Of a stretch of 64,000 nucleotides of DNA, positions 1 through 64,000 are shown in pieces. Below the pieces are notes generated by a model that did no database searches, was not told the origin of the DNA, and was given only the letters and a program-made list of their open reading frames with translations. Both the position numbers and the translations under genes were made by a program. How positions within the stretch are numbered: position 1 is the first letter of the stretch; every line of letters begins with the position of its first letter. The stretch covers positions 97,426 through 161,425 of the forward strand of contig JAIWND010000047.1 of assembly GCA_025330725.1 (NCBI GenBank), read 5' to 3'. The DNA is from Chlamydoabsidia padenii. Its lineage: Eukaryota; Mucoromycota; Mucoromycetes; Mucorales; Cunninghamellaceae.

Positions 1-58
1 GAAAAGGAAAGTTTATCTTGATTGACTAACTAACTATTTCTTTCTTATATATATGCAG

Positions 59-358
59 GGTCGACGTCGTACAAAGTCATCAAGAGGACGCTCTCCTTCA
101 CGCTCATTGTCTCGATCACGATCTCCTAGACGTCGCCGATCTCCAAGCCGAAGTGTCAGTCGTCACAAGTCTCGATCCGTGTCTTCTCATCGATCCGTGT
201 CTCCTCGTCGGTCTGTGTCTCCTCGTCGTCGGTCTTACTCTCGCTCGGTTGACTCCCGTGGTTCTTCTCCTGGTGTTGGTCGTGATGGATCTCGTACCCC
301 GGATGGCTCCAATAGAAGTAGATCAATCGAACCAGTGGATGAAGAAGGGACCAACTAG
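59..358 (+). CDS. C-terminal exon of an SR-type splicing factor (partial)
   Basis: The 3' end of a gene whose 5' part lies before the window. The exon opens after a clear intron end: a branch-like tgactaactaac at about 22-33 and the acceptor atgcag at 53-58. It encodes about 99 residues that are almost entirely Arg-Ser and Ser-Pro repeats (SRSRSPRRRRSPSRS, then VSPRRSVSPRRRS), finishing in a short acidic tail EPVDEEGTN. This composition is the RS domain of SR proteins, which bind splicing partners in the nucleus and are phosphorylated on the serines. No RRM is visible, so the subfamily (SR, Tra2 or SRm) cannot be told. The stop codon TAG is directly followed by gtaaga, a perfect 5' splice site, so a 3'-UTR intron ending near 658 is possible. 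Confidence 0.8.
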   Translation, partial: GRRRTKSSRGRSPSRSLSRSRSPRRRRSPSRSVSRHKSRSVSSHRSVSPRRSVSPRRRSYSRSVDSRGSSPGVGRDGSRTPDGSNRSRSIEPVDEEGTN

Positions 359-1776
359 GTAAGAAGAGTATGATGGAATGAAGAAGGAGAAGTAAAAAAA
401 AAAAAAAAGTAAAAAAAAAAAAGTAAAAAAGGATACCTACAGAGCAAATTGGCGTTTTTGTTTTTAAACTCGTACTACAGATTGTCTTTTTGTTTTAATT
501 CTGTTTAATAAAAGGATCAAGGAACTCTGTAGTCTAGTAGACATATTTCCTTCTTTTATATTATCCTACTCATTCTCTTGTTGTTTGTGCTAAAATGATC
601 AACTTTTGCTTTTAATTCTTAGCTCATTTATATAGGTAACAAGTTTGAATCCATTCAGGTCTACGGATGGTGCCGTCTTTAGATTAGATATTGGTAAGTC
701 ATTAAATGATGATCATGAATTACATAATCTGACTCTTTTTTCTTCCTTTTTGTTCTCATTTAGGCTCATGGCTAGGTGGTCTCTCTTTACCCTCTGCTTC
801 TGATCCTTTGCTTTGTGCATGACAAAGACAATCGATATCCTCCTTTTTTTTATTTTTATTTTTTGTATGAATGCTGAAGCGTCTCTAGGTAAAATTCTGG
901 TAAGAATCTAAAAAAAAATCAAAAAGGGGAATGGATGGAAATTTGACACTGTTTTCCGTTTTGACAATAGGTTGGTATATCATCGTCTTGCGATACATTC
1001 TAAATGACTTTCACCACTACCAACAACCATCGTCACTATAACTACTACATCTAGCCAGCACACGCATACCACCATTGCTGAAACAGGTATTCGATCGACT
1101 TTAGACAGATAACCCGGCAACCTCACCATTACCAACCAGCTTGATCATGATCTCTTGCTCATCAACAATAACATCAATGCCGTGCTGGATTATTAGACAA
1201 CTGCATGATCGACTCGTCATTTTAACTAGAGCGATATTAATCATGGTCACTACGACGGAGACCTGCAGACTCTTGGACAATTCTCTACCATTATCCTGGA
1301 ATGGATCATATCACCATCTTCCTCAAGCAGATCTGCCTTTACTTTATCCGATTGTGGTGGTCTTTTATTTGATACTCTGAAACAGCGACATCGCCAATAA
1401 GATTAATTCAATAAATATCTGCTCCTTCACCATCAACTGATTCAAGGGTTGGCTTGCAACATAAAACGAATGGCTACTAGTTTAGTATTAGTGATAGTAC
1501 CTTTGTATTTATAAATAATTCTTCCATACTTTGTAATAAAACTACTTTTTTATAGTGCTTATATAATAAACGTTACTTTGTGATCATCATGGCCCCCCCC
1601 CCAAAAAAAGAATGATATCGGTGTTTTGATTTGTATTTTGTGTCGGCATCAGAATTATAAACCCTTACAATGCGCCATGACTCCAAATTTTAATTATTTT
1701 TATTCTCTTCCTCTCTCTTTTACCTTTTATTATTCTCTCCCCTCTTTTTAGTTATAGATTTAGTATAAATATTGTA
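359..1776. other. Intergenic stretch with a possible pair of short exons
   Basis: No sustained reading frame. It holds A-rich runs after the SR gene, a probable polyadenylation signal (aataaa at about 507), and two short segments that splice in frame on the plus strand. The first is 659-693 (after ccattcag, before gtaagt) and the second 764-822 (after catttag), together encoding STDGAVFRLDIG followed by GSWLGGLSLPSASDPLLCA and a stop. These could be 3'-UTR exons of the SR gene or a relic. From 823 to 1776 I see only AT-rich DNA and a C10/A7 homopolymer near 1592. Confidence 0.4.
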
Positions 1777-4367
1777 TCAAACAATGTTAATAAAAAGGGT
1801 ATCTTTTTCCCTTCTAATCATACTACCTGGGTTGGTGACATTTGCATGAGCGCGGGGTAAATGTGGATTCGATAAAAATGGGCTGGAATCAAATATAAAT
1901 GTAAAGTAGTAATTGGGTAGCTGTAATAGGAGATCATAATAAAAAAAAAGTATAGTAGTCTCTAGCAAGTCTATACTGCCAGGATCCTTCGTATGTTCAG
2001 GTTTCCAGTCATGAAACAAACGACTTGCTTTGGTATTATCAATTGGATCTATAAGTAATCCAACAAGTTCGTCAATCTTCTTTGCATTGAACACGAATTC
2101 CCCAGGGTGGTACTTGTTAATCATCCATTATGGCCACAAGCAATCTCGGTTCTTCAACACCATACACTGTACCCTTCGAGTCGATGTATCTGGTGGAGCT
2201 CCCTAATTCGCTTGTGTCCCAATTTATACGCTCACATGGATTTAAACCTCGATCAATGCAAGCTGAGATTAAATTTTGGTACCTTATCTTCTCGTTTATT
2301 GTCATATGTATAGAGGCTAGTCGTGCTAATGTGATTAGTCGATTCAATGTCCCGGTTTATGCTGTTTACGTGATTGGCTGTTACGGCAATTTCCACCAGA
2401 ATGTCAAGGGCCACGGCAGGTTTGCGGTATGACTTCATCTTGGCAGTGTAATATTCAATTGATTGTTTCAGTAATCTACATGATATTACCTGCAAATGAC
2501 CCATTGTTTTGATTATATATTTTAAATGTACCAGGTAATGTTGGGACACCAGAAAAACTCGTAGATGGAGATGACCGTTGTTGACATGGTGCCTTGGAAA
2601 ACGATGCCAGGACTGGAAGCAACCATCCATCACAATGAGATCGGATGATCGTACGGATCATTTGGAAGCAATTGAAAGACCAGCCACCAAGTCATAACAT
2701 GCGATTCTTGTATTATGATCTTTTATGTACGGGACGATTGCACACGGGAACACGTACAATAAAAAAAATACAACCAGTCCACTGCTCGGTAGAATGCGTG
2801 GTTCTTGTTCACATCTCGCCAGTTTCCTGAGAATGATGATGGAATAAATCGCCTTGACTTCTCCATGTTTTCACCGACCAATTCCATCAAGTTAATGTGA
2901 TCAAGAGCAAAAGAGAAAACAGTCGTGTTTGTATTGTCATACTGGTTTGTCATCATCCCATAGATCATTTTGCCAAGACCATGGCCGAACAGATGCATTT
3001 CATCACTACCCCAAAACGCCGGTCCACAGAAGGTACGAAATTGTTCAAACACACCACTATTTCGGAGCCCGACTTCTTTTCTTGCCACAATGTCTTTTAT
3101 CCGGTAGGATGCTTCTGTTCGCATTGGCCAATGTTCACATTCACCTGGAAGTTACATACCGCCGGATCGTATTCCTTTGATTTCGTATATTCTACACCCA
3201 AAATATGAGTTGTGTCCAAGATGGCGAGCAATATCGGCGACAGCGGGGATGTCACCAGTAGCAAAAAGTAAATTGACGGTGGCTTCGTAGCATTCGCTCC
3301 CTACATTGACTTTGATACCATGTTTGAATAGTTATTTGAGATCTTGTACTATTGGAGCAAGGAAGGTATCCAAGTGAAAGGCTTTTTATTTTCAGGAATG
3401 ATACAAACTTGCATGACGTTATGGAGCTTGTACCTTTCCTCAGGGACAAGATTCAGATTTATGAATTGGATTATGGTAGGTGAAAGTTTTCCTTTTCAGT
3501 AAAGGCTAAAACCGTCGATATATAAACCAAGAGCAATGTCGAAGGTTTATTGATGTACTTTAACTTTGCCTGTTTATATGAGGATCCGTCGTAAATGTCG
3601 TGCATTGTAGTTAAATCACTGGTGTAGTTATGTCGATGGTACATGGCTTCCCATGTTGCTGTGTCTCTGAGCTTGATTGAAAACATAGCGCTGACTGACA
3701 TCACCTTTATTTGCATAGAAGGTTTTTTGATGATAGCATTGGAGTCCTTATACCGGTACGCCTTGCAATTATGGTTTGGGCAAACATCCTCTCCAACTTT
3801 GTAAATGACACACCCTTCCGGACACATGTCATAGCTCTTGAATGTGATAGTCCATTTGTTTATTATTAGGGATTTTGTCTTATATAATGAGACATTACTT
3901 TGAGTGATGGAACTACTAACATGAAACAAAGAAAAAAAAAATCAAAATTCATGCAAGCGGTATTTCGGAATTTCAATGTTTTTTTTCTTTTTTGTTAGAT
4001 ACTTACAACGTAGATTTGCTTCATCAAAAACTTCGTTTATACATTCAATCACAAGGTCATGACCATTCCTGGAAACATCCAATTTCTTGAAAAGTGGAAA
4101 AATCTTTGATACTCCATTTTCAACTTTTTGACAATGTAACAGATTCACGGGTAAAATCATATACCCTGGGCCATTCGACGTTACTGTCTTCACCATGCAT
4201 AGTTGAATAAACTGCATCATCGTTATCAGGACCATCATCAACTTCATCACCGTTTTCGGAATCACCGTCATATTCGGATCCACAATTGACACTGTATCAT
4301 CAGACACACCATTCGTAGAAAGATGTGTATACGGCTTCTTCATCATCATCGCCAGAATCTCCATCAC
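1777..4367 (-). pseudogene. Decayed tnp2-like (CACTA-related) transposase
   Basis: Minus-strand fragments in several frames line up, from high to low coordinate, as a tnp2-family transposase. They are: a zinc-like segment with CPEGCVIYK and CPNHNCKAYRY (about 3860-3760); DIALGLYIDGFSLY (about 3530); GDIPAVADIARHLGHNSY with GCRIYEIKGI (about 3250-3180); a block with VFEQFRTFCGPAFWGSDEMH (about 3040); and IPSSFSGNWRDVNK with YRAVDWLYFF (about 2850-2770). The family moves DNA by cut and paste. Frame changes and stop codons interrupt the reading, for example right after DGFSLY and after IKGIRSGGM, so this copy is dead. I found no convincing terminal inverted repeats. Some frame breaks could be introns, but not all have splice signals. 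Confidence 0.75.
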
Positions 4368-4473
4368 GTTGAGTGGGGTTTGGATTTAGAGGGGGAGGAG
4401 GTTATCAGTCGCACCATACGCATCATGATAACCCTTATTTATTTATTTTTTTAAATTAAGGGGAAATGATATC

Positions 4474-4806
4474 CTAAAAATATTTAGCGAACCCTTTACT
4501 TTTAATCCTGTCAATAATTCCAAGAGCAGATTCACAAACAGTGACCAAATGGATCCGAGCTTGATCAAATTGATTATGGTATTCTACTTTTTGACTTTGA
4601 AAAGTACATTTACGATTGGACGCAATCAAGGCATCAAAGTAAGTAGAAAAGCAATCGCCAGAAATATTGTCACCATTCTTGGAGTACACATATTGATATC
4701 CCGAAGTACTGCCTCGATAAATTTCAATGTAGCAATTGATAAAAGTAGCACGGACTTCCAACAAGGCAAGAGTAGTAAAAATATAGGCTAGTAGTAATAG
4801 TTTCAT
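4474..4806 (-). CDS. Small secreted protein of unknown function
   Basis: A single-exon frame of 110 residues. It starts with a clear signal peptide (MKLLLLAYIFTTLALLEVRA) and continues as a small mature protein with four cysteines (INCYIE, GDCFST, RKCTF, TVCES), which would allow two disulfide bonds. The size, secretion signal and cysteines are what one sees in secreted effector-like or cell-wall proteins, but I recognise no family. A TATA-like sequence lies about 40 bases before the start codon, which supports expression. It sits between a dead tnp2 element and the nucleoside hydrolase gene. Confidence 0.6.
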   Translation of the reverse strand: MKLLLLAYIFTTLALLEVRATFINCYIEIYRGSTSGYQYVYSKNGDNISGDCFSTYFDALIASNRKCTFQSQKVEYHNQFDQARIHLVTVCESALGIIDRIKSKGFAKYF

Positions 4807-4841
4807 TTAGGTGCTGGAGGAAAGAATAAAAAAAGAGCCAT

Positions 4842-4857
4842 TTTTATATCTATAAAA
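4842..4857 (-). promoter_or_regulatory. Probable TATA box of the small secreted protein gene
   Basis: On the minus strand the bases read TTTTATAGATATAAAA, two overlapping TATA-like motifs 36-51 bases before the ATG at 4806. The short spacing implies a very short 5' UTR. Confidence 0.4.
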
Positions 4858-4860
4858 GTA

Positions 4861-5542
4861 AGGAGTCAATACAAAAGGATAGATTACGGCGTAAACGCCA
4901 AGTAGGTGACCCCTTACATCTTGGGCAAGCATATTAATATTCGTATATATAAGGTTTATTTATTTGTAGAAAATAAAAAAAGAAGTAAAACTATTGATAA
5001 CTACAGTAAGCTAAAGTAAAAGTTCAAATTGAGCCAAGGAGTCAGTTGCCCCTTGATGAAATGTTGGTAAGGTCGTCTTTTACGGTTACTGAGGGGGGGG
5101 GGTTATAAACCTGGTGCCCGTAGAGAATCCATATTCCGTTGACGATTACAAGTTCTCAATTGTTTCAACACATTCCAATCCCTATACATCATAGTAAAAA
5201 AAGGTGATGTTGAGTTAGTTATTATTAACCATCTGCTACCATCCTATCCAACAACGATTCCTTTTATTTTTATTTTTATTCGACTTACCCCAAGTTGATC
5301 CTTCTTCAGATTGCACCACGGCCAAGGGACTGGTTGAAATAATGAGTACGATTTGATCATGAAACTTTCCGGTCAATCGGGGTTTGAATTCAAAAAGTGT
5401 GGCCCCTTTCATGGGCTGAAAAAACCCTATCTGCTGATGCTAATAAGCATATAGACATGTGCAACACTGGATGTATCAAAAGGAGTGATTCACACGAATG
5501 GGCTTTTCCCCCTTTCTTTTTCTTCTTTTCTCGATTGATCGA
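4861..5542. other. Intergenic DNA before the nucleoside hydrolase
   Basis: AT-rich sequence with no convincing gene. Notable only for a G9 run at about 5093-5101 and pyrimidine-rich DNA (tttcttttttcttcttttctc type) just before the hydrolase start, which is common upstream of fungal genes. Confidence 0.4.
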
Positions 5543-6899
5543 ATGGCCTCCCCTACCCCTTTGTGGCTTGACTGTGACCCTGGTAAGTGAAGAAAAAAAA
5601 GAAAAGGAACCCAGCAGTTTACAGTATTGATGTGGTTCGATCAGGTCATGATGATGCGATGGCGATAATTCTTGCAGGAAAGTTTTTTTTTTTAAAAAAA
5701 AGAAGAAAAAAGTATACAGTATGTGAGTGATTTGACTCTTATGTTTAGGTTACAACCCTAACCTCCGTCTACTTGGTATTTCTACAGTAAGTTGAATGTT
5801 ATCGAATTTGGAACGGGACTCCTAACTCCTTTTACAGACCCACGGAAATCAAGATCATGATAAAATAAGTCGAAATGCCGCCGTGGTTTTAAAGGCCGCT
5901 GGGATCGATCATGTACGCATTGTACCTGGACAAACCAAAGTAAGCAAAAGCCTCCTTTTCCCATGCGTATGATTCTGACCTTCTTTTCTTCCAAGCCTCT
6001 CACCCAAATGCCATTGTCTTGTCCAGATATTCACGGAGACAGTGGATTGGATGGTACCACAGGTCTACCTTGTTTCGATCCATTACTTGTTTTGAAGGAT
6101 GAAAAGGCTGTGCTTTATCTCGCTCACCTGTTACAAACCAGGAAAGAAGCCGGTGAGGTGCCTCTGACATTGATTGCTACCGGACCATTGACGAATTACG
6201 CTTTACTATTGACACTCTACCCTGAACTATGTGATCAAATCAAACAAATCATCTTTATGGGAGGATCCATTGGTCCTGGTAATTGGACCCCTTGTGCCGA
6301 ATACAACATTCTGGTCTGTACTCATATTGATAATGGTAGATGAACTCTGGCACACTCATCACGGTTCTATGTTTATAGGTGGACCCTGAAGCCGCTTCCA
6401 TTGTCTTCCGTTCAGATATTGATGTGACCATGGTGCCTTTAGAAGTAACTCATCAAGCCATTGTGACCGACGCCTACATCGAGAGACTCCAAACCCAATT
6501 AAATCATTCCCATTTTTGTAGAGTGATTGTGGATCTCTTGCTATTTTTTAAAAAAACCTATTACGAGGTGTTTGATTTCCGGCAAGGTCCTCCGCTCCAT
6601 GATCCTTGTGCTGTGGCTGTATTATGTGCACCCAACTTGTTCAAGTTCAAGCGCATGGGCGTTCATGTTATCACATCTGATGGTCCTTGTCTGGGCCAAA
6701 CGGTAAGGTGACACACGGCTCATTATCGAAAATACTGATCTTTTTTAAAATGATGGTTTAGGTGTGTGATATTTATAGGAGAACAGACTCACCACAGATT
6801 AATGTCGCCACAGATATTCAGGTGGACGGGTTTATGGATATGTTGCTGGATGCATTTGATCGAGCAAATCAACGATCTCCGTTGAATGCCACTATATAA
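5543..6899 (+). CDS. Inosine-uridine preferring nucleoside hydrolase
   Basis: Cleaves the N-glycosidic bond of ribonucleosides for purine and pyrimidine salvage. Seven exons can be joined: 5543-5582, 5645-5677, 5749-5786, 5838-5939, 5996-6313, 6379-6702 and 6762-6899, giving about 330 residues, normal for the family. The N-terminal calcium-binding signature is split over the first introns: LWLDCDPG joined to HDDAMAIILAG. Downstream are ISTTHGNQ, DIHGDSGLDG, FMGGSIGPGNWTPCAEYN, NILVDPEAASIVF and the late HDPCAVAVL motif, all family hallmarks. The start is the first ATG before LWLDCDPG. The second intron is odd: the frame requires the donor G/GAAAGT, that is GA instead of GT, while the nearest GT donor throws the frame into a stop. 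A single donor mutation, a rare GA-AG intron, or a sequence error would explain it. It converges on the KHA1 gene. Confidence 0.88.
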
Positions 6900-7127
6900 T
6901 AAAGTCGAGAGAAATTATCAACTCCCAAAGAGAGCAGCGGCCTTTTAATGTTTTTGTTTTTTGCATGAATAATCATTTATTTATAGATAATAGATATAAA
7001 GAACTAAACAGATATAACAATGGCATTCCTGGAATAGACAATAGGGGTAAAAAATAAAATAAAATAAAGAGCATCAACAACAATAACAACAACAAAAAGT
7101 GGTATCATAATATCTAATGTAAAAAAA

Positions 7128-10006
7128 TTAAGACTCCAAGGAAGAAGAGGCATTAGGAGAATGGTTACGGGAAGGAGCTTGGATGACGACAAGACTAGCA
7201 TCCACACCTGTAGATAAAAGATCAAATGCCAAAGGACCCAAAGCCAAACCAAACTCTTTACTATAAGCGGTACCAGGAGTATCAACCGTGGAGGAAGACA
7301 GAGTGACGCCGGTATGTCTTCTTCCCAAGATGATCAAATCCTGTCTTGTCACCATTGACATCAAATAATAAGCCGTCAACTCCTTTACCGATTGACAACT
7401 CACATCGAGGGTGTGTGTGGTCGAGTGGAAGAGCGTGTCGAGGAACTGAGTGTCGTCAAGATGAGCGGATGGCGTGGTCAACCCGGCATGAATAGCTGTC
7501 CCCGTCGCATACATGGTCTGGTTGTCCTGATGATCCTGTTGCCGTAACACCATTACTTGTGCTTGATGGTAGACTTGTAAACGTAAAGCAAACAATAAAG
7601 CAGCTCGGTCATCTTTGCCACCAAGAAAAGGCACGATAATACGGAGGATCCGATGCTCCAGTCCACGATCCAAGAATAACCCCACCGTACAATGATCCAA
7701 CATGAATGCATGATTGGCAAATTCAGCATCTGATAATTGGTAAGCGGCGGTGGTGGGCCGATCCAGTGATTTGTGTTCTTCAATGACTTTATACATCTGT
7801 TGTTTCACTTGCCAGGGTAAAAGCACGAGGTGGGCATTGACAGAGGAAGCATAATCATCAATGTGTTTGATATAGCTTGAAGGAGCAGCGAAATACAGCC
7901 AGGGGGTTAGTGGAATACCGATCAAATGAGCAAAGGTTCGAATCACACTAAGAACAGGGTCCACACGGACAGTTTCTTTCATTTCTTGAATCTTCATTAC
8001 ATCAGAGGGACGTTGGGTCAGTTCCAATAATCGTAAAGCATGGATCTGAGGCTTGTTGTGGATGCGATCGTCATCATCCTTTGGTGTCAACAGTCGGATC
8101 AGAGTCATGGCGGCAGGGATGGTTTCCAATCGGTTGAGTAACGTGACCATAGTGAATCGATCATTGTCCATGGGGGCAATGTTGGAAACATGTCCTTCCT
8201 CGGTGGATTTGGCATCGATCGAGTCAATACTTGCTGCCCCATCACCGCTTGTTAATGCTGCTTGTTGTTTTTGATACCATTCGGGGTAAAGTTTGACCAC
8301 AAAAGGTGTTGTCATGATAGTAGTTACCAAGGCCATTACCACCATAATGACGAATACTTGAGAGGTGGAAAAGATGGAAACATGAGTGATCAAATATCAT
8401 GTGATATATCTCTTATTTTACCTTGGTCATTCAATACACCAGCATCATGCCCAATATTCAAAACAATCAATTCTACCAATCTAAAAAATAAATAAATGAG
8501 AGATGAGATTGGATTGTTTGGTTGTTTTTTTTTTCTCTTTACCCTTTGCAATTCATTAGAAAACCAACGGCTAAAGATTCTCGGGTGGTCATGCCACTCA
8601 CTTTGGCAGCAAGACTACATCCAGTGATTTTACCAAAACAAGCCACAACAATGGTAAGGATGACATACCCCCATACAATACCAGTGTTGAGTAACCCAAT
8701 TTGTGTCTTCAACCCAGACAATGTGAAATACTATGTACAGAAAAAAGGGTGAGCGGGATTTAAATCGGAGTCTTGGGTTGCATGAATTCTACTTACCAGC
8801 GGTAAAAACAGAATATTCACAATATCTTCAATCTTTTCAGTGATTCGAATAGGCAAGTTGCTTTCATGTGGAATAATCACACCAGCAAGGAAACCACCAA
8901 AGATGGCATGGACACCAATAATGTTTGTGACAAAGGCAGAAATCAAGACCATCATCAAGGTCACTGTCATTAAAAGAGGACTAGGACCATTTTCGAATGA
9001 ATCGGTTTTTACACAGAGGCGGTAGTACAGAGGTCCCACCAAGAAAATTAAAAACAGGGCAAAGGCAACTGTGGTTAAGAAGACGTAAAGGGCTTCCAGT
9101 CCCCCTGTGGCATTCAACAAGGCGACAACCAGAGCAAGTAGGACCCTATTGAGAAGGAAATGCAAATGAATAAAAAATAATACTACAACATGTTTCAATT
9201 TACCATGCAGTGCAATCATTGATGAGACCAGCAGCCATTGTGATGGCACCTACTTTGGTTCCTAATAATTTAAGTTCGGCAAGAATACGAGCCAATACAG
9301 GGAATGCCTGAATGAAAGGGAATGAGTACACAGTGTGAGAAAGAGGGGAGAAAGAGTCTTACCGTGATTGAAACAGCGACACCGAGAAAGAGTAGGAAAC
9401 TACTGAAAGGAATAGATGGATCATCTTGTAACTTGTAAAGACCCAAAGAAAGAGCAGTACCTAGACCAAAAGGTAATGCCATACCCGCCACTGCAACAGA
9501 AAAAGACCGTTTCCAATCTCTACGAATCACCCTGACATCTACTTCTAACCCCACTTGGAATAAAAAGAACACCAATCCGATGGTGGCGACGAGATTCAGA
9601 AAGGGAAGTGAAGGTGCAGGGAAAATATGATCCATATAGCCTGGTATACGTCCCATCACTGAAGGGCCCAAGATAATGCCAGCAATGACTATGAAAAAAA
9701 AAAAAAAAAAAAAAAGTCGGGATGTCAAATCGATGGGAGGTTTCATTTTTTATTTTTTTACCTTCAGAGATGACTTTTGGTTGTCGAAAGTAACCCAGAG
9801 GAACCGCCAATGCCCGACAAAAGGTAAGAATGATGGTCAACTGCAAAAGAGTGACAATGATAAAGTTAGATCAAGGGGTGATGAGATCATGCAATGCATT
9901 AGTACAGTACCTGGATGATAAATAATACAATCGGATCGCTCGCATTAAAGCTAGATGGGTTCAACCCCGAGAAAACACCCGCTTGAGGAGTAGCTGATTT
10001 CACCAT
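7128..10006 (-). CDS. KHA1: KHA1-type K+/H+ antiporter (CPA2 family)
   Basis: A monovalent cation/proton exchanger of intracellular membranes. Eight exons join (high to low): 10006-9911, 9840-9762, 9688-9363, 9307-9204, 9145-8797, 8730-8543, 8481-8422 and 8356-7128, about 810 residues. The first half is a run of hydrophobic helices with CPA2 signatures: [40 protein letters not shown], the ion-site GLINDCTAW, and [18 protein letters not shown]. The C-terminal 400 residues are a cytosolic domain. Exon 7 holds a frameshift: LVELIV and [13 protein letters not shown] are both conserved but lie in different frames because the A run at 8460-8464 has one base too many. This is either a real lesion or a homopolymer error. 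All other junctions keep frame. Confidence 0.9.
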
Positions 10007-10579
10007 GGATTATATATAAAAGATATAGAAAGAAGATAAAAAAAGTGAAATTGAACCATCAGCATTTAAACAAAAAGGTTATTTCATGCCCCGCCTGTTG
10101 AGAGAAAGAACACCACCAATCCATTGCTTCATGATGGTGACACAGATAAAAGAATAGAAAAAAAACCTTGACTAACCTTATTTTTTTTCCAAACAATGGA
10201 GTCACGCTGGTTGGTGTGTGATTATCGTTTTTGACGTCAGCGAGATAAAGAAGATATGAATTCTGTGTACATCATTCCTTTCAATATTGTCATCATAACA
10301 ATACCAATGATCTAAAAAGTCCAGAAATACATATATGGTATAAAAGCATACAGATGTTTTTGATCTACATAATTTTAAATGAAACTAAAACATCTCCATC
10401 ATAATCTGGGAATCCGCAACATAACGTTGCATTATAGATTCTATCCACGGGGACTTGTTCAGATGCCGACCATGGTTAATATTAAAATGCCGCCTCACAT
10501 GATTTGAGCGCCCTCAAACAGAAAATTCGTTTCGTATCTCTTCTTCTTATCATTCTTTTCTCATATATACATTACCATT
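10007..10579. promoter_or_regulatory. Divergent promoter region between KHA1 and the phosphodiesterase gene
   Basis: A 573-base spacer shared by two genes reading away from each other. It is AT-rich, has TATA-like sequences on the KHA1 side (tatatataaa at about 10011) and pyrimidine-rich DNA (ctcttcttcttatc at about 10538) just before the plus-strand gene. A CRE-like tgacgtca lies at 10233-10240. No reading frame of note. Confidence 0.4.
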
Positions 10580-12291
10580 ATGAAAAAACTAGTCTTATTA
10601 TTACTATTATCACAAAACATATATCTCTCACAAGCACTTCCACATTATCTTCAAGATCCTTTTGAAAGCTCACACAATGCAGCGGCAGAAGATATGCTTT
10701 ATGATACCACTCAAAAATGGTTAACGTCTCAATCCATGTCTTCGTCTTGTAGTAGTTGTATATCAGCACTCCAATTGGTGAAAAGCTTATCATATACTTC
10801 CGAATCACTCTTGGTGCGAACTCTGACTAATGTTTGTAAACGATCCAAACGCATGTCTCCAGAAGTCGTAAGTCTACCTCCTCTCTTTTGCATAATCTTC
10901 CTAACTTGTCACTTTTTTTTTTCTTTTCTTTTTCTTGTAGTGTCAGGGTGTGGTACAGGAACAAGCTCCTATCTTCCGTAAAGTGATTAGGGCAAGTACC
11001 TAATGACTCGATTGAATCTCTTCATACTAATGTATTATTTTTGTTTGTTGTTATAGACAATGTCGGTATCTGGACGAGAGGGTCATCTTTTTTGCGCAGC
11101 GGTTGGAAATTCTTGTCCTTATCCTGAAGTTGAACCTTGGAATGTGACCTTTCCTAAAGAAAAACCTACCCAAGTCAAGCAATGGGAACCTTCTGGTGAT
11201 GTCATGACAGTTTTACAACTAAGTGATTGGCATGTGGACCCTGATTATCAGGTAAGGACTGACTGTGGAGAAATAATATTGTTATTGATATTTGGCTCAC
11301 TTAGGAAACTGCCGATGCTATCTGTAATGAACCCATTTGTTGTCGCTCAGCTTCAACTGATTACTCAAATGTCACCAAACCAGCATCAAAATGGGGTAAT
11401 GAATGATGATTTACAATGTCTTTGCGTTTATTCATTACTTTTTTATTTTATTTATATTATAGGTGAATACACTTGCGATCCTCCAGCCCGATTGGTTGAA
11501 TCCATGCTGAAATACATTCCTACGGTTGAAAAGAACATTTCCTTTGGCATCATGACCGGCGATATTCCTCCTCACGAAGTCTGGTCGACACTTCCTTTTA
11601 TGAAAACTGAACGTATCCATGACAACGCCTATGCCTTACTACATACCCACTTTGATGCCAAGGACAAGATCAATACCATCCTTTACCCTGCGGTTGGTAA
11701 TCACGAAGCCGCACCGACCAATAATTTCCCTCTCAGTACCAGCGACTTGCCTTTGGATCAAAATCATGAATATCTTTCCTTGGAATGGCTCTATTCTGCT
11801 TTGAACAAACATTGGAATGGATGGCTGACTAATAATCCGAACTTTTATGTCCAGACCACCACCGGAAGTTATGCGACTCGACCAATGAATGGTTTAAAAC
11901 TCATCAGTCTCAACACAAACTTTTGTTATACTTTAAATTGGTGGTTATATCAACGACCTTCTCAACCGGTAACATTTCATCCAATCACAAGCCCCAATAA
12001 ATACCTAACGAATCAATTTTTTTTCTTTTCCATTGTGGTATAGGATCCAAATGGAGTCCTGACTTGGCTCGTGGAACAATTACAGGAATCAGAAGATTTA
12101 GGTGAACGTGCGTGGATTATTGGTCATATCGCTCCGGGTGACAGCACTTGTTTCCATGATTATTCCAATTACTATTATCAAATCGTCGAACGGTATGCGC
12201 CTCATGTCATTGCTGGTCAGTTCTTTGGACATACTCATGCGTAAGTTATTTTTCATCAGTCATAATGGGTGTATATAGGCAACTTACGCTC

Positions 12292-12355
<64 letters not shown>

Positions 12356-13041
12356 GATGAAATGCAACTATTTTATCGTGATGGACAACAAACAGCGTCA
12401 GAAGCCATCTCGGCGGCATACATCGCCCCATCCATGACTCCTTATCTCCATGTGAACCCCAGTTTTAGGTAAAAACCAGAAAAAGACAATGACAATCAAA
12501 TATAGGTGCTTTAACTGCTACTTTTTTATTATTATTAATAGGATGTATAAGATCGACACAAAAACTTTTGAAGTCGTTGATTCTCTCACCTATATGGCTA
12601 ACCTTGATCAAGCAGATTCATGGATTGATGAACCGGTAAAGAAAGAAAAAGACCTTTGTTATGACAATTGATACTCATGTACTTTACTTATAGAATTGGC
12701 ATTTGGAATATTCAGCCAAAGAAGCATTTGGTACACCGGACACTCAAGTATTGACAGCAGGATGGTGGCATAATGTGACGGAGGATATGGAATCAAACAT
12801 GGATACCTTTGAAAAGTACTGGCAATACCGTGGTAGATTTGCACCTAGAACACCAGAATGTCAAGGCGAATGTCGATCCAACACCATTTGTAACATTCGA
12901 GCAGGCAAATCAGAATTACGTTGTGATTATGATTCTGATGCCTTGCCAGGCACCCTTGACCGACATGCTACATTCTCCCATCTACAACAACAACAACAAC
13001 ATCCTTGTGGTTTAATATTTACAGGTAACCATCATTTATGA
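10580..13041 (+). CDS. Secreted acid sphingomyelinase-like phosphodiesterase
   Basis: Predicted metal-dependent phosphodiesterase that splits sphingomyelin-type or related phosphodiesters in the secretory or extracellular space. Nine exons join in frame: 10580-10867, 10941-10991, 11057-11251, 11305-11395, 11463-11968, 12044-12240, 12355-12468, 12542-12635 and 12694-13041 (627 residues). Residues 1-20 form a signal peptide; a saposin-B-like domain follows with paired cysteines (SSCSSC, NVCKRS, CQGVVQ). The calcineurin-like phosphoesterase core shows LSDWHVDPDY, EPICCRS, MTGDIPPHEVW, AVGNHEAAP, WIIGHIAPG and FGHTHA, which supply the zinc ligands. Intron 2 uses a GC donor (AGG/GCAAGT), a recognised minor class. 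Intron 6 is almost only a T25-A37 run. A glutamine run (QQQQQ) lies near the C-terminus. Length and motif order match the family. Confidence 0.92.
12292..12353. repeat. T25-A37 homopolymer inverted repeat inside an intron
   Basis: Twenty-five T followed directly by thirty-seven A form a perfect snap-back palindrome. It makes up most of intron 6 of the phosphodiesterase gene and ends at the acceptor aaag. It is a natural slippage site; the true length may vary. Confidence 0.85.
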
Positions 13042-14125
13042 TGGTAGCCTCCCCCCTTATCTATATATAGTCTTGGTTTTAGTTTAAATGAATCAATCAA
13101 TAAACACGCTGCTCTTTTTGCTTTTTTTACTCCTTTTAATTACCCCCCTAGTGAAAACAGATGGATCTTGATTAATGCAAGTGAATGTCTGTGGGTAAAT
13201 TAAAATCCCGACATTGGTGCCTCGTCTTTTTTATTATGTTGTCTTTCTCCTGTTTTTTTTCCTCTTTTTCAAGATGCTTCTTCTTGACAATCTGTCTGAG
13301 TGTATAACTAGTTGTTGAATGGACCGACATACTACGCAACACTAATATATTTCTGGGTGTGGTGGTACGACCGACAACATCTACTCAGCAAAGGATTCAT
13401 GGGCTCTTAATGTAACAGCAACAATAACAACATCATCATCGACCCCTGCCATGATGAAGGTCAAGATGGAATGACTAGTTTGAAGATGGTCAACATTGAC
13501 TCTATTATTATACAAGCAAATAAAAAAGGGAGGAGTTGTCTTTTAACTGTATTAACATAAATCTATTTTATTTGCATATAGGGGATCTAATCATTGAAGA
13601 TCTTTGGGTTTATCTGTACGACAACTCGGTGATCTAAAAGAGTAATCATCGGATCGGAAGTAAGTTTTGAAAAACCAAGGTAACATAATATTTTTAACTT
13701 GTCCTTCTTGAACTCGCAGCTGCTTTACATTATAGGTCATACATGAAATGGGCTCCATTGAAAAATGTAAGTAAAAAAAAAAAAAATAGGCAAAAAGGAA
13801 CCAAAGGGCATTATTAACCTCATGAAATTTTAATTTGAAATCTACGAATGAGATTGAATATAGTAAATTACACCAACAAGGCGGGTTTTATAAATAATAA
13901 TGGGGGAAGCCTTCCCTTACAATGATTGGATTGGATTACACAATAACACGGGTACCCTCGATTCTATTTAAATACACTAAAACTGTCATCTCCTTCTTCT
14001 TCTTCTTCTTCTTCTTCTTCTTCTTTTAACCTACTCATTCTCATTCATTTAACGCTGGTCGTTCACCCACCCCTTCCTTTTTGTATATTAACAACCCCAT
14101 TAACTCTCTTTTATAAAACAACAAC
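13042..14125. other. Intergenic DNA with a CTT microsatellite and a promoter
   Basis: No coding frame. A (CTT)n tract of eleven units lies at about 13993-14025. The final 130 bases before the next gene hold a TATA-like tttataaaac at about 14110-14119, close to the ATG at 14126. The early part (13042-13700) is plain AT-rich spacer. Confidence 0.4.
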
Positions 14126-14521
14126 ATGCGCTCAACTAGTCTTTTATTCGTCTTGATGATGTTTGTCACTCTGATTGTGGCTGCTCCTATTGACAAGCGT
14201 GGGTCTACTTATTCTGGCACTGGTACTTGGTTCCTTCCTGCCACTGAAGGTGGTTCCACTGGTGCATGTGGTCCTAAAGAAGGCAACAACTCTCCCATCG
14301 TCGCCCTCAATGCGCCTCAATACGGTAACATGAGCAAGAAATCTAGCTGGTGTGGTAAAAAGATCAAAATCACTGGTCCCAAGGGATCTGTTACTGCCAC
14401 CGTCAACGATGCATGCCCCGAGTGCAAATCAGGCGATTTGGACCTGACGCCTGTGCTCTTCAAGAAGGTGATTGGTGACATGAATATCGGCGTTGGCAAG
14501 ATCAAATGGCATGCAATTTAG
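14126..14521 (+). CDS. Secreted double-psi beta-barrel (RlpA/expansin-like) protein
   Basis: A single-exon gene for 131 residues. Residues 1-19 are a signal peptide, followed by IDKR, a dibasic site typical of fungal propeptides. The mature part has the DPBB fold signatures: YSGTGTWF at its start, GACGP, VALNAPQYGN, WCGKKIKITGPKGSVTATV, then NDACPECKSGDLDLTPVLFKK and the closing GVGKIKWHAI. The conserved Asp pair and the spacing of four cysteines match RlpA-like/barwin-related small secreted proteins, which bind cell-wall polysaccharides rather than cut them in most cases. The start is the only ATG before the signal peptide. A fragment of a second copy lies 1.3 kb downstream. Confidence 0.88.
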   Translation: MRSTSLLFVLMMFVTLIVAAPIDKRGSTYSGTGTWFLPATEGGSTGACGPKEGNNSPIVALNAPQYGNMSKKSSWCGKKIKITGPKGSVTATVNDACPECKSGDLDLTPVLFKKVIGDMNIGVGKIKWHAI

Positions 14522-15810
14522 AAGGACTCTTCCATATACTGTTAAAGATAGTACTTTTGTAATCTCTTTTAAAAAATGTATCTTTTATAATAAAAACCTA
14601 TATACAAATCTCAAACTCAATATCTTTTAATCCCCCGCCTTTATGAAACGCCGATGATATGGTGCTGATTAAAGATGCCTGACCTCTTTGAAAGTTGTGT
14701 TGTCATTCTACATGTATACACATCAACAAATTTGCAGCACATGGAGGGTGTTGAGCATTTGTCCTTTTGGAGAAAGGATGCAGGGGTATTTTCGCTATTG
14801 ACCTATGCCAATACTTGAAATATAAAAATAGTATTGTTACACTACAGTACATAGATAAAATTCTGCTTTAGTTTTTAAACGTCGGAAGGGCGCATTGAAA
14901 TAAATGACGTTTTTCTTCAACAAATTATTACGAGCTGCTCATCATGTGGAATTGCTGGCCTTTCGCGTGCAAGCTGAGTGCGTGTCAACTATGATGCATC
15001 TATCCGATTGGTAAGAATCAGTAATTTTATCCCAACAATAACCTCCTTTAATAAATACTTTTTTTGTAAAAAAAAAAAAAACAAAAAACACTAGCACATA
15101 GCAACAAGAGTGAAGTCCATAAAATCCTCTACTCGTGGCTAATGTAATCCCACTATAGTGGTAAGTTTGGTTTTTATCACCTTGTAATGACTGGTTCCTT
15201 TGGCTAACTGTTGTTATTCTGAAATCGTATGAAGCTTGGATTGACAACAAAAGTGGACAAAGTCGTTGCAAGTTTGCTCAAAGAACGTGTATCCCCTCTT
15301 CCGTCAATGTTGGTGTCAAACGTGGATTTATCCTGGTACGTCTGACGATCTCCTTTGGTATTAATTGGGCTCTTGACGTTCTTCGTATCCGTAGATCTCG
15401 GCATGGGATAGCTTTGTATGGACTGGGAACTCTTTTGGGTAGGTATGGTTTTATTCTGGTAAGCACGAATCCTAATTGAAATCAAATGGCTTTTATTAAC
15501 ATTTTTTATTTTTATAATAGACCTTTGCACGATATCATCTTGGTCATGTATCCGGCACTCTTCTTTCTTAGTTGGACAAGTCTTCCTGGTATGTATTTTT
15601 GTTTTTGTGTGTGTGTGGTGGGGAATACTAAATGATCTTGCTAACTGTCCTCTTTTTGTAGTAGTACCTGGCATGTCTCCTGGCACACAGTGATGCTTGA
15701 TCGGTACCAACCATCCAAACTAAAAGTGATAGACCTCTCATCAGTATAGTACGTAAGTAAGCAAAAAAAAGTGGTGTAATAAGTAATGACGCCTGTGTAC
15801 TAACTGAGTC
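14522..15810. other. Region with gene-like splice signals but no readable gene
   Basis: On the plus strand an ATG at 14904 begins MTFFFNKLLRAAHHVELLAF and runs to a donor near 15010. Later pieces, such as SRHGIALYGLGTLLG (about 15395) and RPLHDIILVMYPALFFLSW (about 15522), are bounded by splice-like signals, yet the pieces do not join into one frame that I trust. This could be a decayed gene or a real gene with short exons. I recognise no family. Confidence 0.3.
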
Positions 15811-15852
15811 ATGAATATTGGTGTTGGCCATATCAAGTGGCACGCTATTTAA
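15811..15852 (+). pseudogene. 3' remnant of a second DPBB gene
   Basis: The bases encode MNIGVGHIKWHAI followed by a stop, which matches the C-terminus MNIGVGKIKWHAI of the protein at 14126-14521 at 12 of 13 residues, with silent differences in the codons. Nothing convincing of the rest of the gene is present upstream, so this looks like the surviving tail of a tandem duplicate. Confidence 0.7.
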
Positions 15853-16636
15853 AATAAAAAAGTGACCTCTCTACTGTTGTGGGTACACCACTCGAATCCA
15901 GCTATGGATTGTCATTATACAGAATCCACCTTTTTAATTATATTCTCTTCTCCTGATTACTCCGCCTCTCCCCCTCATTATATTGTACAAGTTATCCTGT
16001 AGAATCATTTATCCACCTATAGCTTAGATTTTTGTCATTGATAAAGAATGATCAGTTATTTTTTTGTCCCAATAAACGTTTAACCTTTATAACAAAACCA
16101 ATCTACTCCACTCTGTCTTCTTGTGGGTGTTGTCATTTTTGCCGTATAGCAAAAGTCTATATGACAAATGATGGTACAGCAAAAATAACAATGTCCGATT
16201 TTTTCTTATTTGATTCTCACTCCTTTTTCTTTGTCCATTATGTACATCTTCTCTTTTTACTCTTAATTCATTTTTTCACATAATCCGCCATTTTTATAAT
16301 ATGTAAGTTCATCTACACATCTATTTGTATCATAATAATAAACAAGTATGAATGTCTTTATTATCGTTATATGCCACGCTTTATGACCATGTCCATTGTC
16401 TTTGTTGTTTTTTAAATCGCGACATAAAAAGGCAGATCAAATCCAGGTAAACCTGCCCGAAAGTTTATTAGGTAAGAATACAATAGGGAAAGTTCTAATA
16501 CTAGGTAAGGTTAAATAAAATGGGTTTAATCACCAAGATAAAAATAAAAAAAAAATACAAATGTGTAATACTAGAGTATGAAAAGAGGAAAGGGAATAAT
16601 AAATCGAAATCAAAGAGTTGGTAGCCAGAAGACAAG
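15853..16636. other. Intergenic spacer downstream of the G-beta gene
   Basis: AT-rich, low-complexity sequence with many T runs. I see no supported gene, RNA or repeat. Confidence 0.4.
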
Positions 16637-17902
16637 TTAAGCCCACACCTATGTTGTATTTTTTTTTTTTTTTTTTTAAAAAAAAAAAGAAGGACCAAGT
16701 TAACCAAATGATATACAGTTAAGAGAGATATAAAATATTACCTTGAGGAAGCTATCCCAGCTACCAGTACAAACGGCCATACCGTCACTTGATACACCGA
16801 GACAAGAGACTCGATTGTCGTGACCATTCAAGACACCCACACGTTCACCCTTGAGTGAGTCCCAAACATGACAGCTGAAATCATCGTAACCAGCAAACAA
16901 CAATCGACCAGAGATAGAGAAGCCAACAGAGGTGATCCCATGTAGAATGCTTTCGCTTTGGTAGACATTCATTTCACGATCAGCACGTAGATCAAACAAA
17001 CGACAGCTTGCATCATCAGACCCAGTACCTACAGCCATACCATTAGGAAAGAATCTATTTTCCCCCAAGGGAGATTTAAAGTAGGTTAACAGATGATCAT
17101 CATTTACTACTACTACTTACTGGACAGAGTTGATATCCGATTCATGACCCACAAACGTTTGCACACACTTTTGTGTCCGCATATCCCATATTTTAGCCGT
17201 AGCATCACACGCCGCCGACACAAACAGATTCGGATCATGAGGTGCCACTGAGAGACTCATGACATCACCAGTATGATCTGCGAATTCTTGCAATTTCACC
17301 CCCGCATCGACATCCCACAGCATACAAGTCATATCCCCCGAGCTCGTCAGAATCCGCCGATCGTCCAAAAACCGACAACAACTGAGATAACCAGTATGAG
17401 CTGACAGTTCACGCGCCGGGCGTACAGGACCTTCACGAGATGTCAAATTATAGATCGAGCATACATTGTCCAAACCACCACAAGCGGCAAAGTTACCCGA
17501 GGGAGAATAAGCACAGGTCATCACCCAGGATGAACGTAAAGGCACGGCATGGAGTTTGTTGGTGGTGTAGGCGTTCCAGACGATCAATTTGCCATCTTGT
17601 GAGGCAGATACCAAGTGTTGCCCATCTTGAGCCCAATGCATGGCGTATATCTTGGCGAGATGACCACGTAAATGGCGCCGCACTTTCATGACTAGACGAG
17701 GAAGAGGTTCAACACCTTTTGCCATTGTGGGGACTATATAAAAAAGAAAGAGTTAACAAAACAGTATTTTTGGTGGGGGATACGATTACTTACGAGTTGT
17801 GTCGCTGAGTGCTTCGCGTCGTTGCTTGATTCTTTCCTTTAGTAATTCAGCTTCACGTCGTGCAGCAGCAATGCGTTCAGTTGTGGCATCTTGTTTGTTC
17901 AT
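16637..17902 (-). CDS. Heterotrimeric G-protein beta subunit (WD40)
   Basis: Beta subunit that pairs with G-gamma and relays receptor signals (mating, development) at the plasma membrane. Four exons join in frame: 17902-17794, 17733-17121, 17054-16742 and a 12-base last exon 16648-16637, giving 348 residues, exactly the usual size. The N-terminus ([20 protein letters not shown]) is the coiled coil that binds G-gamma. Seven WD40 blades follow: [60 protein letters not shown] and FSCHVWD, ending WDSFLKVWA. The last exon carries only VWA and the stop; its intron (16649-16741) contains a T19-A11 run. The N-terminal ATG at 17902 was chosen because it gives the conserved coiled coil. Confidence 0.95.
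16659..16688. repeat. T19-A11 snap-back run in the last G-beta intron
   Basis: Nineteen T followed by eleven A, close to the acceptor of the intron that precedes a 12-base terminal exon. Same design as the run at 12292-12353. Confidence 0.8.
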
Positions 17903-18794
17903 TGTAGATGAGTCCCAGTCTGTTCGTTATAATGGTGAGTCGTGAGAATGATGATGGATCGAATATAATATAAAAAGGGGGGAATGATTTGTCGATAACG
18001 TATATGTTTAAACGCTTTTGCTTGATTATCTTCTTGAAGTTTAAGTGAATAAACGTTGGTATACAGAGGATGATGTCAAGGAAAAAAAAATAAAAAAAAA
18101 GAGGAAAGAAACAAAATAATAATAATGTCCCTGTCTGAAAAATCAAATAGAAAATCGGCGGGGTTGGAATATGATCTTTGCTTGGTGTTTTTCCCCTCCT
18201 GTTCCTGACTTGTCTTTTGCATAGCAGGGCATACATACTCATCCAATCGAGAGAATGGGAATAGAAGAACTATTTTTAAAAAAAAACTTTGATGATAAGC
18301 CATTGTTCACTGTTTTGTTGTTAACACCCATGGTAAGAGTGGACAGGCGGAGATACAATTGTATATTGGTATGAAACCACGTTTTTTCTACCCATTGAGT
18401 ACGAGAGCTGATCAAAGAAAAAGAAGGAGGGAAAAAATACTTTCCCGAGTTCCCAAATAGTATTTCCTTGGCCTTCCATATCCATAATGTCAAAAAAGTA
18501 CTTGTAGTTTCATCATCTTTGTATCACATCCATTAGATCTGGTCAGACAACAATGGAGGGAATGTTTATTATGAAAGAAGAAGAAAAGGAGCTAGATTCT
18601 TACTCTTGTCATTTAAAAAAACTTTTCTATAATGGATCAGGGACTTTTATTCATGTTAGGTTGCGTAGATGACATTAGAGGGTGAGAGTTGAGGTTGACT
18701 TGGGGATGACTCGGCGCACAGAATATGGGTATTCGGCGTTTGAAAATGAAGGTTCCTTCTGTCTAGTAAAAATAAAATAATCTTCGTCGCAAAG

Positions 18795-18940
18795 GACAGG
18801 TAAAAAGTCCTCGCAAGCATGAAATGACTGACACAAAGGTCTTGGTGCCTGGCTTTTGCGGTAAAGTATGTTGAAAATGTACCATAGTATGCACATGGCT
18901 ACTTTAATCATTAGCATCTATTGACAATTGAGCGAGTAGT
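18795..18940. repeat. Direct repeat, copy 1 (about 146 bp)
   Basis: Begins gacaggtaa and ends gagcgagtagt. Aligns along its length with copy 2 at 19024-19168 with scattered substitutions; shared blocks include ctgactgacacaa and acatggctactttaatca. Confidence 0.75.
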
Positions 18941-19023
18941 ACTCTTACCAAATCTTAGTAGGGAATCAAGAACGGGCGGGGTTCGAAAACGAACTTTCGC
19001 TCACTCTTCTCTCTTTTACAAAT

Positions 19024-19168
19024 GACAGGTAAGAATCATCGTAAGCTTGGACTGACTGACACAAGGGTCTTCCGGCTTGGCTTTTACGGTAAGGTATGTT
19101 GGAAATATGCCATAGTATTTACATGGCTACTTTAATCATCAGTATCCGTTGACAATGGAGCGAGTGGT
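19024..19168. repeat. Direct repeat, copy 2 (about 145 bp)
   Basis: Diverged partner of 18795-18940, offset 229 bases in the same orientation. On the minus strand both copies can be read as ILW(Y/H)I(F/S)NI(L/P)YRKSQA(P/G)RPLCQS, so they may derive from a coding or transcribed segment. Confidence 0.75.
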
Positions 19169-19565
19169 GCACTTTCCGTGCGCTTAGCATTTCCCTGGCG
19201 CACCAGCAAACTTGCAAAACTCCAAATCAGCGGGCTTTTAATGAAGTTTATGCGCCAGCGGATGAAAATCGATTCAAGAGTGAAAAGAATGCTTAACTTA
19301 CATATAGCTCTATATATATATAGACTGTATAGCACATAATACGAGTTATGAATCAATGATGTACATGTACCAAAACTTTCACAAGGACTGCTTTCTTAAT
19401 TGAAAGCCATTGATACAGGGAACATCATACCCAAACATGAGTACCGATCACATTTATCCATTCGAGGGTTATCTACGCACTTAATGATAACGCAAAGAGA
19501 GAGAAAAAGAGAAAGAAAAGTGCAAAATGGCATTATTATAATATTATATCAATCAAAAAAGTGTT

Positions 19566-20201
19566 CTAACATGTGTATTGATGGCCAACAGGGAAAGTGG
19601 AATCGCGGCAAATACTGGTTTGATCACTAGTGAAGCTGAATCCACACTTGTTGTTTGAGCAAGATTTCCATGTTCGTTTACCCAAAGCTTTCTTGTCAGT
19701 TACAGTCTTGTTGGAACCAAAGTAATGATGATCTTCAGGAAGATCCACACCAGAGATATACACATCAGGCTTGAGATGGGCTAAACTGAGCAAGGAAGAG
19801 GGAAGTTCGTCACGCTTGGTATTGCCCATCAAGTTACGGACCCAAGTAGCAAAGAGTCTAGCGCTATAAGTGGTGCCAAAGATAAAGACAGCATCAAAAG
19901 TCGAACAGTACAGATTGGTCACATCACTTGTGGACCATTGTGCTTCAATGCCCGAGATCCAAGAAGTACCATGGTGAGCATTTTGGTAATTGTCCCATTG
20001 GTCCGCAATCGCACCTGCATAAGCTTTAGCAATTTCGACACCAGAGTTATAGAAACACTGTGTCAAGTGTTGGTTCATAATAAGACCAGTTACCACAGCC
20101 ACTCTGTTGCCAGTCACTTGCACTGTCGCTCGTTCTTCCAAAGGAATGGCAAACACAGAACCCAAAAAGTAAATGATGCTGAAGAAAGAAAGGAAACGCA
20201 T
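19566..20201 (-). CDS. Secreted protein of unknown function
   Basis: A single-exon frame of 211 residues. The first 18 residues are a signal peptide (MRFLSFFSIIYFLGSVFA), followed by a short propeptide-like PLEER. The body has no domain I recognise; it contains GTSWISGIEAQWSTSDVTN and GTTYSARLFATWVRNLMGN, possible N-glycosylation at SNKT, a dibasic GKRTWK, and a C-terminal cysteine cluster (KSCSNNKCGF, SICRDS, HQYTC as the last residue). The cysteine-rich tail suggests disulfides outside the cell. A TATA-like box lies about 140 bases upstream. The coding frame is long and clean, so I am confident it is real. Confidence 0.7.
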   Translation of the reverse strand: MRFLSFFSIIYFLGSVFAIPLEERATVQVTGNRVAVVTGLIMNQHLTQCFYNSGVEIAKAYAGAIADQWDNYQNAHHGTSWISGIEAQWSTSDVTNLYCSTFDAVFIFGTTYSARLFATWVRNLMGNTKRDELPSSLLSLAHLKPDVYISGVDLPEDHHYFGSNKTVTDKKALGKRTWKSCSNNKCGFSFTSDQTSICRDSTFPVGHQYTC

Positions 20202-20341
20202 TTCTATATATAAAAAAAGGAATGATGAGTGCTCTGTTTTCCTGGATTGAAAGTCCTTGATCTTTTTTATTTTACCTTGATCAGTGTTGGTCGAGTAGAA
20301 TGAAGGAAAAAAAAAAAAAAGAAACTGGCTTGAAAGATGTG

Positions 20342-20349
20342 TATTTATA
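20342..20349 (-). promoter_or_regulatory. TATA-like box for the secreted protein gene
   Basis: Reads TATAAATA on the minus strand, 141-148 bases before the ATG at 20201, upstream of an A-rich leader. Confidence 0.4.
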
Positions 20350-20672
20350 TTAACGAAGAGTGTACTGGTGCCGTGCGCTCAAAAAGTGGCGCGCAATAAT
20401 ACGTTTTGATCCCACTCCTTATTATGTGTTGTACAAAGTACTGATTCCACAGATATGCGTAAATCATCCAAATATGGACATGCTTAAGTTTAAGACTCAA
20501 TAAGGAAATTACATTTCTTCTCAATCATGTATTCTGATTTGTAATGAATACTTAAAACTATGCATGGATTGTCGTTACAAACGACTGGAACCCTGTTGTC
20601 CTTATGTTCCACTGCATTTCAAGTTCTTCCTCTTGTCGAAGTAAAAAACGTATTATGCACATTTCGGGATAT

Positions 20673-20779
20673 AGGCTGCTCTCAATACACCTTAATTCGT
20701 CTCGCCATCCGTCTCGCCAATGCCGTCCTCCCAAACTCTAAAATCCCAAAAAAAGAAAAGGTTTGTTGCACGGCGAGAC
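20673..20779 (+). repeat. Left terminal inverted repeat of the outer Harbinger element
   Basis: Begins AGGCTGCTCTCAATACA and contains GTCTCGCCAATGCCGTCCT. It ends CACGGCGAGAC; two more GGCGAGACG motifs follow inside the element (about 20791 and 20827), probably further transposase-binding sites. Confidence 0.9.
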
Positions 20780-21064
20780 CTAAAAAAAGTAACGGCGAGA
20801 CGACTTGTGCTAAATGATTATCCGATTGGCGAGACGGTTTTTAGCCAATGAGAAGCGATAAAAATCAGGGTCCTTAATACATGAGCATCCCCAACGCACT
20901 TTCCAAAAAACTTTTTCAAATTTGACTAAATTTCAGATTTAGAAAGTCACCAAAATGGAAGTCCCAATGGACTTTCTCTGAAATTTCCATCAGACTCCCA
21001 AATAAACAAATAAAATGAAAATGAAAATAAAATAAAAAAAAGTGTACCTGAAAATACTTTAAAA

Positions 21065-22397
21065 ATGAACCATTCTGACATCGCTACCATTATCGCTGCC
21101 CATCGCGCCATCAAAAGAAAACGCAGAGACTTCTTGAATGATTGCATTTTAGCAGTAGTTAAAGAAGAAGAAGATGCCGAAGGGGTTCGCCCTGATGGTT
21201 CAGTGGTTCGACACCGCATCATTAACAGGTATCGTACGGATGGCAACGAACGTATCATGAGGGACTACTTTGCGGAACGACCTGTGTACACCGATGAACT
21301 TTTCCGCCGTAGATTCCGAATGCGTCGTACATTGTTTATGAAAATCATTGAAGATGTCACAGCATTTGACGATTACTTTGTTCAAAAGCGTGATGCAGCG
21401 CATGAGCTCGGTCTTTCCCTTATGCAAAAGATCGTTGCTGCGTGTCGTCAGCTTACACTTGGAGTTTCGGCGGACACTTTTGATGAATATGTACGTATTG
21501 GTGAAAGTACAGCGATGGAATGCTTGAAGAGGTTCTGTTGTGCTGTTGACGCAATTTACGGAAAAGAGTATTTGAGGCGTCCAACTCAAGAAGACGTTGA
21601 TAGATTGCTGATCGAGGGAAAGGAAAGGGGGTTTCCTGGAATGCTTGGTTCTCTGGACTGTATGCATTGGACATGGAAGAACTGTCCAGCTGCTTGGAAA
21701 GGGCAGTTCCAGGGCAGAGGGAAAGAAGCAACTGTTCTACTAGAAGCTGTAGTTTCTAAAGACTTGTGGATCTGGCATGCCTTTTTTGGTGTTCCTGGTG
21801 CTCTGAATGACCGTACTGTCCTGGACCGGTCTCATCTTCTCAGCGAAGCCGCGGAAGGCACCAGCCCTATAGTTGACTTTCGTGTCAACAACAATCAGTA
21901 CACTCAGGGTTACTACCTCACTGACGGCATCTATCCCACATACGCGACCTTTGTCAAATCACTGAAGGACCCACGATCCAACAAACAAAGTGTATGTATA
22001 TATCTCCTGTGAATTTTATGATAAGTATATTAACATTTCTTGTGATGAATAGCTATTTGCAGCAAAACAAGAAGCAGTTAGAAAGGATGTGGAGCATGCG
22101 TTTGGTGTTTTGCAAGGCCGCTTTGCAATCATCAAGCAAGGTGCACGAGTGTGGAAACTGGAAGACATGCATAAAATTATGTATGCATGTGTCATTCTCC
22201 ACAACATGATAGTAGAAGATGAACGAGAAACTGGGGATTTTGAAAAGGTGGCATTTGATACTTCGTTGACTCAACAAAACGGAGGCACCTTCGACAATTA
22301 CCTCCGCCGATACCGTGAAATCAGGGGCAGCAACCAGCATGTGCAATTGCGAGATGATTTGATAGAGCATGTATGGAATTTATATGGAGACGAATAA
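21065..22397 (+). CDS. Harbinger DDE transposase, plant-like clade (inner element)
   Basis: Catalyses excision and insertion of the inner element in the nucleus. Two exons (21065-21991 and 22053-22397) join in frame to 423 residues. An N-terminal part has RRRFRMRRTLFMKIIEDV. The DDE_Tnp_4 core shows GMLGSLDCMHWTWKNCP (first Asp), HAFFGVPGALNDRTVLDRS (second Asp), and YYLTDGIYPTYATFVK then EHAFGVLQGRFAI (last acidic residue), ending MHKIMYACVILHNMIVEDE. The LDCMHW...WKNCP and SKDLWIWHAFFG strings are typical of plant Harbinger proteins and differ from the outer element's transposase. No stop or frameshift is visible, so it may be active if its partner protein is supplied. Confidence 0.93.
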
Positions 22398-22404
22398 AAA
22401 TAAT

Positions 22405-23425
22405 TTATTGATCTTCATTAGATCTGTTTTTTCTTATGCGCATCATTATTTCTTTTTTTTTTTTTTGTTCATTGATGAACTCAAGCACATCTGGATCTTC
22501 AATGGATGACATATCTGTCATCATGAGCTGGATATCCTGCTCCCTCTGCACCAGATCGTTTGCTTTTTTGGACGACTCTTCAGTAGCCTGGAGCCGTTCC
22601 AAAAACTGGGCGTCATGGCGCTCTTCAGCTGTATGCCGTTCCTTGATAATTTTGACAAGTTCAGCTGTTGAGCGCTTTTCCTGCATGGCCGTCTTTGCCC
22701 TCTTGCGTCCAGTTGGGCGCGCTTCACCATTATCATCTTCTCTTCTTTCTTCCTCCTCTTCTTCACTGCACACTTCAACCACGCGGCGGCGAGCAGGCTT
22801 GGGAGCAACGGGCTTCACTGGTTTGGTGGTGAAAGTCTTCCACCTTTGCTCGTTCCGCAAGATATTCCAGCAATGCGTCAAGCGGAAGGGCTTGCCCGTA
22901 ACCGTCTCAAACATCTCGTACGTCTGCTCGAGCTGTATATATATATATATATGTTAAAAAAAAACCTAGCCTGTTTAAAACTGAATACACACTGAAATAT
23001 TACTTACCGTCCTTTCGTAGTAACTCCCGCTTTCGTTCCGGTCTTCCACCTGCTTGAAAGAAGGAGCAGAACTTGGTGACCTGTGGATGGATTGTATTCC
23101 ACCTTTGGGCAAGGCCTGTCACGGGCCTGTCGGGAATGGTGGAAGGATCCTGGACCTTCTTCACAATCTCCTGTCTGAAATATCGGAGAATGCGTTTCCA
23201 CATATTGTCTCGTGATTGGTCAGTACCAATGATAGAATCCACGGACATCTTGACCCAAGAAAGACAAAGTTGCTTGTCTTTTTGGTGGCTCCAGTTCGGG
23301 TTTTTGGACAGAGACGATTCAGCAATGACTGAAGTGAGTGGAGTGGGTGGAGTGGTGATGGGTGGAATGGTGGTAGACATGGGGGGAATGGGGGTAGATA
23401 TGGGGAGATTAGGGGTGGGCATCAA
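22405..23425 (-). pseudogene. Myb/NAM-associated Harbinger accessory protein, probably frameshifted
   Basis: The DNA-binding partner that plant-type Harbinger transposases need. Exon 1 (23425-23008) starts after a Pro/Thr-rich leader and holds a Myb/SANT-like segment: NWSHQKDKQLCLSWVKMS, WKRILRYFRQEI, LAQRWNTIHPQVTKFCSFFQ. Exon 2 (22932-22405) has LEQTYEMFETVTGKPFRLTH, HCWNILRNEQRW, then an acidic run and a helical C-terminus. Joining them needs the reading VEDRNESGSYYERT at the end of exon 1, one frame away from SFFQ. An extra G at about 23061 (CAAGCAGGTG) produces the shift. The gene is otherwise complete, so the break is recent or a base error. Confidence 0.8.
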
Positions 23426-23816
23426 GAGAAATGGTCTGTTAATTTTTATTGAAAATTGTGTTTGGAAATTTCTACAGACTTTTTATTTTTGGAAAGGCGG
23501 GGACTACAAAAAGTGGCAAATCTACATTTGGAACGTCGTTTGGAAAGTCCATTGGGGTGCACTGGCTTTCCAGATTTGAAAAATTTTCAAATGTAGAAAC
23601 TCCGTTGGGGATGCTCTTACAACCCCCACAACGGGATTTAAATAAAAAATCGGTCTTTTCAACTCACCTTTTTTTACTCTTCTTCCGTTCACTTGCCTTT
23701 TTTAACTTTAACTCCTGCAAAAAAAAAAAAAAAAAAAAGAGAGTTAAAAAGAGGACCCAACCTATTTTCTACATATTCTTTTTATTTTACTTATCTCACT
23801 TTATTATACTCGCAAC

Positions 23817-24734
23817 ATGCCTCGAAACAACTGGAACGACGAAGAAACTCAGGCCCTCATTGCTGCAATGGCTCTCCATTACAGGTCCATTGAATCAGCA
23901 AACAGCAACCATTCCAAGAATGAAGAATATGTCAGAATGAAGACATATTTTGAAACTGCCATGGGTGCAAGAAGTGTTGGTAAAACTCTGGACGCTATCA
24001 AGCACAAGTGGGTCATCTTGATAAGGAAATTCAAGGATATCAACGATGCCGTCCGGCGAACTGGAAGCGGTGGCCTGCCAGGTCAACAACGGTGGGCGTA
24101 CTATGATGCCATGCTCGACATCCTCCGCGATGATCCCAATGTTTTCCCTGTGGTAGAATTTGATTCTCTCCGGCCTGAGACTTTGGTCAACCTACTGGAT
24201 GTAAACGAAAGTGAAGAAGACGAAGAAGACGAAGTTGACCAAGAGGGGGAAAGAAGGGGTCATCCTCGTCGTAGCGTTTCTTTTTTTTCTCCGACACCAA
24301 CTTCAGCATCAGCACCAACTCCAGCAACAGCAACAACCAGACGCCGGCAACGTTTACCTGGTAGTATTCATGACTCTGTGGTGGCAAGCTTTGTGGACGA
24401 AAGGATCTTGCACCGTGACCATACCTCCAGGTTATTCACGGAGTTCAATGAAGCCGCACGCCAAAGGCATGATGAACTTCTCGCTCATCATCAAGTTGTC
24501 GAGGAACGAAGGTCTCGGGAACGGCAGCAAATCATTGGTCTTCTGGAGCGACTAACTCAGCCAGTATCTAGACAGCCAATGCCTAGCTCCTACCCACCTA
24601 CACCATCTCGAATACAATCATCATCGCCTTCACCATCTTCATCTTCATTTCGCCCTCCTGCCCCCCGTGTCCAAACCAGATCACCATCCACCAATCCTAC
24701 TGTGCCCCCATCCCATTCCCATCAAGATAACTAG
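23817..24734 (+). CDS. Myb/SANT-like protein of the outer Harbinger element
   Basis: A single-exon, 305-residue frame. The N-terminus is a trihelix/Myb-like domain: RNNWNDEETQALIAAMALH, KTLDAIKHKWVILIRKFKDI and GQQRWAYYDAMLDILRDDP, with the regularly spaced tryptophans of SANT domains. It is followed by an acidic stretch (NESEEDEEDEVDQE), a Thr/Ala/Ser-rich linker, a coiled-coil-like helix (EERRSRERQQIIGLLERL) and a Pro/Ser-rich tail. In Harbinger elements such a protein binds the terminal repeats and carries the transposase into the nucleus. The frame is intact and the gene faces the transposase at 24850-26351. Confidence 0.85.
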   Translation: MPRNNWNDEETQALIAAMALHYRSIESANSNHSKNEEYVRMKTYFETAMGARSVGKTLDAIKHKWVILIRKFKDINDAVRRTGSGGLPGQQRWAYYDAMLDILRDDPNVFPVVEFDSLRPETLVNLLDVNESEEDEEDEVDQEGERRGHPRRSVSFFSPTPTSASAPTPATATTRRRQRLPGSIHDSVVASFVDERILHRDHTSRLFTEFNEAARQRHDELLAHHQVVEERRSRERQQIIGLLERLTQPVSRQPMPSSYPPTPSRIQSSSPSPSSSSFRPPAPRVQTRSPSTNPTVPPSHSHQDN

Positions 24735-24849
24735 TTTTTATACATCCTTTATTAAATAAAAAAAAAACTTTTTATCTATCTATCTATTTTGTTATTGTTG
24801 TTGTAAATATATAGTTTATATAAATGATCGTTTATTAAAATAAAAAAAA

Positions 24850-26351
24850 TCAATCTAACACCATTCCATCCAACAACACCCTAATCTGTTCCCTTCGTTC
24901 GATTCCATCCCGAAGATCCGAGACGCTGGCGTCTGCGTGTATGTCCATGTTGGTGTCCGTTTCATCCATACCATTCATGGTACTTGTTGAGGTGGGCGTA
25001 GGTGGATGTGGTTGCAGATTTTCGGCGGCTTCTTGTTGTAGTATGGCTTCAGGGATAATGTCGTTCTGATCTATGCAAATGTTATGCAAGATACAAGAAA
25101 CGAATATAGTCATTCCTTGCCGTATTTCATTCGTAAGGTAAAGATGCAACCCAATAAAACGCCAACGAGCCACAAGAAGACCAAAAGCCCTTTCAATTGC
25201 CATTCTTGTAGATGAGTGGACCTTGTTGAACTTCCTTTGGGAAGGTATCGCTTGGCGTCTTGGGTATGGTGTAATCACATGCCGTTGCAGTGGATATGCA
25301 GAACCTTATATATCATTAAAAAAAAAAAGAGAGAGAGAGAGATTAGTTTGATATGTAATGAACATTCTGTATTTGATTGTGTTACTGTACCTGCGATAAT
25401 GAAGCTGTTGTTGGGGCACATTCTACTGCCTGATTCTTGTATCAAATCATAAAGATGACTGCGACGGAATGCCCTGGAATCATGTGTACGCCCTAATCAT
25501 AGCATTAATCAAATGGTTAATAAATGAGTTTATGCTTTGTTCCTACTGTAATTATTACCTGGATTTCCAGTATACACATATGTAAATCGAAGATCACCAT
25601 CACAAATCGCCGTCAAGTTCATCGAGAGGTTCCCTTTTCGGTCCCGGTAGTATTCGGAGTGGACATTATAAGGCTTGAATATATTGACAAGTTTACCGTC
25701 CAAGGCACCAATTACACCACAAGGAAGTCGACCACGAATCACACCTTCAGAATCAGGGCGAGCAGTAAAACTGGCAATGGTACGGCGCACCTCACTTTCT
25801 GTTGTTGGCCAGTGTATTTTGTGTTTGAAGCAGTCCACCATTGCCTTCAAGAACCGGGTGGTGAAGTTCATGTATGAGCCGTTGCTGATACCCATAGTAT
25901 TTTTGACAATCCTATATCCCGCGTGAGTGTTTGTCATCCGCCAGAGAATTGTTGCCACTTGGATATAACATGGTGTTTGAGGATAGGCAGGATTCCTGCT
26001 TTGATATACAGGATGTTGGGAAAGCGTGGCCACAAGCAAATTGAATGTATCCCTGTTGACCCTATAGTTGGCGTGATAGCTGCTGTCGAGACGAGTATCG
26101 TCCAACCCAGGATGTACAATATCCCAGTAGCCGGTGTTGTTGGTGGTGGTATATGTTGCATAGAAAGAGCAAGGATAGCAGGCCGTGGCTACTGTGTACG
26201 CATTGTCGATTCTAATGCGGTACTGGAGAGAGTCGACTTGAAGAGCAAATTGAGTGCGAAGTTGTTCTTGTTCTTCACGGATGTCATATCCTTCATTTTC
26301 GTTTTTGCAAAGGAGATCCAAGATTACAGGAATTAGTTGTTGCAAATCCAT
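24850..26351 (-). CDS. Harbinger DDE transposase of the outer element
   Basis: Three exons (26351-25559, 25492-25391 and 25304-24850) join in frame to 449 residues. The N-terminal helical part contains NYRVNRDTFNLLVATLSQHP and the helix-turn-helix-like PCYIQVATILWRMTNTHAGY. The core has VIGALDGKLVNIFKP (first Asp), YVYTGNPGRTHDSRAFRRS (second Asp), SAYPLQRHVITPYPRRQ and RMAIERAFGLLVARWRF (Glu), ending with ILHNICIDQND. All junctions hold the frame, so the enzyme appears complete. It belongs to a different Harbinger lineage than the transposase at 21065-22397. Confidence 0.92.
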
Positions 26352-26781
26352 GTTGAGAGATCCAATAATAATAATAAAACAGAGGGTTGAGAAATAATGA
26401 TATAAGTTTTTAATACAAAAAATACGCTTTTTATATACTAGTGGGAGCTATGTCTAGGAAGTAAAGTCAAGAAGGGGAAAGGGAAGAGAGGGAATAATGT
26501 CAAGATTGGTAAAAGGGATTAATGTTTAGAATGGTAAAGGGGAAAAAGAAGAAGTTTTTTTTTTTTTTTGTATAGAGTATTTTATTTATTTAAATCACAC
26601 ATCGTAATGAGAGGCGGAATTTGAAAGCTAAAAGATCTATGAACGAGACTATACCATGGATGTGATGTAACTAATCTAGTAAGGGTCTATAGTGTGGAAA
26701 AGGAGAAGTATTTTCATACTCAGTGAAAATCCAAAATGCCAATCAGATTTACTCCCCGCTATTAGGAGGATAGTAAACGTC

Positions 26782-26890
26782 GTCTCGCCGTGCAACAAAC
26801 CTTTTCTTTTTTTTTGGGATTTTAGAGTTTGGGAGGACGGCATTGGCGAGATGGATGGCGAGACAAATTAAGATGTATTGAGAGCAGCCT
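26782..26890 (-). repeat. Right terminal inverted repeat of the outer Harbinger element
   Basis: Reverse complement of the left repeat. It differs by a few C/T changes and a longer A run (9 against 7). Confidence 0.9.
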
Positions 26891-27130
26891 GTGTCAGGGC
26901 CGAGAATACATTTACCATCGTTGGCATTTCTTTTGATGAATCTACATAATTAGTTTCAAGCTAATCATAAAATGAGGGTGACAACATATCGCCGGGCAGG
27001 GCTTGTTGGCGGATAATATCCTGATGCCAGATAGTGTTGCAACATAAACAGATTAACACTGATTGTGATAAAAAATCATCAACAGCTTTGCTCGTCATGT
27101 CTTTTTACTTGCATTTGGACACATTTAATA

Positions 27131-27922
27131 TGGTGCATGTCATCTATAACCGTCATAAACCTTAATTTATTTCAATTTTGCCTTTTGAATCCCCGATTCC
27201 GGCTTTTGAATTTTGTCCATCGGAAATTAAAATACTGTCTCGAAGTTTAAATCCCGATTTCGGAGTATCGATTTTAAATACCGACGCATTAATAAACAAT
27301 AAAGAACTTGAATGTACGCTATGTAGATGTTTTTAAATAAAGGCAAAGCATCATAATCAGTCCGTCTATTGATATGACATACTGGTTTTTACTGCTCGTC
27401 CCATTAAAATACTTCCATGTACAGTACTGTGTACGTAAATAATTTTCTTCCTGTTGTATACTTTTCTACTTCATACTGTATAATAAAGACACAGAAAGAA
27501 TTCTCTATTTATTTTATACACACCATTAAAGAAAAAACAATTTTTACAATTTGGTTACTTTTTCTTGTTGTTTATGCATCATACATATCGCCAGGAACAT
27601 GTTCCTAATTTGGAAGAAATCGGGGTTCAAAAACACCGAGTTGGAAAATCGGGATTTCAAATGACCTCTGAAAAAAATTTAGTGTGCCGAAATCATTTCA
27701 AATTCATGGCTCGCCAGCCAAAATATTCAAAACCCGACAAACTTTGAACCTCAATAAAATCTTTTTATTCAATGCAAGTACAAAATGTAAACCATAACAA
27801 ATGTTCTTTAAGACCATAAAAATAATAGTTATGGATTGCTTTATTGATATCATGTTTTTAAAAAAAGTTATAACGGTTCGGAGATGAGGCATAATTGTGA
27901 CGGTTATAGATGACATGCACCA
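27131..27922. mobile_element. Non-autonomous DNA transposon (MITE) with 25 bp inverted repeats
   Basis: A 792 bp element with perfect 25 bp terminal inverted repeats that begin TGGTGCATGTCATCTATAAC (27131-27155 and 27898-27922). It is flanked by TA on both sides, as expected for Tc1/mariner-type insertion. No transposase is present inside. Part of a related copy lies at 60455-60638 in inverted orientation. Confidence 0.85.
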
Positions 27923-28286
27923 TAACATAAAAGATCAGTCAGAGTAGCGATACTTTATTCGGGCCTTTGATGTGTACGACTCGTTAATATCGGCGAACAC
28001 TCATTTTCCCTAACAATCGGCTTGTTTTCACACGAGATGTCATCTCTATAAGGTATATTTTATTGTTACATATAGCCACCCACAGCAAGTAAGGGGAGGA
28101 AAAGGGGTACTATAGTCGGAGTTAAAATCTGTGACGCTGCATGAATCGTAGTAGGAGTAGGATCACCCCCTTTGATGGTGGTCATACAGTTGTATTATAG
28201 GGTGAAAGAAGAGAAAGAAAAAAAGAAGCTTCATTATACGAACATCAGAGAGATTTGAATTATCTGACTATAATAACGCGGCTGTC

Positions 28287-28922
28287 TTGGGATTTTGCGT
28301 TGTTCTTCTCCTTTTATTCATTATTCAAAATGTCTGGACAACAAACAATGAAAAGCTGGATCGGATACTACACCTCATGGAAGCATTATATGAACAACTA
28401 ATAGTACTTGAAACCGAAACAACTGAAGAAATCATACAAGCTTCTCGTATAGCCCTGTCCCCCGCATCGGTCATACACAGCCTCATTACTCACTTGCCGG
28501 AACAAACTAACAACATTCAACTTTACGACAATAGTGATCAAGACGACGACCAAGTAAGCGAAAAAGTAAAGGTTTGGAAAGATCGACACAGCTGATCAAC
28601 TTGGAAAAAAGGTCAACGACTCTATCAGTCTATTAGTAATTTAGCAAAAGCAGTAATGCATAACCACCAACATGACCCAGGTTCCACTCACTATTACGGA
28701 GAACTGTCTTTTGAATTGAAATGTAAAATGTTTACTGATCTAAAGCGACGATATGCCGCCAATGGTCTGAATGTCAATCTTTTTGGGGAATGGTTCTTCA
28801 ACTTTATTCTCCACCAAAAGTGTGTGGGCAAAGGAGAAAGGTGCCTGTATACTTGTAATCAGCGGCTTGTTCCAGATGACAAAGACACAACTAATGCATT
28901 TTACATGCCTGGAATTCTGTGA
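28287..28922 (+). pseudogene. Unknown protein with one in-frame stop, element-like
   Basis: One continuous reading frame of about 211 codons is broken by a single TGA at 28593-28595. The first part begins MGFCVVLLLLFIIQNVWTTN, then a helical region (LDRILHLMEALYEQL) and an acidic segment. The second part continues in the same frame (WKKGQRLYQSISNLAKAV, ELSFELKCKMFTDLKRRY). Further plus-strand pieces follow after an intron-like gap: HEMELCFSCMMSNIE (28958-29002) and EEPVWYSFTLISAEDRTH (about 29095). The arrangement resembles DNA-binding proteins found in Mucoromycota repeats, but I recognise no family. A real stop, or an intron not seen, are both possible. Confidence 0.4.
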
Positions 28923-29727
28923 CTCCAGATATATACATGTGCATTTTTGTTACAGATCATGAAATGGAGCTTTGTTTTAGTTGCATGATGTCGAACATTG
29001 AGGTAAGAGTGGAATATTACGTCCTTGTTGAGCAGCTTGATCAATCCCGTCAAGCTACCCAGCATCGCAACTGACTTGATTTCGTACGGAAAGAAGAGCC
29101 AGTATGGTACTCTTTTACTTTGATTTCAGCAGAGGATCGGACGCACAAGTCGAAGAAACCCAAAAGCCATATACCACTCATCATCTCACCTACAGCATCT
29201 TCAACAATAGACAAAATAGATACACATAAAAAGATAGTTTTTTATTGTTATTAGTTAGTAAATGACAGCTATTATATTCTAAACTAGTAATGTTTACAAT
29301 TATCATTATCCATCGTGATTGAGAGACAGATGATGCATCGGAGCCAAAGAGGAATGATATTGATCAGGATATAGCTTAGTATAGATCCATCGTCATTTGT
29401 TGAGTCTGAGGATGGAGAAGACCAAGGCCACCATTTATCACTGATTGACACATTTGAGCATGAGACAGACTTGGAAGAAGGACACTGGCGCCACCAAAAC
29501 CCAAAGAGTATAACCAAATGTTTGACATGATCAGGCTATTCATTATAGTTGTCCGACCCTTGATAGATAAACAAACTTTGTGAGTTTATGTTGATTTGAG
29601 TGGTTACTGTGTCCAAAAGTCGATTATACACCTGTGGTATCCCAAATATTCAAAGACATCAGCGGAAAATCGATGGTGGTAGGTGTGATGGTTCTATAAA
29701 AGTATCCGCCATGATCCCGTATGTTGT

Positions 29728-30366
29728 TCATTCAAGGGCTAAAGGCATCCGTTTTGTGTTGATGAAAGTGTGCATTAGAGACCATGGTGTATTGTTGGAT
29801 ATGACGTTGTAACCAAATAGAGTCGCCAGAGGAAGAGAGGAAGATGCATACATCATCGGCTCAAGTTGTAAATTTAATATCCCGAGAGGAATGTGGTCCA
29901 CCAGAGGAGACAAAGGATCACCCTGTTGCTGGTTAATATTGAAAAGAGAGGTTGATCTGGACCCTATTGTTGAAGAATAGTGAGATGAGAGATTTCACCA
30001 ATGTGTTTGGGAAACCCAAGACCAGCATGGACTTTTCTAGATATAAAGGATGTGCCCAGTCGTAGGCCATTTCTTGATCTAATAACAAACCTATCCCCGT
30101 AGATCCCAATAGTTGTAGCCCCAGTCCATTTTCCGCAATAATCGTCCCGGTAAAAAGTCTGCTTGGTAAGGATTGATGACCTTTCCAAAGACAGGAGTGA
30201 AGATTTTTGCATCACAGTTGATAAGTGAAATGGGTCGCCAGTTCTTCAGAGCGGTAAGTGAGCCTTTCTTGGAAAGTAGACAGACTCGGATATCCTGCCA
30301 TGACCTAGGGAAAAGACCTTTGAGTAGAGTTTGATTGTAGACTTGATATGCCAGAGCGAGGACCAT
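29728..30366 (-). pseudogene. Decayed non-LTR (LINE) reverse transcriptase
   Basis: Minus-strand fragments in changing frames match the finger-palm region of a LINE reverse transcriptase in the right order. They are GLFPRSWQDIRVCLLSKKG and LKNWRPISLINCDAKIF (about 30320-30190), QADFLPGR (about 30150), QQGDPLSPLV (about 29920) and, in another frame, the catalytic box ADDVCIFL (about 29857) followed by SNAHFHQHKTDAFS. Frame changes and missing blocks show a dead fragment. Neither endonuclease nor 3' end is recognisable. Confidence 0.8.
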
Positions 30367-30853
30367 CTTGTGCTGGAAAATGAGCTTTTTTTAGAGACCA
30401 GACGGGATGCGGCTATTTGAAGTCCCGCAACTGTCGATCGATCCAGGGAATCCCTAAAACGTTTTCAAGGGGGCGAGTGAAAAAGACTTTACAATTCCCT
30501 CTATTTCATTGGCTCGATGGGAATGATTATGATTTCAATCGTGGAAATCTTTTGTTTTCTTCCAGATTCACACCCTTTTTTGGATAAATTCCTACAGTGA
30601 AATCCATATCTGTTGGGTCTCTGGTCATTAAATAAAAAACGGTATGATACCAACATCAAGGCATCATAGAATATAAAAAAAAGACATAGTTTATGGATAT
30701 GAAATGATGAATTGCTATCATTCAACCAAGGAGAACAAGACACTTTTTTTGGTTTTCATATCCCGCTAGTTCATGCAGGATCATCCCTCCCTAATCACTA
30801 AATATGGAGAACAAAAGAGTGACCTTTTATAAAAAAGCTCGGGAGGAGTCATT
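30367..30853. other. Spacer upstream of the short-chain dehydrogenase
   Basis: No gene seen. A TATA-like ttttataaaaaag at about 30822-30834 lies some 25 bases before the dehydrogenase ATG. Confidence 0.4.
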
Positions 30854-32062
30854 ATGAAATTGACAAGTATGAAAATCGAAAAGCACTTATTTATCGTTAC
30901 TGGAGGGTAAGCCTGACTAAAAAGAAGAAGAAAAAAAAAAGATCAGATTTCTTTGGTGACTTTTTTTTTTTTTTTTTTTTTTTTTGATCATCTAGTGCCA
31001 GTGGTTTGGGGAAACAAACTGTCAAGGCCATCATTGACCAAGGTGGATACGCCGGAGTAAGTTTTTTGTTTTATTTTGATGTGTAAAGAGTTTCTAAGTA
31101 ATGTTTACCTAATAAATAGATCATTGATCTCAATGCCAAAGCGTCTCATGACCTGGTGAAAGAAATGAAACATATCTATTTTCCCGGTCCAGTAGATGTA
31201 TGTTCAGAGGTAATAAAATAGACATCTACTTTTTTTTTTTTTTTTTTATGATACTCAACTCCATTTAGGACCAAGTGGAAAGGGCCTTGTTCAAGATCAT
31301 GGAACATTTCAAGGACATCCAATTGGGTGGAGCCATCTTGTGTAGTGGTGTCGTATTCCCTCCATCTCACATCAAAGGCTATGGACCCGAAAACAAACTG
31401 ACAAGCTTTCAACAATTCAAACATATCATCAATGTCAATCTTTTAGGTACCTATAATGTTGCTCAAAAGATAAGTGAGCTGTTACTGCGAAATGAACCAA
31501 TGAATGAGGATGGTAAATTTTAGAAAAGGAATCGAAATTTGACATTCATGTGTCGCTTTATTTTTCCCCATTTGACAAGGTGAAAAAGGGGTAATCATTA
31601 CTACTTCATCGATTATGGGATTGGATGGGACAATCGTCGGGTATGGTACATCTAAAGGTAAATATATATATATATATATATATATTCCTTTTTAAACCAA
31701 ATATATATGATTGACCATTCATATATATATATATATATATAGCGGGCGTGGCAGGACTCACTCTACCATTGGCAAGAGAATTGGCCGAGTTTGGTATTCG
31801 ATCCATCTCGATAGCCCCTGGACCTTTTGGTAAGTAAATACAAGTACAATAGTATAAATCATAACAAGAACTCATATCAAGCCCTTTTACTTATCAAGAT
31901 ACACCCATTTTGACCAATGATGCCAATATGAAAGCACCTTGCTGTCTCTTTCCCAAAAGATATGGCATGCCCGATGAATTCGCAGCCACTATTATTCATT
32001 TAATAATCAATCCCATGTTCAATGGATCTGTTATCAGACTCGATGGTGGTTTAAGAGCTTGA
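30854..32062 (+). CDS. Short-chain dehydrogenase/reductase (3-hydroxyacyl-CoA dehydrogenase type-2-like)
   Basis: An NAD(P)-dependent SDR. Seven exons join in frame (30854-30906, 30996-31056, 31120-31209, 31269-31512, 31580-31657, 31743-31829 and 31899-32062) to 258 residues. The Rossmann nucleotide motif is FIVTGGASGLGKQ (TGxxxGxG); GIIDLN is the second strand with the NAD-preferring Asp; LCSGV stands in the usual NNAG place; [12 protein letters not shown] holds the catalytic Ser; YGTSKAG is the YxxxK active site; IAPGPFDTPIL and [13 protein letters not shown] C-terminus follow. This set resembles the mitochondrial HSD17B10 group, which oxidises 3-hydroxyacyl-CoA and steroids. No clear C-terminal peroxisome signal (ends LRA). 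Intron 1 has a T25-type run and intron 5 two AT microsatellites, one forming the acceptor. Confidence 0.9.
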
Positions 32063-32271
32063 CTTGTTCTACTACTAGAATAAAAACTGCTTTTGACCCT
32101 GTCACATTGAGGGTCCCGCAACCTTTCTTTTCGATTGGCCGTCGGAGTTGTAATAACCCCACACATTTGTGAATTTATTTGTCATGGGCAATCCTTATTT
32201 TCGTTTCTACTCTTAAAAGCATCCCCCTCCCTTTTTTTTTTTTAATACCATCAAACACATAAAAGTAAAGC

Positions 32272-34779
32272 ATGTCTTTCCCAATGGCTGGTGGCTCTGG
32301 GGCTGATTGTGGCCCTGTCAATCCCATGGCGGGTCTCATGAAACAATTCCAACAAGATAGATCCTTACAACAGGTAAAACTCCCTCCCCCCCCCCTTTTT
32401 TTTTATATCATACAGACTTGAATTACAATTGTAAACTGATTTTTCTTTTTGATTATCGATTAGGAACGATTCGTTGGAGATCAAAGAGCTGAAAGCTCAA
32501 AGGTAAGGTTGAAATCATGGCATATACTGGACTGAAACTTGACTTTGTGTTGATTCCATAGGCAGGATTCCGGTCTGGTCAAGGCAGTCATCAACAGCCC
32601 ATGGCTGATAGACAGGTAAGACAGATATCAAGTTTTTATTACTCAAGATGACTTACTCTTCTTCTTTCATAGTTTGCTGATGAATTCATGAACGATGCTG
32701 TCACACGAGAACAACATGGTGGAATGTTTGAATTCAACGGACTTGGGCGTGAATTGGAAGCTATTCAACATGGTCCACCTATGCAACATCAACAACATCC
32801 TCCTCCTATGCATGGTGCCGAATGGTCAGGTGATTTTATGAAGCATCATGGGCCTGTAGAAGGTCAATTTGATCATTTTGAAAGTGTATACCAGCAATCT
32901 CACTCTCCAGCACAACAACAACATCAACAAGATCCGACACCTCAACATATGCAGCACCCTCAGTATCATCATCATCAACCATATATTCCTCAACGGTCCA
33001 TGTATCAGAGTCCTATGGTGGGTCAATACTCATCACCCATAACAACCATCAAGGACACCGCTCTTGAAAATGAACAATTCGAACGTGCATTTGATGCTGC
33101 TAATAAAGGTAAGTCTTGACTTTCCCTGGAAAGGGATTACATTGACTAAACTCTCTCTTTCTCTTTGTTGATAGATGCTCAAGTTGAACCTGTCACTCGA
33201 GACGATTGGGCCTCGGAATTCGCGGAAAAGGAAGGCATCACTCAGGATACGACTAATAATGACGATCTTGCTCAAACGGCGGCTATGCTTTTGGACTCTG
33301 TGAATGTCAATGATAATCCGAAATTTAAAAACTCTCAATTTATGAGTTTGATGCAAAAACTCCGGGATCGTGAGGTCCATGTAGAAGATGGCAAGATGGT
33401 GGAATCGTCTGCAAAACAGGGCGGTGATTGGGCATCCGACTTTAAAGATCAAACACAACAACAAGGACAAGGGCAACAATCAAGGGACTGGGTGGATGAT
33501 TTTATTCCCAAGGCAGGGCCTGAACAAAGCGGTAACATGTGGACCCCTGAATTCGCCAGTAAATTGGAACGTGGATGGGCAGAATCTTCTTCTTCTCAAC
33601 AACAAAACTGGGGTGAACAATTCCAACAACAAGACAACAACATGCAAGAATTATTTGGTCGGGGCACAGAAATGGATGATTGGATACAACAATATAATCG
33701 TAACATTGCTCACCTCAAAGATGCCAAGGACGCTGAATGGGACGGAATGCAAAAAGATTGGGACAGATTCAAGGATGAACAAGGCATGGGTTATCGCGCG
33801 GCGGTGAATCCTGACTACGACACATATCACTTTGCCACCACCAATCCTTACCTGATAGATCATGCTGCGATTGATGGTACCCAACATGCTACATTGACAG
33901 ATTCCATCTTGGCTCTGGAAGCAAAGGCGCAATTGGAAACGAACAATGCCGAGGCATGGCAGGCGCTGGGGCTACGACAACAAGAAAACGAACGGGATGC
34001 ATCGGCGATTGCTGCTCTTCGTAAAGCCGTCCAGTTGAACCCGGGTTTATTGGACGGTTGGCTTGCCCTCGCTGTGTCTTACGCTAATGAAAATTGCCGG
34101 TCAGATGCATATGACAGTTTGGAACAATGGATTGCTAATAACCCAACGTATCGAGACTTGGCCGCGACACCCACCAGTCATGTATCGGATTATCTACGAC
34201 ACGAGTATATCACCAATATGTTCCTAGAGGCAGCACGATCGTCGCCTGGTGGTATGGAAATGGACGCGGATGTACAAGTCGGGTTGGGTGTGTTGTTTAA
34301 TGTGTCGGAAGAATACGAAAAGGCCATTGATTGTTTCAAAGCAGCGGTGGCCAGTCGACCTCAAGACTACTTGCTATGGAATAAACTGGGGGCGACGTTG
34401 GCTAATTCAAAGGATACAGCGGGGGCGATTGATGCTTATTTTAATGCATTGGAAATAAACCCGTCGTATGTGCGTGCTAGGTATAACTTGGCCATTAGTT
34501 GTATCAATTTGAATCAACACAAGGAGGCGGCTGAACATTTATTGACTGCTTTGGCATTACAACAACAGGATGGTCATTCCAATGATTCCATGTCGGGTGG
34601 CATGAGTGATAATGTCTGGGATAGTCTTCGTATGGTGATGTACATGTAAGTAGATGATCACAGAAAAAGGTAAAGAACTAACTCTCTTTTATTTAAATAC
34701 TAGGATGAAACGTGAAGATCTGGCTGTACAATGCGATCAAAGAAACTTGGATATCTTTCGATCTGAATTCGATTTTTAA
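32272..34779 (+). CDS. PEX5: Peroxisomal targeting signal 1 receptor PEX5
   Basis: The cycling receptor that brings SKL-tailed enzymes into peroxisomes. Six exons (32272-32373, 32464-32502, 32562-32615, 32673-33108, 33175-34645 and 34704-34779) join in frame to 725 residues. The N-terminus (MAGGSGADCGPVNPM) contains the conserved cysteine that is ubiquitinated for recycling. The middle is Gln/His-rich and bears several WxxxF/Y motifs for PEX13/PEX14 binding (WASEF, WASDF, WVDDF, WTPEF, WGEQF). The C-terminal half holds TPR repeats that bind PTS1, for example AWQALGLRQQENERDASAI, DYLLWNKLGATLANSKDTA and PSYVRARYNLAISCINL. The start codon follows an A-rich leader. The gene follows the dehydrogenase in the same direction after 209 bases. 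Confidence 0.95.
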
Positions 34780-35129
34780 CGACGATTCTCCAATGGATGA
34801 TGATGTGATAACACCTCCTCGGCAAGGATATATCTGGAAACCCCCTTTTGCACCCTGGTGTGTATTTACTCATGAATTCATTAGTTGATATCTAGTCTAG
34901 TTTGTATATTGTAGACATTTATCTATATGATTTAATAAAGGAATACATACAATTTGTTTATAAAATATGGTAATGATTTTGGCAGTCGATTCGACTAAAA
35001 AAAGCCGCTACTTATAATTAGTATTTTGACCATTAGAAACCCTCCGCTTTTTTTTTTTTTTTTTTTTTTTTCTCTCTCCTTCAAATCCGGTTTACAATAA
35101 CAGCAATCTACTCTTTAACCCCGGTTAAC
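34780..35129. other. Spacer between PEX5 and piggyBac remains
   Basis: Holds a probable PEX5 polyadenylation region (aataaa at about 34935), a 13 bp palindrome AGTCGATTCGACT at 34984-34996 and a T25 run at about 35050. A closely similar palindrome core (GTCGATTCGAC) occurs at 37250-37260, so both may belong to the piggyBac element's ends. Confidence 0.4.
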
Positions 35130-36982
35130 TTGTGTGTCGACTCACCAGTCTCTGTGTTGGTACGGTTCCTTAGACGAACGGACTTGCTCATCTTTGTCGA
35201 CGACGTGGACATTAACACCCCTGCCTGTAGCTTTGACGGCAAGATTGTTGAAATCTATGAACAATCCAACCGCCAAATGTGCAAGGTGATTTTCGATCGA
35301 TTGCCTGACAGATCCTTTGATCTTGGTCTTGGTTGTTGTAAATACAGAGGTGCTAGAGGCCGGCAACAACAACAACGCACGGTAGACATCGACGCCGACT
35401 CTGTGGACAATCCTGACTATTTGGAAGACGCCATTCAGGAAGATGATGATCTCGAAAGTGTCAAAGAAACCGTGGATCTTGGATGGGAAGAAACGACTAT
35501 CAATGTGGAATCTCGTCTGGCGAATCAAGAGGAGGCATACAACTGTATCAATCCAACCATCCGACTTGCTAGAGCTACTTATGCCTCTCCTTGCCAGTAC
35601 TTCTTGCACTTCCTTCCGGTGGAACACCTCCAAACAGTAGTTATTCCCGCCATCAATGATCATGCGTCTTCTCAGGTCTCAACCTGAGAACCCTTGGACT
35701 GGCCTGAGTATCTTACGTGGATCATGTTGCTGGTCATTATGACGACCGTTAATTGTAATGATCGGCACCTCGGTAATATACCTTACCGCCTCAACGTCAA
35801 CTTTGGTGACTATATGTCAATGGCGCGCTTTGATGCAATCAGAAAGTGGCATGTTTTTGTCGTCCCTGACAATGATCTGTAAGTAAAAATAAACTAATCA
35901 ATATCTGGAAACTGACTTGAACTTTTTCATGTGATTAGGTTCAAGTTGGATCCTTTGTATCAGGTACGATCATTCTTCAACGGGCTGAACAACCATCTGG
36001 AAACGACAATCATCCCTGGCCGGTACATGTGCGTCGACGAATCTATGAATCAATGGCTCGGTCAGGGTATGCCAAACCTCAAAAAGGTACCTAGAAAACC
36101 TCACCCAATCGGACAGGAATACAAGTGTATCGCTGATAATGTTACGTCAATTATCATGCGTCTTGACATTGTTGGTGATCCTTTGGCTCCGCGTCGGGTA
36201 CCTGCTGGTCAAGATCGCACCATTATGGCCACGGTCAAACGCCTAGTGGATCTATGGAAGTACTCCGGAAGAACAATTATTGGCGACTCTTGGTTTGGCT
36301 CTCCGGAAATGGCAAGGAAATTGGGCTGCATTCAATAATGCAGGTGGCAAAGCGGGCATACTAGCCTCGGGGTATGTCTGCTGTGGATGTCATTCAGTCT
36401 CTTGGCCCCGAAAATGGTGACGTCAAGTGTATGAAGTCGACCGCTCTCGGGGAGCATCTGTTTGTGGTCACATACCGTGATTTGAAAGCGAAGGCGTTAG
36501 GTGTCAACATGCAGCACCCGGCAGCACACGGAGATTCAAGGATCCAAACACAGGAGTGGTCGTGGAAGTGGTCCGTCCCGTGGTCTTTAACGACTACGAA
36601 ACCAATAAAAGTAAGGGAAAAAAAAAAAAGAAGTGGGATGTGATGGAGTGGGTGGGGTGATGATTTATTTTTATTTTTATGACTAGGCTCCGTTGACATC
36701 TCGAATAACCGCCGTGACAACATGATCGGGTTTCACGACGTGTTGAAAACACAGCGCTGGGAACTTGGGTGCTTTGTCTTCTTCCTCAAGATAGTTTTTT
36801 CTGCCTTCAAACATTTTCGTGATGAAGGTGAAGACGTGTTGCATACCACATTCCGTTGGAGGTTGGTGGAAGGCCTGGATGTCCATATCAATGGTATTAG
36901 AGGTGGTAATACCGGCAACACCATGGGCACAAGGGAGGGCCTGGACGTAGAACGCTCGGCAAATAGACTAGATAATATTTAG
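35130..36982 (+). pseudogene. piggyBac-type transposase, decayed
   Basis: Plus-strand segments in order match the DDE_Tnp_1_7 (piggyBac) transposase: an acidic N-terminal part (35130-35687), WPEYLTWIMLLVIMTTV then GDYMSMARFDAIRKWH (about 35700-35850), PLYQVRSFFNGLNNHL, YMCVDESMNQWLGQGMP (first catalytic Asp, about 36030), GQEYKCIADNVTSIIMRLD and TIIGDSWFGSPEMARKLG (second Asp, about 36275). A late VDISNNRRDNMIGFHDVLKT-like block follows near 36690-36750. Stop codons and frame changes separate the blocks (for example the stop at 35685); one gap near 35881-35938 has splice-like ends but others do not. The C-terminal cysteine-rich domain is not recognisable. Confidence 0.75.
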
Positions 36983-37323
36983 TTAGTAGATCTTTACTTT
37001 TTATCTTTATTCTTAATTTAAATAAACTCTTTGAACATCTTTTATGACCGTTCCAACATGCGACCCTTTCCGATCGCTCTCAAATAAGGAAATACTATCG
37101 TAGATTTAGACATCTAAATTTCATTGTAACCACTCCATACCCACTTCATCATTTATTTACACCCTAAAGAGTCGTCTAGTTTGTTTAAAAGATTTTTATT
37201 CATTGTGGGTTTTATATATATACATACATTCAAAGGTACAGCCTTTTCCGGTCGATTCGACCAATAACCACTTGTTAATTAATTAGTGTGGGGACTATAT
37301 ACAATACTAACATCTAATACTGG
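36983..37323. other. Spacer between piggyBac remains and EME1
   Basis: AT-rich, with TTAA sites (about 37274) and the palindromic GTCGATTCGAC at 37250-37260. No gene. Confidence 0.4.
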
Positions 37324-37701
37324 TCAAGTGATGATATTGTTGGGGTTATCAGACATAAAGATGGTATGAATCTTTTTCGACATGAATTTGTTAATAGTGC
37401 GATCCCTACTTGATAAAACACTTCGTTCGACCTAACAAAAAGAACAAGATAAATAAAAGGGTTATACTATTTGCATTTTACCTCTAAATCAGCCAACAAG
37501 TTATCCCGAGTGCTTGGATCCATGTGGGTATATTTTTGGTAAAGAGCCATGGCGTTAGGATAGTTTTGGGTCACACTTTTCGCCACCGCCGGAGTACAGT
37601 GCTGGATTTCTTGTAACATCTTGGACCATACATCATCCGCATCCGTGCCTGATTTTATAGTCGCCGCTTGTCCTTTGAATAACCCGGCTGTATTGATAGT
37701 A

Positions 37702-37733
<32 letters not shown>

Positions 37734-39539
37734 AAGAAGAAGTTGGTAAGGATTTTTTTGATTTTTTTGATTTTTTTTTTTTACTTACTGGTAAGTACCC
37801 CTTGCTAAATCCGTAGTCAAACAAACCAACCAATCTATAGAATCTTCTTCATTGACAGTTTGGATGAGCATGACGTTCTTGATGACTTGAAGAAAAGTCA
37901 ATGCATCTTCGATTTGATCCCGACTCGGTCCATGTTCCAACAAAGCCATATCTTGTTGTTTCCGTCTTTTTGATCTACCTTCACCATTGTTATCGCTAGC
38001 AGAGGAGTCCGTCATATTTCCTAGCACGGTGGATGTGAATTGACGCCGCATCCAGTTCATCTTCTTCTTGTAAAACCCTTCTAATCCTTCAATCATTAAA
38101 AAAAGTTGCTTGTCCGTCTGTTGTTGTATACCGTCGATCCATGTCTCGATTCGATCCTCGTGAATCAGGTGGATGAATGCCTCGGCTGTCATGAATACCA
38201 GTGCGGATGGTTCTTGCTTGAGTTTGGTGGCACCATTGGCAAATGGAACGAATTGTTGTTCGTGTTCGTCCCATTCCGCCCGACACTCCATTTGCCATGT
38301 CAACGTATAGGATGCTGTGTTGGTGTTGGTGATGACCCGACTGCCTTTTTCGTTGAGGACGGTACGCAAGAGTATACCGTGCTCGCTTTGCATGAATGCC
38401 ACATCTTTTACCACCACCGTCATTTCCTTGATGAGTTCACTTCTATCTTTGCGTAGTCGATTCACTTGTTGTAGTTGCTTGGCTTGTTCCTTGAGTCGTA
38501 ATGTTTCCGCCTTGGCTTGTTCTTTTTGTAAGAGGGCGAGTGCGCGGGCTTGTTTCTTTGCTTCTTGGTCTACTTTTCTCTGTGTCGCTTTGGCCGCCTA
38601 AAGGGGGAAGGGGGTGAGTGTGTGTGTGTGTTATGATTGATCCTATTATGTAATACCTTTTTTGATCCCTGCAACGTGTCATTAGCCAGTGAAGAGGAAG
38701 GGGAGGAGGAGGTCACGTTTTCCCATTCCTTGAGTTGTTCAGAGGATAAGAGTAAACTATTGGTGGTGTCAACTTGTTTGCCCTTTTTCGACATTAGTCC
38801 TTGACTTAATTGAGATAATAGATCGGCAGTGGAAGGTAAAGAATCCATAGAGTCGTCATCGTCGCTAATGACAAGTGCATCTGTGTTTGTTGAAACACTG
38901 TCGTAGGATAGTCCTCTAGATGGTGGTGGTGATGATACAAGTGGATCTTTGTTGGACAATGGGTCGGTATCAAAGAATAAAGTCGCAGAGGAGGGTGAAA
39001 AGGGCGAGTCTATATCGTATGGTGATGCATTCCAGCTGGTAAAATGATCGTGATCGTGACGTGGTGGTGAGGGTGATAATAAAATATGGATAGGTGATGA
39101 TGATCTTGGTTCGTCGTTCACAGGCGATCGGAATCGAGGAGGACTAGTAAACTAAAGGTCAAAACACAGGATCACTGACTGACACACTTTTGTATTACCT
39201 TTCCAGCCATGATTCAGCATCGAAAGGTGAGAGAGAGTTCTTTTGTTTGGGTGATTCACCGGCTTCATTAGTGTCGTTCACGCCATTGTCGTCGTCATCA
39301 GAGTCGAGCAAGATGAAATTATTTGACGATTGTCCACAAAAAGAACCTTGAGGATCCTATAGGCATCAATCAAAAAAAGAAAGGGATTCAAATAAAAGAA
39401 GCATCCAATAATAATAATGGTCTTTAGTTTGAAATTAAGATTTGAATAACGGGCCCATTGAATAATTAATTACCTTGCCATTCTGTGCGGTCATTGTCGA
39501 TTCCAAGCCAGCCGGCGTGTCGTCTCTACTGTTGTGCAT
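37324..39539 (-). CDS. EME1: EME1-like partner of the Mus81 crossover-junction endonuclease
   Basis: The non-catalytic ERCC4-type subunit that pairs with Mus81 to cut branched DNA in the nucleus. Six exons (39539-39474, 39356-39199, 39143-38657, 38595-37799, 37701-37482 and 37431-37324) join in frame to 611 residues. The N-terminal third is Ser/Pro-rich and acidic (NFILLDSDDDDNGV, ALVISDDDDSMDSLPSTADL), followed by a charged coiled coil (KATQRKVDQEAKKQARALAL). The degenerate nuclease-like domain has LVFMTAEAFIHLIHEDRIETW and QLFLMIEGLEGFYKKKMNW; the helix-hairpin-helix tail has ADDVWSKMLQEIQHCTPAVA and DPSTRDNLLADLEVERS. The GDRK-type metal motif of Mus81 is absent, as expected of EME1. The fourth intron contains a TA microsatellite. 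Confidence 0.85.
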
Positions 39540-39660
39540 GCCTTTTTTTTTCAATACGAGATCCAAACAAGAAGATGGTTGATAATTTCTTTTTTGTAGG
39601 GAAGCCGGAGCTTCAATTTGACTTTATTAGTGTTATGTGAACAAGTGTTCAAATCAGATA

Positions 39661-40475
39661 TCTGGACCTCCCAAGTTTGCTCAAGTCTACTTCTATGATG
39701 CTCAAGAACAGCTACAACACCGAACTTCTTTGAAAGTCATTTACAACCGACGACTATTGCAGTTCTTCAGCAAATCATAACTGAACACAACCCATATGCT
39801 ATGGAAATCTTATCTGCATACCAACATTATGGATCCAAGCCGATATCGAATCTAATGGTGCGTATCAGAAGTGGACGACAATTGGGGAGACGGTACAATG
39901 CTCAGACATATCCAGAAGTGGCGGCTCTGGTAAACGAAATCTCAACTGATGGCACATTCTCCGAACACGACATCATCATCCACGAACGATCCTCTGGTCT
40001 ACGGCGAATAAACTCTCTGCATTCCTCCTACATGGCACTCCATTATACTTTGATGTTTTCATTTAGTAAAGATGGATGGTCTCCGAAAATGCAATCTATT
40101 GGGTCTACCAACGAAATCTCTATCCGGGGTTACTGTGCCTATATGCTGATGATACGCGACGATTACTATATTCACCATTATGATCGACTCTTCCAGCAGT
40201 ATGTTGTTGAAAATTATGTACGAATTGAAGCCCATCGTCTAAATTATTTTGCACTCAACCGGAAACAATTTCGATCTGAACTATATAGCGGGTTTGGTGA
40301 TGATGCTAATCCTCGGCAAATTGGGCGATCTATCATACTTCCGGCGTCATTCCACGATGGTCCTCGATTTATGCCGGAAAAGCTTCAATACTGTCTAGCT
40401 ATCATTCGACAAAAGGGAAGACCATCACTCTTCATCACTGTCACTTGCAATCCAAAGTGTGTACGACCGCCCTGA
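39661..40475 (+). pseudogene. Helitron helicase-like N-terminal fragment
   Basis: An open frame of 224 residues from 39801 encodes the Helitron_like_N domain: MRIRSGR-type start, a block with RLFQQYVVENYVRIEAHRLN, GRSIILPASFHDGPRFMPEK and SLFITVTCNPKCVRPP. The same-strand DNA before it (from about 39661) seems to be older coding sequence with stops. No Rep tyrosine motif or PIF1 helicase follows: the frame ends at 40475 and an LTR copy starts at 40500. It is therefore a truncated rolling-circle transposon remnant next to the EME1 promoter. Confidence 0.8.
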
Positions 40476-40499
40476 TATCAGCTCTCCTGTCTTCCAGCT

Positions 40500-40735
40500 T
40501 GAAGTATGTGGGGTAGGGAAACACAAAAAAAAACGAGAACTGTTATTACCCTTTATTTTTATGTTATTTAAAAGATGAATAATAAAGTGAATCGAAGATA
40601 ATAGAAGAGACAAACTACTGCTGCTCATATAGGCGTTGATAAATTTCTAACTCGCTAATACGGCACCAATGGAAAGATGAATAGATCTCATAGATCTGAC
40701 TGCTGTTCGTCTACGTCGAAGGAAAACTTTTTACA
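40500..40735 (+). repeat. Truncated LTR, family B
   Basis: Begins TGAAGTATGTGGGGTAGGG and follows the sequence of the LTRs at 63008 and 63387 (and the reverse complement of 50053-50561) for about 235 bases, with several substitutions, up to ggaaaactttttacag. The rest of the 509 bp unit is missing. Confidence 0.8.
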
Positions 40736-40946
40736 GTAGGTTATGAGAATAACGTTATAAAATTATAAAACATGAAATGTTAAGTGTGAAATATTGTTAT
40801 TAGAATAACGATATTGTGTTTTGGAGATCTGGGTTTGAAACTTACTACCCCTGATTTTTTTTTTACTTGGGGTAATTTTTGACCCTGAAAAGGTGTCAAA
40901 AAAGGGTCTGATATTTATTTACTTCAAACTGGTTTAAAAAAAGAGG

Positions 40947-42466
40947 TTACACTTTTCTGCTATCGATTTCTTTTATGTGTTTCACCATTGCCCGTTTAAT
41001 TTCGGAGTCTGTTTCGGTGTTCATTGGAAGAACTTCGATCATTCGCTTCAGTTTTTTGCGAACTTCGGCCACAGGCATTGTCTTATTGACAAATTGCACC
41101 TCTTCTTCTTCGTCTTTTTCGTCAGCTTCGGTGCTCGCTTCATCAATAGCATCATCAAAGCAGTAGTTGATGTCTTCCGATGTGATGAAGCCGGAACCAT
41201 AAATTGTCTCCAAAGAGCCGTCAATGGTTTCTTCAACTTCTTCTTCGTCGTCGCTTTCTTCTAAATTACCTTCTTCAGCAGTGATGGCAACTTGATCTTG
41301 GAAATGATGATGATTAAGGAGGGTGGTATGTTTGAAGCAATTTTGAATGGTACTGTTGGTGATTTCGAATTTCAAGATCGCATTTGTCCATGTCATAGCC
41401 GTAAGAATATCCACCTTAAAAAGGTTGTTTCGTTGGTGGCGCATAAACTTGTTTGCTGCATCTTTATACTGTCTTGAACGATATCTTTTTTTAAAGGTGG
41501 CAATGATACCAGCGTCAAGAGGTTGCAGTTTCGATGTGGTGTTTGGCTGGAATTTAATAATATGTAAATTTTCCAAATTAGAGAGCTGATTATGGAATGA
41601 AGCATTGTCCAGAAGTAAAACACACTTTTTGCCCTGATGTTTGGCACCAGCTGCCCGATCGATTATTTTGATCACTTGATTGAGTATGTCACTTGTCATC
41701 CATCCTTCTGTATTGTTGAAATATCGAAAACCAGAAGCCTTACCGGCGAAGCATCTTGGGCTCTTATGCTTATCAATGTAAATGGGATCGATGCGATGGG
41801 ACCCATCACCATTAACTACAATATCAACAGTAATACGGCTTTTATCAAGTTTTTCACCTTGAGCTTTTACACCTGATTGCACAATAGTTGTCCTGGGAGC
41901 AGCGCTGTAGAACAAAGCGGTTTCATCGAAGTTGTAAATCCGCTCGAAAGGATATTCACATAGCTGGGCTTGAATTTCCTTGACTTGTGATTGCATGGTC
42001 TCGTCATTCAGTCTAGGGGCGCTACCTGATTCACCATGAGCAGTGGATACCTTGAGTCAGTGCCTTCCCATAAAGCCATAAATCCAACCAAGAGAAAAAT
42101 CATGCGGCGGAGTTAATTTTTGTTTCTTGCATAAATCTTTTGCCTGATCGATCAAAAATTGATAATTGATGGCAATGTTATCATTTTGACAAACCAATAC
42201 ATGAGCATAAAGATGCTCCTCTACCATTTTTGTTGCGGCATCCACTGTGCGAGGTCGCTTTGAGTCCTTTTGGGTAGCTGGACGATTTTCCACATCATGG
42301 CGTCTTTTCAACATAGTAGCAATGCTTGGTTGAGAAATGACATGGTCCAAATTTAACTCTTTGGCAAACCAGATACCTAGATCCTTTTGGGTCATGCTTT
42401 TACATTCATCATTTGTTTTGTAAAGCTTCAGTAGTTGTTCGTTGGTGGGGCGAAAACGTTTGGCAG
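40947..42466 (-). pseudogene. pogo/Tigger-like transposase with a single stop codon
   Basis: One reading frame from about 42466 to 40947 encodes, in order, an N-terminal helix-turn-helix (RPTNEQLLKLYKTNDE, QKDLGIWFAKELN), a CENP-B-type second DNA-binding domain ending in FSLGWIYGFMGRH, and a complete DDE_1 core: YNFDETALFY, CVLLLDNASFH and TTSKLQPLDAGII (three aspartates), with an acidic C-terminus. A single TGA at 42057-42059 interrupts the frame after FMGRH; the frame resumes at once with LKVSTAHGESGSAP, which is the expected continuation. So it is a nearly intact enzyme with one nonsense change. No ATG opens the N-terminal part; the first is at 42395. Identical 14-base direct repeats (agaataacgatatt, 40802-40815 and 42602-42615) flank it. 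Confidence 0.9.
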
Positions 42467-42910
42467 GAGTTTGAGATATTTTATTATTATTATTGAATTA
42501 AAAGAGAAGGGATAATGTTTTTCTAATCAAATAACAGTAGCATTTAACTATAAAAAGGAAGGTTCCAGAAGTCGGGGCAAGAGCAGTCTGTATTCAAACC
42601 CAGAATAACGATATTTATGACAATAGTGATACAAATTGCCATTCCCGTACTACATAATTAACTAGAAATGTTATATATACAAAAGGACTAATACATGGGT
42701 TCTACAAATAGGAGAGATATTTATCTGGGGTGAGAGAGAGTGTATTGAGCTAGGGAAGATTATGTTTTCTTTCTTTTTCTTCTTTGTTTTATTAACTAGG
42801 GTTTGTATATAGTTGGGGTTCATTTGATGACATTTGAATGATATAGATGGCCAGTCTATTTATCCGAATCATCAGTAAATGTTAATTCATGCAAACATGT
42901 CAAGTGGGAC

Positions 42911-43662
42911 TTGAAAATTTTGAGACCGCTTTCTCTCTTTTACTCTACTACCCATTATTTCATGATACAACAGGTGGCTGAAATAGCTCGACAATTCAAA
43001 ACGACTAGAAAAAAAGTTTATGCGATTCTCAAGATCCATGAATCCAAAATGGCGAGATCGTGCGGAAGGAAGGGTCCGGACGCCGCCCAAAACTTTCTGA
43101 ATGTTATACATACCAGGTATCTTGTTGTGCGCAAAGTTGAAGCGGATAGAAAAACAAAACACAAATGAAATTGTGCGTGAATCGGGCCTTGGCCTGAGTG
43201 AGCGGACATTTCGGCGCATCTTGCATAAAGAAGACTATCACTCGAGAATTTGCAAGAAGAAGCCTCACCTGAGTACTTCTCACATCGCTCGACGACTTGC
43301 TTGGGCAAAAAAGCACCTTGAAGCACTGGAGAAAGGTGATATTTACCGACGAATCCAGCCCCGAAAAGGGGAGGAGTAGCAGGGTGCAACTATGCTGGCG
43401 AAAATCAGACGAGGCAAACCTCAAGGAGTGTACGACAGGTACCTTAAAGGGGAACAGAATGTCAAGAATGGTTTTGGGCGGTATGGCTTACAATAGGAAG
43501 ACGGAACTTGCCTCTTTCGAGAAGAATGGGAACAAGAGCCGGTGTTCTGCCAAGGATCTCGTAAAGGTGACAGCACTTGATGGTGACTGCACTTCTTTTG
43601 CCCACCACTCCATCACATACCGTTTGTTTTCTTTTCTTTTTGGCTGGAATAAACTTCAGTAG
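42911..43662 (+). pseudogene. Decayed Tc1/mariner-type transposase
   Basis: Plus-strand fragments in three frames: EIARQFKTTRKKVYAILKIH (helix-turn-helix, about 42980), ESGLGLSERTFRRILHKEDY followed by ARRLAWAKKHL (43180-43320), WRKVIFTDESS (first catalytic Asp, about 43330) and GNRMSRMVLGGMAYNRKTEL (about 43455). These are the consecutive landmarks of a Tc1-like enzyme; frame changes and a shortened segment after TDESS mark it as dead. The C-terminal DDE residues are not recognisable. Confidence 0.75.
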
Positions 43663-43959
43663 TATATCTATTGAATGAATCTATTTTTACTAACTTGGGA
43701 CTTGTATTTGTCAAATTATAAGCATTTCAGTACATGTTCCCAAAATAAGAAAAAGGTCGGAATTTGAAAGTGTATGCTAGTTTTTATCCCCCATTGTATA
43801 TAAAACCCCTATTCTACACTAATAAGTCTTCGCCAGTCATATATAAACATCTTTTATTTATCACTAAACTATACTATCAACTATACTATAATATCTAACT
43901 AGTCCGATAACACAAAGTCGACATCATACAAAAAAAACACCCCCGGAATGTTCCTGTTG

Positions 43960-45042
43960 TTGTTGGTTGATGACATGGTTCCTGACAGTGGTAACTGCTC
44001 CATCCCGGTTAATCCTTGGGTCTATCTATTTTGCCGGTGGATGGTTTTGGAGACATGCTTGGTATAATAGACGAAATGGGTTGACACCTTGTTCACTGAA
44101 TTGACCTTGCGAGCCTTCACCCGATGATAAAGACACCATATTCTTGAGTTTGAGAGTGACCTATAACAGAGGTGCATCAAAATCATTACTTTGTCTTTTC
44201 ACCTTTATCATCTTCACAATCTTTTTTTTCATGTTACTTACTAGTGGAAGGTTTGTTTATTTGATGAAGAGCCAATTTCAAAGTCCCGCCATGAATTTTG
44301 CATAAGCACTGGTGAGCGTTCCACAAAAAAAAGTTATCAGTTAGTAGTTCCAACGATCGTTCATTATTTTGATACTTTGCATGCAGTAAGATGTTGTTCC
44401 TTGGTCGAGTTTCGATGGACGACAAGGTTGTACATGTCGAGAAATGTCTTGATGGTAGATCGTTTCCTCGATTATTGTTGTAATCTACTACACAACATCG
44501 ACAAGTTCAAAACCGGCTGTAAATGATGTTTCTATTTACCTTTTGCCAGTCGTTTCAGAGTTGTTTAAACCAGTATACGACAAGTTTCTTCCTTCACATA
44601 ATCCACAAGTTCTTCAGAGGTTTTCGGAAATGCATTCACAGTGTGCATGTATAAAGTGATGCTGTCATTGAGTGGGACCAGATGACATGGTTCAACCAAA
44701 GTTGGCAATTGAGTGATGTTGCTGGTAAATGAGACGATTAGTGTGCTATGTATATGAGTAAAACATTGTGTTTGTCAACTTACGCATATTGGTCACCCAC
44801 AGGTCGCTGAGGAGTAAGAGCTTCAAAAATATCATAAGCTTCCTCTTCAGATTCGCCACCAATAAGGTGTTGGGAGGGTGTAGGAGTTTGTGATCAAGGG
44901 CGCCAGGAAGTCTATGAATTGCGTTATGTTTTAATTCTTGGGATTATCTAAAGTAAACTAGAATTGTAGATGAGTAACGAAAAAAACAAATTGTTTATAC
45001 TTGCCTAGTCTTTTTACTTTTTTTTACCTTTTCTTTCGGCAT
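43960..45042 (-). pseudogene. Possible decayed multi-exon gene, unknown family
   Basis: On the minus strand several segments read like protein and are bordered by splice-like signals. They are an ATG exon MPKEK (45042-45028); SQHLIGGESEEEAYDIFEAL (about 44870); ITQLPTLVEPCHLVPLNDSI then VNAFPKTSEELVDYVKEETC (about 44720-44600); LELLTDNFFLWNAHQCLCKI (about 44330); and a last segment LKLKNMVSLSSGEGSQGQFS (about 44140). They do not join into one clean frame: a stop precedes the second segment and another follows ETCRILV. It may be a dead gene or a real one with exons I misplace. I recognise no family. Confidence 0.3.
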
Positions 45043-47156
45043 TATTGTCAGCCTAGTTTAATCAAAGAGTGAGAAGTAGAGTAAAGATGAAGAAAAACGC
45101 GAAAAGCGACTTTCAAACCCGAAATTCAAACAGCGCCTCTTTTTTTTTTTTTTTAAATTATAAAAGGCAGGATTCAAGCTTTTCTTTTCTTTTCATCTCG
45201 ACTAACCAGCGACCAATGATCATCACGAACAGCATCACCACTATCAACTAAAGTCATCAAAGGGAACGAAGCGAAACGACAAGCTGGTACTACAACTGCT
45301 AAAATGTGACAAACGTTTTTTGATCCAGTTGGTGCAACTTGAAGGTAAGAACCCTCCCCTTCTTTTTTTTTTCTTTTTTACTGACTGTTTTATTTCTGTT
45401 TAATAGGTATAGGTTTACGGCTCGCTCAATCTTACAGGCGACAACGGAGGGTAAGAGGGACATTAACATATTCATGCGATACACTCAACACAGAGACAAC
45501 TAATGTAGCCATGTTAGCAAGTGGGGGGTCTACTCTCTGCAACAATATCATCAAAAAGTAATTGAATAGGGTGGAACAGGACAGGATATTGTGCCTTGAA
45601 ACAAAAAAGTAGACATCGACCATCCTTCTTCATTTACGACATTGACTCTTTGATCCGGCCTGCGTTTGTGCTGTCGCAATTTGAAGCGATGCTACCAAAC
45701 AATAATACAGGCACTACCCAGTGAATCATGGCGCCACCTTTGACACTAGGAAGAACGGTGAACACATAACCTATTTGAGACCAATGAATAGTAGTATATT
45801 ATACCCATAGTTTTATATCATACCAATAAAATCAAACACTTTTAACTAAAAACCCTATCACTTATGATCGCCAAGCAATCTTCCCATTGATCGAATTGCA
45901 CATTTAGACAAGATGGATGTTGTATTACTATACCAACAGAAGAAGGAATGAGGGCTGATGCAATTGTCTCGGTCGTGTAAACGATAAATTAATAAAAGAA
46001 AGGTAAAGGTGAATAGTGGCAGAAAAACATTGAACGCGGTAAAATCAATAGGAGGAGATCGAAAAACGTTAAATAAGCCCTCTACTATGGTTTTCAGTAG
46101 TGTAGATAATCTTACACACCAGATAAGCTAACACTAAACCCGCTATACTGGTCATAGAGTGAGTAAAATAAAAGCTTTTATTAAAATGATAAGAGTAGTT
46201 TTTTTTTTCAAAAAAAAAAAGGGAGAGAGAGAGAAATCGGCATATTATTTAATGTGATTATTACAGTAGGAAGGTACCAATGGCAACAATGGATCATAGT
46301 CGAAGGTTATTACATGAATTAGTCGTCAAGAGAATAGTTACTGAAGAATGTTGACAAGGTTGCTGTTGAAAAAGCCTATTGTTAAGTGATAAAAAGTAAA
46401 AAGGTCAAGGAGCAGAAGTTACTAATTGGATTACCCTGTTGATTAATATACAATATACAATATCATGGTCGTGTTGATACCATGGTGACTGACCCTTGAT
46501 AATTACCTTTCACAACTGATATCATTACTATATTCTTGTTATGTTGCTCTTGCTGACAGTATCAAAAAAAAAAAAGAGTCGAGTTGATGGTTATTGTGTT
46601 GTCGTTCATAGAATAAACAAAAGCCTTCCCTTTTACGTTTACCTTGTTTGTAGACTTCATTCAAAAGTACATTCACAGTTGTTAATCTCGTTGCGTTAAT
46701 CTTGTAGTCCATATCAAAAGAAGAGTCCAATTAACGATTGTTGTCTGGTTAATCCCAAAACATTATTTAGAAAAAAAAGAAGCGTTAATTACACGATTAA
46801 AAAGAAAACAGTAAAGATAAAGAGTCAGATTAAAAAGTAAGGTTAAAGAGTAAGAGTAGAATCCAAAAGGATAAAAAAAAAAAAAAAGAAGATGAAGAAG
46901 TATCAAACTTCAAAAAGAATAAGAAGTTTGTGAAGGGGGAAGAAGAAAAGAACGGGGATTAAAAGTACTTTTTTAAATTTTCGACTTCCAAGCTAGCGGT
47001 AAAATAAGTTTGTTCTAAATGGCTAGAATAGATCTAGACTATCTTGATACTTGGTTTTGATAATTCAACTTTTATTTCTTTGGGAAAAGTTGTCTTGCAT
47101 TCATTCCATTCCTCATAATACAATATGCCAACATTGGGGCCAATCATCAAGTCATA
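45043..47156. other. Gene-poor AT-rich stretch
   Basis: No gene that I can support. Two weak coding-like segments exist: on the plus strand KRNDKLVLQLLKCDKRFLIQ spliced to GIGLRLAQSYRRQRR (about 45263-45449), and on the minus strand DSSFDMDYKINATRLTTVNV (about 46730-46665), each ended by a stop soon after the next splice signal. The remainder is A/T homopolymers and spacer. Confidence 0.3.
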
Positions 47157-47237
47157 CTGTACCAAAGTGTCTCCCTCCCCCCCACACCCCCATCCCTTCT
47201 TTGTTTACATTCATATATAATACAGTCTTTCCGCCGT

Positions 47238-47360
47238 CAATTGGTCGCTTTTTAAATTTCAATTGGACACTTTCGTAACTCCCAATTGGTCGATATTTTG
47301 AGCCTCAATTGGTCAGTATTTTGAGTCTCAGTTGGTCACCTTTTTCGAAACCAATTGGTC
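47238..47360 (+). repeat. Subterminal array of six CAATTGGTC motifs
   Basis: Six copies of CAATTGGTC or one-base variants (CAATTGGAC, CAGTTGGTC), spaced about 20-25 bases, lie 80-200 bases from the element's tip. The mirror set occupies 54225-54347. Clusters of short motifs near element ends are usually transposase-binding sites; the function here is inferred. Confidence 0.8.
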
Positions 47361-47672
47361 ATACAACTTGCTTTCACTTCACAGAATCCAGTAGAACAAG
47401 AGATTCGTATTTGAGTGATAATGCAACTGCCACCATCAGGATGTTTATCGTTCGAGAACTCCGTTGCTTTATTTAGTCTAGTTACAGGAAAGCTGTTAGC
47501 GTATATATTTTTTGGCTTGGTGATTACCTACCACTATATCAAGATAGTCAGTTTTTAATTCGAATACTTTTGACCTCTTCGTATATAAGAATATTTTCAG
47601 GCAATTTGTTTATACTATGCATTACATGTTAAACTTTCCAACAAAAATATGTTATATATTATTTTAAGTATT

Positions 47673-48404
47673 TACAGGTTTATCAGTATATCAATTATCT
47701 TGGAATCCAATGGGTCGGCGGCTTCGTATAAATTATGTAATTTTACTTTAAGTGGTTTACGGTCAGACTTTTCATTTACACTCTAAAAAAAAAAAAAAGA
47801 ATGCAAGCTGTGGGAGTAAGTTAGATGTGATTATTAGACACTCACTCTGAAGATGTTGATCAATTCAATAAATAAATTCTTCTCCATTTTTATAAGAGTC
47901 CCGTGTGAAACTCTTGAATATTATTGAGTCCGATTACATCTGACATTGCTTGGTCATGTTGGTCTTTTAGCAACAATACTGTGTGATATAATGATCTAAA
48001 TTGATGATATTACTTAGAATCCGTACTAATGAATGATATGTATAGAGCCTACTTACAATAACTCATGAATAGCGGCGTTAATAAATAAACCAGAGGATCT
48101 TGCTTCCTGATATGAGTTTAATTGAAATTTCTTAAAGCTATCGCTAAAACCATAGCCATTTTCAGTACATTATGTAGTCCAAGCTTATTCTGCAGAATTG
48201 ATATCTCTTCAACAGAAAGCAGAAAGTGAGTCGAGTTAGTTCCGTGTGGTAGACTTCTCTTGACAACGACTACCTTTTCTTTGTTCCTTTGCATCTTCAG
48301 AATTACGATTTACTATTCTAGGTTGGGTACGTGTGAGTGTAAACTCCAGCTTCTTAGTGATATGACGGTAAACTGTTGATTCGTTTATTACTAAATCTTT
48401 TACA
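47673..48404 (-). other. Outward-reading coding-like segments in the left arm
   Basis: Mirror image of 53181-53912, so it reads identically but on the minus strand, away from the core. See that entry for the segments. Confidence 0.4.
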
Positions 48405-49721
48405 ATGCCAGGTCATCAACATATTCTTCAATAAATTGATATGGATTGTATTAAATAAGACTTAAATGTCTTTACTATATATTTGTTAAAGAAATAGAAA
48501 TATCAAATCCAGAATTTCAAGGTTCTTGGGATATACTCTAAGGGATATAATAATTGAAACTTTTCTAATGAGGCCAGCCTTGATTTGTTAACACTATGAA
48601 TGGTACATAATGACATCGTTTATCTGTTATTTTTTTTATGTGAAAATCAACAATGGTCCAGGAACAGTACCTGAGTGCAATCACCCTTGTCAGGTCCAAG
48701 GGATCAGCTAAATTGTTATTATTAAATAATGATCTTAACATGTGCAGTGCAGTATAAAGGCTTTATAGGTTTCTTGGTATTCTCTCAAAAGTACTAGCTC
48801 AAACACATTTAAAAATAGCAAATATCTCCAGCCTCATTGCCATATTAATATTTCCTATTGGTAAAAGTAGATCTAATATAATATTATTGTATCCATAACT
48901 ATACAAAATACTACCTTGGCAAGTGGCTTCTGGTAGCTACATAAATGTCGAAACAAAGAGCCCATGTAATGGCACAAATGACTTAAATCACAATGCACAG
49001 ATAAGAATCAGGTAAGAAATATCAGACCAAATATAGATGTATTTGCAACGATGATAATTTTTTATTAACAAGGCAGTACAATGCGAAGTGAAACTACATC
49101 GATAGTTAGTTAAGATAATCGTTTTTGAATTGGAGATATTCGTCTATCACATTTGTAATTTCGCATAATAATCAAGCCATAGAATGATGGGATACAAGCA
49201 ATAAAAGAGCGGTATTCAAGGCCTGTAAGTGTGAACAGCACAGTTTTTTGACTTTCCTATAATCCGTCTATGACTGAAAAGAAAACGGCGAATTAGTTTG
49301 CGTATTCATTGAATCATATACCTGACAAGAGAAAGAAGGTCATTTCCCACTCCCAGCTGGGACAGCAAATGCTACAGCAATTACTTATCAAGGCTAGGAA
49401 ATTTCTCCGGCGTAGGGCAGGGTTCATATGTACACTTGTCATCATGCTTTTCTTGCCAAATTATAAAACTAATTAGGTATGCACTTATCTTTTTGGTGGG
49501 CAAAGATGATTTCTGAAATCAATTCAGAAAGAAAAGATAGAAAAAAAAAAGTAATACAGCGCGCAAAACAAAACTAGGCCCATAACGAAATTGATGATTT
49601 TTTTTTGACGCAAATCATTTTTGCTGTGTGAAATCAAAAGATATCGTGTTCCTTTGCCTCACTAATGACAGAGAATAATTTTCGAAGTTCTTTTGATAAA
49701 AAAATAAGGGATAAACTTTAT

Positions 49722-52407
49722 ATGAAAGGTAAAGCACTTTTATCTTCAAAAATATTTGATTGCATACGTTTTATTTTCATTTTCATTTTTACTTATTATT
49801 TTGTATAGATTTTTGGACCACTGAACCATGCGATTGGACCATCACAAATTATTTAATCAAGCTATTTGCTCAAGACCCTGCACTCACCAGATGTAGCGCA
49901 TCCAACAGGCTCATTAATGACTCGACGATAATTAAAAATCATGTGATAGCAGGCACAATCGCCGAGACAATGGCCAGTACGATGTCATCCTTTACGCAGG
50001 TCAGTAAATTTTCATTATGATTATTATTTTTACTGTCGTTAACCAGTCCTTATGTCGTATCAGGCATTACTACCCAACTGCGAAATTAGCTTCTATGAAA
50101 CTTGACGACTAGAAATAAAGAATCTGACCCTCAAATAAAGTCTCACATACTTAAGGTAGCATGAGTAATGATGATTTAACTTCCGCTCCCAGAAAAAAAG
50201 GAGTCAGGAGACATTTCAAGGTACGATCGCGTTTAGTAATCGATGATATGAAACCAAACCTATTAAATACTACTTCTTCTTTTCTTCTTCGCAATTAAGA
50301 TCTTTGGTACAATCTTTTACCAATTAAAAAGTTTTCCTTCAACGAAGAGGAACAGCAGTCAGATCTATGGGATCTATGCATCTTTCCATTGGTGCCGTGT
50401 TAGCCAGTTAGAAATTTATCAACGCCTATATAAGCAGCAGTAGTTTGTCTCCTCTATTATGTTCATCACTTTTTATTATTCATTCTTTAAACAACATAAA
50501 AATAAAAGGGTAATAACAGTTCTCGTTTATTTTTGTGTTCTTCCCTACCCTATATACTTCACCTTACAGAATTCAAGAGGAAAAAAAAACATTTAATGCG
50601 TTTTTTGTCAACCACGCCACCCAAATGACTCAAGAAACGCTGAAATACGGTGTTCAAAAGGTAATATGAATATTTTGCATTCCTGCACTTAGTGAAATTG
50701 AACGCGAATACTCATTTTTATACCAAACAATGAATCTGTAGACTCGATTAAAAAGTGCTATGGCTGAACAAGTGGCCAATGAAGAAGAAAAAGAAAATGC
50801 TAGGAAACGGCCAATGGATGGTAACGATTGTGAAGGAGGTCCAAGTCGCCGTACTAAAGCAAGTAGAAGGAAGGTGTGTACTGTGATTGATGACAATCAA
50901 ACTAGCGAACAAGATGATGACTATGACCATAATGACAGCGGTGATGATAAAAAGGACAGTATTTGGGAAGAATGGAAGCAATTCCTTGACGACCAGGAAA
51001 ATATGAATTGTTTCATGCAACTGAGGTAAAAAGAGTACTATGTGGCAACAATTACGTGCTCTTACTTTTTATTATATTTAGCCCCGAAAGGCATAAAGTG
51101 ATTTGGTGTGGAAAGCTAGTTCGACGGAGAAGCTGTCTATCTCCTGAACTATATGACAAGCTAAACCAGGAAATACCATTAGTCACGATGCAGGATATAA
51201 ACCCATGTCTTGCCGAGATGTCCAACGCTGTATTCGATGCGGTATGTCGTTATCAGCGATGGAGTTAGGAATAAGAACATTTAAATTTTCTAATATTATA
51301 GGAATCCAACACTGAAATGCAAAGCTGTATTGAACTACTGAACTGTATTGTGCTCGATGATCCAGTCTTTATTGCAGAAAAAAAACTGATTGTCGATATT
51401 TGTCGCACTTTGTAAGTGAAAGTAGTAAAGACTTGAAGATATACTCAATTGCAATGCTTTTTTTTTTTTAGAAACGACTATATATATGACAATTGTGGCC
51501 TCGAAGTACTTCAAAGTCTGAATCGTGCTACCGGTCTTATCTATTTGATAAGTGTTTGATGGCTACTACCAAATATTTACGCAATGTCAACCACGACGTT
51601 ACCTTCTTTCCAGGAGAAATTGAACTCAACTCCATGACCACACAACTAAAACAGAAAGGAATGAATGATGGCCGATATAAATACAATGCTGATGGGACGC
51701 TCATAGCCAATAATTTCTCTGCAATTGAAATCCTTTTGACCGAAGTGTCGTCTGGCTATGGCTCAAATGAGGCTGGTAAAATAAGCTTTGACCATTATAA
51801 AGCCATGTTTGGGATGTTGGCAATGATACGAACAGTAGCGCAGTTATGCGAAAAAGCCTCATTCAATATTTTCGCAAAATTGAAAATCCATTTCCTGCAT
51901 GCCCATGGTAAGTGACTCGTGAAATACTATGTCTAAGTGCATTTGGAGTTATTAACTGTATTCTTATTTTGCATAGGCAATTCCATCAGACATTGGTCAA
52001 TGTCAACACAGGCACCCGGCATCTATATCATGACCAAAGAGCAGAGGGTGAATGTTCCTATCAGTTTTTCTGAAAAAGATATTACAATTCTTCCGTTTAT
52101 TTGCTTCTTTAAAACACTTGCTGTAAGTTGGATAGCCCAAAGGCATGATTTAACTAGAGAAAGACTGTACTAAGCCATAGTATTGAGAATATAGATTGCT
52201 TGCGAGGAAACTTTATCAGTGCTGAAGGAACTGAGACAAGAACATAAGACCATTTTACGATCAAAGGGCCAGAGGCCACAAAAACTTTCCAGTATCATAA
52301 ATCCAACAATCATTCGCTTAAATGAAGGAAAGCATACAAGTATTGTAACAGAGCATGGCCCTATGAGCGTACCCAACAGTCCTAATCCATATCCCGTTCA
52401 AACATGA
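49722..52407 (+). pseudogene. Core gene of the palindromic element; possible PD-(D/E)XK-like protein
   Basis: A spliced gene of about 600 codons. Usable exons: 49722-49728, 49809-49999, about 50571-50660, 50742-51025, 51082-51241, 51302-51411, about 51475-51909, about 51977-52122 and about 52197-52407. It begins MKDFWTTEPCDWTITNYLI; a basic/acidic region (ENARKRPMDGNDC, EQDDDYDHNDSGDD) follows, then SPERHKVIWCGKLVRRRSCL. The later part has FFPGEIELNSM, RYKYNADGTL, AIEILLTEVSSG and KISFDHYKAMFG, an Asp-Gly ... Glu ... Lys/Asp/Lys spacing that resembles PD-(D/E)XK nucleases seen in large Mucoromycota protein families; this is inference. The frame is broken twice by single bases, an A9 run at 50581-50589 (eight would fit) and a short A run near 51518, and an LTR sits in an intron. 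Confidence 0.55.
50053..50561 (-). mobile_element. Solo LTR, family B, complete (509 bp)
   Basis: Runs TGTCGTATCAGG...TATATACTTCA, with TG/CA ends and a perfect 5 bp target duplication CCTTA (50048-50052 and 50562-50566). It lies in an intron of the core gene; the duplicated target re-creates the acceptor ccttacag directly after the LTR. Same length and sequence as the LTR at 63387-63895, which is in the opposite orientation. Confidence 0.92.
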
Positions 52408-52485
52408 TTACCCCCCGCCAAAGTAAACTACCCATAATAAATATATACATTGGTAATAACTCCTTGTTATCTCAAAAAACTGTCT

Positions 52486-54428
52486 ATGTAGTTTCACTTC
52501 GCATTGTACTGCCTTGTTAATAAAAAATTATCATCGTTGCAAATACATCTATATTTGGTCTGATATTTCTTACCTGATTCTTATCTGTGCATTGTGATTT
52601 AAGTCATTTGTGCCATTACATGGGCTCTTTGTTTCGACATTTATGTAGCTACCAGAAGCCACTTGCCAAGGTAGTATTTTGTATAGTTATGGATACAATA
52701 ATATTATATTAGATCTACTTTTACCAATAGGAAATATTAATATGGCAATGAGGCTGGAGATATTTGCTATTTTTAAATGTGTTTGAGCTAGTACTTTTGA
52801 GAGAATACCAAGAAACCTATAAAGCCTTTATACTGCACTGCACATGTTAAGATCATTATTTAATAATAACAATTTAGCTGATCCCTTGGACCTGACAAGG
52901 GTGATTGCACTCAGGTACTGTTCCTGGACCATTGTTGATTTTCACATAAAAAAAATAACAGATAAACGATGTCATTATGTACCATTCATAGTGTTAACAA
53001 ATCAAGGCTGGCCTCATTAGAAAAGTTTCAATTATTATATCCCTTAGAGTATATCCCAAGAACCTTGAAATTCTGGATTTGATATTTCTATTTCTTTAAC
53101 AAATATATAGTAAAGACATTTAAGTCTTATTTAATACAATCCATATCAATTTATTGAAGAATATGTTGATGACCTGGCATTGTAAAAGATTTAGTAATAA
53201 ACGAATCAACAGTTTACCGTCATATCACTAAGAAGCTGGAGTTTACACTCACACGTACCCAACCTAGAATAGTAAATCGTAATTCTGAAGATGCAAAGGA
53301 ACAAAGAAAAGGTAGTCGTTGTCAAGAGAAGTCTACCACACGGAACTAACTCGACTCACTTTCTGCTTTCTGTTGAAGAGATATCAATTCTGCAGAATAA
53401 GCTTGGACTACATAATGTACTGAAAATGGCTATGGTTTTAGCGATAGCTTTAAGAAATTTCAATTAAACTCATATCAGGAAGCAAGATCCTCTGGTTTAT
53501 TTATTAACGCCGCTATTCATGAGTTATTGTAAGTAGGCTCTATACATATCATTCATTAGTACGGATTCTAAGTAATATCATCAATTTAGATCATTATATC
53601 ACACAGTATTGTTGCTAAAAGACCAACATGACCAAGCAATGTCAGATGTAATCGGACTCAATAATATTCAAGAGTTTCACACGGGACTCTTATAAAAATG
53701 GAGAAGAATTTATTTATTGAATTGATCAACATCTTCAGAGTGAGTGTCTAATAATCACATCTAACTTACTCCCACAGCTTGCATTCTTTTTTTTTTTTTT
53801 AGAGTGTAAATGAAAAGTCTGACCGTAAACCACTTAAAGTAAAATTACATAATTTATACGAAGCCGCCGACCCATTGGATTCCAAGATAATTGATATACT
53901 GATAAACCTGTAAATACTTAAAATAATATATAACATATTTTTGTTGGAAAGTTTAACATGTAATGCATAGTATAAACAAATTGCCTGAAAATATTCTTAT
54001 ATACGAAGAGGTCAAAAGTATTCGAATTAAAAACTGACTATCTTGATATAGTGGTAGGTAATCACCAAGCCAAAAAATATATACGCTAACAGCTTTCCTG
54101 TAACTAGACTAAATAAAGCAACGGAGTTCTCGAACGATAAACATCCTGATGGTGGCAGTTGCATTATCACTCAAATACGAATCTCTTGTTCTACTGGATT
54201 CTGTGAAGTGAAAGCAAGTTGTATGACCAATTGGTTTCGAAAAAGGTGACCAACTGAGACTCAAAATACTGACCAATTGAGGCTCAAAATATCGACCAAT
54301 TGGGAGTTACGAAAGTGTCCAATTGAAATTTAAAAAGCGACCAATTGACGGCGGAAAGACTGTATTATATATGAATGTAAACAAAGAAGGGATGGGGGTG
54401 TGGGGGGGAGGGAGACACTTTGGTACAG
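52486..54428 (-). repeat. Right arm of the palindromic element (1,943 bp)
   Basis: Reverse complement of the left arm, ending GGTACAG before TA at 54429-54430. Equal length to the base shows that no insertion or deletion separates the arms. Confidence 0.9.
53181..53912 (+). other. Outward-reading coding-like segments in the right arm
   Basis: A helix-turn-helix-like segment ESTVYRHITKKLEFTLTRTQ continuing PRIVNRNSEDAKEQRK (about 53202-53311) resembles the N-terminus of Tc1/IS630-type transposases of fungi. Downstream are SFKKFQLNSYQEARSSGLFI joined over an intron (53527-53588) to SLYHTVLLLKDQHDQAMSDV, and MEKNLFIELINIFR (53698-53739) joined over an intron to KSDRKPLKVKLHNLYEAADP and a stop (53910-53912). 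Stops separate the pieces, and no DDE motif is seen. It looks like the relic of a spliced gene, present twice because it lies in the repeat. Confidence 0.45.
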
Positions 54429-54744
54429 TACCTTTGGTTCAAAGCTTGGGAGCCAATCAACGGTCTGCGGAGATCAAAAATTAGATCCAAAAATCGGGAC
54501 TGCCCATGTAAAATTTTTCCTTTTGTTATTTTTTCTAACTTCAACTAATCAAGGCGCATCATCGCTCATGGAATCAAGTAAATCTGGTGCATCAAACTAA
54601 TGAAGATGTCATAACGAAGAAAAAGTTGGTACTGACTGTTGCCTATTCAGAGTGGGAACTAGTTGAATCAACAGATCTACTATTTAACTCTTTTTCGTCA
54701 TGACATCTTCATTAGTATATAAATCTAGCCCTTGTTTGAACCAG
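54429..54744. other. Spacer with a short inverted repeat
   Basis: Bases 54597-54622 (actaatgaagatgtcat...) and 54692-54717 are inverted copies around a 70-base loop. The loop holds agtgggaact, a motif repeated in the tandem array that follows (54887, 55212). Confidence 0.5.
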
Positions 54745-57120
54745 GTAATCAAAAGAAATAGATAATGTATGCTTCTTGGCTAATGACATTTCTTTCCTTA
54801 ATCTTTTATAGTACAGCTTATCTTCGGATCAAGTCGCCTCCTTTGTTGACAAGAAAGGGTTAGTAATATCATTGTTAATTCAGAGTGGGAACTTGTTGAA
54901 GAAACAGATACTATTTAACTCTTTCTAGTCATGGTACCTTTTTGGTTTGGTCAAGTCTCTTCCCATGTTTGTACCAGGTAATCAAAACAAACAGAATATG
55001 TATGTTTCTTGTGTGTTGTCATATTTATCTTTTATCTTTTATAGGACAACCTATCATTGGATCAAGTGGACTGTCTTTGGATCAAGTTGCCTCTCGTGGA
55101 TCAAGTCTCTTCTATTGGGTCAACTTACCTGCTCTTGAATCAAGTGGTCTCCCTTTAATCAAGTCGCCTCCATTGTTGGCAAGAAAGGGTTAATAATATC
55201 ATGTTAATTCAGAGTGGGAACTTGTTGAAGAAACAGATACCATTTAACTCTTTCAAGTCATGGTACCTTTTGGTTTGGTCAAGTCTCTTCCCTTGTTGGG
55301 TTCAGGAATTCAAAAGAAATAGAGTATGTATGGTTTTAGGCTTACTATTCATTTTTTCTTAATCTTTTTGTCAGAGTCCTCCCCGGAAGGGTAGAGAGGA
55401 TCGAATAGTTCCAACACAAAGGAAGAAACGGAAACAGGAACAGGGACAGAAGACATGGCAAGAGTAAGTTAAATAAATAAGTTTATACAAAGAGAAAAGG
55501 GAGTTATAATAATAAAATGAGTTGTCAGGATACAGATCAAATAGAATGGGGAAAAGGTGGGGTATTTATACTAATTCTACGATCTAATAATAAGGTTGAT
55601 GGAAAGTTCAAGATGGAAGTAATAGATCAAGTGGTCGTGGCGCAGATGGATGATCATTGCAGATCGTTTCAGGTTTAGATGGAAGTGTTTCAGGAATGTT
55701 AATCAGGTGGTCCAAGCGCAGTAATAAGAAGATAATTAGATCATGTGGTACAATGAGAAGTAAATCGGATCAAGTGATTAAGGTTTGACAGATGCCTTGA
55801 TTTGGCGAGATCGGGTCATCACACTTTTATAGTACATACATTTGAATCAAGCTGCCCCCCGTGGTTCACGTCATGCTACCTTTTGATTTGGTCAAGTCTC
55901 TTCTATTGTTGGTATCAGGAAATCAAAAAAGTAGAGTATGTATGGTTCTTGGCTTACTATTTTTTTTAAATCTTTTATAGCACATACATTTGGATCAAGC
56001 TGCCTCTCATGGATCAAGTCATGGTACCTTTTGGTTTGGTCAAGTCTCTTCCCTTGTTGGATTCAGGAATTCAAAAGAAATAGAGTATGTATGGTTCTTG
56101 GCTTACTGTTATTTTTTCTTTAATCTTTTATAGTACATCCTTCCTTTGGATCAAATTGCCTCTCGTGGATCAAGTCATGCTACCTTTTGATTTGGTCAAG
56201 TCTCTTGCCTTGGTGGTATCAGGGATTCAAAAGAAATAGAATGTGTATGGTTCTTGGCTTACTATTATTTTCTTCTTCAATCTTTTATAGTGCATCACAC
56301 CTTTGGATCAAGCTGCCTCTCGAGGATCAAGTCATGGTGCCTTTTGGATTGGTCAAGTCTCTTCCCTTGCTGGATTCAGGAATTCAAAAAAATAGAGTGT
56401 GTATGGTTCTTGGCTTACTATTATTTTCTTCTTTAATCCTTTTTAGTACATCACATCTTTGGATCAAGCTGCCTCTCGTGGATCAAGTCATGGTATCTTT
56501 TGGATTGGTCAAGTGTCTTCCCTTGTTGGATCCAGGAAACCAAAAGAAATAGAATATGTATGGTTCATGACTTACTATTATTTTTTTCTTAATCTTTTAT
56601 AGTACATCACATCTTTGGATCAAGTCATGGTACCTTTTGGTTTGGTCAAGTCTCTTCACTTATTGGTATCAGGAAATCAAAAGAAATAGAATATGTATGG
56701 TTCTAGGTTTACTATTTTTTTCCTTTGATCTTTTATAGTACATCACATCTTTGGATCAAGTCATGGTATATTTTGGTTTGATCAAGTCACTTCCTATGTT
56801 TGTACCAGGTAATCAAAACAAACAGAGTATGTATGGTTCTTGTGTGTTGTCATATTTTTTTTTTATCTTTTATAGGACACCCCATCATTGGATCAAATTG
56901 ACTGTCTTTGGATCAAGTTGCCACTCGTGGATCATGTCTCTTCTATTGGAACAAGTTGCCTGATCTTGGATCAAGCCGTCTCCCTTGGGGCAATTCTCTT
57001 CTCGTGGATCAAGTCGCCTCACATGGGTCAATTCTCTTCTCGTGGATCAAGTTTCCTCTCATAGATTAAGTCTTTTCCAATGTGTGTACCGGATACTTAA
57101 ATGAAGTAAAGTGTATAGGC
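54745..57120. repeat. Tandem array of exon-intron-like units
   Basis: About eleven diverged copies of a unit of roughly 135-165 bases in the clean part (55,900-56,900), longer elsewhere. Each unit has a part rich in GGATCAAGT words, then cag/g(a/g/t)attcaaaagaaatag, gtatgtatggttcttgg, a T-rich stretch and ttttatag/tac. The last two look like an intron end and start of the next exon. The exon part can be read as LDQAASRGSSHGTFWFGQVS in most units. Units differ by substitutions, so the array is old. No overall open frame persists after joining. Confidence 0.8.
55369..55823 (-). mobile_element. Solo LTR, family A (455 bp)
   Basis: Begins TGTCAGAGTCCTCC and ends GGGTCATCACA on the plus strand (TG/CA ends), flanked by the perfect 5 bp duplication CTTTT (55364-55368 and 55824-55828). 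Removing it restores the array text aatcttttatagtacat. Read on the minus strand it starts TGTGATGACCCG and has a TATA-like agtataaatacccc, so the element's promoter probably faces that way. No sequence relation to LTR family B. Confidence 0.9.
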
Positions 57121-57336
57121 TTGTTGGGTGATGATAATCTCTTTGGTATTATGTTTTGTATTATAGTCTGCTTTGAATCACTCTCGCCCATTGGATCATG
57201 TATCTACTTTTGGCAAGTCGTCTTTGGTTTTTCCCTGGTAATCCATCGCATATAAAATAATTATACAATAGCGTTTCGCAGGTATTACTACTTGCTTGCC
57301 TTTTTTATTTCTTTATTAATAGGAAACCTAGCTTTT

Positions 57337-57656
57337 GGATTGAAGTCAAGAATTGGAAATGGTCAAGATGTCCCACCAAGTCGTACTGGTAATAAGACTT
57401 TGCTTACTTGAAGTTCTTCCCATTCGTCAAGTAGGTGAATGATTGTTATCAGTTTGATTTGTTCCTGGTGATGGTCAAGTTCCATGGGTAAATCCCCTTT
57501 GTATCTACCAGGTAGTCGAACTCCTATAATAACTATAGAGTATTTTTGTCTTGTACTACTCATTACGTGTTTTTTTATCAATAGATTTGCTTTCTGCTGG
57601 ACTGATATCAAGGTTGGAAATGGTTCAAGAAGTCCCACCAAGTCTTGTTGATAGTG
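57337..57656. repeat. Second repeat type at the end of the array
   Basis: Two diverged copies of a 58-base segment, gattgaagtcaagaattgg... (57337-57394) and gactgatatcaaggttgg... (57599-57656), 262 bases apart, each preceded by attaatag or atcaatag (splice-acceptor-like). Both read GLKSRIGNGQDVPPSRT-like. It continues the exon-intron style of the preceding array. Confidence 0.6.
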
Positions 57657-57769
57657 GCCATCTACTCTTTCAAATGTATGCGGTCCAACTTAAAGTGAAG
57701 AATTATTACTACAACCTGACTTGTCCCGGTAATGGTCAAGCCCGATATGAAACTTATTTTATTTTTTAA

Positions 57770-58302
57770 TGGCACTCGCATCGCCTCACATCTCCATAAT
57801 ACTTATTTAAACATAGTACAAATAGGATTGTTAGTTATAATAAATCATATTTAATTAATCAATGAATAAAAACATTATACCGCTTTAATTTGACCTGTAA
57901 TAATTGATGAATGATAAAAGATTGATAGTATCTACATACCAAATAGCGGCTAGTTTAAAAATGTGATTGATGACTATACAATATACTGTAATTTCAAAAA
58001 GGAATGGAACAACTGTCGGGTCCGACAATGTAAGATATATATATGTATTATGACAATGTATTATGACAATGGCACCAATGTTAGCCAATGGATTTGTGGA
58101 AGCGAATACTTTTTCGCTCGCAGATTCTTGATTGGTGTAAAATATAGGGTTTTTGTAGAATAAAAGATAGATGTATATAAAATATAAAATAAAGACAAGT
58201 ACGGTGAGAATCCTTCCTAGCCTTATTTATGAAGAGTAAAAAGTAGATGAAGAAAAATATCTTAACGGGAGAAGAGAACATTTATACATGTATGTGATTT
58301 TA
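57770..58302. other. AT-rich spacer
   Basis: No gene, RNA or repeat that I can support, apart from tatatata runs near 58037. Confidence 0.4.
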
Positions 58303-58585
58303 GGAGGTGATCCAAGTTTATACCAAGGAAGTTTAACCCTGGTAACCATACCAAGAGCAGAAAGTCAACAGCAACTAAGTATATTACCAGAATTTATGCT
58401 TGATGTCACATCCAGAAAGTTGTGTTCAGCCAAAAAGTATATCCTCCTAGTTTTTAAAAACAAGGGCGATTACTGGGATGTGACATCAAGCTAAATTCTG
58501 GTAATATACTTAGTTGCTGTTGACTTTCTGCTCTTGGTATGGTTACCAGGGTTAAACTTCCTTGGTATAAACTTGGATCACCTCC
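58303..58585. mobile_element. Hairpin MITE with 111 bp arms and TTA flanks
   Basis: Arms GGAGGTGATCCAAGTTTATA... (58303-58413) and its reverse complement (58476-58585) differ by one missing base, around a 62-base loop. TTA flanks both ends, the target duplication of PIF/Harbinger elements, so this is probably a Tourist-like MITE. RNA from it would form a near-perfect long hairpin. Confidence 0.85.
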
Positions 58586-59244
58586 TTATGGGACGAGTAG
58601 TAAGGACCAATTGCAATCATTAATTGATCATGAAGTTACGATGGAAAGTTTTCTTTTGATGTGATGTATCATGGAAAGAATCGTTCTGTCTTGTAATGGT
58701 GTGATACGGTGTTTGTATTGAAACCCCGCATGACAGAACGTTCTTTTTTTCTTTTTTTCTTTTTTTTCTCTTTGTTAAATGACCGTTCCATTATTACTTT
58801 CATGATCATATCATACCATATGAATAGATCATGATGTTTCTCTTTTTATCATCATTTAACGTGTGAGTTTTTGTTCGTACGATCGGAGACAGACTGACTG
58901 TGTCGATCGTCGATCTCTTTTTTATTTTAAATCCCGCTTCGAGGCATGATGCTTCGGGGCGGGCTTTATCTTTTATTAATTGAATTTTACATGATACGAC
59001 ACGTGGTGATACTAACACGCGGTGTCACAATGTGGTCTTAAGCGTCAATTTATTACGTTCAAGTTTGGGAAGCGATGTATTAATAAAAGTAATACTACAT
59101 CTATTTTTCGTTGAACATCTCTTTTTTACTTATCAACTTTCTTTTTCCAAACGTCTTTATTATCTACGTAGGTCTAAATTTACAGTACCGCTTCAGGAGT
59201 ATGGGCTAGTATGCTAACGAGCACTATTTTCTTATTAGTTCAAA

Positions 59245-60330
59245 ATGGGCATGGGTGTAGCGGCTAATGGAGTCCTTTCAGGATCCATTAGCATGGATAA
59301 TAAACAAGCGACAAATCGTGATGGGACGGTTACGAACCGCCCCTATGCGCGTTTCACTTTGAATGTGGACTCTAATTATATTTGTCGTATCCGGCATTTA
59401 TCTTTACTTTTTTATTGTTTTTTATTGTCTTGTTTGATTATAAGCAAACAAGGCAGGTTTTTTTTATTTTTTTTGTATTACACATCTATAACTTGATTAT
59501 AAACTCAGAAATGCAGGTACAAGATGAAGATGAGGCAGAGCCAATGAAATTAGGCTCAGCCGAAGATGATTTTTTTTTAATACAGATGTCATAACAAAGA
59601 GTTACTTTTTTTCTCTTCACTTTTATCTCATAATAAAAGATACATTGAAACCTCGTATTTTATACAGACATCTCAATATTACTGTAAGTTCACCTGTCAC
59701 CTATACATTATATTGGAATTTTACCTACCCCTTTTTTTCTAGTGCTGGGTGGGGAAACCAGAATTGTTGGATTGGCTCTTAGATGCTAATCTTGCCGAAG
59801 GCTCCTCCTTGGTGGTCAATGGAAACATGACCATCAAGAGGTATCGAAATGATAAGGGTGTTTGGGCCATGTCTTTGTCCATAAGTGTAATGAAAATAGT
59901 GAAGGGAATCGACTGGAGGGTGAACATTGTTAACCCTCATGGTGATGAAGGTGAGTTGGTTCCCATCACCACTGATGAAGTCGTACGCCGGATGCGTCGT
60001 TCGGGGGTTCTTCGTGCAGAAGAAAATAGGCATCGCGTGCAAGCTCGGTTGAGCGAAATTTTTAGTGGTCTTGGTTGGTCTGCCGATGACGTGGTGCCCA
60101 TGGCGCAAGTTTTGTCTGCCGCCTTTCCTAACCTTGAAAATGAGTTGATTGCTGTTCCCTTGGTGCAGTTCCAAGAAGTGCTTGTTCGTGGTGGTTTTGG
60201 GCCTCCCAGTTGGTCTGCTTCGGCTGTGAGGAGTCTCCTGGAGGCAGACGAACTTATTTCATGCCGAAAATTTTTTTCGGTAAAGTCGGTAAGGCCGCCA
60301 ACTGGATTTGAAAAAAAAATTGAGCAGTAA
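59245..60330 (+). CDS. SSB-like OB-fold protein, probably element-borne
   Basis: Reads as a single-stranded DNA-binding OB fold split by introns. Exon 1 (from 59245) encodes MGMGVAANGVLSGSISMDNK and RPYARFTLNVDS, like the first strands of SSB. A middle segment (about 59512-59592) has QDEDEAEPMKLGSAEDD. The last exon (from about 59743) has CWVGKPELLDWLLDANLAEG, SSLVVNGNMTIKRY and GVWAMSLSISVMKIVKG, matching the later SSB strands (the aW..LAE....KG..v.v.G pattern). A C-terminal domain of about 110 residues (RRMRRSGVLRAEENRHRV) ends at 60330. Exact exon ends are uncertain. It lies among repeats, next to a partial copy of the 27 kb MITE, so it may belong to a mobile element; some eukaryotic elements carry ssDNA-binding proteins. 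Mitochondrial SSB is a less likely alternative. Confidence 0.55.
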
Positions 60331-60454
60331 ATGAATCTCGTCGGAAGTGACTGATGGCGGGTGTCAAATTTTATGAAAACAAAAAAAAAATTCGGCATGA
60401 AATAACTTCGTCCATTTTATACAGACATCTCACTTTTTATCGTGCACATCATAT

Positions 60455-60638
60455 AAACAAAGTTCTTTATTGTATATTGATGCGTCGGTGTTTAAAATCG
60501 ATACCCCGAAATCGGGATTTAAAATTCGAGACAGTATTTTAATTTCCGACTGACAAAATTCAAAAGCCGGGATCGGGAACTCAAAAAGCAAAATTAAAAT
60601 AAATTAAGGTTTATGACAGTTATAGATGACATGCACCA
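60455..60638 (-). repeat. Partial copy of the 27 kb MITE
   Basis: Inverted copy, with scattered changes, of the left end of the element at 27131-27922 (about 27131-27310). It ends GACATGCACCA followed by TA, the same terminus. The other end was not found. Confidence 0.8.
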
Positions 60639-61230
60639 TAGCCAAGTTCATGTTCTCACTATCAAATCATACAATCAACCAACTACATTACTTAAGAAAA
60701 CATGTCCTTCAACATCAACAACAAAGAGGCAGCCGAATTATTCAAAGTCGTGAAGAAGATTCTTGAAAACCAAAAAGAGATCAAACAATAAGTCCTCATC
60801 TTGCGCAAGCAATTCAATGATCAGTTCAATCCTGTGGTAACTGATGAAAGCTTGACATTACTTCAGGTCGAAACAGCTGGTAAAAACTATTTTGTGTTTG
60901 ATGACTTCCACTATGGCGGAAATAATAGTAGCTATGTTACTACTTTTGGCACATAACTACCATTTTTTACTATGCTCAAAAATAGTAGATATGATATTCT
61001 ACAGTGCAAAAAAGGGTAGCAGCTACTATTTTTGAAAAACAGGAGTGTGCTCAAAACAGAAGCTTTACTACCATTTTTAAAAATAAAAAAACGCACATTT
61101 TTATCCACTACATTATTATACATACACCGTTTGCTTTTTATTATATTGATACGTAGGGGGAATGATTTGCTTTTTTATTAATATTGCGCTTCATATCAGT
61201 TAAAAGAATGTATAATACAACATACTACTT

Positions 61231-61290
<60 letters not shown>

Positions 61291-61885
61291 GCCACTGTAG
61301 ATTGCAGTTGAGTCTTGATTCAAATACAATTATATGCGCCGTGGTTCTATGTAACATATTATCCATATGTTAAACGTTTACGATACTATGATTACACCTA
61401 AATCTTTAGTGGAAGAAGTTGTTTTTTCAGTAAAAAGAAAGATGGGGAATAATTATATTTGTCGTATCCGGCATTGTTTATTTTTTATTTTTATTGATTG
61501 ATTACATAAAGTAATCAAGTCAAGTTTTTTATTTTTTTATTTTTGAAGAGATGATCGACATATGTCAAGACCCTGACAGTCGATCAATCACGTTTTTATT
61601 TTTTTTATGATCGGGATTCAAATATCCAGATCATTTTTTTTATTTTGGAATTGTAATTTATTTTGTGAACACAAGAAAGAGACCAGCCAACCAGGATTCG
61701 TATATCGAAAGAAATGAAGCTGTGTCATCATTAATCTTTTTTCTTTTTTAACAAGTGTGTTGGTAATCTGATATTTCTTTTTTCTTTACTCTTATTTTTA
61801 TAATAAAAGGTTACTTTTCAAACTCGTATTCTATCTACTACATACATATCACACCAACACCACAGATACCACCAATCGAGTTGCC
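60639..61885. other. Repeat-rich spacer with fragments
   Basis: An ATG at 60702 opens MSFNINNKEAAELFKVVKKI and stops at 60789, probably an element relic. Bases 60930-61100 hold several TACTATTTTT-like words in both orientations. A (CTA)n microsatellite is listed separately. The 25-base segment aattatatttgtcgtatccg... occurs at 61447 and also at 59374 inside the SSB-like gene's first intron region. No complete gene. Confidence 0.4.
61231..61290. repeat. (CTA)20 microsatellite
   Basis: About twenty uninterrupted CTA units, preceded by the near-match catactactt. Confidence 0.9.
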
Positions 61886-63007
61886 AAATGTCTTCAAGAT
61901 ACGCTTTCGAAAAAGCTCGGACCACATATGCTTGAAATGATGGGTAAACATCACTGGATCACGCCAAGGCTCATCATTTGGACCAAGAGACCTAACTTCA
62001 GGTGCAAAGTCGTTGCAGGTAGCAGGTAAATGTCATAAAAATAGAAGGCTCACCGTAGGCACGGAACATAGCCATGAGATTCAAAAACCTTTGCCTTTTA
62101 TATGAGAAGCCAGAACGAACAGTGTGAGGAATCGCCGAGGTGATGTCCTCCCGGATGATTGTTGTACCAGGCAAATGGATGTCTTCAACCGTCAGATTAC
62201 CCAATTGTGAGGCCTTTACAGTACGCTGACTGTGCCCGTGGATAGCCACTTTTTCCAACAGGTCAGCAACAAAAAAGACAAAGGAGATCGATTGACCAAA
62301 TCGGCGGTCCACTGGGTGCATGAGAAGCATCTTGCAATGTTCCTTAAACGTCAATTGATATCGGTTGCTGTACATGGGAGCACCAGTGCCGTCAGGGAAC
62401 AGCCAAGGGAAAAGCAAAACAAAGAGGCGGTCATCAGTGTAGGCAATTTTGGCGTGGCCAGCTTCACCAATGGACAATCTTTCAAACCTTGAGGCCATAT
62501 TACTGGCAGAAGGAGCAACATCTTGTGCAGGTACGACCATGTTTTCGTTCCACCCCAAGCTTTCCATCCTTCGAGTTACGTTCACCACAAAAAACGTACA
62601 AGTTCTGTTACTTCAGGAGAGCCAAAGTTGTTGAGTGTGGAATTCAAGCGACAGAGTTGCTCCCAAGCTTCATTCACTTTGGTTACATTGATGTCTAAAA
62701 ATAAAGCAATACTTTTGAGTACATATAAAGTGCTCCTTGTTTAATAAAAAAAAAGCTTACCTGCAGTTGATTCATCAGAGTACTGAAGCCCATAGGACCC
62801 ATCGTAAAGTCCAGCAAACTCATAGTTGTAGGTCGCATTAACAGACCCTGCCAAATGATAATGACCAATTGCACCACCTCCAACAGACTTCAACTTGGTG
62901 ATCGTGGAAAAAATTTTGATAGGAGAGAGGCATGACAAAGAGCGATGATTCATCCTCAAAGTGATTTCCAATTGAGGGGAGGGGAAATCGGGCAGAGCAT
63001 TGTCTTG
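61886..63007 (-). pseudogene. Helitron helicase-like fragment, second lineage
   Basis: Minus-strand segments: QDNALPDFPSPQLEITLRMN and GGGAIGHYHLAGSVNATYNY (63007-62760), an exon with NVTKVNEAWEQLCRLNSTLN (about 62690), then the main frame 62588-61998 with AYTDDRLFVLLFPWLFPDGT, LTFKEHCKMLLMHPVDRRFG, IPHTVRSGFSYKRQRFLNL and SIFMTFTC, and across an intron-like gap DPVMFTHHFKHMWSELFRKR (about 61930). This order is the Helitron_like_N domain. The 5' end is cut by the LTR at 63008, and no Rep or helicase part follows. The sequence differs clearly from the fragment at 39661-40475. Confidence 0.75.
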
Positions 63008-63386
63008 TGAAGTATATAGGGTAGGGAAGAACACAAAAATAAACGAGAACTGTTATTACCCTTTATTTTTATGTTGTTTAAAGAATGAATAAAAAGTGAT
63101 GAACATAATAGAGGAGACAAACTACTGCTGCTTATATAGGCGTTGATAAATTTCTAACTGGCTAACACGGCACCAATGGAAAGATGCATAGATCCCATAG
63201 ATCTGACTGCTGTTCCTCTTCGTTGAAGGAAAACTTTTTAATTGGTAAAAGATTGTACCAAAGATCTTAATTGTGAAGAAGAAAAGAAGAAGTAGTATTT
63301 AATAGGTTTGGTTTCATATCATCGATTACTAAACGCGATCGTACCTTGAAATGTCTCCTGACTCCTTTTTTTTCTGGGAGCGGAAG
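63008..63386 (+). repeat. Truncated LTR, family B (379 bp)
   Basis: The first 379 bases of the 509 bp family B LTR, ending cggaag directly against a complete copy. It begins at the broken end of the Helitron fragment. Confidence 0.85.
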
Positions 63387-63895
63387 TGAAGTATATAGGG
63401 TAGGGAAGAACACAAAAATAAACGAGAACTGTTATTACCCTTTATTTTTATGTTGTTTCAAGAATGAATAATAAAAAAGTGATGAACATAATAGAGGAGA
63501 CAAACTACTGCTGCTTATATAGGCGTTGATAAATTTCTAACTGGCTAACACGGCACCAATGGAAAGATGCATAGATCCCATAGATCTGACTGCTGTTCCT
63601 CTTCGTTGAAGGAAAACTTTTTAATTGGTAAAAGATTGTACCAAAGATCTTAATTGTGAAGAAGAAAAGAAGAAGTAGTATTTAATAGGTTTGGTTTCAT
63701 ATCATCGATTACTAAACGCGATCGTACCTTGAAATGTCTCCTGACTCCTTTTTTTCTGGGAGCGGAAGTTAAATCATCATTACTCATGCTACCTTAAGTA
63801 TGTGAGACTTTATTTGAGGGTCAGATTCTTTATTTCTAGTCGTCAAGTTTCATAGAAGCTAATTTCACAGTTGGGTATTAATGCCTGATACGACA
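63387..63895 (+). mobile_element. Complete LTR, family B (509 bp)
   Basis: TGAAGTATATAGGG...GATACGACA, 509 bp, nearly identical to the reverse complement of 50053-50561. Flanks are ggaag and ttatc, so there is no target duplication; it may have inserted in, or recombined with, the preceding partial copy. Confidence 0.88.
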
Positions 63896-63966
63896 TTATC
63901 CCCTGCCAGTCTTTTTCATAGACGACTTTTATTGTTGAGTAGCAGGTAATTTAGAAGGTATAGATA

Positions 63967-63970
<4 letters not shown>

Positions 63971-63999
<29 letters not shown>
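63971..63999. repeat. T29 run at the window end
   Basis: Uninterrupted T homopolymer closing the window; a poly(A) remnant on the minus strand or simple slippage DNA. Confidence 0.7.

Positions 64000-64000
<1 letters not shown>

Follow-up and report, generated by a model that had tools for sequence, protein, structure and literature searches.

A TA-flanked element with 1,943-bp identical inverted arms in Chlamydoabsidia padenii, and giant-arm Tc1/mariner elements in the same genome

The terminal repeats of Tc1/mariner transposons usually measure tens to a few hundred bases. In bacterial composite transposons of the Tn10 type, inverted arms surround a cargo, both arms being whole insertion sequences that have inner ends of their own. 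Galileo, a Drosophila element, is characterized by a P-type transposase and a longer target duplication. This member of the P superfamily has, in the part of the published account considered here, inverted ends of up to 4.2-4.7 kb; both repeats have taken up internal sequence, including over 500 bp of the transposase ORF, remnants of other transposons are common to the two, and one copy contains tandem repeats (PMC4168063). The foldback element Tetris, placed near Mutator by its authors, has 8-10 bp target duplications and, in the sections drawn on here, is described without a conserved ORF (PMC4079207). Among the literature matches listed, we recognised no description of giant-arm Tc1 elements in fungi, which does not exclude that one exists.

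We analyzed a 64,000-nt stretch of the Mucorales fungus Chlamydoabsidia padenii (hereafter the window), which contains an element of 7,272 bp at positions 47157-54428 (Table 1), in a 34.2-Mb assembly. Base-by-base comparison of one arm with the reverse complement of the other revealed identity at 1,943 of 1,943 bases, with the first mismatch thereafter; outward, the inverted repeat extends by only two bases, the palindrome TA, within the flanks ...GTCATA and TACCTT.... A repeat search gave the pair 47155-49118/52467-54430, which runs 19 bp deeper into the core and has five mismatches there. An exact inverted repeat of 1,943 bp cannot be due to chance. The equal, identical arms and bilateral TA described in the initial annotation are confirmed, and its view that such arms imply recent formation or arm-to-arm homogenisation is supported. 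Inverted repeats make up 3,886 of the 7,272 bp, a majority, as in foldback or Galileo-like elements, while the possession of terminal inverted repeats, exact over this length, is shared with the IS630-Tc1-mariner group. The tips (CTGTACCAAAGTGTC, also written CTGTACCAAAGTG) start with CTGTACC.

Table 1. Positions of the features of the element within the window
Feature	Position	Strand	Basis or remark
Flanking TA, left (putative target duplication)	47155..47156	.	sequence
Flanking TA, right	54429..54430	.	sequence
Left arm, 1,943 bp	47157..49099	+	reverse complement of right arm
Right arm, 1,943 bp	52486..54428	-	reverse complement of left arm
Left tip CTGTACCAAAGTGTC	47157..47171	+	exact matches across 34.2 Mb: 1 forward, 1 reverse, both this element
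Right tip, CTGTACCAAAGTGTC again	54414..54428	-	exact-match search, 34.2 Mb
Six subterminal CAATTGGTC-type sites, putative protein-binding	47238..47360	+	mirrored at 54225-54347, right arm
Tc1-like transposase relic, DNA-binding part, 44 aa matched, left-arm copy	48239..48412	-	HMM
Tc1-like transposase relic, right-arm copy	53173..53346	+	HMM
32-bp stretch, 30/32 identical to 3' end of L013 and L068 DD34E transposase genes	48941..48972	+	mirror at 52613-52644, right arm
Core gene, nine exons	49665..52407	+	splice model by eye and homology
Core gene exons 1-5	49665-49728, 49809-49999, 50580-50660, 50742-51025, 51082-51241	+	splice model by eye and homology
Core gene exons 6-9	51302-51411, 51472-51907, 51977-52122, 52195-52407	+	splice model by eye and homology
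Solo LTR, 509 bp, TG...CA, CCTTA each side, in intron 2 of core gene	50053..50561	.	genome copies and ends

Tn10-type composites likewise carry inverted arms around cargo; their arms, unlike those of the window element, are complete insertion sequences. As far as the Galileo text considered here goes, both elements combine very long inverted ends with transposon debris in both repeats, and arm identity is 100% in the window element compared with 97.5% in Galileo copy 147 (PMC4168063). The TA flanks and the Tc1-like relic set the window element apart from Galileo, which belongs to another superfamily and uses another target site, and the fungal host and the retained orphan core gene differ as well. 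Tetris, in the sections concerned, resembles the window element in its foldback plan, the absence of an intact transposase, internal tandem repeats and possible homogenisation, whereas its 8-10 bp duplications, its Mutator affinity and its lack of a conserved ORF distinguish it (PMC4079207).

ORFs of at least 80 codons are absent from the window arms, which contain only transposase relics. When an HMM built from 17 transposase ORFs of this genome was run against the window translated in six frames (2,071 segments), the relic scored E=2.4e-6 and the next best segment 0.041; it faces outward and, at 48239..48412, has no Pfam match. The subterminal sites start at 47238, 47260, 47283, 47306, 47329 and 47352, at a spacing of 22-23 bp, and a two-site pattern of this type matches the genome in the window element only. 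Folded as a single strand, the 204-nt element end showed nothing special (z -0.93).

Further examination of the genome revealed 87 DDE_3 matches, some arranged as inverted pairs. Loci L068-L072 were chosen for such pairing, and L075, L076 and L077 for their core genes. L068, L069 and L070 are Tc1/mariner (DD34E) elements in which near-identical inverted arms of 1.5-1.9 kb, containing transposase sequence, surround an orphan core gene; because pairing guided the choice, this arm-core-arm plan in all three close pairs fetched does not represent a genome-wide rate. The 1,480-bp arms of L068 differ by two substitutions and a 2-bp indel (0.14% substitutions), and the arms are identical across the first 1,713 bp in L069 and the first 1,591 bp in L070. 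TA followed by CAGTC is present at both ends of L069, L070 and L075; the left outer tip of L068 was not found. Only L070 of the three has a single unbroken transposase frame in each arm, the transposase of L068 and L069 being split across two overlapping frames (frameshift or intron). All these transposases point inward, and the arms extend beyond the transposase stop codon, a difference from Galileo as far as the account of that element considered here goes. L075 is a short-repeat form, with 171-bp repeats, one transposase and one core gene, and the same scan found no inverted repeats in L076 and L077. L071/L072, 12.5 kb apart and sharing 1,121 bp at 99.8%, are not a clean arm pair; C27 (L055/L063), of which the arms alone were viewed, shares 2,010 bp at 96.4%. 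In 12 of 25 clusters (two of the 25 being the query loci), core genes of the L068-type family have a DDE_3 match no more than 3 kb away, compared with 0.37 expected under random placement. The core genes of L068-L070 perhaps encode nuclease-like proteins, and the L068 protein (A2), which has a GEAK motif, may be a candidate PD-(D/E)XK nuclease, a group defined by a restriction-endonuclease-like fold with D...ExK.

The window element has TA flanks in common with L069, L070 and L075, and an orphan core gene and Tc1-type transposase sequence in common with all four, three of which have giant arms. As a two-base extension, flanking TA has a chance of 1 in 16 and is weak evidence alone; it gains support because the other three loci are also TA-flanked at both ends. 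The four are CAGTC-tipped with inward transposase ORFs, whereas the window element is CTGTACC-tipped, contains relics only, is apparently single copy and has a different core family. Since the tips differ and the relic is outward, it does not belong to their DD34E family. Comparison of its core with the other cores by hhalign suggested weak homology (E 1.2e-4 and 5.7e-5, probability 55 and 38), with a score of 26.3 compared with 10.9 for the best of 40 column shuffles and 3.2 for the reversed profile. Two IS630-Tc1-mariner features were not found in this assembly, namely its own or a partner DDE/D transposase and a copy number above one (one copy was found). As neither a transposase nor a same-tip partner was found, we file the element as working like this group rather than as a proven member. 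The suggestion of a new class of large mobile element goes too far, given same-plan, TA-flanked DD34E elements in this genome and, in the part of the account considered, the recruitment of internal sequence by Galileo (PMC4168063). The element is better described as a variant than as a class of its own.

We consider the window element to be probably a non-autonomous, partly decayed, TA-inserting Tc1/mariner-type transposon whose repeats lengthened when one side was copied onto the other. Its excision and its insertion at TA, with TA left on each side, would have been the work of a DDE-type transposase that acted on the CTGTACC... tips. One side, with older transposon debris, may have been copied inverted onto the other, and we propose that the 1.9-kb arms arose because of this copying; the simplest route would be a template switch from one end to the other while an excision gap was being repaired. 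Youth or arm-to-arm gene conversion could since have kept the arms identical, and the core would have retained an orphan Mucorales gene. Growth of repeats by copying is also recorded in the Galileo text considered here (PMC4168063), in another superfamily. In weighing this reading, we counted in its favor the exact TA-flanked arms, the relics, the iterated subterminal sites, L068-L070 and L075, the clustering of core genes with DDE_3 and the Galileo account as far as considered, and against it the single copy, the differing tips, the outward relic, the lack of a clean empty site and the weak core homology.

Searches of the 34.2-Mb assembly returned, for the window arms, only the element's own two arms, and neither an exact tip elsewhere nor a second copy (by tips, arms or paired subterminal sites) was found. 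TA plus tip (15 bases) with up to two mismatches occurs at 84 sites, counting the two in the element itself; because a reversed control pattern gives 138, these sites are attributed to chance. Two of them, C23 (an extra exact TA-plus-tip match) and C45 (one mismatch), were rejected as copies, having no blastn match to the arm and after inspection by eye. No spanning match to a clean empty site was found within the window; the joined flanks resemble a neighboring repeat unit only if gaps are allowed, a score equalled by 27 of 500 random joins. The initial annotation had regarded tips confined to one locus, with no other copies and no empty allele, as speaking against a mobile element, and this describes the window family in part, since in this assembly its tips occur only here, with no other copies and no clean empty site. 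Because the family is apparently single copy, its mobility is something we infer. No partner with the same tips and a DDE/D transposase was found in the assembly, and the element itself has only a 44-aa relic per arm. A single DDE_1 transposase gene was detected in the genome, 4.7 kb from the element; it is only a lead, because no tip-like sequence (up to 4 of 15 mismatches) surrounds it, and it was rejected as the mobiliser. No solved structure matched its protein by sequence. Viral contigs (tip, P0001) and phages (arm) gave no matches.

The apparently single copy, the lack of a clean empty site and the low cost of two matching flanking bases also speak for a local inverted duplication, arising through a replication template switch or palindrome formation, with no transposition and a coincidental TA. 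We regard such an origin as unlikely: it leaves unexplained why the repeat ends at TA and then a tip with regular subterminal sites, and why TA-flanked giant-arm elements exist elsewhere in the genome.

The core of 3,386 bp (49100-52485) holds, as had been noticed, a spliced gene that is not a recognised transposase: it has nine exons and no convincing Pfam family. It is an orphan of a Mucorales family, with 52 homologues, or 119 with a profile (a further homologue list, separate from these two, was drawn from the best 8,000 of a larger candidate set). For a PD-(D/E)XK nuclease fold in this family, a low-confidence model of a Mucor circinelloides relative (P0002; pLDDT 62) gave no useful match. 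At the paralogues C11 and C24 (33-43% identity), no inverted repeat was detected in 9- and 8-kb stretches at E<=1e-5 with the low-complexity filter on. Relatives of the solo LTR occur elsewhere in the genome: 19 stretches measure 356-518 bp, at 93-99% identity, and another 13 are shorter (89-100%). A Rhizopus arrhizus protein shares 94% identity with the core protein across 309 aa, and the arms are identical despite their decayed content, as might be expected of a domesticated or selected locus where host use of the hairpin or core gene, not recent movement, keeps the arms alike. This appears improbable in view of a frameshift in the core gene (~51509-51525), unless that is a sequencing error.

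The annotation's other proposal, a composite in which two complete inverted Tc1-like copies mobilise the DNA between them, is still less probable. Tc1 debris is indeed present in the window arms, and the arms of L069 and L070 are related (13.9% substitutions) while their cores are only 23% alike over 348 matched residues, as if exchangeable. However, the exact tip occurs nowhere else in the genome, the closest resemblance to the tip within ~60 bp of where the arms end internally still has 6 or 7 mismatches in 15 bases, and in L069 and L070 no further exact CAGTCATTTC exists at the corresponding inner ends. Without inner tips, and with no 80-codon ORF, the window arms are extended terminal repeats, not complete transposons. 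Finally, an assembly artefact (a chimeric or fold-back read, or collapsed arms), to whose arm identity consensus polishing could contribute, is very improbable, as a fold-back would lack a 3.4-kb unique non-palindromic core and flanks that differ exactly at TA plus tip, and the other loci have the same plan with small arm-to-arm differences.

Returning to a Tc1/mariner-type transposon with copied ends, a wider and distinctly speculative reading, which we hold to be rather unlikely, is a recurrent Mucorales design, in which transposase sequence would be carried in both kilobase-long arms, cores would be swapped between arm sets, and a nuclease-like core protein would cut or nick, allowing one arm to be rewritten time and again on the template of the other. 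The window element would then be an old lineage that has lost its transposase while its arms are still converting. If so, arms would stay identical and supply two transposase copies as well as hairpin-forming DNA. One fungal genome contains at least three elements with transposase sequence in both kilobase arms, plus the 1,943 identical bases of the window element. Growth and homogenisation of transposon ends thereby become directly testable, with near-zero arm-to-arm divergence within L068-L070 set against that between L069 and L070, and unannotated Mucorales proteins are linked to mobile DNA.

The element at 47157-54428 measures 7,272 bp. Base-by-base comparison of its last 1,943 bases, reverse complemented, with its first 1,943 returned zero differences, and beyond the tips the inverted match continues outward for TA only. 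Thus, the two identical inverted arms and TA flanks described in the initial annotation are borne out, and the structure is real. The G+C content is 33% in the arms, 37% in the core, and 36-38% in the flanks. Six CAATTGGTC-type sites lie at 47238-47360, and their even spacing (22-23 bp) suggests that they are putative binding sites.

The arms contain no ORF of 80 codons or more. A hidden Markov model built from 17 transposase ORFs of the same genome was run against the six-frame translation of the window (2,071 segments), and its top matches were one 58-codon segment present in each arm (E=2.4e-6; next best match 0.041), a stretch also matched by several single transposases (E 4e-4 to 0.06). 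Close to the inner arm end, 30 of the 32 bases of a short stretch agree with the 3' end of the transposase at two other loci (L013 and L068), in the orientation opposite to that of the 58-codon relic. Each arm therefore contains two or more transposase remnants, exactly mirrored between the arms.

The initial annotation had suggested searching the genome for the tips, and no further copy was found: the exact 15-base tip has two matches in the 34.2-Mb assembly, namely both ends of the element. The 1,943-bp arm likewise matches the genome twice, at the element's own arms, and a genome search with the paired subterminal pattern gave no match outside the element. The core has one full-length match in the genome (itself), the remaining 32 of its 33 matches being copies or pieces of one ~510-bp repeat; 19 of them span 356-518 bp with 93-99% identity, and the other 13 are shorter. 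An empty site with a single TA, also suggested as a check, did not emerge either, as the joined flanks yielded no blastn match spanning the junction within the window. The left flank terminates in ATCAAGTCATA, the right flank starts with TACCTTTGGTT, and the array beside the element contains units with the sequence ATCAAGTCATGGTACCTTTTGGTT. Direct alignment of the joined flanks to a ATCAAGTCATGGTACCTTTTGGTT unit scored 26, with one 3-base and one 1-base gap, and was equalled by 27 of 500 random joins; insertion into a ATCAAGTCATGGTACCTTTTGGTT-type repeat unit is a suggestive reading of these sequences, not a proven one. Related repeats form a dense array immediately right of the element (54645-57088).

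A search of the genome for DDE_3 (PF13358) produced 87 matches, some of them opposite-strand pairs, and all three close pairs fetched (L068, L069, and L070) have an arm-core-arm layout. Their arms carry an inward-reading DD34E Tc1-like transposase. In L070 each arm has it as a single uninterrupted frame of 449 codons; in L068 and L069 it is spread across two frames that overlap. TA|CAGTC stands at both ends of L069 and L070 and at the right end only of L068. A fourth arm pair, of which only the arms were examined, lies on contig C27 (2,010 bp at 96.4%). With such giant-arm Tc1-like elements in the same genome, the proposed "new class of large mobile element" is better regarded as a variant. 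Of 25 clusters of matches to the core genes of these elements (two query loci included), 12 lie no more than 3 kb from a DDE_3 hit, versus 0.37 expected under uniform placement, an expectation that is too low because transposons cluster. The core proteins of these giant-arm elements share a ...RPD...GE[AI]KP... motif by eye, and some have C2H2 finger signals. The L068 core family (P0053-P0097) has no precomputed Pfam domain and comes from Mucoromycotina where an organism is named; the predicted model of the L068 core protein resembles mitoribosomal chains and, to a lesser degree, restriction enzymes.

Features of the window and of related loci in the C. padenii genome
Feature	Position	Strand	Description
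Core gene	49665-52407		nine-exon model; one frameshift at ~51509-51525
Repeat in the core (putative solo LTR)	50053-50561		starts TG, finishes CA; CCTTA at either side
DDE_1 (PF03184) transposase	40950-42497	-	sole DDE_1 found in genome
ORF fragments like another Tc1-type transposase relic	42842-43659	+	by eye
Plant_tran transposase ORF	21014-22009	+
Myb/SANT ORF	23748-24731	+	near the Plant_tran ORF
Helitron_like_N domain ORF	39699-40472	+
L068			arms 1,480 bp; arm vs arm, two substitutions plus a 2-bp indel
L069			arms ~1,750 bp; first 1,713 bp without difference; a single 4-bp indel within a tandem repeat
L070			arms ~1,840 bp; first 1,591 bp without difference; 34 differing columns in inner ~250 bp, 31 from position 1734 onward
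L075			short-repeat version with ends of 171 bp, each with TA|CAGTC; single transposase, single core gene
L071, L072	C37:150001-156000, 161001-167000		two transposase ORFs, opposite orientation, 12.5 kb apart

Arms of L069 and L070 differ by 13.9% substitutions, against zero within each element over the compared arm stretch, while L068 differs from a near copy on contig C41 by 0.46-0.58% and arm from arm by 0.14%. Arms are either newly made often or rewritten from one another, and the data fit both. The L069 and L070 cores lie in opposite orientations and are only 23% alike over 348 residues; since their arms are related, arms and cores seem exchangeable, with cores apparently swapped between arm sets. 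L071 and L072 are 99.8% identical over 1,121 bp, the match beginning and finishing within the ORF and the flanks differing.

The core gene of the window element has no convincing Pfam family in a Pfam search. Its homologs number 52 in a first search and 119 by profile, and those with an organism name belong to Mucorales genera. They are uninterrupted where the core gene has its frameshift, which may be genuine or a sequencing error. The closest relative is P0001 of Rhizopus arrhizus (94% over 309 aa), and P0102 of the same species and P0002 of Mucor circinelloides reach 89% over 473 aa and 84% over 352 aa, respectively. Compared across one shared stretch of 210 residues, the window protein is 90% identical to P0102 and 79% identical to P0164 of Absidia cylindrospora. 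As Absidia and C. padenii share the family Cunninghamellaceae, the greater likeness to Rhizopus arrhizus (89-94%) than to Absidia cylindrospora (79%) may point to horizontal transfer or hidden paralogy. The structure of the repeat within intron 2 points to a solo LTR; more window copies of this LTR, from the core search, lie at 40500-40733 and 63007-63896.

The window also contains traces of other mobile elements. The pogo-type DDE_1 transposase is preceded in its own reading frame by a Tc5-type DNA-binding domain, from which a single in-frame stop codon separates it. The nearer end of this transposase lies 4.7 kb away from the element, and its surroundings showed no tip-like sequence. The Plant_tran ORF (Harbinger-like) and the Myb/SANT ORF are possibly one two-gene element.

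Judging from the TA, the tips, the relic, and the other elements, a DDE-type transposase would most likely cut the element out and paste it at TA. The arms would have grown as one end was copied onto the other during repair of the excision gap, which would be possible because the ends are already homologous and inverted, and their identity would be maintained by youth or gene conversion. Galileo, a Drosophila P-superfamily transposon, offers a published parallel for such growth: internal sequence and other transposons were recruited into both repeats, and template switching in gap repair is cited as one origin of defective copies (PMC4168063). One study counts more than 200 Tc1/mariner copies in each of its Mucorales genomes (PMC7928374). 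The window element is most likely a mobile-element remnant, though neither a second copy nor an empty site was found. This explanation as a whole appears moderately probable, our confidence being slightly reduced because the empty-site tests were negative or weak. The broader result is the presence of giant-arm Tc1-like elements in the C. padenii genome.
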